Assembly: GCF_042242105.1 (NCBI RefSeq)
Contig: NC_092031.1
Coordinates: 6,036,175 to 6,100,174, forward strand
Direction of reading: 5' to 3'
Origin: Pempheris klunzingeri
Taxonomy: Eukaryota; Chordata; Actinopteri; Acropomatiformes; Pempheridae
Length of the DNA: 64,000 bases
The position numbers were made by a program, and so were the translations under genes. Positions 1 through 64,000 of the stretch are shown here, piece after piece (within the stretch, counting starts at the first letter, position 1; each line of letters opens with the position of its first letter). Under the pieces are notes generated by a model. It made no database searches, was not told the origin of the DNA, and saw nothing but the letters and a program-made list of their open reading frames with translations.

Positions 1-582
1 AATACTACAAAAACCTCAGAAAAGGCCGACTCATAGAATCTTGATCTAAATTTCCCATTTTATTACTCTTTTTAAAGTGCGTTCAAATGTAGTTGTCATA
101 TTTCCAACAATCCCTGAAGGTAACATATAATATGTTATGCAATTACTAAAGTGAACCAGCAGGGGGGGACATGGCACCGCCGGTTAGCTAAATCTGCTAT
201 TCCGATTTATTTTACAAACTTAGCTCAAATATATTACATTATTTTGTTAGATATAAACCCCACAGAGTGTTTAAGTTTACTTAAACCGAGCGCTTTGGTT
301 GTAAACGGTCGTTAAGACCGTTAAAACTGACGGTTGCTTAAGCTAACTGACATTCTTCTACATGAACCTCTAAAGTTGTGTTTCTATGTGTCAAGGCAAA
401 CGTGGCTACAGGCAAAATGTGATGTTTGCGAGAGCCAACTAGACATAAACAAGTAAGTGTGGAGTGAGTTAAGGTTGGTGGTAAATAGCTGCACTACTTC
501 CTGAGTTTAGGGAAGGGGCTTGGTCCCGTGCCCGCGCCCCGCGAACGCGCATCAAATTAGCATCGATGAAGTTTGTGCGAAC
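1..582 (+). promoter_or_regulatory. gna13: gna13 upstream flank and 5'UTR
   Basis: This stretch is AT-rich for its first 450 bases and becomes GC-rich from about 510, just before the start codon at 583. No gene is seen. The GC-rich end probably holds the transcription start and 5'UTR; no TATA box stands out. Confidence 0.4.
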
Positions 583-2611
583 ATGGCGGATTTCCTGCCG
601 ACCAGGTCCGTGTTAAAAGTTTGTCTACCCGTCTGCCTGCTGAACAGCGGCGAGGTGGAGCAGCTCCGAAAGTCCAAGGAGATCGACAGATGCCTCTCCC
701 GGGAGAAAACGTACGTGAAACGGCTGGTGAAGATCCTGCTGCTCGGCGCTGGCGAGAGCGGCAAGTCGACTTTCCTCAAACAAATGCGGATCATCCACGG
801 CCAGGACTTCGACCAGCGAGCCCGAGAGGACTTCAGAGCCACGATTTACAGCAATGTTATCAAAGGTAACCTCGCTGCCGGCGGCGGGTGTGTTTGGAGA
901 GGAAATAACCCGGTTTGCTGCCGCAGAAAGGCGCTTAAAATGGATGGGAAAGTTTCCACATCTGTGTAGCAGCGCTGGGCTGGCTGAGAGGACATTCATA
1001 AACAGTCTACATCTGCTGTCGGCACACCCTTATGATCCGTGTTTCTGCTGAAGTCTCCCCTTTTTAAGACTTGATATATTTACAGACTTGATGTGTATAT
1101 ACAGTTTTCAATGGCAATCATAGCCATTGGCCACAGGAAGGCGGTTTCAAACAGCCACGGGCAAGTTTTGTTGCTCAACAGCTCAGCCAGGGATGTAGCT
1201 AATGGAGGGCAAACCCACCAGAGCATTATGCTGCAAGGTGTTCCTGTTTGTCCACTCTTTGTATGTACAGGGAGGACACTAAACAACAGGGACTCTCTAT
1301 ACAATGCAGCTCAGAGCAATCTAAACCACCTGAAAGAGCACAGTTGAGTTCATCTCCAAGTGTCATCAAAATATTTTGAAATTTGATTTTAAAAAATGTA
1401 GCATTTGCTCTGTATGCAAGGTCAGGTGTTCCACCTCCTGTGCATGGTTATGAGGTTAATTATTACAGAGGCAGGTTCAAATGAGTGAATCAGAGGGAAA
1501 TGTGGGCACCTTTTGATGGTCTTTTTATAGAAAGATTTGTGATAGAGGACTATGTTTGTCTTAAAATCATCATCCTGTTAGTTGTTAGTTACTAGTTTGC
1601 TGTTAACAAGAGGTTAACCAGCTCTTCTTGTCTCTCTTCCACATGTGGTCAGCTTGATTTTTAGGACACCATCAGTGGGCCTCTCTCACTTTGGTCTTTT
1701 CACTTCCTCTACAGGTGTTCGTGTGTTGGTGGACGCCCGGGAGAAGCTGCACATCCCGTGGGGTGACCCGGACAACCAGCGGCACGGAGACAGCCTGATG
1801 GCGTTCGACACCCGGTCGGCTAAGATGGCCAGCGGGCAGCTGGAGACGTCCGTCTTCTTGCACTACCTGTCTGCCATCAAAGCTCTGTGGGTGGACTCGG
1901 GCATACAGAACGCATATGATCGTCGCAGGGAGTTTCAGCTGGTAGGTGGCAGGACACACACACTGAAGTAGCTTTACTGAGAGGTGAGGGTGGCCACGTT
2001 GTTTTTGTAGCACAGTTTTTCTTGATGTGGCTCTCAGACACTGATCTCTATCACCAAATCCAATAAGAGGTTTTTTGGTGTTCTGAGTTGAGAGCTGGAG
2101 GGTTGAAAGGCGGGGAAGGCAGTGAAAACAGAAAGTGAAACTGATTTTATTCTCAATTCATCCCCCCTTTCCTCTCTCCCTGTATCTCTGGCGTGCTCTC
2201 TCTCCCTCGCTCTCTGTCTCTCTGTCTCCGTCTCTCTGTTGAGCGGTCAGACATGTGATTGAGTCAGCTTCCTGTTGACACCTCTCCCCGCTCCTTATGT
2301 CTTGGCTGTCAGCATGCATGTTTTAACAAACTAACGTTTACCCCAGAATAACATTTGTGGTCGACGGCACACTGAAATGGGACTTTCTGGTGGCCTTATT
2401 TTGCCAGGTATTACTTTCACAGCCTGTGCTTCCTTGTATTTGTTTAATTTTATGCGAGCTGTCAGGTCATGTGATGAAGTTCATACATTGTCCGGCAGTT
2501 GAGGAGAGAATAGGGGACGCACTTCTCCAAGTTGCCTTCAGGACTGAGACAAAAGCAGAAAATTGAAATGTTTCTGTCAGTTGCATAAGGCTCAACTGTT
2601 CTCAATGGCCT

Positions 2612-2645
<34 letters not shown>

Positions 2646-5600
2646 AGCTTGTTGTTGCGAGCCGGTTGTGCAGACAGAAAGGGGAATAAGAGTGATCAGA
2701 GCAGGAATGTTGATCTGTAGTTAAACAGCTTTATGCTTACAAACAGAGCTCTCCCACTTGGCAGTATTGGTTCTCACACCCAAAGTTACACACGTACACA
2801 CATATATATTCATTCTCTGTGCATGTAGGGCTGCTACTAAACATTATGTTCATATATTTTGGCATATAAAATGTTAAAATAACACCTCATACAAGTTCCT
2901 ACAGTGTAAGTTGGCATCTTCAGATTTGTGGTTTTGTCTGACCAACAATACAAAACCCAAAAATATTCAAGTTACTGTCCTAGAAATCAAAAAGGCAGCA
3001 GGTCTTCAGATTTTAGTAGCTTAACAAGTTTTTGTTTGTTTTTTTTCATGAAAAAGAACAAATGTTTAATCTGTTAATCAAAATTTGAAAATATATGCAG
3101 AAACAATATGTTGTTTAGTCCGTCAACAGAAAACGAATTGCGATAGTGACATTAAATGACTAATTTGATCATTTATGTTGCCCAACTACTAAACATTTGC
3201 TGGTTCAAGCCTCTCAGATGTGCCTTTTGTGCTTTTCTCCGTTTTTAATCATTTTAGAATAACTGTCATTAAGTTTTGGACTGTTGGATAGGAAAAAACA
3301 AACTGAACACATCACCTTTTCAAAGATGATGTGACATTTTATAGATATTCAGACATTTTATAGACTATTGATTAGAAAATGTTTAGACATTTCTAAGTTT
3401 TCATACTAAGTCATTGTTTTAATTGTGTATTTAATTCAATTCAATTTTATTTGTATAGCCCAATATCACAACAGAGTGTCTCATAGTGCTTTACAAAGTT
3501 CACTGAAATTTACAGTCGATGTAACTCATTACAGGACTACCTATACATGCATACCGACTACTGCACAGCAGAATATCAGATTAATTCACTCAATCAAGGA
3601 AATTAGTAACTATTTTGGTAGCTGTTTTTTATTTATCAAGCAAAATTGACTGAAGTTTCATGGTTTCAGCTTCTCAAGTGTGAGGATCTTTTTACTGTGT
3701 TAAATGAACTTGAACTCAAACTGAATATTTTGGGGTTTTGGATAAAAACAAGTCATTTGAAGTTGTCACTTTGGGTTTTGGAAAATTGTGATGGATTTCA
3801 AACCCTTTTCTGACTTTTAGGATTACAATTAGCCAAACAAATCTGCAGATTAATCTATAAAGAAAATGATTAAGAGTTGCAGCCTCTCTGTGATGTAGAA
3901 AACCTCGATATCAAATGTCAAACTTGAGGGCATCATCTCTCCAAAACACTAGCTTTCCCATTCAGACACGGACACACAAATGATAACTAGAAGCAGCAGC
4001 TGAAGAGTTGTTCTTTTGGGAGCTGTTTATATTTTCCCTGCTCTTGTTAGTGAGGGCTAATTTGTTTTTCTGCCAGCAGATACAGCCCATTGTGTTTGGA
4101 CCATGCCCTTTAAGTATTTGCATCACAAATCACAAGCGCCTTCGGGCTTGCTCGTAATCATCATTAAAAACACATGTACAGACTGAAACCACACACGGAT
4201 TCTGTCTCTTTGTGTCGCACAAAGTTCACACAGTTGGCCATAAATGTTCTGTCTCTCTCTTCTCACCTCAGCAACACAAGCTAAACGACAAGTGGCAGAA
4301 AGCCCCTGTAGATCTGCCACAGTTCAAATGACATGCTGTCATTGTTATCCGATGTTGCTGTTTTGCTTTTATGGGTCACTGATATTAAAGTGCAGGTGTT
4401 GTCATGCTTTATAATGAACGGAAAGAGCACGGAGTGAACGCTCCTCTTGTTTCTCTTCTCCTTTTTTAAAAAAAAAAAAAAAAATCGTTCTCTGATTTCA
4501 AAACCCCCAGTCCCCTCAGATTTGAGCTCCTTTACTCAAGTGAAGCCAGAATTGTGGCCAAAATTAAAAAATCAGCCAGAATAGTAGCTCCTGTTTCTCC
4601 AGGTTTAGCGTAGTGCCACGCCATGCTACGTATACACACACACACACACACACAGGTTTTTCAGGTCAGGTTAGTTTTTTAAAAGATCAAAAGGTGCTTT
4701 CAGTGAGAGGAAATGGATGGTACGTCGCTCTAGCCCTCAGAAATGCAACTCAAACAATCGCTACTATGGATAAAATTAGAATTTTCTGGCGAGTGTGATG
4801 CTTTACTGTGTCATCAATGCAAAATAATCCCCTGAAAAAGGCTTGGCGTGTCTTTGTAGAAGCACAGGAAAGATGACCGTCAAATCTGTTTTGCTTTTTA
4901 CAGTCAGTTTTTGGTTTATGTCGAGTACAGGACACACACACACGCACAGATAAAGGAATGCATAGTCTTGAAAGCCTCATGTCTGGGCTTGCACTAATTG
5001 CACATGAACAGAGTCAGAACAAGCTAGAAAAACACCCCTACACACACACACACACATACGCGCATAGACACACTTACAAAGCTAGCCGCACTTCTGTATA
5101 CATCAAAGGGACACAAACACGTGTCTGCTGCAACACCAAATACTTTGCATCCTGCTTCAGCTACTCAGAGCAGACTCAGCTCTCAGGCGGACACACAGTT
5201 TTGGAAGCGAAAGCAAACAGATTACCTGTGTGTGTGTCTGTGTGTGTGTGTCTGTGTGTGTTCCTGTGTGGCAGCAAATAAGAGATTTTGTCCCGTGGCG
5301 GCTCTGTGTCTCCACAGCAGCAACGAACCTATTCTACCAAATGCAATAATATCAGTTAGTCCGTGTGTATTGAATGCAAACTGTACTGTGTTTATGGTTA
5401 AATTGACTGAATGTAACGAATTGTGTAGAATTAACAGAAATTCCTGCTCTGTCCTGTCGCAGGGTGAGTCAGTGAAGTATTTCTTGGATAATCTGGATAA
5501 GCTTGGCGAGCCGGTAAGTTGTTTCTGCCTGCACTGATTGTTATAATCGGACGTGTACAAATTATAGTTAATATTGCAGCATGTCTAGACAATTTGAGGT

Positions 5601-8600
5601 TAGCTGACAAGCAACTAAAAATGGCTGATCACCAAAGATAATGCTGACATTTTGGCGGGGAAGCGGACCACTTTGTCATGAGAGAACTGGAAACTGCACC
5701 TCAGTCTTGGTGATGTGGGACGTTTGATAAAGTCCAGAGTAATTCAGTCAATATAACAGGTCAGCAAGTCTTAAAAGTCTCTAAAAGTATTTAATTCAGT
5801 TTCCTCGACAAAAAACGTCCGAAATCAAAAGTGAGATTGTGCTGCAGGAGCCCGTTCAATCCTTTTTAGTGCAGCATCATCAGATCACTGCTGCTAACTG
5901 TTATAAGGAATGAGTGTTGATTATAGTAAAAACCCAACAATATCACAAACTAAAGATTGTCATTAGGACTGCTGAGGAGGACAGAAAAAATGTGGTATTG
6001 TACTGATAAATAATTCAAGGCTGGTTTTTCAAGTTTCTATCCTTTGGATGATATGAGTGTAGGAAAGGCATCGAATTGCATTTTGGTGGCAATAAAAAGT
6101 CTTTAGATTTAATTTGGTGAACACTGCAGAAACAAATTATACATATGAGCAGAATTTATTTCATAAGAGCTGGAATTTTTCCTTGATTTCATCAAAGTAC
6201 TGCCGAATATCCCCATTCTTTTGAATGATCTCTTTTTAATCTTTTTTTTCTTCATAATTTTCCCCCTCCCCTTTGTCTCACTTTTGCCAGACATTACAAA
6301 GATTGACCATATTAATAACCTCCTTCCAAAACGTTATTTTAATCAACAAACGGTGAAGGAGACTCTTCAAATATCTTAACAAAACAAGTATCAGGAATAT
6401 TCCCATGATTTTCTGTCACTTAGTGTCGATTGTTTGTCTCTGAGCTTCCAATCTTCAGTAGAAATCTCCACCTTTAGATCCAACTTCTTAGCTTCCAGTT
6501 TAGACTGTGAGGTTTCAGTGGAACCAGATAGAAGCCAGTTATAAACTCATATTGTTGACCCTTTAGTACGGACTGTTTGAATGAAGTATTTCCCTAAATT
6601 GGACTAAAACAGCAGTTAAAACCTCCCCTATAATCATGTATTTCTTTCACCGATATCCAAAATTAAGTTTGGAACAAACCGTTTCGTGAGGATCTAAAGT
6701 AACCTGCTAATTCCATATGAAACAAACTCTCTGCTTTTAGCTGTAATATGTTGTTTCTCCTTTTTAATTCTCCGTGCACGCAGACACTCGCTCATTGTCT
6801 CTCCTTCTCTCCTCCAGAATTATCTTCCCAGTCAACAGGACATCCTGCTGGCCCGTAAACCCACCAAGGGCATCCACGAGTATGACTTTGAAATCAAGAA
6901 CGTTCCCTTCAAGATGGTGGACGTGGGAGGGCAGCGGTCGGAGCGGAGGCGCTGGTTCGAGTGTTTCGACTCGGTCACCTCCATCCTCTTCCTCGTCTCC
7001 TCCTCTGAATACGACCAGGTAAAAAAAACAACAACACGTTGCTGTGGCAGACGCTGGCTATGGCATCTCATTTCCTCTCTCACACACACACACACACTCG
7101 TAATAGCCTGATAAGCGGCACATTAATCAGTTTGTTCTAGCAGATAATGTTTGGTGACTTTTTGATAAGTTTGCTGTGTCTATACACGCACACTTATTCT
7201 GTAGAGGCGTTGTTATTTATCTTGCAGCACGTGTAGATTAGCACAAATAAAACTTATTTTGCTCTGCTGTACCATTTAAAAAGTGATTTCCAAAGACACA
7301 CTGTTGCAGAACTCTTTTTTATATTTAAATGGAAATCACCCATTGGCCTTAAGTCTGATTTAGTATAATACATCATCTTTACAGTACAATTCACACTTTG
7401 ATACATACCTCAGTTTTGGGGTCATAGTTCAGTATGTTCAGAAGAAATAAACACAGTATAAGATTTTTTGTACAAAGATTGACCCAGACTACATTTTTGA
7501 GGGCGATATTGTTATTATAATATTTAAGTTAAAAAAAAAAATAAAAAAAAAACTGATGTATCATCTAAAGTAATTTTTTATTTTTTTTCAATATACACCA
7601 ACATGTTGGATTCCCTAAATTCACTTATTATGTCATTATGACCAATACATTTAGCTGTGTAGGATATTTTTCAGTTGGAAAACAAAGCTGTCTGGCTGGT
7701 AAACTATGTAATAATGACACTCCTCCTTCCTAAATTACCTCAAACATATCTTTGCTGTTTCTTTGTTGCTGTGTCTCATTTTTAATATGATAATATCGGC
7801 CCAGCTGGCCGAATCCCATATTCTCTTCAGAGGAGTCTGGATCTCTCCATTTTTGTATTTCCTCAGACATACCCAAGTTCAGCATAGTTCTCTCCCAATC
7901 TATCACTCTGTGTCTCCTGTTGCTGTAACTCAGCTGGGAAACTATAATCAGGCTTCAAGTTGGGTTTTTTTTGTCCCCACTTGTCCAGTCAGGCAAGTTG
8001 GTCAGAAATCTACTTGCCTCAAGTCAATTTGTACTCATCCCTGTACAACTTGTTTCATTTATTAGCAGAGTTGTGTGAGCAGCAGCCCTAAAGCACACTA
8101 ACATTAGCAGAATCATTTCACTGAGGTCGTCTTTAAGAAAAGAAACGTTTCAAATTGGATGTTGTATGGAAACAGAGATTTTATCTTTAGGCCTGATTTT
8201 TCTGTGCGTAGCTATACTTTACTTGCCTGATGTGGCGTTTTACTTACAAGCAGGCAATAATAATGCATAATGCCCCCAAACAGTGACTATAGATGACACA
8301 GGTGGCTCTTCCAACCCAGCTAACAGATGAGAACTGAGCCACTGCCAAAGCTTTCTGGCTGGAGCGCACATTTATGTTGTGCACATGCTAAGATATTACC
8401 AATTTAGAATGAAAATAGAATTGAATACCAAACTGAATATGTTGTAGCAAATGGTTTGGAACAAATACACACCCATATTTTATTAAAAGGCCAGCTCGAT
8501 CGGACATGATGTACCAAGATTTTGAACTCTAGGTGACTCTGTTAATGTTAATTAATTTCTCTTTATTCTTATTTCTACTTTAATTACATCTAGTACACAG

Positions 8601-9024
8601 TACTAGTACTGGCAGTAATGACTGTGTTTAATTCCTTCATTGTCTTTAACAGGTGCTGATGGAGGACAGGCAGACCAACCGACTGCGTGAGTCGCTCAAC
8701 ATCTTCGAGACCATCGTCAACAACCGCGTCTTCGTCAACGTTTCGATCATCCTCTTCCTGAACAAGACAGACCTGCTGGAGGAGAAAGTGAAGAACGTTG
8801 CGCTCAAGGACTACTTTCCCGAGTACACCGGGCAGGAGCACAGCCTGTCGGACGTCCAGGCGTTCATGGTGGAGTGCTTCCGAACCAAGAGACGCGATGC
8901 CACCCAGAAGCCCCTCTACCACCACTTCACCACGGCTATCAACACGGAGAACATCAGGCTGGTGTTCCGGGACGTCAAGGACACCATCCTCCATGACAAC
9001 CTCAAACAGCTCATGCTCCAATGA
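583..9024 (+). CDS. gna13: G protein alpha-13 subunit (five coding exons)
   Basis: Coding exons 583-865, 1715-1941, 5463-5513, 6818-7018 and 8653-9024 join in phase with GT-AG borders to give 377 residues, the length known for mammalian GNA13. Family role: membrane-associated GTPase of the G12/13 class that couples receptors to RhoGEFs and RhoA. Visible features are Cys14 and Cys18 near the N-terminus (the palmitoylation positions of GNA13), P-loop GAGESGKST at residues 55-63, switch I region ARKPTKG, switch [18 protein letters not shown], the guanine-specificity motif NKTD and the C-terminal tail DNLKQLMLQ. The ATG at 583 is chosen because it begins MADFLP, the family N-terminus; the upstream in-frame ATG at 520 adds a non-conserved leader. 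GNA12 is excluded by the N-terminus and tail. Which teleost duplicate (a or b) this is cannot be decided here. Confidence 0.97.
2167..2239. repeat. Pyrimidine-rich (CTCT/TCTG) simple sequence in gna13 intron 2
   Basis: An almost pure C/T run with TCTCTGTCTC-type units lies in intron 2. Together with the CA tract at 2615-2643, it is ordinary intronic microsatellite sequence. Confidence 0.7.
2615..2643. repeat. (CA)n microsatellite
   Basis: Uninterrupted CA dinucleotide run in gna13 intron 2. Similar shorter tracts in the same intron are at 4634-4654, 5040-5056 and (as GT) 5226-5270. Confidence 0.9.
2825..3890. repeat. Fragments of dispersed teleost repeats in gna13 intron 2
   Basis: The stretch contains pieces of two common fish repeats. 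At about 3430-3500 is the AATTCAATTCAATTTTATTTGTATAG-type tail (lower-case part of a widespread SINE/LINE-like 3' end; only the start is quoted here as AATTCAATTCAATTTTATT). Around 2825-3200 and 3670-3890 are fragments of the 'GGCTGCAACTAA...TTAATCTGTTAATC...TTGCAGCC' family, with the right-hand copy reversed (ending GAGTTGCAGCC). Assignment rests on remembered consensus, so the family names are uncertain. Confidence 0.5.
7521..7590. repeat. Poly(A)/poly(T) tract in gna13 intron 4
   Basis: A-rich run interrupted by single T residues, followed within 25 bases by a T-rich run, so the two could pair as an imperfect hairpin. The rest of the 1.6 kb intron (7019-8652) shows nothing recognisable apart from a short CA tract at 7081-7096. 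Confidence 0.6.
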
Positions 9025-10790
9025 CCCCTGTCGACCTGTGAAAATAGAGGACCTGAATGGGGACAAGCCACCCCCTCGCTCCTGACGAGGACGTGGGAGA
9101 GAGCAGCCTCAGAAGAATCCGATAGACGTCAGCATTCTTCTTCAGCCGTTTTTTATATTAGTTTTTACTCTCCTCTTCGAAGAGTTGGCCTTCTTGTTAG
9201 TTCAGGGTTTGGTAGGGGAACGAGTCAGTGGGACAGACTTTGGTTATAAAGAGGGACAGCAGGCGGTTTGGATGTTGGAGAACATCTGATCTTTGCTGCT
9301 TCGTCTTGAGACTCCTCCGGCCTGAGCGCTGCCTTACAGCACAAGACACACTGGGGCTTTTCTACTCACAAGGTGCTGGTGCTGGCTCCAACGCCAGTGC
9401 CTAGCTGTGGAAACCTGCAAAACCTTTTTACAAACCGGGCATATGGTCTCTAAACCAGATATACAACTTGCTAGGCAGCAAATACAGGAATGGTGAAATT
9501 AGTACATTTGTTTAAACAACATGCAGATAAGAGTTAGACGGTCAGAATGCTCCTAGATCATCGTTGATTTGCGAAGCTGTGTCCAAACACTGAATTAATT
9601 TAGGCCAAAATGGCTCCAGCACTGGCACCTTGTCTGTGGAAAAACACATGAAAAGGGCACAACCGAGAGACTGAACCTTTCCATATGATGTCTTATGGAG
9701 ACCTGATCACTGTTTAAATCCTGCATTTGTGCCTGTGTCTCTAGTAGAGTTAAAGCCAATCATAGCTGCCTTTGAACAGATAATTGAGATGCAATTTTTC
9801 CATGTAACTTGTCCTATATTTGTTGTTCTAGAGGGCAAAATTACTGCAGTGAACATGCAGTCCACTGTTTTCTCAGGGTTGGATCAAAACCAGCGTTAAT
9901 GTTGATGTCACTGTTGGTGAACTAACTGAATAATCTAATGTTCCTCTGGGTGGCGGCGCAGTGAGACTCAGCCAGGCCGCAGTACACTCAGCTGGGTGGT
10001 GTTCAGTGCTGTGTCCTCCTGGCTTTGACCCCTGAACGCTGACCCAGAATCCCCGTCTCTCTCTCACTTTGTTTTCTTCTCTGATTAGATGCCTTGTAAA
10101 GGGACAGACCTCCCCTGTTTGCCTGAATGATGAATGTCTGTTAATAGATGTACAGAGATTTTCACTAGATTTGTCTGAATATACTGTAACCAACATTATT
10201 ATGGTAAGATGTAACCTGTCATGTGGATTATCTGTGTTGGCACTGAGTTATGACTCCAGGCGTGTCTGAAAGCACAATCTTGTGCTGTTTAGGAGCTCCC
10301 TTTAAAATACATTTTCAGTTTGCAGGAAAAAAATGTCGACAAAAAAAGCTACTGGAGTTGAATAGTTTTGGCAGCGACTGTATTCTGTGGGGGGCCAATC
10401 TTTGTTAGAGGACAACTTCCAGGCACTGTTAAAATCTGTTTCTCTGCCAAATCACCCCATGCTTTCTTGGAACTGCTCAGTTTATGCTTTTTCTCCAAAA
10501 AATGTAGCTCCTGTGTGCGTCAGTTTGCTTCCAGTCCTGGCTTTGTACATACTGTAATCTGTTGCCATGTAAATAATATTCAGGTTTATCTCCTTATATG
10601 TAAATGGTTGTAGAAATGGCATATTTTCCCTTTCTAAATGTTTCAAATCAGTGCTTTTTTTTCCAATGAAGATAACCCTTTGATGTAGATGTACTTTTAT
10701 GTAATTTTTTTCATCACTTTATGCAATTCATTCCTGTGCCAAGTCTCATGCCACTCTAACCCTATCAATAAAATACACTTTTCTAATGAA
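9025..10790 (+). other. gna13: gna13 3' untranslated region with poly(A) signal
   Basis: No conserved reading frame follows the gna13 stop for about 1.75 kb. An AATAAA hexamer at 10767-10772 is the first well-placed poly(A) signal before the sequence turns AT-rich and featureless, so the 3'UTR probably ends near 10790. The extent is inferred; earlier cleavage sites are possible. Confidence 0.6.
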
Positions 10791-11761
10791 AGTAGGCTCT
10801 TCTTTCCTTATTTTATGTATTATAATGTATATAACGCTACACTAAAAACACACCTTCACATACAGGGTCCAAAATATTTCAAATGAATGTAATTTAAAAA
10901 TACAAATGGATGTGAGAAGCCTGTTTTTGCATGTTTTAAACTACTTCCCCTCTGAATTATTTTCATTTCATCCAAGAGTAAAATCTCCTTCCACGTGTTC
11001 CAATAAATCTATATACGTTTCGTTGTACACAGCTGAGGAAAGCCGTGAAGTGTGTCTGAAAGCCCAAGGAACAACTATGTGACTTTTGTGCTGAGAATTC
11101 TTTTGGGATAGTACTCTGCTTTCAGTTCCTACTAAACGAAACCGTCTTTTAAATCAACTAAATGTCGTGTTACGCCAGGTAATATCGTGACTACCACTGT
11201 GGGAAAATTTGAAGAAAAAAAACCCCCTGTGACAGAAATGTCAAAGGCTTTTGTGGGATTTTTGACCGATTACGTGTGAAAACGAACTGGTATGTTCGGG
11301 GATTCACGCGAAGCCGGAAGTGGGCAGGAGTGAATCATCTCAATTTACTACGTAGAGTTACGCACCACACCCACTACAGAGATTACTGTATGACCATACA
11401 GGCTTTTGATGAACTGACAGCCCCGTTACATCCCATCTCTTAAACACAGTTCCAAAATCCACCGTTATATTATTATACACCTATAATTTAAAGCTAATTG
11501 TGCGATTATTTTAATCATTTACACTCAGGCTCCTAACGCGCCACCTAAAGGGTCTTTCCTCACACAACAACAGTTACGAACCTGACTGCGAAAACGTGTC
11601 TAAACTGGAAGTATTTCCAAGTGACACCAGTGTGTATTAATGTGATAACTGGTGTCACTTTATAGTCACATTACTGCCGCCGCTGCTTTTTGGTTTCCTG
11701 TTCTAACTTTTGGGAACATGATTCACCCTGATTGGCTGTGTTTTTTACAGACGCGTGTAAA
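10791..11761 (+). promoter_or_regulatory. gna13-C17orf80 intergenic region and upstream region of C17orf80
   Basis: No reading frame is supported. Near the 3' end are ATTGG (an inverted CCAAT box) at 11731-11735 and a splice-acceptor-like run TTTTTTACAG ending at 11750, just before the start codon at 11762. The coding start could therefore sit in a second exon whose non-coding first exon lies upstream, or the CCAAT could belong to the promoter itself; the sequence does not settle this. A perfect hairpin at 11619-11660 is listed separately. Confidence 0.4.
11619..11660. repeat. Perfect 13-bp inverted repeat (hairpin)
   Basis: AAGTGACACCAGT at 11619-11631 is followed, after a 16-base loop, by its exact reverse complement ACTGGTGTCACTT at 11648-11660. 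It lies about 100 bases upstream of the C17orf80 start codon. Confidence 0.9.
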
Positions 11762-14638
11762 ATGAGTTCTGGTAAGTGTCACAAATGTTTGTTTGTCATT
11801 CACAAGACACACGACGTCACCTAACCTCAACCGATATTAAAAGTGCGCTATTAATTGCACTGGGGTGTGCTGAATAATGACATACAGCAGAATCTGCTGC
11901 AAATTCTACTAAAAAAACTCTTCTTTCAGTGACAAGGTCAAATGTGCACGATGCAATAAATAGTACATAGTAGTTCAGTAACACATGTGGACACTTACTT
12001 TTAATCAGGATAAATAAATACCACTTCCTATCATGAAGTGATATTTGTCAGTGTTTGAAGTTTGTTCATATTTAAAGCTGAAAATAGTAGTTAAACTATC
12101 TCTTAAAACTTTTCAAGTGAAAGTGCAAAACATTTCATCTTCTTAAATGTGCCTGTATTTTGTTATATGTATTATTATAAAGTCAATTTCTTTTCATTTT
12201 AATTTCAATTTGGAGCATTATAACGTTTTATGGAAAAAGATCATCAGCTGATTAACTGATAATATAATTAATTGTGAGTTGCAGCCTTATACATGTTGGC
12301 CACATCTAAACATACATTTGTTGACACCACACTGTGCTTGTTTTAACCACACAGGAGCACTGCTCTGTCATTGTTTTTTCCCCCACAGAGGTGTGCCCAT
12401 TCTGTGGTAAAACTTATAAAAGGTTGAAGAGTCACCTACCACACTGCAAAGCAGCAGCGAGCTCCAAAACACCTGCAACCAAAAATGAAAGAAAACAGAA
12501 AACATCTTCTCAGCTGGACGCAGCCCCGTCCGAACCAGCAGCAAAGGGAAAAACGTCCACACAGACGCCGTCGATGAGTACAGGTCAACAATCAAAGAGT
12601 AAAAAGTCTCCTGTGGTATTATCAGCACCACCGCAGTCGTCGTCACTGAGCTCTGCATTACCTTCACCATCAACTAAGAAGAAGAAACAGAGGCTGTCTG
12701 AAGAAATCAAGACAGCCAACATCCCCTCCTCACCCACATCTCTGTCTCCCACTATCTCTGAGCCCAAAAGGAAGAGTCTCCGTTCTTTGATAGAAGCTGC
12801 AAAGTCCAAACAGGTTCCTAAGGCATCACTGGAGGGGACCAGCTCTGCCTCAGATGACCAGCCTTCAGATTCAACTCCATTTGTGTCGGATCATCTAAGC
12901 TCCAACAGCACAGCGCAGAAAGAGACCAAAACTGATCCCGACAAAGACGCCCATCCTGCCTCCGCAGACACCAAACCCAAAGCTGCCTCTACAATGAAGT
13001 CAAAGAAAGACAAGACAAAGAAGGCAAAACCCCTCTCCACCAGCAGAGATGGCTCCAGCTCTCTGGACTCTAAAGTAAATAAGAGTAGTGCAAGACCCCG
13101 TGACTTCTGGATGGACGACGAGGGGGACAATGAGGATTTGTCTGCAAGTAAGATGCCCTTGAAATTAGGAAGTGGCCGCCAGGCGAGGATTACCCTCCAG
13201 GATGTTAAAGCCACATTAGGCCGAGCTAACTCCACCCGTCAGTCCGGCAGGCCGAGCATCCTGAGCCAGCTTCAAACCACCGATGATCTAAGCAGTAAAA
13301 TACGACTAGGTACAAGCCTCAGTCCTGTTCCACTCCCAACAGGGAATCACAAAGATCTTGCTAGCTGCTTGGCAACAGCTAAACCTCTACAAGACCAGCT
13401 GCCCATTATCAGACCACAGCACACGCAGCTACAATCAGTTAGTGCAGTTAGTTCAAAGCCTAAACAAGCCTCTTTAATCCCCCGGCAACATGATGGTTCC
13501 CCTCAGCCTGCAGCTCCCCTCCTCTCAGGCCGTCTGTCGTCTCAGGTGAGCCAAACCACGACGCCTCCACGCACAGGCAGCGTGGACCAGGGGCTGAAGG
13601 TGGGCCATCACATGACAGGACTCCTCACAGTGTCCACATCGCCACTCATGCAGTTCTCTCATCTTGTTCCACAAACTCTGCCGGTGAGGGTGGAGACATT
13701 GGGAGGAGAAGATTGGTCAAAGCTCAAAGTCAGGAAACACAACACTGCTGATATCTCAACTAAAGGTCAGTATTTGAGAGTAAAAGAAGGGCTGGGTATC
13801 GAACCTCAAGAAAAGTACCAAAAAATGGTCAGATTCTTAGTTTTGTTTACTTAATCTTTAATTCTAGTTTCTGATGTAAATGTATTTTTACACAACATCT
13901 ACCATTAAAGACCGTAAGATTCTTCAGTTAAAGATTAAAAAGGGTTGCATAAGATATTCATATTCCTCAAAACGATATTCCCCTAGTGATATGAAAGACG
14001 GTGTGTTTGTCTGTGTCAGTGCACTGATTCTTTATGGGTGTCATGAATTGCAGGCGCTCTGACACAAAGGAGTCTTGGACAGGTGAGACTGAAGGAGTTG
14101 CCTGAGTGGCTGGCCTGCAAAGCCCCCGGACATCCCAGAGACGTATTGGAAATGGTGCAAAGAGGTGAATTTCACACACATCTCACATAAATCCGAATAT
14201 AATATATATCATGTATTGCTCATTAAACAGTAAACACAGCAGTAGGTTCACTGTTTGACAGACATGAGCATGATATCAGTCTGCTCATCTTACTCTGGGC
14301 ATGACAGCAAATAATCCTTCATCCAAATTATTCCCTAAACTAACCTTCAAATCTTCTGCAGTGTTGAGTATGAAGTTTTACATTTTCCTCTCCTCTGCGT
14401 CTGTCAGGCTGGCAGTGGTATTACAGGAGGTATATTGACGTGAGGAAAGGTGGTGTTGGAGGACTGGCCATGTTGTTAGCAGGATACTGTGTGCTCAGCT
14501 ACATCTGGAGTTACCCCCATATAAGTAAGTGTGTGAATCACTGTCAGTGTTGCTCTGTGTAAAGGGACACGCAGAGATAACTGAGCCTATTGATGGCTGT
14601 TTTTTCCAGAGCGTGATCGTTGGCGGAAGTACCACTGA
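11762..14638 (+). CDS. mtnap1: C17orf80/MTNAP1-like protein with C-terminal ATP-synthase-f-like domain
   Basis: Exons 11762-11771, 12389-13765, 14054-14164, 14408-14524 and 14610-14638 join in phase into 547 residues. The N-terminus MSSEVCPFCGKTYKRLKSHL holds a C2HC-type knuckle (Cys6, Cys9, His19, Cys23), matching the N-terminus I recall for human C17orf80, reported as a mitochondrial nucleoid-associated protein. The large second exon encodes a Ser/Lys/Pro-rich, probably disordered middle. The last three exons encode LKELPEWLA, QRGWQWYYRRYIDVRKGG, a hydrophobic segment of about 20 residues (LAMLLAGYCVLSYIW) and the tail RDRWRKYH. These follow the order and spacing of mitochondrial F1Fo ATP synthase subunit f (ATP5MF), including its terminal RKYH. 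I infer an inner-membrane anchor. The neighbouring bicral is convergent. The ATG at 11762 is chosen because its 10-nt exon completes the conserved Glu-Val-Cys codons. Confidence 0.88.
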
Positions 14639-15905
14639 GGCAGAGGGGAGATGGACAAGCCGGACTCTGTATGAGGAAACAGCAGCTTTGGCAGAAGGAG
14701 GGTTCAGGACTTTAAGGTTAATAATACACAGTATAACTAATCCAGATCCAAACATTTCCACAGGATTTATGTCTGGGAAATCAGTACTGATGAAGCTACA
14801 GCCAGCAGCTGCTTAACCCAGCTTAGCATAAAGACTGGAGACTCTGAAATGGTAACAAAAACCCACAGACAAGCGCCTTTAAAACTCATGAATTAACATC
14901 TTATATCTTGTTTGTTTAATCTATGAAATAACTTGCATGAAAAGACCAGCCGAGATGTTTCCATATTTCTAGACTTTATGCTAAGATAAGCAGCTGCAGG
15001 CTCAGATTTAATGGATGCACGTGTATATGAAAGTATAGTATTGATCATATCTCCCCCAGAAATTGAATAAGCAGTTTTCTGAAAATGTGGAACTATTCCT
15101 TTAACAACTGTAAGAGCTGTGTTTCTGATTTCTTTTGTTTTATTCTTGACTGATTTTGTTTTAGCTGCACAGAGGATCCAAACTGAACGCCTGTGGGCAC
15201 CACAGTGACATAAATTACAGTATATGAATTATCTTTTATTAATTTCAAATTATTTATTTAACCTATCTATGTTCATCTCTGTTTGCCTTGTATCTTATTT
15301 TAGTTTGGGAAGGGAGTTATTCACAGGAGAATTCCTAAAAATGACTTTTGTAGTCACGGGTGGGGCTCCACTAGGTGTCGCTGTTGAGTTGTGTTACCAG
15401 ACAGCAGAGGGGCTGGGCAGTCAAATGTTTGCTATGCAGAGTTTTCTTTGCTCCTTTGTGCAGAGGCATTGGTGCCGGGGTCCATGAGAGGATTAAAGGG
15501 AACCAACAGATTTTTAGCGTGATAAAGTCTAAGTCTGGCAGCCCAGATGTAGGGAAATGTGAAATTGAAAATGTCCTGACTTCAGTATCTGTGAACAGAT
15601 CCGTATCTGTGTGGCAGAGGGTTGCAAATCTGTTTTCCTTTTACAAATGCTTCTCCTGTCGCATGATGTTATTATGCATGCTTAGTCCGTCGGTGCCAGT
15701 GTGTGAACACTCACAGAATAGTAATGGAGGGACGCTGAAGGAGGTTCTCAGCTGGACTGGACCAGTTTGTTATCGTATTCAAAATGAATTTATTGTTGAC
15801 TCTTCCTTGCTGCTGTAGTGAACACACATTGGCTACAAATGAAGAAATTAAAGTATTTTTGTAACGATTTTTCCTGACGTCACTTCTTAGCCAACACAAT
15901 AAAAA
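14639..15905 (+). other. C17orf80 3'UTR region with poly(A) signal and a dispersed repeat
   Basis: No conserved frame follows the stop. About 14780-15110 is a copy of a common fish repeat recognised by CAGCTTAGCATAAAGACTGG and CATCTTATATCTTGTTTG. AATAAA at 15898-15903 is the best candidate poly(A) signal on this strand. Reading frames of 87-147 codons here show no family resemblance and are treated as chance. Confidence 0.45.
14780..15110 (+). repeat. Dispersed 'TTAGCTTAGCATAAAGACTGG' fish repeat, copy 1
   Basis: It shares AGCATAAAGACTGGA with the copies at 46545-46830 and 48395-48590 in qki, and ends with AACTATTCCTTTAA, the reverse complement of the AAAGGAGTAGTTT start of those copies. The family is seen repeatedly in the window and is known to be common in teleosts. 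Confidence 0.65.
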
Positions 15906-18368
15906 ATAATTTCCATTTTCTTGTGGGTTTTTTTTTTGTTTGTTTTACATTCTTCTTTTTGTCTCCATACAAAAATTATAAATATTTGTGTTTCACTTTT
16001 CATTTTTATACAAAACAACAAACTATACAAATCAAGTGAGACAAAACAACAGTGAAAATGGAGGCAGAAAGAACACACAATTCTGCACTGGAAACGGGAG
16101 AGAAAAAGCACAGTATGTTCCTACCAGGCCCTCAGACACTGATATGCATCGAGATAACACAATGTTCTCCAGCAGTGGACACGTCCCTTACTTTGTGCAA
16201 GTCTACAACTAACTTTCTTGTGGATATAAGTGCTATAGAGGCACATAGTCTTGCAGCAACTACTTGAAGGAACAAATAACAAACCTCGCCTGACCCACAC
16301 GTCATTAGAGATTTGCATTCAAAGCAGAGAGCCCAGTTTTCTCAGTGTGCACTGGTAGATATAAGAGGTCTATAGGCAGAGATGCAGGCGGGCTGCGATG
16401 GCCACTGGCACTCAAACACACAAATCTTCCACCCCGTAGAAAAGGCCTTCAGTCTGCTCCTGTAGCCTATTGGCAAGCATATTTCACAGACAAGTTTATA
16501 GGAGAAAGGTGACGTTGTCCAGAATCAACTCACAGAGCATTTAACACATTTAACCTAAGCTTTGGTCCTGTGTTGGCAGAAAATGCCCTTCCTTACTTAT
16601 AACATAGTGCAGATTCATTAAAAGTGTCATTCCTAAAATAGAAATACAAGGCCAATATGTTGGATTATGTCTTATTCATTATGAAATATCACACTATGTT
16701 AGGTTTTGCCTCTAAAAGCTAAATGAAAATCAGAACACAGTGGGTGCCCAAGTCATTTTAAGGGAGCAGCTTCAGAGGAACCACGACAGCCACAGAGCTG
16801 TTGTCACCAGCACAAAGAAAAAAATCTGACAGTGATTCTGGACAAGATCACACACTCCCCTATCATGAATTTTGGTTGCGCTGCTGAAAAGAGACGAAAT
16901 GTGAGAAATGCTTGAAAAGAAACACTGGAACGTGAGAAAAAACATCCTGGGGGACTGAACTAACGCTTGGGAATAAAGTCGAGAGGATGGAAATCAACAT
17001 CTACATGAAAACAGTCATTGTGTATGTATGCAGATTTGACACATACACACCGATAGACGTGTCAAGGTTGTAAAGCATAGATAGATATGATCAATATATC
17101 GTTATACTGAATGCAGAAGGCAGACAAATATACATACAATCAATGACCCTCCAGAGTCATTCAAACTAATGACAATCTTGTCATGTTCACAAAGCCGGGG
17201 AACACATAACAGCAAACAAAAAGTCATATTTTAATGTCATTTCTAAAAATAAAAATAAAAAAAAGAGAGGGGAAATAAAAATCTCAATAAAAAAAGATAA
17301 TGATATTGTAACATATGTTCCTCAATCTGAGGACTGAAGTCCCCTGACACAAACACACTGAAATGATAAAAGTGGTTCAGATCGAGATTTGTCCTGGTGT
17401 CTGTGCCGGGGCTTACATACCTTTAAGGTACAAAAGAAAAATGCCAAAGAAAATGTGACTTAAGCACAAGAAAAAAAGCATTGCAGAGTACAGTATCACT
17501 ACTATATATGTCTATGTGACTAACTCGACTGGTATCTAGTGTGACTAAGAGGTTATCCTTGTTGCAGGCAGCTGAAAGCAGGCAATTGGATTTTGGTTCA
17601 GCTCCAAATATTCACATTCTGTTTATCCTAACGTACACCGACATACCGACCACAAGAGAGCCTCATACTCGTATAGTTCCTGAAATAAGCAACAGTACGT
17701 TTAGTGCAATTTGTCTATGTGAATGTATCTCTACTGAGCTCGCCTTAAGGGAAATCTACACCTCTGAACCGTGAATCTACCTGACGCATGTTGCTAAAGT
17801 GTGTGTGTGTGTGTGTGTGTCTTGTAACGCAGGAAGGATCTGAGGGAATGGATACTTTTGAATAGAGCTTCTTCATGTAAACACTTCAAAATAAAAACCT
17901 AGAATTAGGCACAGAGTCGTCATTTAGTCCCTCCTCCTCATCCCTGTTATCAGCATAGGTAGTGGGGGTTATCAACTGGCACAAAATATTACTGATGTGT
18001 GTGTTTGAGTGTGTATAAAGAGAGGGACACTCTTCTATAAGTCGCAGACTCTACCCCTTTAAAACATAATGTTAAAACAAACTAAACAAAAACATTTTCC
18101 ATCAGTTAATCCATTGCATTGCACACATTCCCGGATCTTTATAGGTAATTTTAAGTGCTTGCGTTTACTCGGCACCTTGATGGAGTCTCTGACCCCTACT
18201 TGTGCCTCAACAACCCAAAAAATAAACCCAGAAGAACTTAATACATGCTACGTGGCCGGAGATGGTATCACAGAAATAACATCCTGAAAGAAGAGCTAAC
18301 CTCTCCTCACGCGGGATTGCGGGGAAATACAACAAATTTTGCAAGCGGAGAATCTGACTAAACAAACA

Positions 18369-18418
<50 letters not shown>

Positions 18419-18459
18419 AAGTCTAAACCATACATTGGGGATGATATGGAGCATCAGTC
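15906..18459 (-). other. Probable bicral 3'UTR / intergenic, no gene seen
   Basis: About 2.5 kb without a supportable coding region follows the bicral stop codon (complement, 18460-18462). Long 3'UTRs are usual for this family, so much of it may be bicral 3'UTR, but no reverse-strand AATAAA could be placed with confidence. It contains a GT tract at 17800-17820 and a long CA tract at 18371-18414. Confidence 0.4.
18371..18414. repeat. (CA)n microsatellite, about 22 units
   Basis: Uninterrupted CA run located 46 bases beyond the bicral stop codon, so it would be transcribed as a GU/UG tract in the bicral 3'UTR. Confidence 0.9.
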
Positions 18460-21400
18460 TTAACATTCCAGGATGCTGTTGACTGCCGCCTCCAGAGCAG
18501 AGTCTGTGTCGGGGTGAGCGGGCGAGGTGAGCTGAGAGGCGTACTGGGGCTGGATCAGCGGGGAGGACAGGTGGTGGGACACCTGGTAGTGCGTCTGTCC
18601 TCCTGACGTTGCTGCAAATGTTGAGGGGTTACCTTGGGGACAGCTGTTGGCAGCGGTGAGGCTGTTGTTGCTGGCGCTGCTGGGCCCGTAGTGTTGCTGG
18701 GATCTCTTCAGTTCCAGGACGCTCTTGTTTTCTGAGCGTGCAGGGTGGAGTCTATCTGCTGCACCTGGTCCTACAGCCCCACCCCCTCCCGGGTCTCCAT
18801 ACCCGGACTGGGAGTCTGTCCTGTACGCTGGCTCCGTAGAGCCTCTGTCCGACTGATTCCAACTACAGCTGGACAATGACGGAGAGGGGAGAGGATCTTG
18901 GAAAAGTTTTGATTTCGTCCCACAGCAGAAGTCATCCAAGAAGCTGTCTATAAAGCAGGCAAAGAGGAAGAGTTACATAAAATCTTTCCTGGGAAAATTA
19001 TTTGCTCCAATTGCCTCTACTCTTTACCCTTTTTTTTTTTGTACCTGGATCCACTAGTACCATGCGTTTGTCTTGCGTCAGGTTGCTGCGCTCCTCTTGG
19101 TTGAAGGTCCTGTCAATCATCACCATTTCTGATGACGGACTGAAACGCTGCAGGGAAGGTGAAGGCAACCTGTCAGCCATGTGCATGTCACAACAGGAAG
19201 GACATGTATGCGTGCAACAATTTGCTCATGTGTGTGCCTACCTCAGCCTCCACCATTAGCAGCCGTCTGTATTTGTTCACCATGGCCTGGGTCCTCTTCA
19301 GCACCTGAGTTGCAACTACCTCAAATTCTTCATCCACTGCAAGCAAAACAACACAGAACTCAATGCAGATGAGGTTTACTTTGATTCTGCAAACATGATT
19401 TTACTTGCACATACAGGCATACACGTGCAGATTTCAGGTAAAGCTAATAGATTCAAAGCTGTACCTTGTGAGAACTCATCCTGGCTGGGTGGAGCCCCCT
19501 GGAACACATGGTAAGGGAGGAGTCTCTGCAGTGCATCCTCAATTGAAGTGAATTGACGTCGGTCTGGGGTCTGAACTCCAGCATGATCCTTCCTCAACTG
19601 CTGTAAAATCCTACAGAAGTGACAGATAAGCGAGACGAGCTCTGTCAGTGGATGAATGACGAGCTACGCAGACAAAAGACGACACTTCACAAATGGAAAA
19701 CAAAAGCAAAATGGCCAAAAAACTCACATTCCTCCTTTTGTAAGTGGCAGAAGGGCAGGTCTCTTCTGAGCACTGACCTATAAAGGGAAAGTGTACATAT
19801 CTGAATTATCATTATATCACTGATATCATCCCTATCAGCATAAACAACCTTGCATACACACCAAAATGAATGCAAAACAAATGGTGCAGAATGTGAGTCT
19901 GGAATGTACCTGAGAGTTTAGCGTTGAATCTTGAGTCATAGCTGAGAGAGATCGTACAAACAACAAAGCTCATTAGGTCAAAGTGTGGCAGATTACATTT
20001 AAATGCATCACTGACAAAAAACTAATTCAGCTGTTGTTACCGTGGATGCTGCTGAGCTGTGCCTGTCTGTCCTGTTTGAGGGCAGGTGATGACGAATTCT
20101 GAAAAATTAAGATCAAAGTGTCACTCAGACTACAGTTTTCAGGAAAGAGACACGAATGCGAAACACAGGGAACGTGAGATTATACCTGTCTGTAGTCTTG
20201 TTGTTCTTGTGTCACAGTACCAGGTAAAGGGGACAGAGAAGTGCAATTCTGAGTCTGAGTCACTAGAAGGCGCTGAACAGGGCTCGCCGCCGTCACTTGG
20301 CCTTGACTGCTGATCCCCGCCGTCGCTGGGCCAACCAGAGTCAGCCGCCCAGGAGCGCAGGAAGTCTGAACAGGGGCAGAGCTGGCACAAGAAACTCCTG
20401 TCCATGTTTGAGTTACAGCCCCTCCAACCTGACTCCCACCGACTACTCCCTGATTCAAAATTAGCTGGCCTCCTGGCGGTGCAGTGAAGTTCTGCCCCGC
20501 AACAATCTGCACTGCGCTCTGACTGGTAATTAGGGCATTTGAGTTGGGGTCAGCGGGGCCATTGTGGATGGTGCTGGCCGGAGTGAGCGCCAAAGAGCCG
20601 GGCAGCAAGAACTGTCCAGGTGGCATATTTGTCTGGGCCTGTCCCGCCTGTTGCTGCTCCAGCGGCGGCTGCACCACTATGGAGCCATTAGCTGTGTACT
20701 GTCCCCCCGCAGTAGCAGTGTTAGCATTAACTACATTGGCCATGGTGGAAGGAGTGGGCTGAAGACCAAGGCTGTAGACAGTCTGAGCCCCAGCTTGAAG
20801 GGGTTTAGGCTGGATAGGTCTGACAAGAGTCTGGGTCCCTCCCGGGCCTCTCTGGATGATGATGTTTTGAAGGGGGATGTTTTTGAAAGGTAAGCCAACT
20901 TGGCCCACCTGCCCTTGCGTAGGGGCAAAGACTTGCCCACTTGTTGCGCCTCCTGCTGCAGCTACAGGCGCCCCCTGCCTCAGCACAATCTGAGGAGTCC
21001 TCTCCAAGCTGCTCAGAGTCATCACACCACCGCCCGTCCCAAACGAGCCCAACACCTGGATGTGCTGGGCCGAGCCATTGGGCAGCGGGGACACCCCTTG
21101 CAGGAACTGGCCGGCGGGGAACGCAGCTGTCGCCGTGGTTACGACACCCACTCCCCCTCCATACCCCCCAGATACCAGCTGGGAGGGGAAGGGAACAGGA
21201 GCCTGCACTAAAGTGGGAGCGGGCTGGGAGTCTAGCAAGGCCTCCTGGGCCAACGTCTGCTCCGTGATGTCGGCCTCCATGAGAGACTTCTGTAGGATGT
21301 CAAAGGGCTGGTCCTCTCCGCCAAGATCCACCCCTCCAGGAGACGTCTCCGGCCCCAATTCATCCTCGATAAATGAAAGGCTGCTGGAGAGCTGGAGGCC

Positions 21401-22500
21401 TGCCCCTGCTGAATCCTCGCCAAATTCATCCATTGAAGAAGTGCCACCTTTGAGGCCGGCATTGGAACCGGCCTAAATGAGGCATTTGGTGAAAATGAGC
21501 AGAAAGTGGAAAACTGTTACAAGGCTGCTTTCTGTGTAGCTCATGAATCTGTGATGCTCTTCACCACCTGTACAAATAGGGAACTATACAATGAACTTTT
21601 TATAGTTTCTATCATGTAGTTTACCATTTTTGATTCCTTGCAGCATCCAATATTGTATTTCCCCAACTGGGTTCACGTATTCAGATATTTGTTCACTTAC
21701 AACTTTCCTTGTCTGTTAAAATAGTGTTGGACAGATTGTCTCAATACAAAGCAAATCCTAATAATGGCGTTTCTGCTCAGATCTCAGTGAACACCTGAGA
21801 AAGCACTCTCTGTTGAGACCCTCAAGTTTTGTTGGATCAAAATAACGAGAGGCACACTCACCGTGTCACTAGAGAAGAAGGATCCATCTGAGCCATAAGC
21901 TGCATTTGTTACATCGTCCTCTTCAATCTGCAGACAGATAATAGAGTTAAACAGAGTTAAGTAACTGTTCAGACAAACTCTGTAAGGTGCGACTGTAAAT
22001 ACACTCTGAGACACTCACAGACTTGCTGTTGCTGCCATGGAGATAGTCATTCAGCGCATCCACATCTCTGTCAAGCGAACAGAGGAGATTTTTAGGTACA
22101 AACCCCAAAACAGGCTGAACATGACATCAATGTCTTTTCACTTATGTGCGGTTTAACACTAGCTTAACTCATCCAGAATAGATTGACATGAAATGCTTGG
22201 AGATAGATCTCCTGTGAATGGGCCACTAGATTATTAACTTCCTTAATTCAACTTAAGATGAAAAAAAATAAGTTTGCAGATAAGCGTGGCATTGATTTCA
22301 AAGAGGAACCGTAGTTATATTGCCCAACTATTTAAGCAGACGTGTGAAAATGTGTGGCAATATTGTGAATTGCCTGGTGAAGACAAATGTCAGTGCATCC
22401 ATTCATAAAGTGCCTGTTTGTCCATGATGTAAATGTCACTTTTGAAGAGGGGGTTTTACCCTAAAATATCCAGAAGACGGCGATCGTCCTCATCATCCAT
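18460..22500 (-). CDS. bicral: BICRAL (GLTSCR1-like), ncBAF chromatin-remodelling subunit
   Basis: Eleven coding exons on the complement, in transcript order 22500-22460, 22067-22019, 21927-21862, 21472-20186, 20098-20041, 19941-19910, 19777-19728, 19610-19465, 19336-19242, 19147-19045 and 18947-18460, join in phase to 804 residues. The start MDDEDDRRLLDILGD and the end AAVNSILEC match BICRAL ends. The block DQPFDILQKSLMEADITEQT is shared by BICRA and BICRAL. Residues about 525-640 form the conserved GLTSCR1 region (EDALQRLLPYHVFQG, DEEFEVVATQVLKRTQAMVN, SSEMVMIDRTFNQEER), which in this family docks on the BRD9-containing non-canonical BAF complex in the nucleus. The rest is Gln/Gly/Pro/Thr-rich and probably disordered. 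Human BICRAL is near 1080 residues, so this protein is shorter, mainly between the large exon and the GLTSCR1 domain and in the tail. BICRA is less likely because its C-terminus differs. Confidence 0.93.
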
Positions 22501-25030
22501 GACACCTGAAAGATTACGGAGGGGTATAAGGATGGAATGAGGCAGGTGAGGAGATGGCAAATGTCTGATATGAACTAAGATTACATACTAGCCCACTTTA
22601 TTACTTGTTTTTATCCTGAGCTGCAAAAGCTGTGTTATTATGATAGTAGTGTGGACATCTCACTCACAGATTTCCAGCAGGAAGCATGGATTCAGTCCCT
22701 TTGTTTCCGGGGCTGCAGAGTGAGAAACTGCATTTAGTCAAGATTACAAAATGATATGTGTGAGACAGTGAGGTAGGTGAGCCAGAAAGGAAGCGATGGG
22801 GGGGTTGGGGAGGAGGAAGAGGGGAACAATATGTCACTTAGTGCTGTGGGATATATGTATGCAAGGGCAGGATGGCCTTCATCCCCTCCTACAGATGTTT
22901 GTCTCTGACAACACCAACTCCCACCCATTACACTCCTCTGCTGTTCCACATCGGTCGTATTTCCAGTCTGCACAGTGAAGGCAACGTGTGCGTTTGAGGG
23001 TAAAACCACTCCACCCTGCTCCACATGTAGCTTGAATGGTTGCGTTTGCACACTGAGAGAGGCTTTATGTGGTGTCAGCCGGCTAAAGTATGCAGCTATC
23101 TTACTGCTAGTTAATAAAAGTGGAACAGAAACAAGCCCATGAGCACCAAAATGATCCAGCAGGGCAACTGACTATGAGTGTTTGGATATCTATCAAGTTA
23201 GTTGTATTAAAGCTATATTGATAGATATCAGAAACAGAGAATTCCTTTAGTCACTAATCCAACATTTAAGTAAAATTGTCTTTAGATACTAGGTCCTTTG
23301 GTTCTGTGTTACTGCCATGGAGAAATGTATGCTGCGTTCATGGGTCTGTGTGAACTGCAATGCTACAAAATGGCTGTTACCGTGACAAGCTGTCTTTACA
23401 GCTGAGCCACGTCCAGCCTCCATCTTTGGTTCAGGGAGAACAAAGACCGACAGCCCTTCTGAGCCAAACAGGCAGTCTGGAGTCACTTTAAACTGACTTT
23501 TAAACACCAAGAAACATGCCAGAGCAAGTTATATCACTGAACAGCGTGTTATCTTTTATATTTATACCAAAATAGACTTTATTTTCTCGATGGAGGTGAC
23601 AGGGTACTAGAGGCAGTGAGGCTTCTTTGTTCTTCAAAAGTGGACAAAAATATGGAGGGGGCAAGCAATGTCGACAACGGAACCAAACGATTAATGCAGT
23701 GTCATTTTATTTCACAAAAAGCACCAAATTTGGGCTGTTTGTACGTAAAACATGATAATAAAAACGACCCTTGTTTGAAACGCCTAACAAACCAAAACTT
23801 AACCGTTGCTTCCAACGTGGAGGTTACAGATTAACGGTTTGATCAACGGAAATTTCGACTTTAGCTTCATTAAAAATGACGATAGAGCTGAAGTACCAAT
23901 GCTGACAAAAATGAGCCTTAAAAGTAGCACAAAAACGCCCGACACGCAGACGAAGAGCCAGTTTTTAGTCAGGAATGTGAAAATAACGCCAGGTTTTCCA
24001 GAAAATTTGAACATTTTGCCTGATTTTAAGCTCTAAATGAGCCTCCGCAGTCCGCCCTAGCATGCTTCAGCGCGGACTAAGCTAGTCCCCGCCGTAGTCT
24101 AGCTACTGGCGCTGAGCTGCACCGCCGTTGGTTTTGTAAGCCAGCTAATGTACAGCTTGCAAGTTTTATTTCCAAAAATAGACTGAATCGACAGAATGAT
24201 AATCGCATTCAAGCAGCACAAAACGCCCGTCGTCCAGCCTGTGACTGGTCGCCGCTGACGTGATCTTTCTTTCTCTGTCGGGGAGGCTTTCATTTGTCCT
24301 CCATGTGGCTCATCCGCAAGCTTGAAAAACGTCACATTTGTCTCGATTTGCCGAACCGACGCGTTTGAACCGGCGGGATAATGAGCTCCAGCCCGGGTAC
24401 CGCTCGGGTATCTTCCCCGGGGTACGGACCGCTTCTCATTTTAACCACCAACACCGGCCTGGTCTGGTTAGCTAGCCGCGGTGTCGACGACGCCTGTTTT
24501 GAAAACGTCGGCTAGAATCGGTGGAAAATGCCACAGGACGAAACCGCGCCGAGCCCATACATATTAATCCCGATTAGCAAAACATAAAGACGACTCAAAG
24601 AGGCGAACCCTTTACTCCTGTCTCACTCCTCTTGAAACCCAATATCTCCATTTGGCAACTTTTAATTTGCTCCCCCCTCCTTCTCCTCCTCCTCCTTCTC
24701 CCTCTCCCACTCATATATTTTTCTCACTGTCCCTGTTCTGTCTCGGATAGATTTTTCTCTCCGCTCAAACTCTCTTCCCTCCCTGAAGGAAGGGAGGAAG
24801 GAGGTTGTGTGTGTTTTTTCCTTGAAATTTTTATCACAAAATTATAATACACTCAAAGGGAAACTCACCGTCATGAAAAAGCAGTGCCTTGTCAACGGGG
24901 TTTCCTCGCCATCACCGCACGGGTCGCCGGGGCAGCGCACAGAGCGGAGCAGCAGCCTGAGCGGCGGCATGCAGCCCATCACATCCACACAGGAAGCACA
25001 CAAACAGAGAGAAAACACCGGCAAAAACAC
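22460..25030 (-). promoter_or_regulatory. bicral: bicral 5'UTR exons and upstream region (reverse strand)
   Basis: Upstream of the coding start, two non-coding exons can be proposed on the complement. One, 22712-22668, lies between a CTGCAG acceptor and a GTGAGTGAG donor. A GC-rich first exon ends at 24869 with donor GTGAGTTT. The ATG exon has its acceptor TTTCAG just above 22505. The first-exon start is unknown but lies at or above about 25000. GC- and CpG-rich DNA also extends across 24230-24560. The intron between (22713-24868) holds no other recognisable gene. Confidence 0.55.
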
Positions 25031-25495
25031 ATTTCTGCAGCGATTTGGGTCATAATTACGGCTTTCACTGGCCTTTATAAATTACACATAAATGTTATTA
25101 TATTCAGTCATCACCAGCAGTAGAGGGCGGGCCTCTGCTGCCACACCTTGACTCAGGTAGTTACCTGACAAATCCACTAATTTTTTTTATGCTCAGGCAT
25201 CAGAAGTTTATATATTGTTTTGGCATAAATCGCTCTCATTGTGCACATTAGCTTTTTAATTATGACATCTTTGTGTTTTTCTTCCTCATATGCCACTACA
25301 GAGTATATTTAAATATAGATGTAATAATTTATATGATACTGTAATGCATCAGAGTTGTTGTTTTTTAAAGGGTTACCATAGTTCCCCTGACCCTATCTTA
25401 AGCAACAGGTTAAGAAAAAATATTTTTATTTGATTTTGCCATAAATGCACCCAACACACATGTCCAGATACAGGCGACACAAAAACAGGGGGAAT
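24997..25495. repeat. Tandem duplicated unit, copy A
   Basis: Copy A of a roughly 0.5 kb sequence that recurs at 25523-26041. Shared landmarks include ACACATTTCT, GATTTGGGTCATAATTAC, CTTTCACTGGCCTTTATAAA, GTAGAGG...GCGGGCCTCTG and an identical 37-base AT-rich stretch at 25408-25444. Copies differ by substitutions and small indels, so the duplication is not recent. Copy A begins inside the proposed bicral first exon. Confidence 0.88.
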
Positions 25496-25522
25496 TAAAC
25501 AAACTATAAAACTATAAAGAAC

Positions 25523-26041
25523 ACACAAACAAACAGTGAAAAAACACCAATAAAAACACATTTCTACAACGATTTGGGTCATAATTACTGCTTTCACTGG
25601 CCTTTATAAATTACACATAAATGTTGTTATATTCAGCAGTAGAGGGGGCGGGCCTCTGATGCCACACCTTGACGTTGCTCAGGTAGTTACCTGGCAAATC
25701 CACACATTTTTTTATGCTCAGGCATTAAAAGTTTATATACTGTTTTGGCTTAAATCGCTCTCGTTGTGCTCATTAGCTTTTTAATTATGACATCTCACTT
25801 TGTGTCTTTCTCCCTCTTATGTGCCACTGCAGACTATATTTAAATATAGATATAACAATTCATATGATACAGTAATAAATCAAACAGAGTTGAAAAAAAA
25901 TAAAGAAAAAAGGGTACCATAGTTCCCCAGACCGTATCTTAAGAGACAGGTTAAGAAAAAATATTTTTATTTGATTTTGCCATAAACCAAAATACACATA
26001 ACACACATGTTCAGATGTAGGCGAGACAAAATCAGGGGGAA
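25523..26041. repeat. Tandem duplicated unit, copy B
   Basis: Copy B of the duplication. Its AT-rich block at 25948-25984 is identical to 25408-25444 of copy A, giving a period of about 530-540 bases. It lies in the bicral-tbcc divergent intergenic region. The two reverse-strand reading frames in the copies resemble each other only because of the duplication and are not thought to be coding. Confidence 0.88.
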
Positions 26042-26062
26042 ATACATACACTAATATCAGAA

Positions 26063-26105
26063 TCAGAATTCCTTTAATAATCCCCTGGGGGAAATTGCTC
26101 CAAAA
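26063..26105 (+). repeat. Fish LINE/SINE-tail-like repeat fragment
   Basis: CAGAATCAGAATTCCTTTA followed by ATCCCC...GGGGGAAATTG resembles a 3' tail motif shared by many teleost retroposons. Only this short piece is present. Confidence 0.5.
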
Positions 26106-26759
26106 AGAATAAGAATAAACTTCAAACACAAAAGTAAAAATATAAATATATAAAAGTATGTATATTATAAGTAATATAATACCAGCAAAGATTTCTGTGC
26201 CTGTTCTCTCTCAGTAAAAGAAAGATGTGTCATGTCTCCATATGAATTACGCAAAATACAAATAGTAATCTGCACGATCAAAAACATTAAATGCATTCAC
26301 TCATCTTTACCTGTTTGTTTGTTTTTTACTTTTAACATCATGTAATAAATTGTGCTCAATGTTGTCTTCCACTCATTAAAACGACCTTTATCCAAAACAG
26401 CACTATACTTAATATTACCCATAAAAACCTGCAAATATTCCAGCGCCTTGCTATGCATGCATTTATACATATGTGCTCCTGTTAAATAGGAATTGGTAGC
26501 ATTTTAAATCTAACATATATTTGACTGTAGTGATAGAAATTGCAGTCAACTCTTGATTGTACATTTACTGCAACATTTAAAAAAAAACAAAAAACTTTCT
26601 CTTACAAAGTAAAGCTATCTCACCAATTTCTAGACGCAGTCTGATTAAGTAATTTATTTTCATTTGTTAGTTACGAGGGCCTGAATAAAAGTTGGTTTTT
26701 ATTAGATTTTTACTATTAATTTACACTTTTTCACATTTCACTGTCCAGATGGTTTACTG

Positions 26760-26872
26760 CCATGACACTCCAGTACAATAGGTGGCGGTATGCAGCGTGA
26801 ACTTAACTGACATGAACCACGAAGAAGAAAGCGTGACGTCACCACTTCCGCATTAGCCGGCACAGCAACAAC
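26760..26872 (+). promoter_or_regulatory. tbcc: tbcc core promoter with CRE and ETS sites
   Basis: A full palindromic CRE, TGACGTCA, is at 26834-26841 and an ETS-type site, ACTTCCG, at 26844-26850, within 40 bases of the tbcc start codon. Just upstream, CACTCCAGTACAATAGGTGG followed by CGGTATGCAG and then CACGAAGAAGAAAG resembles a repeat often found in fish genomes. The arrangement suggests a TATA-less housekeeping promoter; function is inferred. Confidence 0.55.
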
Positions 26873-27904
26873 ATGGACGGGGCGGCTGAAATTAGCGAAG
26901 GAACCGGGTTTACCTGCGAAAGCGGCTCCACCAGGATACAAGAGCGACTTCAGAGGCGGCACCAGACGAGGATAGAGGACGCCGAGCGGAGGAAGGAAGC
27001 CAAAGAGAGCCAGTCTGTGGCGGAGGAAAAGGGCGAGTATTTCTTTGGCACTTTCAACACCGAGCGGGCGTCTATCGAGGAGCTGCTGTGCGGCTGCTCC
27101 GGAGCTGACCGGGCTGTGTTGACCCAAAAGCTGGAGGAGGCCACGGCCAAAACACTCCAGCTGCAAAAGTTTCTTAATGACAGCATGTTGTTTCTAACGC
27201 AGTACGACCTGAGACAGGCCCAGGCTGCTCTCCAGAAGCTCCAGACCTCCATCGCAGAGCTCAGAGAGGAGGGTCTGCCCAAGAAGAAGTTCGCCTTTCG
27301 AGCTCGCACTAAAGCAGCAGATAAAGCTTCAGCTGCACCGGTGTCAGACACGCCCTCACCCGCAGAGCCTGGCAGCATCAAGGTGGATGGAGCTGCAGCC
27401 TCCGAGCAGTGCGGCTTCTCCAATGTGAACAATGCGCGCCTGACAAAGACAGCAGAGGAGATCCACAAACAAGACGTGCTGTTGACTCACCTGACCAACT
27501 GCAAGGTCCGTCTGTTCGGCTCCCCCAGCACGCTGCACCTGAAACACATCGACAGCTGTGAGATCCTGTGCGGACCCGTGTCCAGCTCGGTATTCGTGGA
27601 TCAGTGTAGAAACAGCACTCTGGCCTTCCCGTGTCAGCAGCTGCGGACACACAACACCGTGGACACACAGGTGTATGTGCACGTCACCAGCCGGGCCATC
27701 ATAGAGGACTGTCATGGAGTGAGCTTCGCCCCTTTCTCCTGGTCTTATCCCACCCTGGAGGAGGACTTCACTGTGTCTGGCCTGGACCAGGATCGAAACA
27801 ACTGGAGCCAGGTGGACGACTTCAACTGGCTGGCTGCAGGAACCCCTTCGCCTAACTGGACTGTCGTTCCAGAAGCAGACAGGAAAACTAACTGGGACCC
27901 TTAG
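26873..27904 (+). CDS. tbcc: Tubulin-folding cofactor C
   Basis: Single-exon frame of 343 residues (human TBCC is about 346). Family role: with cofactors D and E it triggers GTP hydrolysis by beta-tubulin and releases folded alpha/beta heterodimers in the cytosol. Residues about 25-130 are charged and helical (ERLQRRHQTRIEDAERRKEA), fitting the N-terminal spectrin-like domain. The C-terminal half is a cofactor-C/CARP beta-helix with the motifs SPSTLHLKHID, GPVSSSVFVDQC and FPCQQLRTHN. Arg258 in CQQLR aligns with the catalytic arginine finger of TBCC, equivalent to Arg118 of RP2. It ends with the conserved WSQVDDFNWL. It is divergent from bicral and followed by prph2 on the same strand, the arrangement I recall for the human locus. 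Confidence 0.96.
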   Translation: MDGAAEISEGTGFTCESGSTRIQERLQRRHQTRIEDAERRKEAKESQSVAEEKGEYFFGTFNTERASIEELLCGCSGADRAVLTQKLEEATAKTLQLQKFLNDSMLFLTQYDLRQAQAALQKLQTSIAELREEGLPKKKFAFRARTKAADKASAAPVSDTPSPAEPGSIKVDGAAASEQCGFSNVNNARLTKTAEEIHKQDVLLTHLTNCKVRLFGSPSTLHLKHIDSCEILCGPVSSSVFVDQCRNSTLAFPCQQLRTHNTVDTQVYVHVTSRAIIEDCHGVSFAPFSWSYPTLEEDFTVSGLDQDRNNWSQVDDFNWLAAGTPSPNWTVVPEADRKTNWDP

Positions 27905-30771
27905 AATTAATTAAATGCTTTCACGCCAAATACACATGTATAATCTTGCACTCACTGATTGTGCTGTGAAACAGGATGGTTTGTATGAGAGAGTTAAAGC
28001 CGCATCAAGATCTTAATATAAAAATCAACCTGTTTTATTGGCCCAAATCACAGAAGAGCATCACGTCTCAGCCCAGACGGTGCATCCACTCTGGTTTGCT
28101 TGTGCTAGCCAACAATTGAAAATAAAGGAAAACATGCAAAACTTCTAAAAGTAGTGGCTGGACGCTCCGACAAATTCAAATCAGCCTTATCACTTATCAG
28201 TGATATATTTACAGGATTTCAGCCACCTAGAAATCACAATAGAAAAACGCCACAGATGTTGCGTATGATAGGTAACTAGGGTTGCAACTAATAATAACTT
28301 TCAGCTTTTCTTAACTTGCAGATTAATTTCAACCAGTCACCAATAAAATGTTAATCTCATTCTCCTAAAGATATTTACTTTGATGTCATATAAGACAAAG
28401 AAAAGCAGGAAATCCTCCCAAATGAAGAGTTTAAACACAAGGTGATTGGTGTTTGGCTGAGATGATTTGCCTCATCAAAATAGTTTCAGAATAAGCTTCA
28501 GTCTCAAAAGTTCAGTATTGTTTGGGCTCTAATTCCTGATCAGTAATGTGCCTGTATGATCAAAATGTAAAAATACTCCATTTATCCGACATAAAGAATT
28601 TAGATGGAGGTATGACTGGAGTGATGGTGCATATGAAGGCATATTCACTCAATTACCTGTACACCCAAATCACCTTTATTGACAGGAACTAATAAAAGAA
28701 GGAAATATGAGTCATTGTTGCTGAGCACTTTTTACATTCAAAAGATCTTTTCACTAAGTAATATTTGTGATTTTCCTTTACCCAGGTATGTGCAGTGGTA
28801 TAAAATCATGCTTCATTGTAGTGGATTTTGATAAATTGATAATTGGCTTGAGTAAAGGACAAGTAAAGAGCCCTGTGTTAACATTATGTGCCTTTTTGCT
28901 GCCTGCTGGTAACCATGAACAGCACCTAAAGTCTGCAGTGGCACTCTGATCGTACAGAATGTAACTGAATGTAGTCTGTAAACACAAAAAAAGCAACTTT
29001 CACTGACAAAAGAAATAAAGAGTCTTTTTTCTCAATAACACAGAGCCTTTGTTTCTTTAATTAATTTGAATTAATAAATTAATATAAAGTAGATCAAGAA
29101 TGCACTTCACACAATTTTGAATAACACTACAAAAAGTAATGAATACCATTTAACATAAATGATTTAATCAATATAAAGACTGTTTAAATGTTCTACATGG
29201 AGTTAGTTAACTTCTTAACACTTTACAACTCTCCCTATTTAGCATTTAAAGGCAGTAGATAAACACTTAATGGTTGATAACATACTATACTATACTATAT
29301 ATATATACTATAACTCCTGTGACTATAAAAAGGTGCACACACAGTTCTAATAATACAAACTATGTCTTTAATAGGAAAAACTGTCATCGTGACATCAGAC
29401 AAAAGAGACAAGACGAGGCAAGACTTTTACATGGCAATAAGGAAAGATAAGACAAAGCATTAGCAGTATTGGCATTAGTCTCTATTGTGTGATAGAAAAA
29501 AAACAAGGCAAGTATGTGAGGACAGGCAGCATGATTTTAGCAATAAATAGCATGATTTTAAAGACATGCAAACAGGTATAAAAGGTCATTAAAATACAGA
29601 GACGGTCTGTATAAAAGATGTATTGAAAGAGGCACAAGGAGGCTGTGCATTCAATACTCTTAATAGCATTTGGCAGGAACAACAACTGTCTGACTGAGAG
29701 GTTGCAGCAAGCAAAACAACAGCTCTTGAGTCCAGTCACAGTGAAGTTCGAGTTAGAAAAGGAGCCATTCAGGGAGTAGTCTGTCTTTGGCCAGCATAAG
29801 TATCTGGCTCATGTTCCTTCCAAACACAGTGTTGACTCGAACTGTTAAGACAGCAAGTGACAATAAGACAACAAGACAAGTGAGAGTATTTAAATTAATT
29901 AATTAGCTTGCAAGATGAAGGTTTTTCCGACTATCTTATGTCCATATTTATTGACGTGTGACCATATGTTTTATACACCCAGTTTGTTTTTGTTTTTATT
30001 CAGTCATACTAGAGGGATGGTATGTGACCCTGAAGCCCTTTGTTTTCTTTGAATGGGTTACTGGGGCTTGAGTAGCAAGGCCTATTTTCTCCCCTGTTAA
30101 CACATCCTGTTTGGTGTGAACTTGTGGACCCCTACCTGTCAATGGGCATACTCCATTATTAGCTTGTCACGTCCATGGTCGTTGTCAGCCTTCAGGTGAT
30201 GCCATTACAGCTCCTGGTGTGTTCGATCAAGGCGACCATGACCACGTGAACGCTCAAACCAATTATGGCCCCTGACAGCGGCTTACGATCAGGCTCATCT
30301 TGTGTAGAGGGATTTCTGCAAATTGGATCAGGCTGCTTACAGGGGCTTAGCATGACGTACTGCAACTTTGAGTTTAATCATGAGGATCCTCGGCAATCCT
30401 CCACCTCTCCAGGAGAACGGGACATCACGATTAGCCTCACCTGAGTGTTAAGGAAGAAAAAACGGGGAAATAAAGCCTTATGAAATTTGAAGTTTCTGCC
30501 ACAATGGGAGAAGAGATAGTTTTGGAGAAATAACGCTCCTGTGCTGCTTCCGTTTCCTCCTGGGTTCTTCATTTCTACTCTTTTGCTGTGGGATGGATTA
30601 CAGGCTGAGCTGACTCTCCTGTCCTGTTGGACCAGCCAGAGGAGACCCTGATAGGAAAGAGACAGGGAACTGAAGGCTTAAGAACACTTACCTGAACTAA
30701 GGGGTTCCTGCTGTTGTCGTTTATCATTTGATTCTCCTCTCCACAGGCAAGGAAATACCACAGGTTGAACG
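27905..30771 (+). other. tbcc 3'UTR and tbcc-prph2 intergenic region
   Basis: AATAAA at 28121-28126 probably ends the tbcc transcript. About 28262-28530 resembles the fish 'GGCTGCAACTAA' dispersed repeat (here GGGTTGCAACTAATAATAAC). The remainder is AT-rich with no supportable gene. Near the right end, an acceptor-like CTCCACAG at about 30747 precedes the prph2 start by 25 bases, hinting at an upstream non-coding prph2 exon. Confidence 0.45.
30595..30600 (+). promoter_or_regulatory. prph2: OTX/CRX-type GGATTA motif upstream of prph2
   Basis: GGATTA lies 172 bases upstream of the prph2 start codon. CRX and OTX2 bind such sites in photoreceptor genes, so it is a plausible element, but a six-base match alone is weak. 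Confidence 0.25.
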
Positions 30772-33700
30772 ATGGCTTTGATGTTGGTCAAGTTTGATCT
30801 GAAGAAGCGAGTGAAGCTCGCTCAGACGGTCTGGTTCATGTACTGGTTCGCTGTGATGGCCGGCGTGCTGGTCTTCAGCATGGGCCTGTTCTTTAAGATC
30901 GAGCTGCGAAAGCGCTCAGAACTTATGGACAACAACGAGAGCCACTTCTTACCCAACCTGCTCATATTAATGGGTCTAATAACCTGCGGCATCAACGCCT
31001 TTGGAGGCAAAGTCTGCTACGACTCGCTGGACCCTGCCAAGTTTGTAAAGTGGAAGCCCATGTTGAAGACCTTCCTGGTGTTCTGTGTGGTTTTCAACGC
31101 CCTGCTGCTGCTGACGGCTCTGCTGTGCTTCCTGATGAGGATCCCCCTGCAGTTCACCCTAGCCGAGGGGCTGAGGAACGGCATGAAGTTCTACAAGGAC
31201 ACGGACACACCGGGACGCTGCTACATGAAGAGGACCCTGGATCTGATGCAGATGGAGTTTCGTTGCTGTGGAAATGACAACTACAGAGATTGGTTTGAGA
31301 TACAGTGGGTTAGCAACCGCTACCTGGACTTCAGCGCAAAGGAAGTCAAAGAGTAAGTGACAATGTTACAAACTAAATCCCTCATGATGACCTTTAAAAG
31401 ATAGAGATCGTTATTGTGTGACGTGGCAGTGAATTGGCTCAAAGTGATTGTCACTGAATCTGAGTGCATCAAGGTGGAGGCCCGTCCTTTAGGGGTTGCC
31501 AGGTAGAGTTCAGTGTAAGTGGTTTTCAGGTGAAGGTAGGTCAGAGCAGGTGTATTATTCACTTTCATCCACTAAGGACCCTGAGGATTACCATCAGAGA
31601 AATTGTGACAGAAATAGGTTGCAATGGGGACGTAGCACTGGGGGCTTCGAGGGCGGAGGAGGTTACTAGGCAGTTTTATGGATAAAGTTGGGAGGAGGGG
31701 CTTTGGAGATTAGGTACTGAAAAAGATACACAAGGTCAAAAAGATATGAGGGGTTAAAAGTACACTGGTTCAGTCCAGTGATATGTGTTGTTTTTGAGAC
31801 AACTTGTTTATATCTTCACAGACTTTGAGCAAGAAGTGCTGGTTAGCTTTGTGCAGAAGGTAGTTTTGAGCATTGGTGCATAATTAGTGTTTAATCTCGA
31901 GGATTACAGCGTCCATGTCCTTCAAGAATCAGTGTCCTTTCCAATCAGCAGACGACCTGGCAACACTCCAGGGACACCTTCCAGTAAAACAATTTGTAGC
32001 TGGAGTTTTAAAATCAGCGTAAACAGAGGCGGCCTGATTACAAAATAGTAACATAGAGATGAAAACTCTTACGGTTCCATCACAGGCCTATGATAGTAAT
32101 CATGGAAGAGGCCTCTAGTGATGGCTTAATTTAAAGATTCCTTTTAAAAGTTTTTCCAAGTCCTTCCTTTAATATCCTTAAAAATGAGAACAACCATCAG
32201 ACTAATCGATAATACCTTGATAAGTTTTCAGAACTTTCCTTTATAGAGTAGTTTTTCCTGTATGTTCAGTAGAACTGACCAATGTGTTATCTGGGACAAC
32301 ATTTTGGTCTTTATTAGGCGCTTCTAGGAATCACTGATCCATATCTGACCCTCTCAGATCGTAAATGATCCGATCAAACATATCTTTCCACTGACCTACT
32401 ACTATCAATCACGGCCAAACACTAACACAAATATGCAGTTTCATCTCATTAACTTGCAAACATTCAGGTTTCATGTGTATTGTACTGTTGTGATGTGTAG
32501 GCCTGTGTAATAGGGATGGTATCAATAAGAACAATCACTGGTGTTTTGCTGCTTTTCTCTATTACAGAGACATTGATTTAACACTTTTTATTGTTGAGTT
32601 AACAGCTTATGGTGTTGTATTAGAGTGCCAAACAGTGTTAAGTACAATACCAAGAACACGAAGGCCTCAAAAACTTTCCTTCTGTGCTTATTAGCCAAAT
32701 TCAATTAGATTGTATTCAGTAATAAAAGGATGAAATGCCCAGTGTACAACAATAAATATCACACCTAATAGTTATTTTGGTAGAAGATTAGCCCACATAT
32801 ACTACAAATGTTGCGTGGAAAGTTCCTGACCTTTAATCTCACCTAACTTTCACCTCCAACCCATCATAACATGACACTAACGTGACAAAATCCTCTTAGC
32901 CGCATTGGGAGCAACGTGGATAGCCAGTACCTGATGGATGGAGTCCCGTTCAGCTGCTGTAACCCCAGCTCCCCCAGACCCTGCATCCAGTACCAGATGA
33001 CCAACAACTCTGCCCACTACAGCTACGACCACTACACAGAGGAGCTCAACGTGTGGAAGCGCGGCTGCAATGAAGCCTTGCTGTCCTACTATGGAGGCAT
33101 GATGAACACCATCGGAATCCTGGTGGTGCTGGTCACTATGCTGGAGGTCAGGGCCAGTGACACATCAACACAAATACTCACACAAATGTGATGATTCGCC
33201 ACTTCAGTTCACCTCATGTTTTTATTTTTAAAAAATGTTAAGTTTTGTTACAAAACATATACCATAACTTAGTCATGATCAGGACTGTCTCATCCACTGT
33301 GTGGGAGACAAACCTGCTGCACTTTAATGGAGGTGGGGACGTTAACCAGACAGGATTTGGCAAAATCAACCACTAATTCTTCATCTTTAAAGTGTTTTTT
33401 CTGGTAAAAATAGAGTTAGAAAACACTGCTGATAAAGCACAAATCTCAAATCTGTATCACCTGTCTGAGTAAGTTTTCTAGTGTGGAATCTTCTTCACTC
33501 CACTGCATGAAGTCATAACGGGCACATTACTGCCCCCTGAGGCCAGAGGGTGGAAAACACCCTCTGTTACTTCGGTCTGTTGGTGAATTGGTGTAGTGGG
33601 TGTTTCTCCCCCTAACTGCCACAATGAGCCCCTTTCACACTTAAATATAAAAATATATGCATTATTGGAAGTGCTTTCAACAGTAATTTTTGATTTTACA

Positions 33701-35738
33701 AAAAGCCTTCAAGGGTGAGGACTTCCTGATTGACCTGGTACATGTATGTCTGTTTAACTTCCTCACCTTTTCCAAACCAGCTTTTCTACACAAACACCTG
33801 AAACTGTCCCATCATTTTACTACGAAATGTGACATTTAAAGGTTGTGTTAAGACATCTAAGACACATAGATACTTTTATACCCAGCTTTAAATAATAACT
33901 TTTCCTTATATGGTTTTCGGATGAAAAAGCTCAACTACCTTATATGTATATATGTGCTGGAGGTTTCAAGTTTCCTCATCAAGGAAAGTTACGTAATGCG
34001 CTATGATTGGCTTCCAAACTATTTGTGATGTTACTAAATTATCTCATGCATGCATGTGTTAAACTGAGAAGCTTTCCTCCTTCAGCAGACGAATGTGATA
34101 ACAGCCTTTTTAGTGTCAAACTCTGCTCGTACATCGTTCTGCACGGTGAAGCTCAAACATCCAAGTGAAGTAACAATTAGCGAATACATTTGTAAGTGGC
34201 TTTCATGATTAAATACATTCAGGAGTCAGGTGAATGGCCTAGCAACAAGAAGTGAGGTGAAGAGTGTATAAACATCCAAAGCTCTGACCCAGTTGGCACC
34301 TTTCCACCCGCTACCTCCGCTATCATCTATTTACACTTACTGCATCTCCTTCCCAAACAACACCGTCCTATTTTCCTAAATAAAGACTCTGCACCACCTT
34401 TGGCTTGTATGTACGAGCAGCTTACCTACAACATCTCACCTGCTACTTTCTAATCAAATGCAAATCCTTTAGCGGCCAAAGGGCATCTCTCCTTTCCCGA
34501 ACTCTCTCTGGGGCCTCCACTGCCAACAGTCATTGTTGTTATTGTTGAGACCCAAGAATCTTCCCACCAGAACAGGGACAAACATGCACAGACAAATCCT
34601 TTAAATCAGTGACAGCAGGGAAGATACCAGCGGTTCAAGTTCCTTTATCACCTCAGGCAGACAGTGCGTAGATAACACCTCTGTTCCAGAAGTCCAATCA
34701 GTTGCTCTAAAAACTTGGATTTACACTGGAAGCTGATCAGACGCGCAGTCGGAGGAATCCCAGATTTAGGAGTTGTTATGTAAGCGTCTCTATGCTGACA
34801 CAGATAGTGGGCTCAGAGATGGAGTAATGGGTTAATCTAGGGGAGGTGACAAGGACAGACCCACTTCCTGGAGCTTGAGCTCTCAAGCAGATCTAAAGAC
34901 AAGATTCAGTCTTACTTTGCTTCTTACATCTCTAATTACAGAGTAGATACATTTTTTATTTTTGTCTTCTTTTTCCAATTCTTTGCACATACCCACACAT
35001 TTCCCTTTAATCACATGCATATACACACTGTACCAACAATACACATTTTAACACATGCACAGAAACACAACTACAATAGACTAACATGTAGTTCTCCTAC
35101 CAAAACTTACATCTCAGCTCTCTGATTTTGTTGTTGTCTGTCACATTGCTCTACCAAAAAAAGTTGATATTTTGATCCACAAACTCAGTTAACTAACAGT
35201 TATCAACAGATCAACTAATCAATTGATTGATTAATCTACTAATTGGTGGATCTCAAAGTCAAAACTTTTATCATTTGAAATAATGATGATAATACAGCTT
35301 TCACGTACTTGAGCCCTGATTTTAATAATAGTACGTCCCTTAAGTCAAACAACATTTGATTCATTTAAATGCAGTTTAGACAGTGGCTATAGGGAGTTCC
35401 ATTCGTCTTATGACAACATAAGCAGTTAATCATTTGGTGAGTCCTGGAGTTTTCTTCTTCAGTTCTTATGTAGTAAGGTTAAAAAATGAAGACTTTATAA
35501 GTCTGTCTGACACGTGCTCTGTCTGTTGCAGTTTGCTGTGACCATCGGCCTGCAGTACGTGGACACCTCCCTGTCCACCCTGGCTAACCCAGAGGACCCG
35601 GAGAGCGAGAGCGAGGGCTGGATCCTGGAGAAGACGGTGAAGGAGACGTTCACCGACATCATGGACAAAATGAAGGCCATGGGCAAAGGCAGCAAGGTGG
35701 AGGAGGGGGATGAAGCAGCGGTGGCCACGGTGAGCTGA
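30772..35738 (+). CDS. prph2: Peripherin-2 (photoreceptor disc-rim tetraspanin)
   Basis: Exons 30772-31352, 32900-33146 and 35532-35738 join in phase to 344 residues (human 346) with the three-exon structure expected for PRPH2. Family role: tetraspanin that shapes rod and cone outer-segment disc rims, with ROM1. Four membrane segments lie near residues 19-41, 61-79, 101-123 and 262-285. The large intradiscal loop keeps Cys150 (intermolecular disulfide), the CCG motif Cys165/166, Cys213/214 in [10 protein letters not shown], Cys222 and Cys250, all at human numbering. It also keeps the sequon Asn229-Asn-Ser and Arg172. ROM1 is less likely because the sequon and the TDTPGRC and NPSSPRPC blocks follow PRPH2. 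The C-terminal tail is acidic and diverges from the mammalian one. Teleost a/b duplicate status is unresolved. Confidence 0.97.
31353..35531 (+). other. prph2 introns 1 and 2
   Basis: The introns span 31353-32899 and 33147-35531. No additional gene, RNA gene or recognisable mobile element is evident; short reading frames inside them show no family resemblance. Confidence 0.5.
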
Positions 35739-36890
35739 GTTAACCCCGCCTGCAAAAACTGACACAACTCCCACCTGAAGAGGAGAGGAAGGGGGCGTGT
35801 GAGATTACTATGTTTTTCTACCTGCCCACACACACACACACACACACATCCACACATATATATTTGGCTATGAACTCCTTTTAAATGTTTTAAATGGACT
35901 TCTTTCAAAGGGACTCCCTGCACAAATAATTAAAAACTGTATATTCATACATAGAGAGAGATAATGAATAGGATGTTATGGTTTTTCATCTTGGTTTCCC
36001 CCAACCTAACAAATCCATCTCAGGCTCCAAAGAGATTTACTCTTCTGGTGTCCAACACTCTGTGGGTCTGGATCTTTGTTATTTCCAAGAAAAATGCAAG
36101 ATGGTGAATGAAGTAAATGTGATACGTATTGATAAATGTCAGATGCTTTGCAATCACAGGTAAATATGTAATTTTTCCTTTGTAATGTTGTCAGATAGTT
36201 TGGTGGGGACGGTGGTTGCTATGCAAACCCCCCCTCTAATTGAAGCAAGAGGTGCAGATGAAAGATATTTACAGCCCAAGTTTTATTTTTGTTGACCTGT
36301 ATATAGTGCTTTGGCTTGTAGCTGATATTATATATAGACAAAGCAAACAAATCAAACCCCCCTCTCAGCTCTTTTTATACTCCAGTCCACCTTTGTCCAC
36401 AATGAGGACTAGGTAGCTCCTGAGATGGAGTGAAATTACGAATCGAATGACTCGGTATGAATTATGCATGAATGTTGCGGCACATGGTCGAAGAGCGAGG
36501 CATGGGAACTGGGATGCGAGCCCTGGAAAGAAGCTGGGCCAACTCTAAACCTGTGGAGGACGACTGAAATTGGCAGCTAAGTCTTGGCTCCTGACCCCTG
36601 TACTGTAATCTCAGATCCTCTTTGATGTCCTCCTTTTGCATTCAGTATCTGTATATGGACACATATGTATGTATACTCTAACAACTGGGTTACTGTATTT
36701 GTACATAGTGTAGAAATGATGAAATTATTTAACTTTTTTAAAGAAATATATAATGTAATTAAGCTAAATCTTTTATTCAAATCCATGTAAAGTTTGTTTT
36801 TCCATATGATTTCTTTTTTTGGCTTTGCGTGTCTGTGTAGAGGAAGAGATTATGTGGTTGTACTCACGAATAAAGGACTTTAGAGATGTG
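35739..36890 (+). other. prph2: prph2 3'UTR
   Basis: Sequence after the prph2 stop runs to AATAAA at 36869-36874, the likely poly(A) signal. It includes a CA tract at about 35829-35848. Confidence 0.6.
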
Positions 36891-37744
36891 ATTCGACAAT
36901 GAAATGAGGACGTTGTTGTCTCGACCTTCAGTCGCACAGACCTGAGATCAAGAGATGCTGCATGCTGTGAGTGCCGCAGGGTTCCTGATTAAGTCAATAG
37001 GATGAGAGCAATTATGGCATTACTGCTTTCACATGGACATGGGATGACTCTTCACATGTCCAATGTGAGGACATGAGTGGGCAGGGGGAGTGCACCAGAT
37101 GCATTCAGGAGTAAAATAGTGTACGCACATGTATTTGTAGGTGACTTTTCTAGGTGAAAGTTTTTCACTTGCATTTTTTTTTATTGATTTCTTAAACAAC
37201 TTGACATCTTTAAGCCTTAGATCAGATGTAGAATGAGTTTTGACTTCAGAGAGTGCAAGTGGCAAATTCTTCAATACCTTCAGCCCATATATCGATAAGT
37301 AATGTATCTAATATGAGTCGGTGCATCTGCATGTGAATTGAAATTCATATATTCTGCAAAGCCCAGACATGAAGAATAAGGAGACACAATATGACAGCCA
37401 GCATGGCTTAGTTAGAGCAGATGGGGGGCAGAGGGGCTGTGAAGAGTCAGCAGGAATGGTAAAGAGGCCAACTCTGAGCGGTATTTTTGTTGGCCCAAAG
37501 CACATAACCAGCACTGAGTAGATAAGAAGCCTAATCAGCTTTAGATTAGCATGAGCCCCTCAACCAGGTGAGCAGGTGATGTCCCGCAGCATGACTCACG
37601 TCACGGAGGCACAGAGAGCCAGAAAGAGAAAGGCAAACAGGAGAAAGTAACGATCAGAGCAGAAGAATGAAAATGTATGTCAAGGAACACGAAACAGGCT
37701 GGTTTCATGTAAAATAAGGATTTTCCACAGAAAATGATGTGTGA

Positions 37745-38470
37745 TACGTACAGTGGTGGAAGAAGTACTCAGATTCTTCATCTAGAAGTAAAAGCATCAA
37801 TACCACAGTGGAAATGAACTCCATAACAAGTGAAAGTCCGGCACAAAAGCAAAATAAACTTTAAGCATCAAAAATGAATGACTTCTTACGATGCAGCAGA
37901 ACGGCTCCTTATAGTGCTGCGTCACACTGATATTATATCTATGATATAATATTATATCTATATCTATCTATCTTTTTTACTGGTTGTAAAACAGCATTCT
38001 AATGTTGTAACTATGAATATCTTAAATACCAGCCTTTCATATATGTATGTAGTTTGATCTGTAATGATGTATCTTAAATGTTTATAGGTTGTGTTAATAT
38101 TGACTTAAGTTTTTAAATAAGTACAGTCAAGTGCAATATTTACCTTTGAGAGGCAGCAAGTAGAAAGCATTAAGTAGCATAAAGTAATTAAAGGTTGTAC
38201 TTAAGTGCTATGCTTTAAGAACCACTGAATAGAAGGTTAACAAGATATTTTTAATACTTTTTACATGTTTCTGAATTCCCTGGCTTTTCACACATGTGAA
38301 ATACAATTTGTGGAAAACACTGAGTCATTTTTTAAAAAGAAAAATAGATATTAAATATCAGCTCAAAATGTCAGCTACTGTCAAAAAGATCATCCTGTTT
38401 TAATAAAAGCAAATACATGTAGTGGAGTAAAAGTAAAACCTTCTCCTGGATGTATAAAGTCAAATAAAAG
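37745..38470 (+). repeat. 'AGTGGTGGAAGAAGTACTCAG' dispersed fish repeat
   Basis: It begins CAGTGGTGGAAGAAGTACTC and contains AAGTAAAAGCATCAATACCAC, TTACTGGTTGTAAA and AAGTACTTAAGT-like runs. A related stretch, TGTAGTGGAGTAAAAGTAAA, lies at 38419-38438. This matches a very common non-autonomous teleost repeat with many STACTT/AAGTA motifs. Related copies are at 41010-41735 and 59970-60530. Confidence 0.65.
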
Positions 38471-39289
38471 CCACTTGTTTTATGACCAAAGAGCTCTTAT
38501 TGATCTCGGCTACTGTCTGGCTACTTTTATTTGATAGTAAAACATTTGTAGAAGAAACTAACTTTGAAATACAGATTTGGCCAAAGAAAACCTTCGATCT
38601 TCCTTCCAAACAATCCTTACTCGTTAAAACCATTATACTGTAGCTGCTCACACATCTATTAACCATCCTCTAAGAGACACAAAGAAGCACCGACAGCAGG
38701 CTGTGTGTCCTCTGGATTCTGCTGCTCTCTTTTGGTGACTGCAGGTAATAAAATCATCCTGACTGAGTGTGACTCAAATCCATTAATGATCTCCGACAGT
38801 AATCAGCTATGTAGTTTGGCTTCCAGCTGATTCACTCTCTTTCCCACCACAGTCTTGTCTGTGATTTCACCGACACTCACACTGTTTTGCTCCACGTTTG
38901 CAGTCAGTTTTGACACTCTGCCTCTTCAGATGTGATTTATTCATTTACTCCAAATGTCTTCCAAACTTCCACTGTGTCTTTGACAAATTTGCTGGCATGA
39001 ATCAACACTCTGGCCTCTCAATGTGAAAAGTTTCAGTTGCATTAATAGTCCACAAGAGGGTGTCTTTCCATCAGTGATAATGTCACCACGGTGGCCTCCC
39101 CACTGCTGGAAAACCTTTCAGGTGAGGAAAATGTTCTAGTTTGGCTTGAGGCTAATAAACATGAAACCATTGCAGTAAAGTCATTTTATATGTACTGATG
39201 TAAACACCTTAATATGACCCATTTCATTGATGGGATCAAACCCTAGACAATACCTCACTTAAAGTAGCAAACATTTTGGAGAAAAACTA

Positions 39290-39850
39290 AATGAACCAAG
39301 GATGGAAATAATGATTATTTCCACCTTTAATCAATCTGTTAATAACCTCTTTGATTAATCAATTATATGTTTACTGTTTAAAATGTCAGAAAAGAGTGAA
39401 AAATGACCATCACATGCTTCCAGAGCTCAAGGTGACGTGTTCAGTTTGGTCTTTTTGTGCGACCAAAACCCAAAGACATTCTGTTTGTAATCATGCAAAT
39501 CATGTGTAAAGCAATAAAAGATAACAGGATTTTATCATTATTTATCTCTCCGTGTGAAATCCAGATGAATGAATAAATCATATTGAGCACAACATATAAG
39601 ATCTAAACTAATGGAGTCTTAGTTGTCTAAAGCATTATATTAACATTAGGACTTCAGCTATTGTTTTCATTTTTCATTAATTATTCATTCATATAATTGT
39701 TTATTCTATAAAATGTCAGAAAACAGTGACAAATGTCAATTCATATTCCCCAGAATCCAAAATATTTAGTTTACAATGATACAAGACGAAGAAAAGCAAC
39801 AAACAGTCAAGTAATCAGTGAAACGACTACTTGTCTCCCAACTACAATAA
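39290..39850 (+). repeat. Two adjacent copies of the 'AAAATGTCAGAAAA' dispersed fish repeat
   Basis: Copy 1 (about 39300-39500) contains AATGATTATTTCC, TTTGATTAATCAATTA, AAAATGTCAGAAAAGAGTGA and CCAAAACCCAAAGA. Copy 2 (about 39648-39840) contains TTCAGCTATTGTTTTC, AAAATGTCAGAAAACAGTGA and CCAAAATATTTAGTTTACAA. Both follow the same internal order, as expected for two insertions or a tandem duplication of one family. Confidence 0.65.
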
Positions 39851-41009
39851 TTTCTAAACTGTATATAGGAGATTGATTTTTTTAAAAACAGCTACGCATC
39901 CAAAATGTGACTAATTAATTAATGTGAACTATTAATTATACATAGATGGATCCACAGTGGTGAATATATGCAACATTTGAGGCATTTATTAATTATTCAA
40001 AGTGATAATGAACATGCGAGGTGTGATGTCTTTACAGTGAAGCCATGACTGACATGTGCTCCAGCGCTGACCACGGTTACTGGTCGACCTTGGCGCTCCA
40101 GGCAAAGGTCAGGAACGGTGCTACGTATCACATCTCACTCTGCACTTCACTATGGGCTGAATAAATATGGCAGACAGAAAGAAAAGCAGAGACAGAGGCA
40201 CAGAGAGAGAGAGAGAGAGGCCCGTGACTGGTAGATGTGTGGCCTGCTCAGAGGGGCATTGTTGGAGCTATGAGAGGACAATGCACTGCCCCCGCCCTGA
40301 ATACTCGCCATACCAGCTGACCAGCCATTACCAACACTGCTGCCCCATTACAATTCCTGCTGGCCTGACATGCACGCACACACAGACACACACAACCACA
40401 CACACACAAACACACACAGCCTCAATCATAAGTTTAGTCTTACAAGGCAAAATCACTCGGCATATAACAGTAGACAGAGGACAGAAACCAGGTGGGAGGC
40501 CAACAGCGCCTGACAAAAGGCTTAAGTCAAGGCATGCATGGGCACACATATTGTCTCGCCTATGTGTGTGTGTGTGTGTGTGTGTGCGCGCACGTGTGTG
40601 ATTTACAGCAAGTTAAGTTTAGACCATCGCACCTATCTGTTCCTTCAGCAGTAACATTTCAGCTGCAGCAGCCACCCAGAGAGAAGCAACGCACACATCA
40701 CACCTTCTTATTATTTCAGGATGCTTGACAAAAGTCCTGAGGCTGCAGGGTGTGAACGGGAGAGTTTAGTGTTGTGTGAGGGGCTGAGGTGGAAAACACA
40801 TTCAGATCATTTGCTTTTGTTAAATTAGCAATGCCACACGGTAAAGTCATGTCGGAGGTAATTCTTACTGCTCCTGACTGTTGCATGGTTTAATCTACTG
40901 GAACAGTTTGGTGATCAATTGATTAGTAAAAAAGCAGAAAATTACTCGTCCACATATCTCTTTTATATCATTGTCAATGATGTGAAGTATATTTGATCAA
41001 ATCAGGTAC

Positions 41010-41735
41010 AACTTTGAGGTGAGTGTATCTTTATTAGATGCTACTTTTCTGACAGCTACAGTTACTTTACAGATTAAGATTTCACATAAAAAAAACCAAA
41101 GTTTATAAAAATATAAAGATTAAAGTGGTAGTTCTCTACCTCTTTGGCTTGTGACCCCTCAGTTAGACCGTGTTGTTTTACTGTAGAGATCCTCCCTGCT
41201 AAACTTCTCAGGTGGTTTTATTTAATAACTGTATGAGGCCCAAAGGGGCAAAAGTATCCAATATTTCAAAATAAAAGCACAGATTAGAGAAAAAGTAACA
41301 TAAGTAAGATCAAATAAAAATGGAGACACATTTTTGTTGCATTGCTTTTTGTTTTCTTTATTGTCTTCTTTTCTTTCCTGTTAGTCATATCTGAAATTGG
41401 ATGTATCTAGTGACCCTGAGGAGCCACACCCTTAGTGCTATTACTTTTGATACTTTAGTGTACATTCTTAATACTTCACTTCACTTCACTCACTTCCGCA
41501 GGATTTTGAATGCAGGACTCTTGGCTATTTTGTCATTGTTGTTCTGGTACTCGTACTGAAATCGAAACACTTGCTCCATCGCTGGTAATGAGTGGTTGCT
41601 GCTGCATACTAAGAGTGGAGTAAAAAGTACAATATTTCCTTGTGAAATCTATTAAAGTAGAAGTAGAGGATGAAACATCAACATGCAAATACTCAAATGA
41701 AGAACAAGTACTTCAAAACTGACCTTATGGGCACC
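41010..41735 (+). repeat. 'GTGGAGTAAAAAGTAC' dispersed fish repeat copy
   Basis: GACAGCTACAGTTACTTTAC, TTTTGAATGCAGGACTC and GTGGAGTAAAAAGTACAATA all match the same common repeat family as 37745-38470 and occur in its expected internal order. Confidence 0.6.
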
Positions 41736-41837
41736 TGGACACACACACACACACACACTTCACAGGACAAGTGATGGACAGGAGCTGCTGCAGAACAGGT
41801 GTGCATACCTATGCAGAGCTGTTATATTGTTATTCTG

Positions 41838-41840
<3 letters not shown>

Positions 41841-41875
<35 letters not shown>

Positions 41876-42418
41876 AGCCAAAGGCGGGGGCTTTGAGGGG
41901 CTGCAGAGGGGACGAGCACGAGCCTCCTCCCCTCCGACGGCGGCGACGCGCCGCGCGCTCCCGACAGGCCACTCGTGCTGCTGCGATACAGTAATCATAT
42001 GATAGGGAGCCGATCCCCGCTGCTGAATACCGACACACCGGGCGGACGCCAGCGGAGGAGCCGGGGCGGAGGACACCATCTGACGGTAGCTTCGTAGCGG
42101 TCGAAGAAGTGCGTGGAGTCGGTTTAAGTGACAAACAGAGCAAGTCCCCCTGCAAAAAGGAACTTTTTCAAACTCTGGGGAGAGTCGGACGCAGCGGGGG
42201 ACCGCCTGCAAGAGGACAGGGCGCACACACACACGAAACGGTAACCGAAAGAGAGTCGATTTAACCGGGCTGAGGTTTGAGTTTGAGCGGCGGTCAGCGG
42301 GTCGGTGGCCGCGGTATCCCCTGGGGTCCTCGCATCGCTTGTCGGGGCGTGTCTTCCTAAATTTCCCCCATAAGTTTTTTCCGACTTGCTAGGTCACTTT
42401 ATTGTTGAAGCATAAGCC
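41841..42418 (+). promoter_or_regulatory. qki: qki CpG-rich promoter/5'UTR
   Basis: After a GT tract at 41841-41871, the sequence becomes strongly GC- and CpG-rich (for example CGGCGGCGACGCGCCGCGCG near 41940) until the start codon at 42419. This is the only such island nearby and is the natural qki promoter and 5'UTR. Long frames on both strands here are composition artefacts. Confidence 0.6.
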
Positions 42419-44627
42419 ATGGTCGGGGAGACAGAGGTGAAGGAGAGACCCAAGTCCAACCCGGACTACCTAATGCAGCTGATGAACGACCGGAAGGTGA
42501 TGAGCTCCCTGCCCAACTTCAGCGGCATCTTCACGCATCTGGAGCGGCTTCTGGATGAAGGTAACTCGGTCTCTGATTTGGGGGTCCAGCCCCCCCCCCC
42601 TCCGTCACTTAGAGGCTGTGGCCACTTGTCACACCATAGAGGAAGTCAGGCCATCTTTCATCGACTGGGCACGTTGAGTTTAATGATCAGCCTTCATAGA
42701 AATAACAGTTATTGGCCCACTTTATTGAACAGTCATTGCCTGCAGGAATGTCATCCCATCCAGCTCTGAAAGATGCTAATGATGAAGAACACAGGCTACT
42801 TTTCACTGAGTGCCTTCATAAAGCTGCGATTGAAAACTCCCAATAATCCTAAATCAAAGACTCCCATAAAACTAAATAAGATGAATAAGATGTGTGCTTT
42901 GACTTAAGTCACATTTTTAATTTGTGGAGTGCAGCAGATGAGCACTCTGTCTCTCACACACACTCACACACACACATGCACGGGCAGTTGGTGATGGGAA
43001 CAAACAGACAGTTGTTAGTCTTTCCCAGTGACCTAATGCGCAGGCTTATGTGAATGCTGCAGCCCATCCCTGAGCAGGAGCGAGAGCGTGTCACTGTGTA
43101 AAATATTTGATTTGAGGCTGCTCGCAGACCAGGAGACATGCTGTCTGTAGGCCTGCTAAACCAATGCACTTCACTTGCTGGTGTTTAACACTTTTGCAGA
43201 ACAGTGAGCAGCATTAAAATACAATATTGCAACAGATGTCCAGTCTTTAAAAGTGCCACTATTTCTTATTTTCTAAATTTGGGTCCCCAAATTGCTCCAA
43301 GCTGCCAAGACCTGTTGTTGGACATCAGGATGTCCTGACTTTGTGCCTCTGTGACAAGTCTCATGACGCAGCAAGGTTGTTCTCATACCAGACGACCTCT
43401 ACAGCCTGACAAATAGGTCAGCGTCACATCTCTAGTTGTTTTCATGTTGCAGACTGACAGCCAAGTAGATTCATCCCTCACACATGATAATGTGACACCC
43501 ACGGTTAGAATGAAAGGCATTGTACCGTGCCCGTTTTCAGCCTGGCTGTATCTTCTGCCTGAGTTATGTGGACAAGGGCACAGTACCAAAACGTTTGTGC
43601 AGGGAAATAAGAAAGCCTGCCAGTCGCACACTTGTCAGAGTGCATGTTTATGGCATATTTGGAAGCACTGCTGTTGTGTCCGGTCTAAATATAAACCAAT
43701 GACAGGTTGAAGTGTTAAGATATGGGCTGCTACAGCTTCCCTCTTTATCTGTCTCTCCTTCAGCTCTGTCGTGCTTCTTTCACTTCTCGTTTTCCTCCAG
43801 CAAGTTGCCCCCTTGTTTCAACTAAAGTGTGACAAAAGCCCTGCTTGTCTGTGCAGATTTGTTTGTTTATGTGTGTGCTTTGTAATAGACACTTTTGGTC
43901 TGTAACAGGTCAGAATGGGTTATTAGAGGATCATCATTGTCGCTGTAGCTGTGGCTGTAATTATAGTGCCCTACTGTAGTTATTATGGTCAGACTTATCA
44001 CACTCGGAGCAGGGAGACATGCCTGTCAGCCTGCTTAGGTCAGACGATATTTGTGCCTCAAGGCAGTTATTCTGCCGTGTGTCTGTGAGCTCAAGCCGGG
44101 GGCCTGTGTGTATGTGTTGCATATGTGTTTGTGTGGTGCAGTAGTCAGTTATTATTGTGCTAGCGTGTCATTACAAAGGTATCAGAGGCTGGCATCAGTC
44201 ATTGAGACAACACTGAACAAGCAGACAGGCAGACAAACATAGTCTCATTTATGATGGTGCTTCTGTACCAAACCTAAGGCAGAAATGTGACCGTTTAAGT
44301 CATTTTAAAGCAAAAGAAAAACTTCACATTCTCTGGTTGTGTGATAATTTGCTGCTTTTCTCTGTTTTATATGATTGTAAACTTGAAATTTGTGATGTCA
44401 ACAAGGGCATTTTATGCTATTTTTGACAGATTCATTGATTAATTGAGGAAATGAGTTATAGGTCTGTTGTTTTCTTAGAATTTGGTTGTTGAATAACTAA
44501 CCTTCATAAACAGATTAGAATGTCACCGTGTTCCCTGCTAACATGTATGTTTGTTCCTTGCATTATTTACAGAGTGAAAGGGGGAGCAGTGTCTGTGTCT
44601 GTGTGCATGTGTGTCTGTGTCTGTGTG

Positions 44628-44698
<71 letters not shown>

Positions 44699-45998
44699 AA
44701 CACTGTTGGAGAAAGAAATGGAAAGAGAGAAAATGTCTGTAACAGAGGAGCCTGATTGCAAAGCATTCAGTGTTCAGATTCTACATTGTGGTGCTGAATG
44801 CCTGTGACGGTCTCCCTGCTCCCCCGTCTGTCAGTCTGATTGTCTAACTGTCTGCTGTCACACTCAGAGCCGCCTGTAATTCTGGTGACAGTGAGTCATC
44901 GTCTTAAGAAACGGACGCTGTGAAGAAACGTGACACTTATTGTCCCTCAGTGACATTTTCATGGACTTCCTCGGTTAAATGTACTCAACTTTACGCCCTC
45001 TCTCTGTCTCTTGTCTCCCCCTGTCTCCCAGAGATCGGCAGGGTACGCAAGGACATGTACAATGACACAGTGAACGGTGGCATGTTCAACGGGCGGGACA
45101 TGGAGGAGCTTCCTGAAGCTATCGGCCCCGTGGCTCAGCTGCAGGAGAAGCTCTACGTGCCTGTCAAAGAGTACCCTGACGTGAGTGGACAAACCCATGA
45201 CCTTTGACCTTCTCAAAGAGTTTGTATTTACTTTTCTCTGCTGTCACTTTATCTCTTCTTAGTAACAGAGAGGCTGCTGGACAGTCAGCCAGGCGTCTAT
45301 TCACAAGGGGAGCTTTAATTTACATTTTATCTAAAACCTGATTTCATTCTGAGATCATCTCTGCTCACACCCAATGATGTAATCTAGACTTGAAATAGAT
45401 CAATAATGAACCCTGACCAGTGTTTCCAATAAGATAAAAATGGATCATTTTGAATAAAAGGTTTTGTTAACCCATAAAGGCAGATAGTTCCCTCACTGCG
45501 ATGCAATTTTCAGCCATAAGTTTACACCATAAATATTTAGAAGAGCTTAAAAAGGTGGATTAAGTCTTCCCCAAAATATAAAGAGAAGTCCCTGCTCACG
45601 CCAAGTACAGTTAAGCACCGCAATATGAGTTGCGTTGATGTGAGATTGAATTGCTCACATGATTTTCTCCATGCATCAGCTCGCCAATCACCGAATACAA
45701 TGACAGGCTGTCCACACTCACATGACAGAAGACTAACAGGACACACACACACACACACACACACAGGAGTGCACTGGAAAACGGTTGAGATCAAGGTTAA
45801 ATTTAGAGAGCAGTTCCTCTATCTGAATTTCTTTGCATTTGTGTGTGTGTGTGTGTTGGTGGGAGTCAAGGGTCATCGTAGAGGCCGGAGCGGATATGTT
45901 GCAACTGTCACTGAAGTGAACATTAGGTTAAAAGTGGGAAGAGGCTGGAGAAATGTTATTAGAGAAGAAGAGAGAGACAGAGGAATAGTGGCAAAGAA

Positions 45999-46032
<34 letters not shown>

Positions 46033-47294
46033 GGGCAGCTGTCTAGTTAATCACTCAGTCTTAGTGACAGATAAGGTTAAGAGAACGGCGCTGTCCTGTC
46101 ATGCCACCAGCACCAGCCAGCACCCATATAATGAGCTATTTTTGTCTCTCTTAGTAACACAAACACATCACAGACCTCGAAATCACCCTCACTCACAACA
46201 CATGCGAATACACACACACAGTATAAAAAGATACTTATGGAGTCTGTGATGTAAAAATGTGTCTGACTTCCCTCGGGCCTGTTTCGTTATCAGTGTGTTT
46301 TGCTCTTTTGTGTAGTTTAACTTTGTTGGGAGGATCCTGGGCCCACGTGGACTGACGGCCAAACAACTGGAGGCAGAGACCGGCTGCAAGATTATGGTGC
46401 GAGGAAAGGGCTCCATGAGGGACAAGAAGAAGGTATACACACTCAGACACACTCACAAAACACTCATACATACGTTCACTCACTTGAACGGCTCTGTGAT
46501 AGAACACAGGAATGTGTTTGCATGTTCACATCACATTATTTTAAAGGAGTAGTTTGAAGCTGGATGAAATACGCTTATTTGCTTTCTTGCGGAGAGTCAG
46601 ATGGGAAGACTGATAGCACTCTTGTGTCTGTATGCTAATTAAGAAGCTAGAGCCAGTAGACAGTTAGCTTAGCTTAGCATAAAGGCTGGAAACAGGGCAG
46701 GATTTGTTAACTTCATACAGAGCCTAGCTAGCTGTTTCCAGCTGCCTTTAAGCTAAGCTAACCAGCCGCTCGCTGTAGGTTTATATTAACTGTACGGATA
46801 TGAGAGTGGCGTCAGTCTTCACATCAAAAAAATATAATCAAACAAAACTACGTGTTTAAATAGCTTTTGTAGTTTTCCAAATATTGAGGCAGCCATTGGT
46901 TTCTCTTCATTGTGACATAGTCACACTGAGACACTAAACATTATTTGCTCCTTCATTTTTGTTCAAGTTTCATTCTTGATGTCCCTCAAATTTATCTCAC
47001 ATAACCACTGAGCGATAACAAAACTGACAAAAAATAATCGAGGACATGATGTTCACATGCTTTTTAGGGGCTTTTTGTCAGTTTTGACATGAATGGAATC
47101 CAATAGTATCCCGCAGACTGGAAAATAAAATAACATAATAAAACTTTCTGAACTTTAAAATAACCATGATTTGCTTTGGAAATGTTTCAGCAGCAATAGG
47201 GAGTCTGTGTGATGTGTAGAAGAGTGCTAAAACATGCAAAAACCTGTTACAGCCTGTGGTCCTGTTAACAAAAACACATCCATCAATCTATCTA

Positions 47295-47363
<69 letters not shown>

Positions 47364-47583
47364 TAATCTATCTATCTATCTATCTATCTGTCTATCTATC
47401 TGTCTGTCTGTCTGTCAATCTATCTATCTATCTATCTATCTATCTACCTGTCTATCTATCTATCTGTCTGTATGTCTGTCTGTCTATCTATCTATCTGTC
47501 TATCTGTCTGTCTATCTATCTATCTGTCTGTCTGTCTGCCTGTCTATCTATCTGTCTATCTGTCTGTCTGTCTGTCTGTCTAA

Positions 47584-47625
<42 letters not shown>

Positions 47626-47667
47626 GTCTATCTATCTGTCTATCTGTCTGTCTGTCTGTCTGTCTAA

Positions 47668-47729
<62 letters not shown>

Positions 47730-47802
47730 GTCTATCTATCTGTCTGTCTATCTGTCTATCTGTCTACCTGTCTGTCTGTCTATCTGTCTATCTGTCTATC
47801 TA

Positions 47803-47856
<54 letters not shown>

Positions 47857-50602
47857 CACCCTTCTCTCACAATGAGTTGTTGGTGTTCAGTTTCTCTCTC
47901 CTGTCCTGGTGTTCGGTCCATCTGTTCTCCCTTCCTCTCCCCTGGTGTTTTCTGTTGGACGGACTCGGCTCAAGCTTTCCAAACGGCAGGTGGAGCAAGT
48001 CCAGCATTCCAGCCCACCCTCTCTCTCCAGAACATTCCCTACCCCGCACGCCCCTCAGAGAGAGAGGGAGACACACACAGACACACACAGAGACAGAGAG
48101 GAAGGAAAACAGAGACACAGTGGGAGGCAACAGGGGGAGAGGAGAGAAAGATGTTGACTTTTGGTGTTTTTCAAGATGATACATCTCACTTGACAAAACA
48201 TCTACAGAGTATCCTCAGCAGTCCCAGCACACAAGACCGAGACAGAAGACTTCATGATTTCAGTTTTAGCTGGGGCTGCGACCAACACTAATTTTCATTT
48301 TATAGATTACTATATTAAGATTATTAGATTAATTGATAAATCGGGCTATAACATGTAAAGACACCACAGCCATTTTAGCAGCTGTGTGAAGCTGTTCTCA
48401 AAGGAGTAGTTTGGCATTTGGGGAAATACGTGTATTTAGCTTTATGCCAAGAGTTTGAGGAGATCAATACCACTCTAATGTCCTAAATATAAAGCGACAG
48501 CCAAGAGATGGTGAGCTTAGTTTAGCATAAAGACTGGAAGCAGGGGGAAACAGCTAGCCTGGCCAGGAAGTGCCTGCACCCCGGCCAAGAAAAGTTCCAG
48601 CATAGAAAGGTCACATTCAACAGAACTAGTTCATAAAAAGTCTTATACCACCTCTATGGAAATTAAAAGTGTTTCTAGTATTTCTGAACGGCCAAGCTGG
48701 AAGGTGGAGCGAAAAACTAGCTGCCAGGAGATGCAATGTTGTCCAAAGGTGGAGATACTGATGCACATTTTCAAACACTCTCTCCTGGAAGACTTCATAG
48801 TCTTGCACTCTGTGTTTATGTGAGAAGGGACAGAAATAGATGTTAAAAATGGAAAAAGAAAAGCTAGAGAGAGACGTCCAAGTCCAGCTTACTGTCTCAC
48901 CTCCACAGAGCTGATCAATCATGTGAGAAGTTGGTGTGATTGATGGACTGAACCACAGAATGACATTTCCATCACAGAGCCTCCAGAGTTTGCATGGCCA
49001 GAAATAATAACTAATGGCTGTCACAGGTTCCTAGAGGGGTAAAAAAAAATCTATTAATTTGTCTGATGAATTTGAAACAAAACCAATATTACAGTGATCT
49101 AAAACAGAGAAAAGAAACCGGTCCAGCTTGTGTTTGGTATTTTTAATAACTATGTGGGGCACAAAGTAATCCAAAACAGAGCTGCAAGAGTAACAATGTG
49201 CACCTGTTTTGTTATATGAACAACAGGGAAAGAGCAACAAATACATTTGACATTTTTACTTGATAATAACTTACTAAAAGATTATTCTGCCATTGAATCA
49301 ACATCTGAACATGATTAATCGTTTCAGCATAAAGTGGCAGATAAAGAGGGGAATAGAAAAGATTTTTTAAAAATCAGTGGCAAAGAATGGTGTGGTTTGG
49401 AAATGTTACTTCAATAAAATGCAACACCAAACTTGTGCAACCACTGAAAACAACATGAGTTCGATAACACTTTCGGAGCTGCATTACACAACCTTGAGCC
49501 TTGTGTGTTTTTGTGTGTAGTTTGAGGCCGATCCAAAAACGGAGCCAAAGACGAAGAAAAGCGAAATCCTGTTCCCTCGCTGCAGTAATGGACCGGGCTT
49601 TTGTGGTGCATTCAAACGGAGCTTTTAAAATGTTTTTGTGCTTCAGGAGGAGATGAACCGAGGGAAGCCCAACTGGGAGCACCTCAGCGAGGACCTCCAC
49701 GTCCTGATCACCGTGGAGGACACACACAACCGCGCCAAGATCAAACTCCAGCGGGCCATCAACGAGGTCAAGAAACTTCTTGTGCCCGCTGTGAGTATCA
49801 GTCCGAACCCCGCAGCATCGAATGCTATGGACTGAACTGATGGAAAAACTGTGTGTGACTGGATGAGAGTTCACTGTGTTGGTATGCATGGAAGGGGGAA
49901 GGGGCTTGTCAGTCCAAATAGTGTGTGTTTGTGTCTTTTTTGTGTTTTTGTGTGTGTGTCTGTGTGTATGAGAGAGTATGTGTAAGGGGTTAGGGTAATT
50001 AGGGAACACGCATAAAGGGGTTTCCATGGTAACCCCGGGTTGTTTGAAAGGCTGAGGGAATGAATGGAGAGTCTGTTCACTTGTTCTCCCCACTCCATCA
50101 CTCCTTTCACTCGTTCACAACTCACTTCATTCCCAACCACTGGCTACAGTATTCCTTTTTCCTCCATGAGTTTTTTTTTTTGTTGTTGTCCACACAAGAG
50201 GACATTTTGATTGCACTCTTCAACATTTCTCACATTCTTCAGCCCACCTACTTACCTCCTACAGGCACACATACGTGCATAAACGTCCTCAAACATGACA
50301 TAAAGTAAGAAACACACTGGAACCTTGCACAGAAATGTGCATATAGTCACATGGACACACTATAAAAAGGTTGGCACAAAATAACAAAAGCACATAAATT
50401 TTGAAATCAAAAGTCCCCTTCCTTTTTTTCTGTCCACTTTATTTGCAACAATAGAAACAGGCTGAAAAGACCAGCAGGGGGATTTCTATTGCAGCAATCA
50501 GCCATCACTTCCGCTTCAATCACAGCACGGCATCGACCAACCTTAAAAGTAAAAGGATGTAAGAAATGTGGAAAGGCAATCAGGGGCTGAACACCTGTTA
50601 AT

Positions 50603-50635
<33 letters not shown>

Positions 50636-53600
50636 AGGGTAAAGTTAATGATACTTGTTAGTTTGACCCTGTGGTCCTTGCTGTCTGACTGTAAATCAGT
50701 CAAGCTTTTCACCAAGCTGTAACTGGAGCTAAGAAGCTAGCGTGTTTGACACTGAATATGTCCTGTGTGGTGCCGCGGCTGTGTTCAAAGTCTGGTCCAC
50801 TGCCTCTCCTACCAAAAAAGGACACGCTTTCTCCTTCCAGAAAATATTCAAGATGAATCATGTCATTTCATTTAGTTTCAGCATACTGTAACATTTGCTG
50901 ACTTGTTGACCGAGCTCTCACAAAAGTTAATTAATTCACTTGTCAGATGGCTGAATGACCAAGTGATTGTGTTGTTGCAGGCTGAGGGGGAGGACAACCT
51001 GAAGAAAATGCAGTTGATGGAGTTGGCCATTCTCAATGGGACCTACAGAGACGCCAATGTCAAGACGCGTAAGGATGACATCATAGTTAACATGTGGAGG
51101 AGGGTTGGTGGGTGACAAAGGAAGGGTCTTGGTACAGGAGTCCACTGTATATATGAACGATGCCTCTGTTTCCCCTGTTAAATAGTCTGTTTGTCCTCTC
51201 CTCTTCTTCCCTGTCTATTGTATTTGTGCACTTTGTGTGTGCTCGCATGTGGGTGTGTGCATACTTGCATTATTGTATGTTTGTGTGCCGTGCAGCCACC
51301 GCTGCCTTCCCTCTAGGGACCCCTCAGGCGCCTCGGATCATCACAGGCCCGACGCCCGTCCTGCCTCCCGCCCTGCGCAACCCAGCCCCCGTCACCACGC
51401 CGACCATCATGCCTCTGATTCGTCAGATCCAGAGCTCCACCCTCGTGCCGGGAGGCAATCCACACCCGGCACTTGTGCAGCAAGGGCCCGAATCTGGAAT
51501 CATCTACACGCCCTACGAGTATCCCTACACACTCACGCCCTCCATATTGGAATACCCAATTGACTCAACTGGAGTTTTAGGTATTTAAAAATGAGAAGTT
51601 CATCACTTTCATACATGGTCAATGGATGTATTATGGGAACTGGATACTGGACTCCAATGAAAGCTGCTCACCAATCGCATGAGCCAAAAAACCTTTCCGT
51701 TAGTGTCGCTGGCCCCGCCCACTTGTCACATAGACTTTACATTGAGGCGACGTCGCCATAGAAATTAACAAAAAAGGAAGATTTAAGAATATTAAATCTG
51801 CATAATCTAAAGAAATCATAATACAAAGAGTCATAATGAGACATGTTTGCTGACCGTGACGAGCTGCCAACAGTTTTACAGACATGTTTTGTAATGGAGT
51901 TGGATTGTAACCAGTCTGCCAGTTGCGAATTTGACCACTTGACCGTTTTCTGCAGTTCATACCAAACAGCTAGCGCACCAACTGGACAGACATTAGCTGT
52001 AAGTTAGCTAGCCACAGACACACTGACCGTGTGTGTGTGTGTCTTTCTGTTCAGCTCAGCTTCTGACTGAACTCGTCTCCGTATGAAGCACTGATGGTGC
52101 TTTATGACTTTGGTGTACAGTCTATGCACCAAACCCGTGTGGAATTGCCAAATTTTAGGAAATTAAGTCCATGTGTTGCTCCAGCTTGCCAGCAACACAT
52201 GGACTACCCTCTCTTCCCCCTTTATTCATTCCACTTCTATACGTTATCTCTTTTATTAAAGAGGCCTAGACAGATTGGCAGCGTGGGGGGGAAGTTAACA
52301 GTCACAAAAAATTACATATAAATAAAATAACCAAAACAACCAAAACTGAAGCTTCTACGCAAATTGACAGCACAAAGGCGACTCCTGAAATCCAGATATT
52401 TTGTGTTACTGTCGGGTTGGGCGGTAGAACGCGAGGCAGCAGGGGAACGTTTTCCTGCAGTACCACGGTTTGCCACTCGGTTAAATTGGCAGCCATATCC
52501 AGCTCTTGTAATACATCCGAGACGTATACTGATGCGTGCATGAAGCTCATTGCTGGGCTAACAGTCCCTTCTCCCTGTGTTTTTGCAGGTATGGCTTTCC
52601 CAACCAAAGGCTAAGCGATAGCAACCCTTCCTAGTACACACACGGACTGGCTTGCAGAGACCCCCCCCTCCCTCCCTCCCCTCCCTCCCTTCCCTCTCCC
52701 ACCCAACCCCAAACACATACTTGTCCCACAGAGCAAACAGTCCAAGTTTGCTCATACTTTAGGATGACAGATTCCTCGACAGTCATTCTGTAGTCAAGTG
52801 TCCATTCCTGTTAATTTCCTCTTTGTATTAGCAGACTAGCGTTGTGGTGTGACAGCTATTTAACTTTTTATAATAGTTCAGCTTCCGCTTGTAATTTTAA
52901 CACATTTTAGTGAACACATAGATATTTTAGAGCCGCTGTTTGTGATTTAATATATGTTAAAGCTTATTTTAATCACAGAGCTATAGAGTGACTTTGCTTA
53001 CAGCTGAATCTACTAGTGAAGCTTAGTGAGAAATTAGTGGTTTGGATTAATATTTTCTTTAGAGAACAGAAGACCACAAAACAACAACAATTCTGTCTCT
53101 TAGAAGCGAGATGTTTTTACTTATTTTCACCCTCAGCCTTGAACACCTTGTAAATTCCTGGTTTCACTGATGTTGGTGCCATGGGTGGACTGTTTGATGT
53201 CTTTCTGATGAGTAACCTTTTGTGTTCTGTTTTGGCGATGTCAATGGCTGTTAGCAGGTGCCATGACCACTAAGGTACGACGCCACGACAAGAGAATCCA
53301 TCCTTACCAAAGGGTAGTGACCACAGACAGAGGTTAGTTAGCTCACCAGCCACTTTATGTGTATGTGTGTGTGTGCGTGTTTGTGTGTGTGTGTTAGTGT
53401 GCGTGCATGCAGACCAATGGACCAATTTCAGTTTACATGTGTCTGTAATACGGCATGCCTAAAAGAGAAATAACTGTATCAGGCGAAGTAAGGTCACAGG
53501 CTGAAGCAGCTTCAGTGTAAAATGTGAAACAGTATTTGTCGCAATGAAAGTGAAGTAAGTGAGCAGATTGGGAGGAACCATGTTAGGGGTGACAGCTGCA

Positions 53601-55318
53601 GCGGTTATCTTTGCTCGCCTGTTAGATAAACTGGACGGCTTGCAGGCCGGGACCCTCTCAATTAGAATGGATCGCTCCGTTCATGTGACTCGGTCCTTGT
53701 GACTCTGGATTTGGAGTCCGCTCTCAGAACCTTTTTTTTTTTGTTGTTGTGTATCTCTTCACTACTACTTTTGACCCTGCAAATACTGTGGGAAGTTTTA
53801 TTTATACCCAACTTCATTCCAGTAGATTTCCACAAATGTTTTTTATTATTAATTAAATCCTGTGTCGTGCCCTATATGACTATATGACATTTAAAGTAAC
53901 AGTGATTGTCTTTTTCTGAAGGTCATTCAATCCAATATGATCTTTGGTCTTTACTACTAAAACACAGCGTGTGATAACTACTGAAGTCTGTGTTTCAAGC
54001 TCTTTTGTATGAAATACTGTTGTTTGTGGTCTTATCAGTCGCCCACTGGACTTTATCATTGGGGCTGTTTACATCTTTCATATATTTCCTAGCCAGAGTG
54101 GTGCTGTTACCATGTATTTAGCTGCAAAATAAATTTGTATATAGGGATTTTAAGGATTTAAGTGCTTATATAAAGCTTATGGAACAAGATCGCTTGGAAA
54201 TACTTGTAGATTTTTTTTTTTTAGGTTTTTTTAGTTTGTAAATTTTTATTTTTGTTTTTACGGTATGCTTTTTATAGATGAAGTGTCTCCATGTAAACTT
54301 CCAACTTTATTCAAGGTGTGTAGCTACTACTGTTTTAGTCACCACGAAGGTGGCAATGAAGGCAGTGTTTTGCTCTGTCTATTTAAGATGAGGTGACCTT
54401 CTCGATTCACAGGCCTCGTGACTGTTTTATGCAATAGAAATGGACTAGCTAGCTACAATATATGTGTGTATGTGAGCGGTGGTGCTCTTGTTGTACACGA
54501 TGGACAAAAAACACTAAAAGGCAATAAAGATGACTATTGAAAAAAATCTCTAAAGAATACCAAAGCCTCTAAATTCTTGTAGTTAGTCTGTCTATTGTTA
54601 AATTGTTTCTTAAGTCCCTCTAAAATCACCATCTCTTAACCTCTCATCACTATCTCTTATGGTGCCTCTTTGCTTACCGTAGTCATTAGGTGCTCTTCTA
54701 ATACTTCATAGCAAATAGATCAAACCATAATCAATAATCAGTTAATCACAACTGTTAATCATCAAGATCTTATGCCTGCTGCTAAACAATAGCTCTACTT
54801 GCCAGTAAGTGAAAGTATTTGTGAGGCCCAGACTCTTTTCTTTGGACATAAAGGTCACTCTCTCACCCACATGAAACCATGCTGTCTCCCTCTCTGTCCA
54901 TGGTTTCACTGTCTGTCTTTGCTAGACGTAGCCCAGCTAGCATGAGTAGTATCACTATAGCAGCGGTCACACAACAGGAGGGGTATCTCCTAAAACCTAA
55001 CCCTGCTAGCACCTTCATGAGCACGTGAGCATCGCTAACCGGCCATTCCTTATGTCACCACCTGGTGGTTGATGTAAGTCATTCTGAATGGTTATGCAGG
55101 GCTCATGAAGGTGTTGTGCAGCTCTTCTGTAGTTCCCCTCATGCTGTGTGACTGCAGTAGATCTGCCTTGTTGTCATCCTGACGCCACTAGCTGACACTA
55201 ATCTCTCTTCTATCTTTTTTTCTTTTTATGTCCCCTTTTATGTGCCCTTTTTGTTTCCTTTCCACGTCTGTCCGTCTCTGTCTGTCTAACTCTAGCTGCC
55301 ACGGCAACTAACCCATGA
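42419..55318 (+). CDS. qki: Quaking KH-domain RNA-binding protein (QKI-5-like isoform)
   Basis: Exons 42419-42560, 45032-45180, 46316-46432, 49647-49790, 50981-51068, 51296-51580, 53258-53332 and 55296-55318 join in phase to 340 residues (human QKI-5 is 341). Family role: STAR protein that binds ACUAAY elements and controls splicing, export, stability and translation. QUA1 dimerisation region is about residues 10-82, the extended KH domain about 83-185 with GPRG at 106-109, and QUA2 follows ([20 protein letters not shown]). The C-terminus [13 protein letters not shown]...[12 protein letters not shown] is typical. This ending carries [14 protein letters not shown], corresponding to the QKI-5 nuclear localisation signal. 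The segment [17 protein letters not shown] differs from the usual QKI sequence, so this is probably a divergent teleost duplicate (qkia-like); the paralogue is unassigned. Confidence 0.95.
44589..44696. repeat. (GT)n microsatellite in qki intron 1
   Basis: GT repeat with early CTGT interruptions, uninterrupted over 44631-44696. Other GT/CA tracts in qki introns are at 45741-45764, 46003-46028 and 50607-50633. Confidence 0.9.
46545..46830 (+). repeat. Dispersed 'TTAGCTTAGCATAAAGGCTGG' fish repeat, copy 2
   Basis: AAAGGAGTAGTTTGAAGCTG, CAGTTAGCTTAGCTTAGCAT and AAGGCTGGAAACAGGG mark this copy in qki intron 3, in the same orientation as copy 3 at 48395. Confidence 0.7.
47286..47856. repeat. Long CTAT/CTGT compound tetranucleotide array
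   Basis: About 570 bases of almost pure 4-bp units, alternating blocks of TATC and TGTC with occasional AATC, ACTA or ACCT variants, in qki intron 3. Open frames of more than 200 codons of repeating Leu-Ser-Ile-Tyr and Leu-Ser-Val-Cys are a by-product of the array and not genes. Confidence 0.95.
48265..48590 (+). repeat. Two adjoining dispersed fish repeats in qki intron 3
   Basis: GGGGCTGCGACCAACACTAA with TTAGATTAATTGATAAATCG at 48270-48350 is a short copy of the 'GGCTGCAACTAA' family. AAAGGAGTAGTTTGGCATTT through GTTTAGCATAAAGACTGGAA at 48398-48545 is copy 3 of the 'AGCATAAAGACTGG' family, here continuing into GGGGGAAACAGCTAGCC. Confidence 0.7.
51640..52140 (+). other. Possible dispersed repeat in qki intron 6
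   Basis: GGCCCCGCCCACTTGTCACA, ATAGACTTTACATTGAGGCG and ACAGTCTATGCACC look like parts of a fish repeat that often carries a 'CATAGACTGTATA' motif. The assignment is tentative. Confidence 0.3.
52589..52614 (+). CDS. qki: Alternative terminal coding exon of qki (QKI-6-like ending)
   Basis: After acceptor TTTTTGCAG, 26 bases complete the Gly codon left by 51580 and encode MAFPTKG then [11 protein letters not shown] is the eight-residue ending of the QKI-6 isoform, which lacks the nuclear signal. Using this exon gives 316 residues. A pyrimidine run follows at 52660-52710, and AATAAA at 54523-54528 could end this transcript. Confidence 0.92.
53258..53332 (+). CDS. qki: qki QKI-5-specific penultimate coding exon
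   Basis: Acceptor TTAGCAG and donor GTTAGT flank 75 bases encoding [20 protein letters not shown] and TTDR. It is spliced to 55296-55318, which supplies AATATNP and the stop. It is the exon that adds the nuclear-localisation motif. Confidence 0.92.
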
Positions 55319-57000
55319 CCCCTTGACCTTCTGACCTTTCCGCCCACTGATGAACCACCCATCTCTGCCTGCTGGCGTGCTCATTGGCCCACGGCCCCGC
55401 CACTCCCCCAGCTCAGCCAACCAGACGAGCACATTGGGAACAACCCGGCTGCTTCTGTCTAACCAACCAACCAGACGACAGCGATCATGGGAATAAACCT
55501 CAGGACCCCGCCCATCACCAAGTCCTAACCTAAACTTTACCAAACGTGCCTTCCTTCCAAAACTCCAAACTGAGAATGTTTTAGATCATCCAACAGTTGA
55601 AATCCCAATCTGCTGCCATACATAACCAATAGACTTGACTGGGGACGGTCCCCCGAACTGGTGAAGGGCTCCTAAACCAATCCTGGCTGTGCCAAACTGT
55701 CTCTGTGAGCTACCCTTCCCTCAGTCCATGTGATGCAATAATAATGACTCTGTTAATAACATGGTAACGATACTGATAATGATGGTAACTGTACTTATAC
55801 AGCACAGAAACCCTCCATGAACACTAAACTAAAGGGGATATGTTGATATTTTGAAGCATTTTTCCTCATCGGGCACCTCTGACTTATTGTGCCAAACCTT
55901 TCCACAAAGGGATAGCTTCTTTTTTTGGGCCAACGTACACTAATTCCATTATAACACATAATAATTGGTGTTCAAGTGTTCATACATTAACACGCTTCCC
56001 CGTGAGATGTAACACAAACGTGTGGTTCCAGTGCCGTGTGAAAAATGTTATGTAGCGTACTATTATTATGTGCTTCATTTCCTTAAGATATGACCCGGTA
56101 AAGTGATTTCCATTTTTCCTCTACATATTTGAATGAGGGTTATTAAAAAAAAGCCATTTAAGTAGAGAAGTTTTTCACCATAAAGCAACAGGTGCTCAGT
56201 GAGGAAAACGATCAAACTGGAATCCAAAATGCCAAAGTATCTCTGAGTTTTCTTAATGGGTAAAGCATGCTAATCTGAGTCAACATGTCCAGTATAAATG
56301 CCAAGCCTGTACAGTGCAGATACACGCAAAGAGGGAAGGTTGCACTTCTTTTGTCTAAATCTAAAGGACTTACACAATGATGCCTTTGCCTTTCTACACT
56401 ACAGTATTGTACAAGCTTGAACAGCAGTGCCTTTATTTATTGGGAGCGATTGAACAATGTTACACCTAAATCTTTTATGACTACATTGTGGGTTTGTGCC
56501 CAGCATGAAATTATGTCATTTTGGATTTATGCAGATTAATTAGGACTGCAGAAAACGCGTCATCATCAAAGTTTTATGACTTTACATCCGTAACTCTTCG
56601 CAATTCAGATTTTAGTGCAAAAAAAAAACTAAGTGGCTCATTTGAATTGGAAGTGCAATGCAGTACTGAAACAGCAGCTACAATGTCTGACATGTTTATG
56701 TGAGGTTCGGATACCTCAGGAGAACAGTGTTATATTTCATCTTTTGTTTGTTTGTTTGTTTGTTTGTTTTGTTGGAGATGAAGTCGTCCATACGTATATA
56801 TATTTTTTTTGCATGTGAATCCAATTTCTCAGAGGGCGTGGTGCAGTTTTACATCCACACACAAACCGACTGATGCCTTGACATGAGAAAAAAAAAACAA
56901 AAACATGGAGTCGTAACATCTGTAACAAGTTTATAATGTATTTTTATATTCTATTTTGTACGTGAAATAACATTAAATGACCTTTTCAGATAAGAACATT
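55319..57000 (+). other. qki: qki 3'UTR (QKI-5 transcript)
   Basis: No conserved frame follows. ATTAAA at 56972-56977 is a possible poly(A) signal; the true end could be further, as QKI 3'UTRs are long. It contains a TTTG tetranucleotide run at about 56744-56770. Confidence 0.4.
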
Positions 57001-59037
57001 ATGCCTTACTACGGAGAATAATTTGGTGAACATAACTATCCTTCATGTGTCATTAGTAATCATGTCACAGTCTCAATGTCCTGAAATACTGGAGTCTCTG
57101 ATGTTCTCTGTTTTAACTTGAGCCTTTGAGATCAGCATTGCTTGCCTTCTGTGCCTTTTGTATTCTATGAGTGTGATAATTAACAGTGTAGTACAACATT
57201 AATCTACTCTTCAGAGCCAAGTGTAGGTTACTAACTGTTACCACTTTTGTGATTATTAACCACTTAAATGGTATCTGTCTCTGCTTTGGATTCCTTTTAA
57301 AAAACAAAATTACATGTCTGTCTAAAAAATGTAAAACAAAAAACGATATGTGTTGAACAATTTTAACTTTCAACGTATACTGAGCAGGAATAACTCTTTG
57401 TACACTATTAAACTCATAGTTGTAAAACTAACAAACTTTGTTGCTTTTTCTCTGTAGCACTTAATTATGCAAATCAGCTTCCTTTCTGCATACTAATCAC
57501 CAAACACTCCTTAGATACCGAGGGGTGGGGGGGCGGATGGTAATGCGGCGGATACTTAAGACAAAATGTGGGGTAGAGGCCACCACACGGTTTTTCCCAC
57601 TTCTCCTTTTGTGTGTTCTTTCTCTTCTTCTCTATCTTCTCCTGCTATTTAAGTGGACATTACACACATCGATGTGTGTAATAAGAGAGAGCAAAACACA
57701 CCCAGCTCACCATGGTTTCTCAGAGGCATGCACATGTATAACAGGAAAAAAAAAAGACGGAAGGGGGGGTTCAGTTTTGGGAGACTAGATGTCAGGGGAA
57801 TTAAAGGGAAATTGATTGTGCAAGCTCGCCCTCAAACATCTGCAGAGTAAATATTACACAGGATCACAGTTTGTCCCTGAAGTCTCTGAAACCCTCCCGC
57901 TAATAACCTACACATGTCATGGTAGCCACATTTGTTTAATTGGTCTCTATTTTTCTCTCTCTAAGGGTGCTATTATTAAAATACAAATACAAAGAGGGGA
58001 GAAAAAAACAGGATAATGTGAAGTTTTGCCACTTGAAGTTAAAAGTAACCCCTCAAACCACACATTTAAGGTTTCACACGCTGAAAAAGAAGAGAATCAC
58101 GTGGGGGTTTTCCGTGGTGAATGCAGCAGTGGGTGGCTCATTCGTCCTCTCCCTGCCCTTCCTGCTTTCATTGTGGAGTTTGGGGGTGATATTGAACTTC
58201 AGGCTTGGAGTTGAGCCTGCTCTGTGGCTGCAACCCCAGCCCCCTGATCACAGAGTGAGACAGGACACAGTGTGACCGCCGCTGACAATCCTCTGGACAG
58301 GAAGAAGCAGAGTGGAAGCACTGAGGGGAGATAGCAAGAGAGAGAAAATAAAACACACCAGTGTGTGTGTGTGTGTGTGTGTGTGCGTGTGCGTGTGTGT
58401 GTGGATGGGTGGGGGTGCATGAGTGTTTGGATGGGTGTGTGCTCTTTTCTCTGTTTTTCCTGTTTTCAGTCAAGTTTCGTGCTGTGTTTTTTTTGTGTGT
58501 GTTGTTCCTCTAGTCTGCTATGAAACACTCTTCAAGCATCTGGTAATGTATTCTGCAGTCAGCTCTCACCATTGCCAACACTGGGGCCCAGAGCTCCCAG
58601 CGCTTACAATCAAAGCAGGGCTGTGTGTGTGTGTGTGTGTGTGTGTGGATGGGTGTGTGTGGGAGAAGAAAGAGAGAAAGTGAGAGGAAAAGACAGGTTG
58701 ATTTACATTACTATGTATGCACATATTCCCCACATAATGAACAGCTCCAGATTTCCTCTGCTTGGTAAATATTTGATGACCGAGCGGTGGGATGATTTTA
58801 AGTGAATAACAGTGGAGTCCCATAAGCTGCAGGGAAACGGCTCAAAAGTTGTATTTCAAACCCCTCTCTCCCTTGTCCTCTTCCCATGTAAATAAGGCCA
58901 ACTCCCCCTAACTCCACACACCCCTCTGAGGCAGTTTAAAGACCCAACACTGTCTCCTTGTCTCCTTGACAACCAGCATACACTGGGGTCCTGTCGTGGC
59001 CTCTCTGTCTTTTGTGTTTGGGAGCTCAGAGAGACAG

Positions 59038-59043
<6 letters not shown>

Positions 59044-59088
<45 letters not shown>

Positions 59089-59194
59089 GGGGGGCTGAAG
59101 AAGTTGATGAAAAAAGGAGTTGAAAAAGATAACAAAGATGACATCACAGCAAAATTTGGTTTGTAGCCCAACGACAAGGATGATGAGGATGAGG

Positions 59195-59226
<32 letters not shown>

Positions 59227-59310
59227 GATTAGCCTGAGGCACAAAATGGGTGGCAGCTCAGTCTGAGACCGTGAGCAGGGAGAGAGAGAGAGAGGGAGAG
59301 AGAGAGGCCC
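59044..59310. repeat. GA and GAT microsatellite cluster
   Basis: (GA)n at 59044-59084, (GAT)n at 59174-59230 and (GA)n at about 59280-59310 lie within 270 bases. Confidence 0.9.
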
Positions 59311-59969
59311 AGGGCTGAATGGGGCATTGTGGGAAAGACAGTGGGCACACTGGGCAGTAACACAGAGAACACTAACTCACAGATCATGCCAGAGAGTCTG
59401 AAAACACCCACACTGGGCGACAATGGCAAACTTCATCGCTCCACTTGGCCCCTTCTGAATACACACATACAATGGCAGAATCCAAATAAGATGCTCTGTT
59501 ATTCGTGAAATTCAGCACACTACATTCCTTCAGTGCCTCCGTCCCTTTGACCGGCAGCAGATGGCCGCGGCTGCGCTGCATAAATGTGCACGTACGTGTG
59601 CATGTGTGTGGTCTCTCTGTTGCATCATGGGTAAGTACCCACAAGGCTTGAAAGGTGGGAAAATCATACATTTACAGGCCTGACAGGAATCATATGGAAG
59701 TGATTTAACCCAGCTGTGTCTCTCTACTTTAAGTAACGCAAACAGCATCATGCAAATCCAACTTTGGACGTTGTGACTTGGAGCAAATTTAATTAAATCG
59801 GTCAATTAAATCAGGCCTAATTAGAATGAGAGTGAGGAGTGGGAGAGCCAGCAGGTTTGACCTTTCTTTAGCTGGTCCGCTCTTACTGTCAGCTCTCTGC
59901 TGCCTCCCTGTGTTGCATGAGAGAAACTCCATCATCATTTCTTCTGACAAGATTTACAATAAACTGAAA

Positions 59970-60530
59970 CAAGTCAGCAACAAAAAGTAAAAGTATTTAG
60001 ATCTTTTACTCAAGTAAAAGTAGCCTCTTACCACAGAGTAGAAATACTCTGTAACTAGTCAAAGTCCTGCATTCAAAATCTTAGTAAAGTGAAAATATGT
60101 CACCATCAAAATTTACTTTAGGTACCAAAAGAAAGAGTATTCATGAATTCATTAACAGAATTAGCCATGTCGTAATCATAGATATAATATCACTGGATTA
60201 TAATAAGTGTTGCATTAAAGTGTAATGAGCATCACTAATGTTGCAGCTGGTGACAGTGGAGCTTATTCCAACTACTTTATATACTGCTGGCCGATTAGCT
60301 TCATCCATAATAAAACATTTATTGATTGATTTATATTTTGTATTAATAATGTATTAAGTAGTTTCTACTAGTAAATTGCTAGTAATTACTAGTAAAAGGC
60401 ACAATTTAGGGTTAAAAAATGTAACATAGAAGAAGGATAAAATGGAAATACTTAAGTAGGAGTGCTTAAAAATGTACTTAGCACAATACTTGAGTAAATG
60501 TACTGAGTTACATTTCACCACTGAATAACA
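59970..60530. repeat. Dispersed fish repeat with inverted AAGTACTT-rich ends
   Basis: It starts AAAAAGTAAAAGTATTTAGA with TTTTACTCAAGTAAAAGTAG, then AAAGTCCTGCATTCAAAATC, and ends ACTTGAGTAAATGTACTGAG and ACATTTCACCACTG. The GCATTCAAAATC block is the reverse complement of the GATTTTGAATGC in the 41010-41735 copy, so this copy runs in the opposite direction. Confidence 0.7.
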
Positions 60531-61055
60531 GTGGGTGACAACAGAGCTGAAACAATTATAAAGTTAACACAGAATCGTGTGTTTTCTGAGTTGTTAAGTA
60601 TTTTGTGAGTTCATCATAGAAGAGACTCAGAAAAGGAGGAAAAACAATGTAACAAAGGTCCTCAGCTGGACTTTTCCCTTTATGGTCGATGACTTTGGTG
60701 TTTTTTTTAGCTGTTGTCATTATCAGAAATAATGTAAGCAAATTGAAAAAAAAGGTTTTTGTGTATTTTAATTTAAATCTAACTTTGGTGTTGATATTTG
60801 CTCTTTCGATCCAGTGATAACAGCCTCTCTTCTCCTGGCCTGAGGTCAGTTGTGGTTTGTTCTGGCAGCTTCACAAACTTTGACCTCCGGTTAAATAAAC
60901 AGATCCCAGATCTGTGGAGGTGTCGTAAAGTCATATGACTCGCTAAGTTTATCAACACGGGTTTGTCACTTTATATATCACATTTAAATTAGTTATGGTC
61001 TACAAATTAGATGTTAAATGGATGTTTGTGATACTATTGTGCGTTTTCTTCCACC

Positions 61056-61400
61056 TTTCATGGCCGGTTTTTGTTGACGTAACGACAGCTCAGCATCAGT
61101 CGTCGCTTTACGGCAGAGAGAGCGTGTTGCTGGAGGTCAGGTAGCTACATGAGACGGAGTCGAGCTCAGTAATCTGAAACGAAAATCCGGTGTTTTCACC
61201 CGGAAAAACAAACTCAGGATTCAACAAACGCAAAAACAGCACAACTTATATTGGTGGCGGAGACTCCAGGTGCGCGTCATTGGCCAACTTGTCCAAGGTT
61301 TTGAGTTTTACGACACAGCTAGCGCTTGCTAACGTTAGCCGGCTCGGCTAGCAGCTCACACCTTCCTGGCTCCAGGTGACCCCTCGGATCTTCTACAGCC
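61056..61400 (+). promoter_or_regulatory. timm23: timm23 promoter and 5'UTR
   Basis: GC content rises before the timm23 start codon. ETS-type CCGGAAA is at 61200-61206, and a run rich in GCTAGC/GTTAGC lies at 61318-61350. No TATA box is evident, as is usual for nuclear genes of mitochondrial import. The transcription start is not determinable. Confidence 0.45.
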
Positions 61401-63869
61401 ATGGACAACAACTCACAAGGGTCGAGAGGAGTGAAAGCAGGTCTCGGGGGTATTTTCGGAGGCGGTGCGCCTGAATACTCCAACACAGAGCTCGCCGGTG
61501 TTCCCCGTAAGCCTCGTGTCGTTATACCGCAATGCTAACCTGCTTCATGGCTCGATGAATGTCATGTAACTAATATTTGTGTTGTAATGTTACTTCAGTG
61601 ACCGGCATGAGTCCTCTGTCCCCGTACCTGAATGTCGACCCTCGTTACCTGGTTCAGGTAAGCTGCAGCTAAACCCAGTGTGGTACATGAATGTGGTCGG
61701 TGTGTTTTCCTGACTGTAAAAGGAGCCGATGTTGTGTTTCAGGACACAGATGAGTTCATCCTGCCTACAGGTGCAAACAAAACAAGAGGAAGGTTTGAAC
61801 TGGCTTTCTTCACCATCGGAGGCTCCTGCATGACTGGTAGGAGATCATTGACAGGGTGTCACAGAACTTCTTATACTTACTTGTGCAATAGTTCTAATTG
61901 TGATATTATTTATTCTATGCAATAGGATTTTGAGAGGGGCTATAGTTTGTGAATATTATGTATGTCAGAAGTATGTGGACACTCCTGCTCACTGAGTTTT
62001 CTGTAGTGTTGGATTTCTGACATGTTGGATTGATTAAGTTGAACTAGCATATTTAGACAATAGTGTCCCTCCAGCTTTGTGACTTTAGTTGTGGGACGAT
62101 CCGTTCCTGTCTACTGTCTCACTGAATGTGACAGTCCCCTGTGCACAAAGCCTGGTCTATAAAGAAGTGGTTTCATTCAGTATGGTGTGGAGTAATGTGA
62201 CAGTACCTCTGGGATGCCGACTGTGAGCCAGGCCTTATCACTCACTAATGATCGTGTGGAAAAGAGGGATCAGATCCCTGCAACCTGGTTCCTAAAATCT
62301 TGTAGAAACTCTGCCCCAAAGAGTGGAGGCCATCACAAGGTCAACAAGTTACATGTTGGCAGTCCACATACTTTTGGCGTGTAAAGAGAGCTGAAAGCTG
62401 AAGGTTTTCAATTTCCCTTGTTATTTTTATTTCCTGAATGTGAGTTAACCTAATGCCTCGTTCAGCCTCTCTGTCTCCTTGTTTTGGCCTCAGGAGCAGC
62501 ACTTGGAGCTGTAAATGGTCTCAGGATGGGCCTGAAGGAGACTAGAGACATGGCATGGTCCAAACCTCGTAATGTACAGTGAGTATAGAGACAGTTTACC
62601 AGCAGTATCACCTGTAATGGTACACCTGGATCACTTCACCTGTCCTCTAAATGTTTTTTTTCCCTCTACCCCCAGGTTAATAAACATGGTGACCAGACAG
62701 GGTGCTTCATGGGCCAACTCTCTGGGCTCTGTTGGTGAGACCATTATAATGTAACTCAAAAAGTAGTCCAAAGTAGTCTCACTATGGAATCAGGCATTTA
62801 ATATAATATCATGGATGATCATCATCATGCAACATCATTGCTACATCCTATAAAGCTCTGTCCATTTTTCTTTGCCATTGCAGCCTTGTTGTATAGTGTT
62901 TTTGGTGTGGTAATAGAGAAGGCCAGAGGAGCAGAAGATGACATCAACACAGTGGCTGCTGGGACGCTAACCGGGATGCTCTTTAAATCAGGCAGTAGGT
63001 GTCATTCCTGCCATATATGTTTGCCAATAATATGTAATTTACCTCCATGTGTTATTGACTTTAACAGTATTTCGAGATGTGTTTTTCATTTCATTTCAAC
63101 ATTCATTTTTTTTTGTCTCTCCAAATCCTCCTGTTGAAATATTGTGGTCTCACAAGTTCTCATCTAAATGAATAATGACTTTAATCTTACTGAACGATCA
63201 CAGCGTGCAGCATCTTGAACGCTTAGATTAGCTAATACATCATATGGAAATTAGGCTGCAACTTATGATCATCGTCATTATTTATTAATCTGAGGGTTGT
63301 AAATCTCCCCGTCATGGAACTAATGAAAGAATATCTCGTCTTATTTTTAAAATTATTTTCCAAAGATAATTTACAGTGATATGACACAGTAAAGCATCAA
63401 ATCTTCACATTTGAAAAGCTGAAACCAGCTATTGTTTGGCATTACTGCTCAATAAACACCTTCTTTTTTCAGATGTTTTTTTGATTTAATTTAATTTTTC
63501 TCATTTTAGCATTAATAACCATTTGATTTAATGGAAAGCACATTGCTTTGCTTGAATAAAGTATAGTGTTTAGTGCTGAGAACGTGAGGAGTGAGGAGTG
63601 CTCTGAAATAGTACTCGCAAATGCATCATTTCAGCTTTGGATAGATTAATATAACAAATATTATTTGCTGAAGTTACTGTGATTCAAATTTATTTTATGT
63701 TCATGCACAGCTTTATCTCTCATTCTGTTGATGCTTTGTGTTTGCAGGTGGTCTAAAGGGTGTAGCCAGAGGAGGTCTGGCCGGTTTAGCCTTGTCTGGT
63801 GCCTACGCTCTCTACAACAACTGGGACCACATCAGCGGCTCCTCCTCATCCTCCTCCAGGCTGTACTAA
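61401..63869 (+). CDS. timm23: TIM23, channel subunit of the mitochondrial presequence translocase
   Basis: Exons 61401-61506, 61599-61657, 61743-61836, 62494-62578, 62676-62734, 62884-62994 and 63748-63869 join in phase to 211 residues (human 209). Family role: core of the inner-membrane TIM23 complex importing presequence proteins into the matrix and inner membrane. The N-terminal intermembrane-space part (MDNNSQGSRGVKAGLGGIFG, then SPYLNVDPRYLVQDTDEFIL) is followed by the Tim17/Tim22/Tim23 domain from about residue 75. That domain has four glycine-rich membrane segments (FTIGGSCMTGAALGAVNGLR; GASWANSLGSVALLYSVFG; INTVAAGTLTGMLFKSGSG; LKGVARGGLAGLALSGAYAL). It ends in a serine run and RLY. 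TIMM17 and TIMM22 are excluded by the N-terminal domain. The 3'UTR continues past the window edge. Confidence 0.97.
61962..62382. mobile_element. Degenerate Tc1/mariner-type deletion derivative in timm23 intron 3
   Basis: Terminal inverted repeats GTCAGAAGTATGTGGAC at 61964-61980 and GTCCACATACTTTTGG at 62362-62377 (reverse complement CCAAAAGTATGTGGAC) bound about 420 bases. Inside, CCCCTGTGCACAAAGCCTGG and CCGACTGTGAGCCAGGCCTT resemble the 3' part of fish Tc1-like transposase genes that encode the catalytic-domain end and tail. Most of the gene is missing and the rest is broken, so it is a non-autonomous remnant. Confidence 0.7.
63240..63470 (+). repeat. 'GGCTGCAACT' dispersed fish repeat in timm23 intron 6
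   Basis: TAGGCTGCAACTTATGATCA, TTATTTATTAATCTG, TTTACAGTGATATGACACAG and TCTTCACATTTGAAAAGCTG follow the order of the same family seen at 28262 and 39290. Intron 6 otherwise contains nothing recognisable. Confidence 0.6.
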
Positions 63870-64000
63870 CCTCTCCCACACACATCTACTTCCACTATAG
63901 GGCCAAATATCTCTCCAGGACACAGCCTTTAACCACAGCGCTAAGAAGAGTTAGACTCTGGTCAAAAGCAGTGTGCTATTCTGGGAAGTGTGCGTTGGTC
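63870..64000 (+). other. timm23: timm23 3'UTR, truncated by window end
   Basis: Non-coding sequence after the TAA. No poly(A) signal is reached before the window stops. Confidence 0.7.

Follow-up and report, generated by a model that had tools for sequence, protein, structure and literature searches.

The five-exon gene at positions 11762 to 14638 (plus strand) of the window, that is, of the whole 64,000-nucleotide stretch of Pempheris klunzingeri DNA analysed here, raises the question of how a protein with an N-terminal CCHC finger came to end in a likeness of subunit f of the mitochondrial ATP synthase, and of what such a tail might do. The gene is probably the fish orthologue of C17orf80, which we take to be the gene called MTNAP1 in newer nomenclature; the orthology rests on the architecture of the encoded protein.

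Gene model and protein architecture

In the predicted gene model, which yields a product of 547 aa, all four introns have GT-AG ends and all are phase 1. The coding part of exon 1 (11762..11771, plus strand, as are the other exons) supplies MSS and a split codon ahead of a phase 1 donor. These 10 coding bases were placed from the frame, the donor and a putative start codon, and the open frame of exon 2 contains no Met upstream of the finger. Exon 2 (12389..13765; 1377 nt, phase 1-1) encodes the finger (residues 6-23) and then, over residues 26-462, a middle region that is basic and of low complexity. It is followed by exon 3 (14054..14164; 111 nt, phase 1-1), with the N-terminal part of the subunit-f-like module, exon 4 (14408..14524; 117 nt, phase 1-1), with its membrane segment, and exon 5 (14610..14638; 29 nt including the stop codon), which encodes the C-terminal RDRWRKYH. 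Residues 463-547 are thus encoded by 14054-14638, the interval that the initial annotation had flagged.

That annotation had described the N terminus as a zinc knuckle. A pattern search found the CCHC spacing C-X2-C-X9-H-X3-C at residues 6-23, but no Pfam zinc-finger model scored over its cut-off with the 547-aa protein (best E = 0.041). Residues 26-462 are 36% S/T/P and 18% aromatic plus ILVM residues, with a pI of 10.07, and this composition is the sole basis for calling the region disordered.

Potter et al. (2023; PMC10445727) describe human C17orf80 as having a CCHC finger at its N terminus and as disordered over most of the remainder, and they did not detect the combination of a CCHC finger with subunit f outside gnathostomes. 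The fish protein has, by pattern, the N-terminal finger and also the C-terminal subunit-f domain of its human counterpart, and its middle may, judged by composition, be disordered as well. The two proteins also differ in length (609 residues in human versus 547 in the fish) and in the position of the start codon, which lies in the third exon of the human gene and was placed in the short exon before the finger exon in the fish (human data from the same text).

Homology of the C-terminal module to subunit f

The homology of the C17orf80 tail to subunit f is already known, having been published in 2023 for the human protein, in which, by the account in the main text, HHpred aligned the C terminus with almost the complete subunit f at an E value of 2.6e-15 (Potter et al. 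2023, PMC10445727). Among the further C17orf80 papers listed, judged by title and the start of the abstract, none dealt with this homology, and the single paper found to mention MTNAP1 was a pig GWAS. Our finding therefore mostly confirms a published homology in a fish, with coincident introns (see below) as a small new piece that sharpens the origin of the gene.

Judged by its sequence, the tail of the fish protein is a true relative of ATP synthase subunit f. The Pfam model for this subunit (PF10206) matched the whole protein with an E value of 4.7e-8 (33.7 bits) and residues 463-547 with an E value of 1.4e-9 (38.6 bits), both above the curated cut-off of 26.5 bits. It was the only Pfam family listed for either query, under filters that drop most matches above E 0.1, and an NCBIfam search found no family. 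When the module was searched against PDB, 8 of the 11 sequences listed were subunit f chains (E values of 2.3e-18 to 1.9e-10), the remaining three having E values of 0.65 to 0.68, and the best subunit f match spans residues 6-85 of the 85-residue module. A single 19-residue hydropathy window of at least 1.6 occurs in the entire protein at sequence level, starting at residue 514; it predicts one membrane helix, with a short basic tail behind it that ends in RKYH. These results bear out the initial reading of the last three exons as a subunit-f-like module with one membrane segment, similar to subunit f almost from end to end and sharing its RKYH terminus.

We also located atp5mf in the same genome, at C17:11239036-11241120 on the minus strand. 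After splicing it encodes 89 residues, and the best PDB match of this product is a subunit f chain (E = 3e-29). Only atp5mf and the C17orf80-like gene gave significant subunit f matches in this genome; a further place, on C10, had an E value of 7.46. The module aligns with subunit f over its whole length and has a near-equal hydropathy peak (best 19-residue value of 1.62 in the exon 4 segment and 1.63 in atp5mf), and 39 of 82 aligned residues are identical to those of the fish atp5mf product. It differs from subunit f in having one extra residue, in its weak conservation in the N-terminal third and in having no known place in the enzyme.

This identity is distributed unevenly: the membrane and terminal exons are conserved (25/39 aligned residues in exon 4 and 7/8 in exon 5), and the module's N-terminal exon has drifted (7/37 in exon 3). 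Such a concentration of likeness in the membrane-segment and C-terminal exons is what could be cited for convergence on a membrane-anchor composition in place of descent, a reading that we find hardly credible. The module scores 218 against atp5mf, compared with a maximum of 50 among 2000 shuffles and a score of 24 for the remainder of the protein. The identity extends beyond the membrane segment to the RKYH end and to YY..Y..V.KG, and the introns coincide, which speaks against convergence unless the gene model is wrong. We rejected convergence on the alignment score and the intron coincidence.

Another way to explain a complete module preceded by a phase 1 intron, as in atp5mf, is that exons 3-5 form a small gene of their own, a second atp5mf copy, with the finger exon belonging to another gene. 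Subunit f stands alone as 89 residues, whereas the module is the C-terminal part of a 547-residue gene model and does not have the stand-alone size of about 90 residues. An in-frame stop lies directly upstream of exon 3 and the first Met of the region is residue 496, inside the module, which argues against exons 3-5 as a separate gene and led us to reject it. In addition, the splice from exon 2 to exon 3 keeps the frame in the predicted gene model, and the published vertebrate protein has both of the same ends (main text of PMC10445727). We regard a separate gene as very improbable.

Intron positions and the origin of the gene

The coding exons of atp5mf are 16, 108, 117 and 29 nt long, and its introns are all phase 1. 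Its exons 2, 3 and 4 are the counterparts of exons 3, 4 and 5 of the C17orf80-like gene, the last two pairs being equal in length. A comparison of introns with fish atp5mf had been proposed with the initial annotation, and the phases and both module-internal positions proved to match: these introns cut identical aligned codons in the two genes, at the 38th and 77th alignment columns, a coincidence with a chance of about 3e-5 by a simple count. The intron entering the module is also phase 1 in both genes, and its column is identical when no gap is placed at the first two residues; since MAFFT does place one there, this third coincidence is softer. Literature searches on the structure of the ATP5J2 gene found no intron positions. 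In their main text, Potter et al. (PMC10445727) do not use the terms "intron," "duplicat-," "synten-" and "gene fusion," and they write "exon" three times, always for the knockout.

Because a retrocopy would have lost its introns, the phases and positions shared with atp5mf point to a module copied from genomic DNA; its most likely source is a duplication of atp5mf at the DNA level, and not retroposition. This origin is the added value of the fish gene: the coincidence of introns points to genomic DNA of atp5mf as the source of the tail, and it leaves the gain of a single exon to account for how a young mitochondrial nucleoid protein was born. The duplication looks old, as silent sites appear saturated, with 1 of 9 fourfold sites alike between module and atp5mf, although this is a small sample. 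For shared residues, 8 of 24 codons are alike, and exon 4 has 71 of 117 bases in common. For exon 4, fish atp5mf is the nearest of three subunit f sequences compared (25/39, versus 18/39 and 17/39 with the two other chains), while exon 3 has the opposite trend (7/37 with fish atp5mf versus 11/37 and 12/37). Recent gene conversion with atp5mf is an unlikely source of this pattern given the fourfold-site, codon and exon 4 base counts above, and the mosaic divergence of exons 3 and 4 may more simply mean that subunit f has changed faster in mammals.

From its exon structure, the gene can be read as atp5mf with one exon added, which is symmetric (phase 1-1) and encodes the finger and the low-complexity region. 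Such a gene could have arisen by either of two routes: the phase 1-1 exon may have entered intron 1 of an atp5mf duplicate, or exons 2-4 of atp5mf may have been placed behind a finger-bearing exon. The first exons of both genes are short and phase 1, which fits the insertion route; a comparison of the two 5' regions gave a single 15-base match (E = 0.25). The initial annotation had suggested exon fusion with an atp5mf paralogue. Of this, the origin of exons from atp5mf is supported by the matching introns, but fusion is not told apart from insertion of one exon.

As a more specific and tentative proposal, which we consider possible but would not favor, C17orf80 may have arisen in vertebrates as a duplicate of a complete atp5mf, short first coding exon included, and may possibly be its ohnologue from a whole-genome duplication. 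It would have become a nucleoid protein in one step, through insertion of a single symmetric phase 1-1 exon for the CCHC and disordered regions into intron 1, so that a subunit of the ATP synthase came to anchor a domain on the DNA side to the membrane.

A putative membrane anchor near nucleoids

Potter et al. (PMC10445727) place the N terminus of human C17orf80 in the matrix and its C terminus at the inner membrane; BioID links the protein with TFAM, Twinkle and mtSSB, and it accumulates in nucleoids after ddC treatment. We consider it probable that the fish gene is a C17orf80 orthologue whose last three exons come from a duplicated atp5mf, with one large phase 1-1 finger/basic exon in front, and whose tail most likely acts as an inner-membrane anchor near mtDNA nucleoids. 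The exon descent in this explanation draws on the sequence and intron positions analysed here, and the mechanism on the human data. The tail would be an inherited inner-membrane anchor with the N terminus in the matrix, it would hold the finger and the basic stretch beside mtDNA nucleoids, and the protein may be an optional tether or a stress-responsive nucleoid factor. In the same paper, knockout in human cells left mtDNA, nucleoids and OXPHOS without major defects, and the authors regard it as unlikely that the protein has a large part in attaching nucleoids; its function as a tether may therefore be minor or absent. The human protein fully resisted extraction at pH 9.5, and only about 60 to 70% of it remained membrane associated at pH 11 (main text of PMC10445727); integral insertion is, because of this partial release, not fully proven.

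The initial annotation had gone further and suggested that mtDNA nucleoids might be linked with Fo or cristae. If the module still occupied the place of subunit f in Fo, or docked with its neighbours at cristae, it would physically couple nucleoids to the ATP synthase, and the conservation noted above, highest in its membrane and terminal parts, would be consistent with such a contact. However, of 43 residues that do not vary among three subunit f sequences the module retains just 24, the N-terminal third has diverged, and the main text of PMC10445727 reports no experimental support for an interaction with complex V, whose assembly was normal in knockout cells. We saw nothing to suggest that the fish protein is built into the ATP synthase, and the proposed link has no support; we judge docking at Fo or cristae to be improbable, and retain an anchor near nucleoids as the preferred role of the tail.

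Genomic surroundings

In human, CPSF4 adjoins ATP5MF and CPSF4L adjoins C17orf80, and the two chromosomes of ATP5MF and C17orf80 also carry the pair GNA12 and GNA13. CPSF4L is described in a passage of PMC13253961 as a paralogue of CPSF4. Our literature searches found no paper naming C17orf80 together with CPSF4L and, by title, none relevant to a GNA12/GNA13 paralogon. In this fish, CPSF4 (plus strand) and atp5mf (minus strand) lie tail to tail at C17:11236449-11241120. A CPSF4 query against the genome (E 0.01) found three places, namely, two exons on C17 and a weak match on C6 that contains a stop, none of them near the window, and no second intact gene. When open frames of at least 25 aa from 100 kb around atp5mf were compared with those from 164 kb around the C17orf80-like gene, 18 rows had E values of 1e-3 or better: one was the module, two belonged to a LINE-like frame, and the other 15 have, on inspection by eye, the look of dispersed repeats. 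With this outcome and no CPSF4-like match near the window, synteny in this fish gives the ohnologue reading no support.

Other features were seen around the two genes. On C17, a 1268-aa open frame at 11227309-11231112 (minus strand) resembles, judged from its sequence, a LINE endonuclease/reverse transcriptase. Within the window, the next recognised gene upstream of the C17orf80-like gene, at 511-9021 (plus strand), comprises a G-protein alpha exon (PF00503) and a C-terminal exon that is presumably that of GNA13. Positions 18299-33188 hold a gene on the minus strand with no Pfam match, which we take to be BICRA/BICRAL-like, TBCC as one open frame on the plus strand (PF07986 and PF16752), and a plus-strand tetraspanin (PF00335), presumably peripherin-2-like. 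The BICRA/BICRAL-like, TBCC and peripherin-2-like genes are on 6p21 in human, and here they lie beside genes of human 17q. Exons at 42416-45204 appear to us to be Quaking-like, long open frames at 47231-48288 are by their appearance derived from a short tandem repeat, and an exon of the Tim17/22/23 family (PF02466) lies at 62802-63134.
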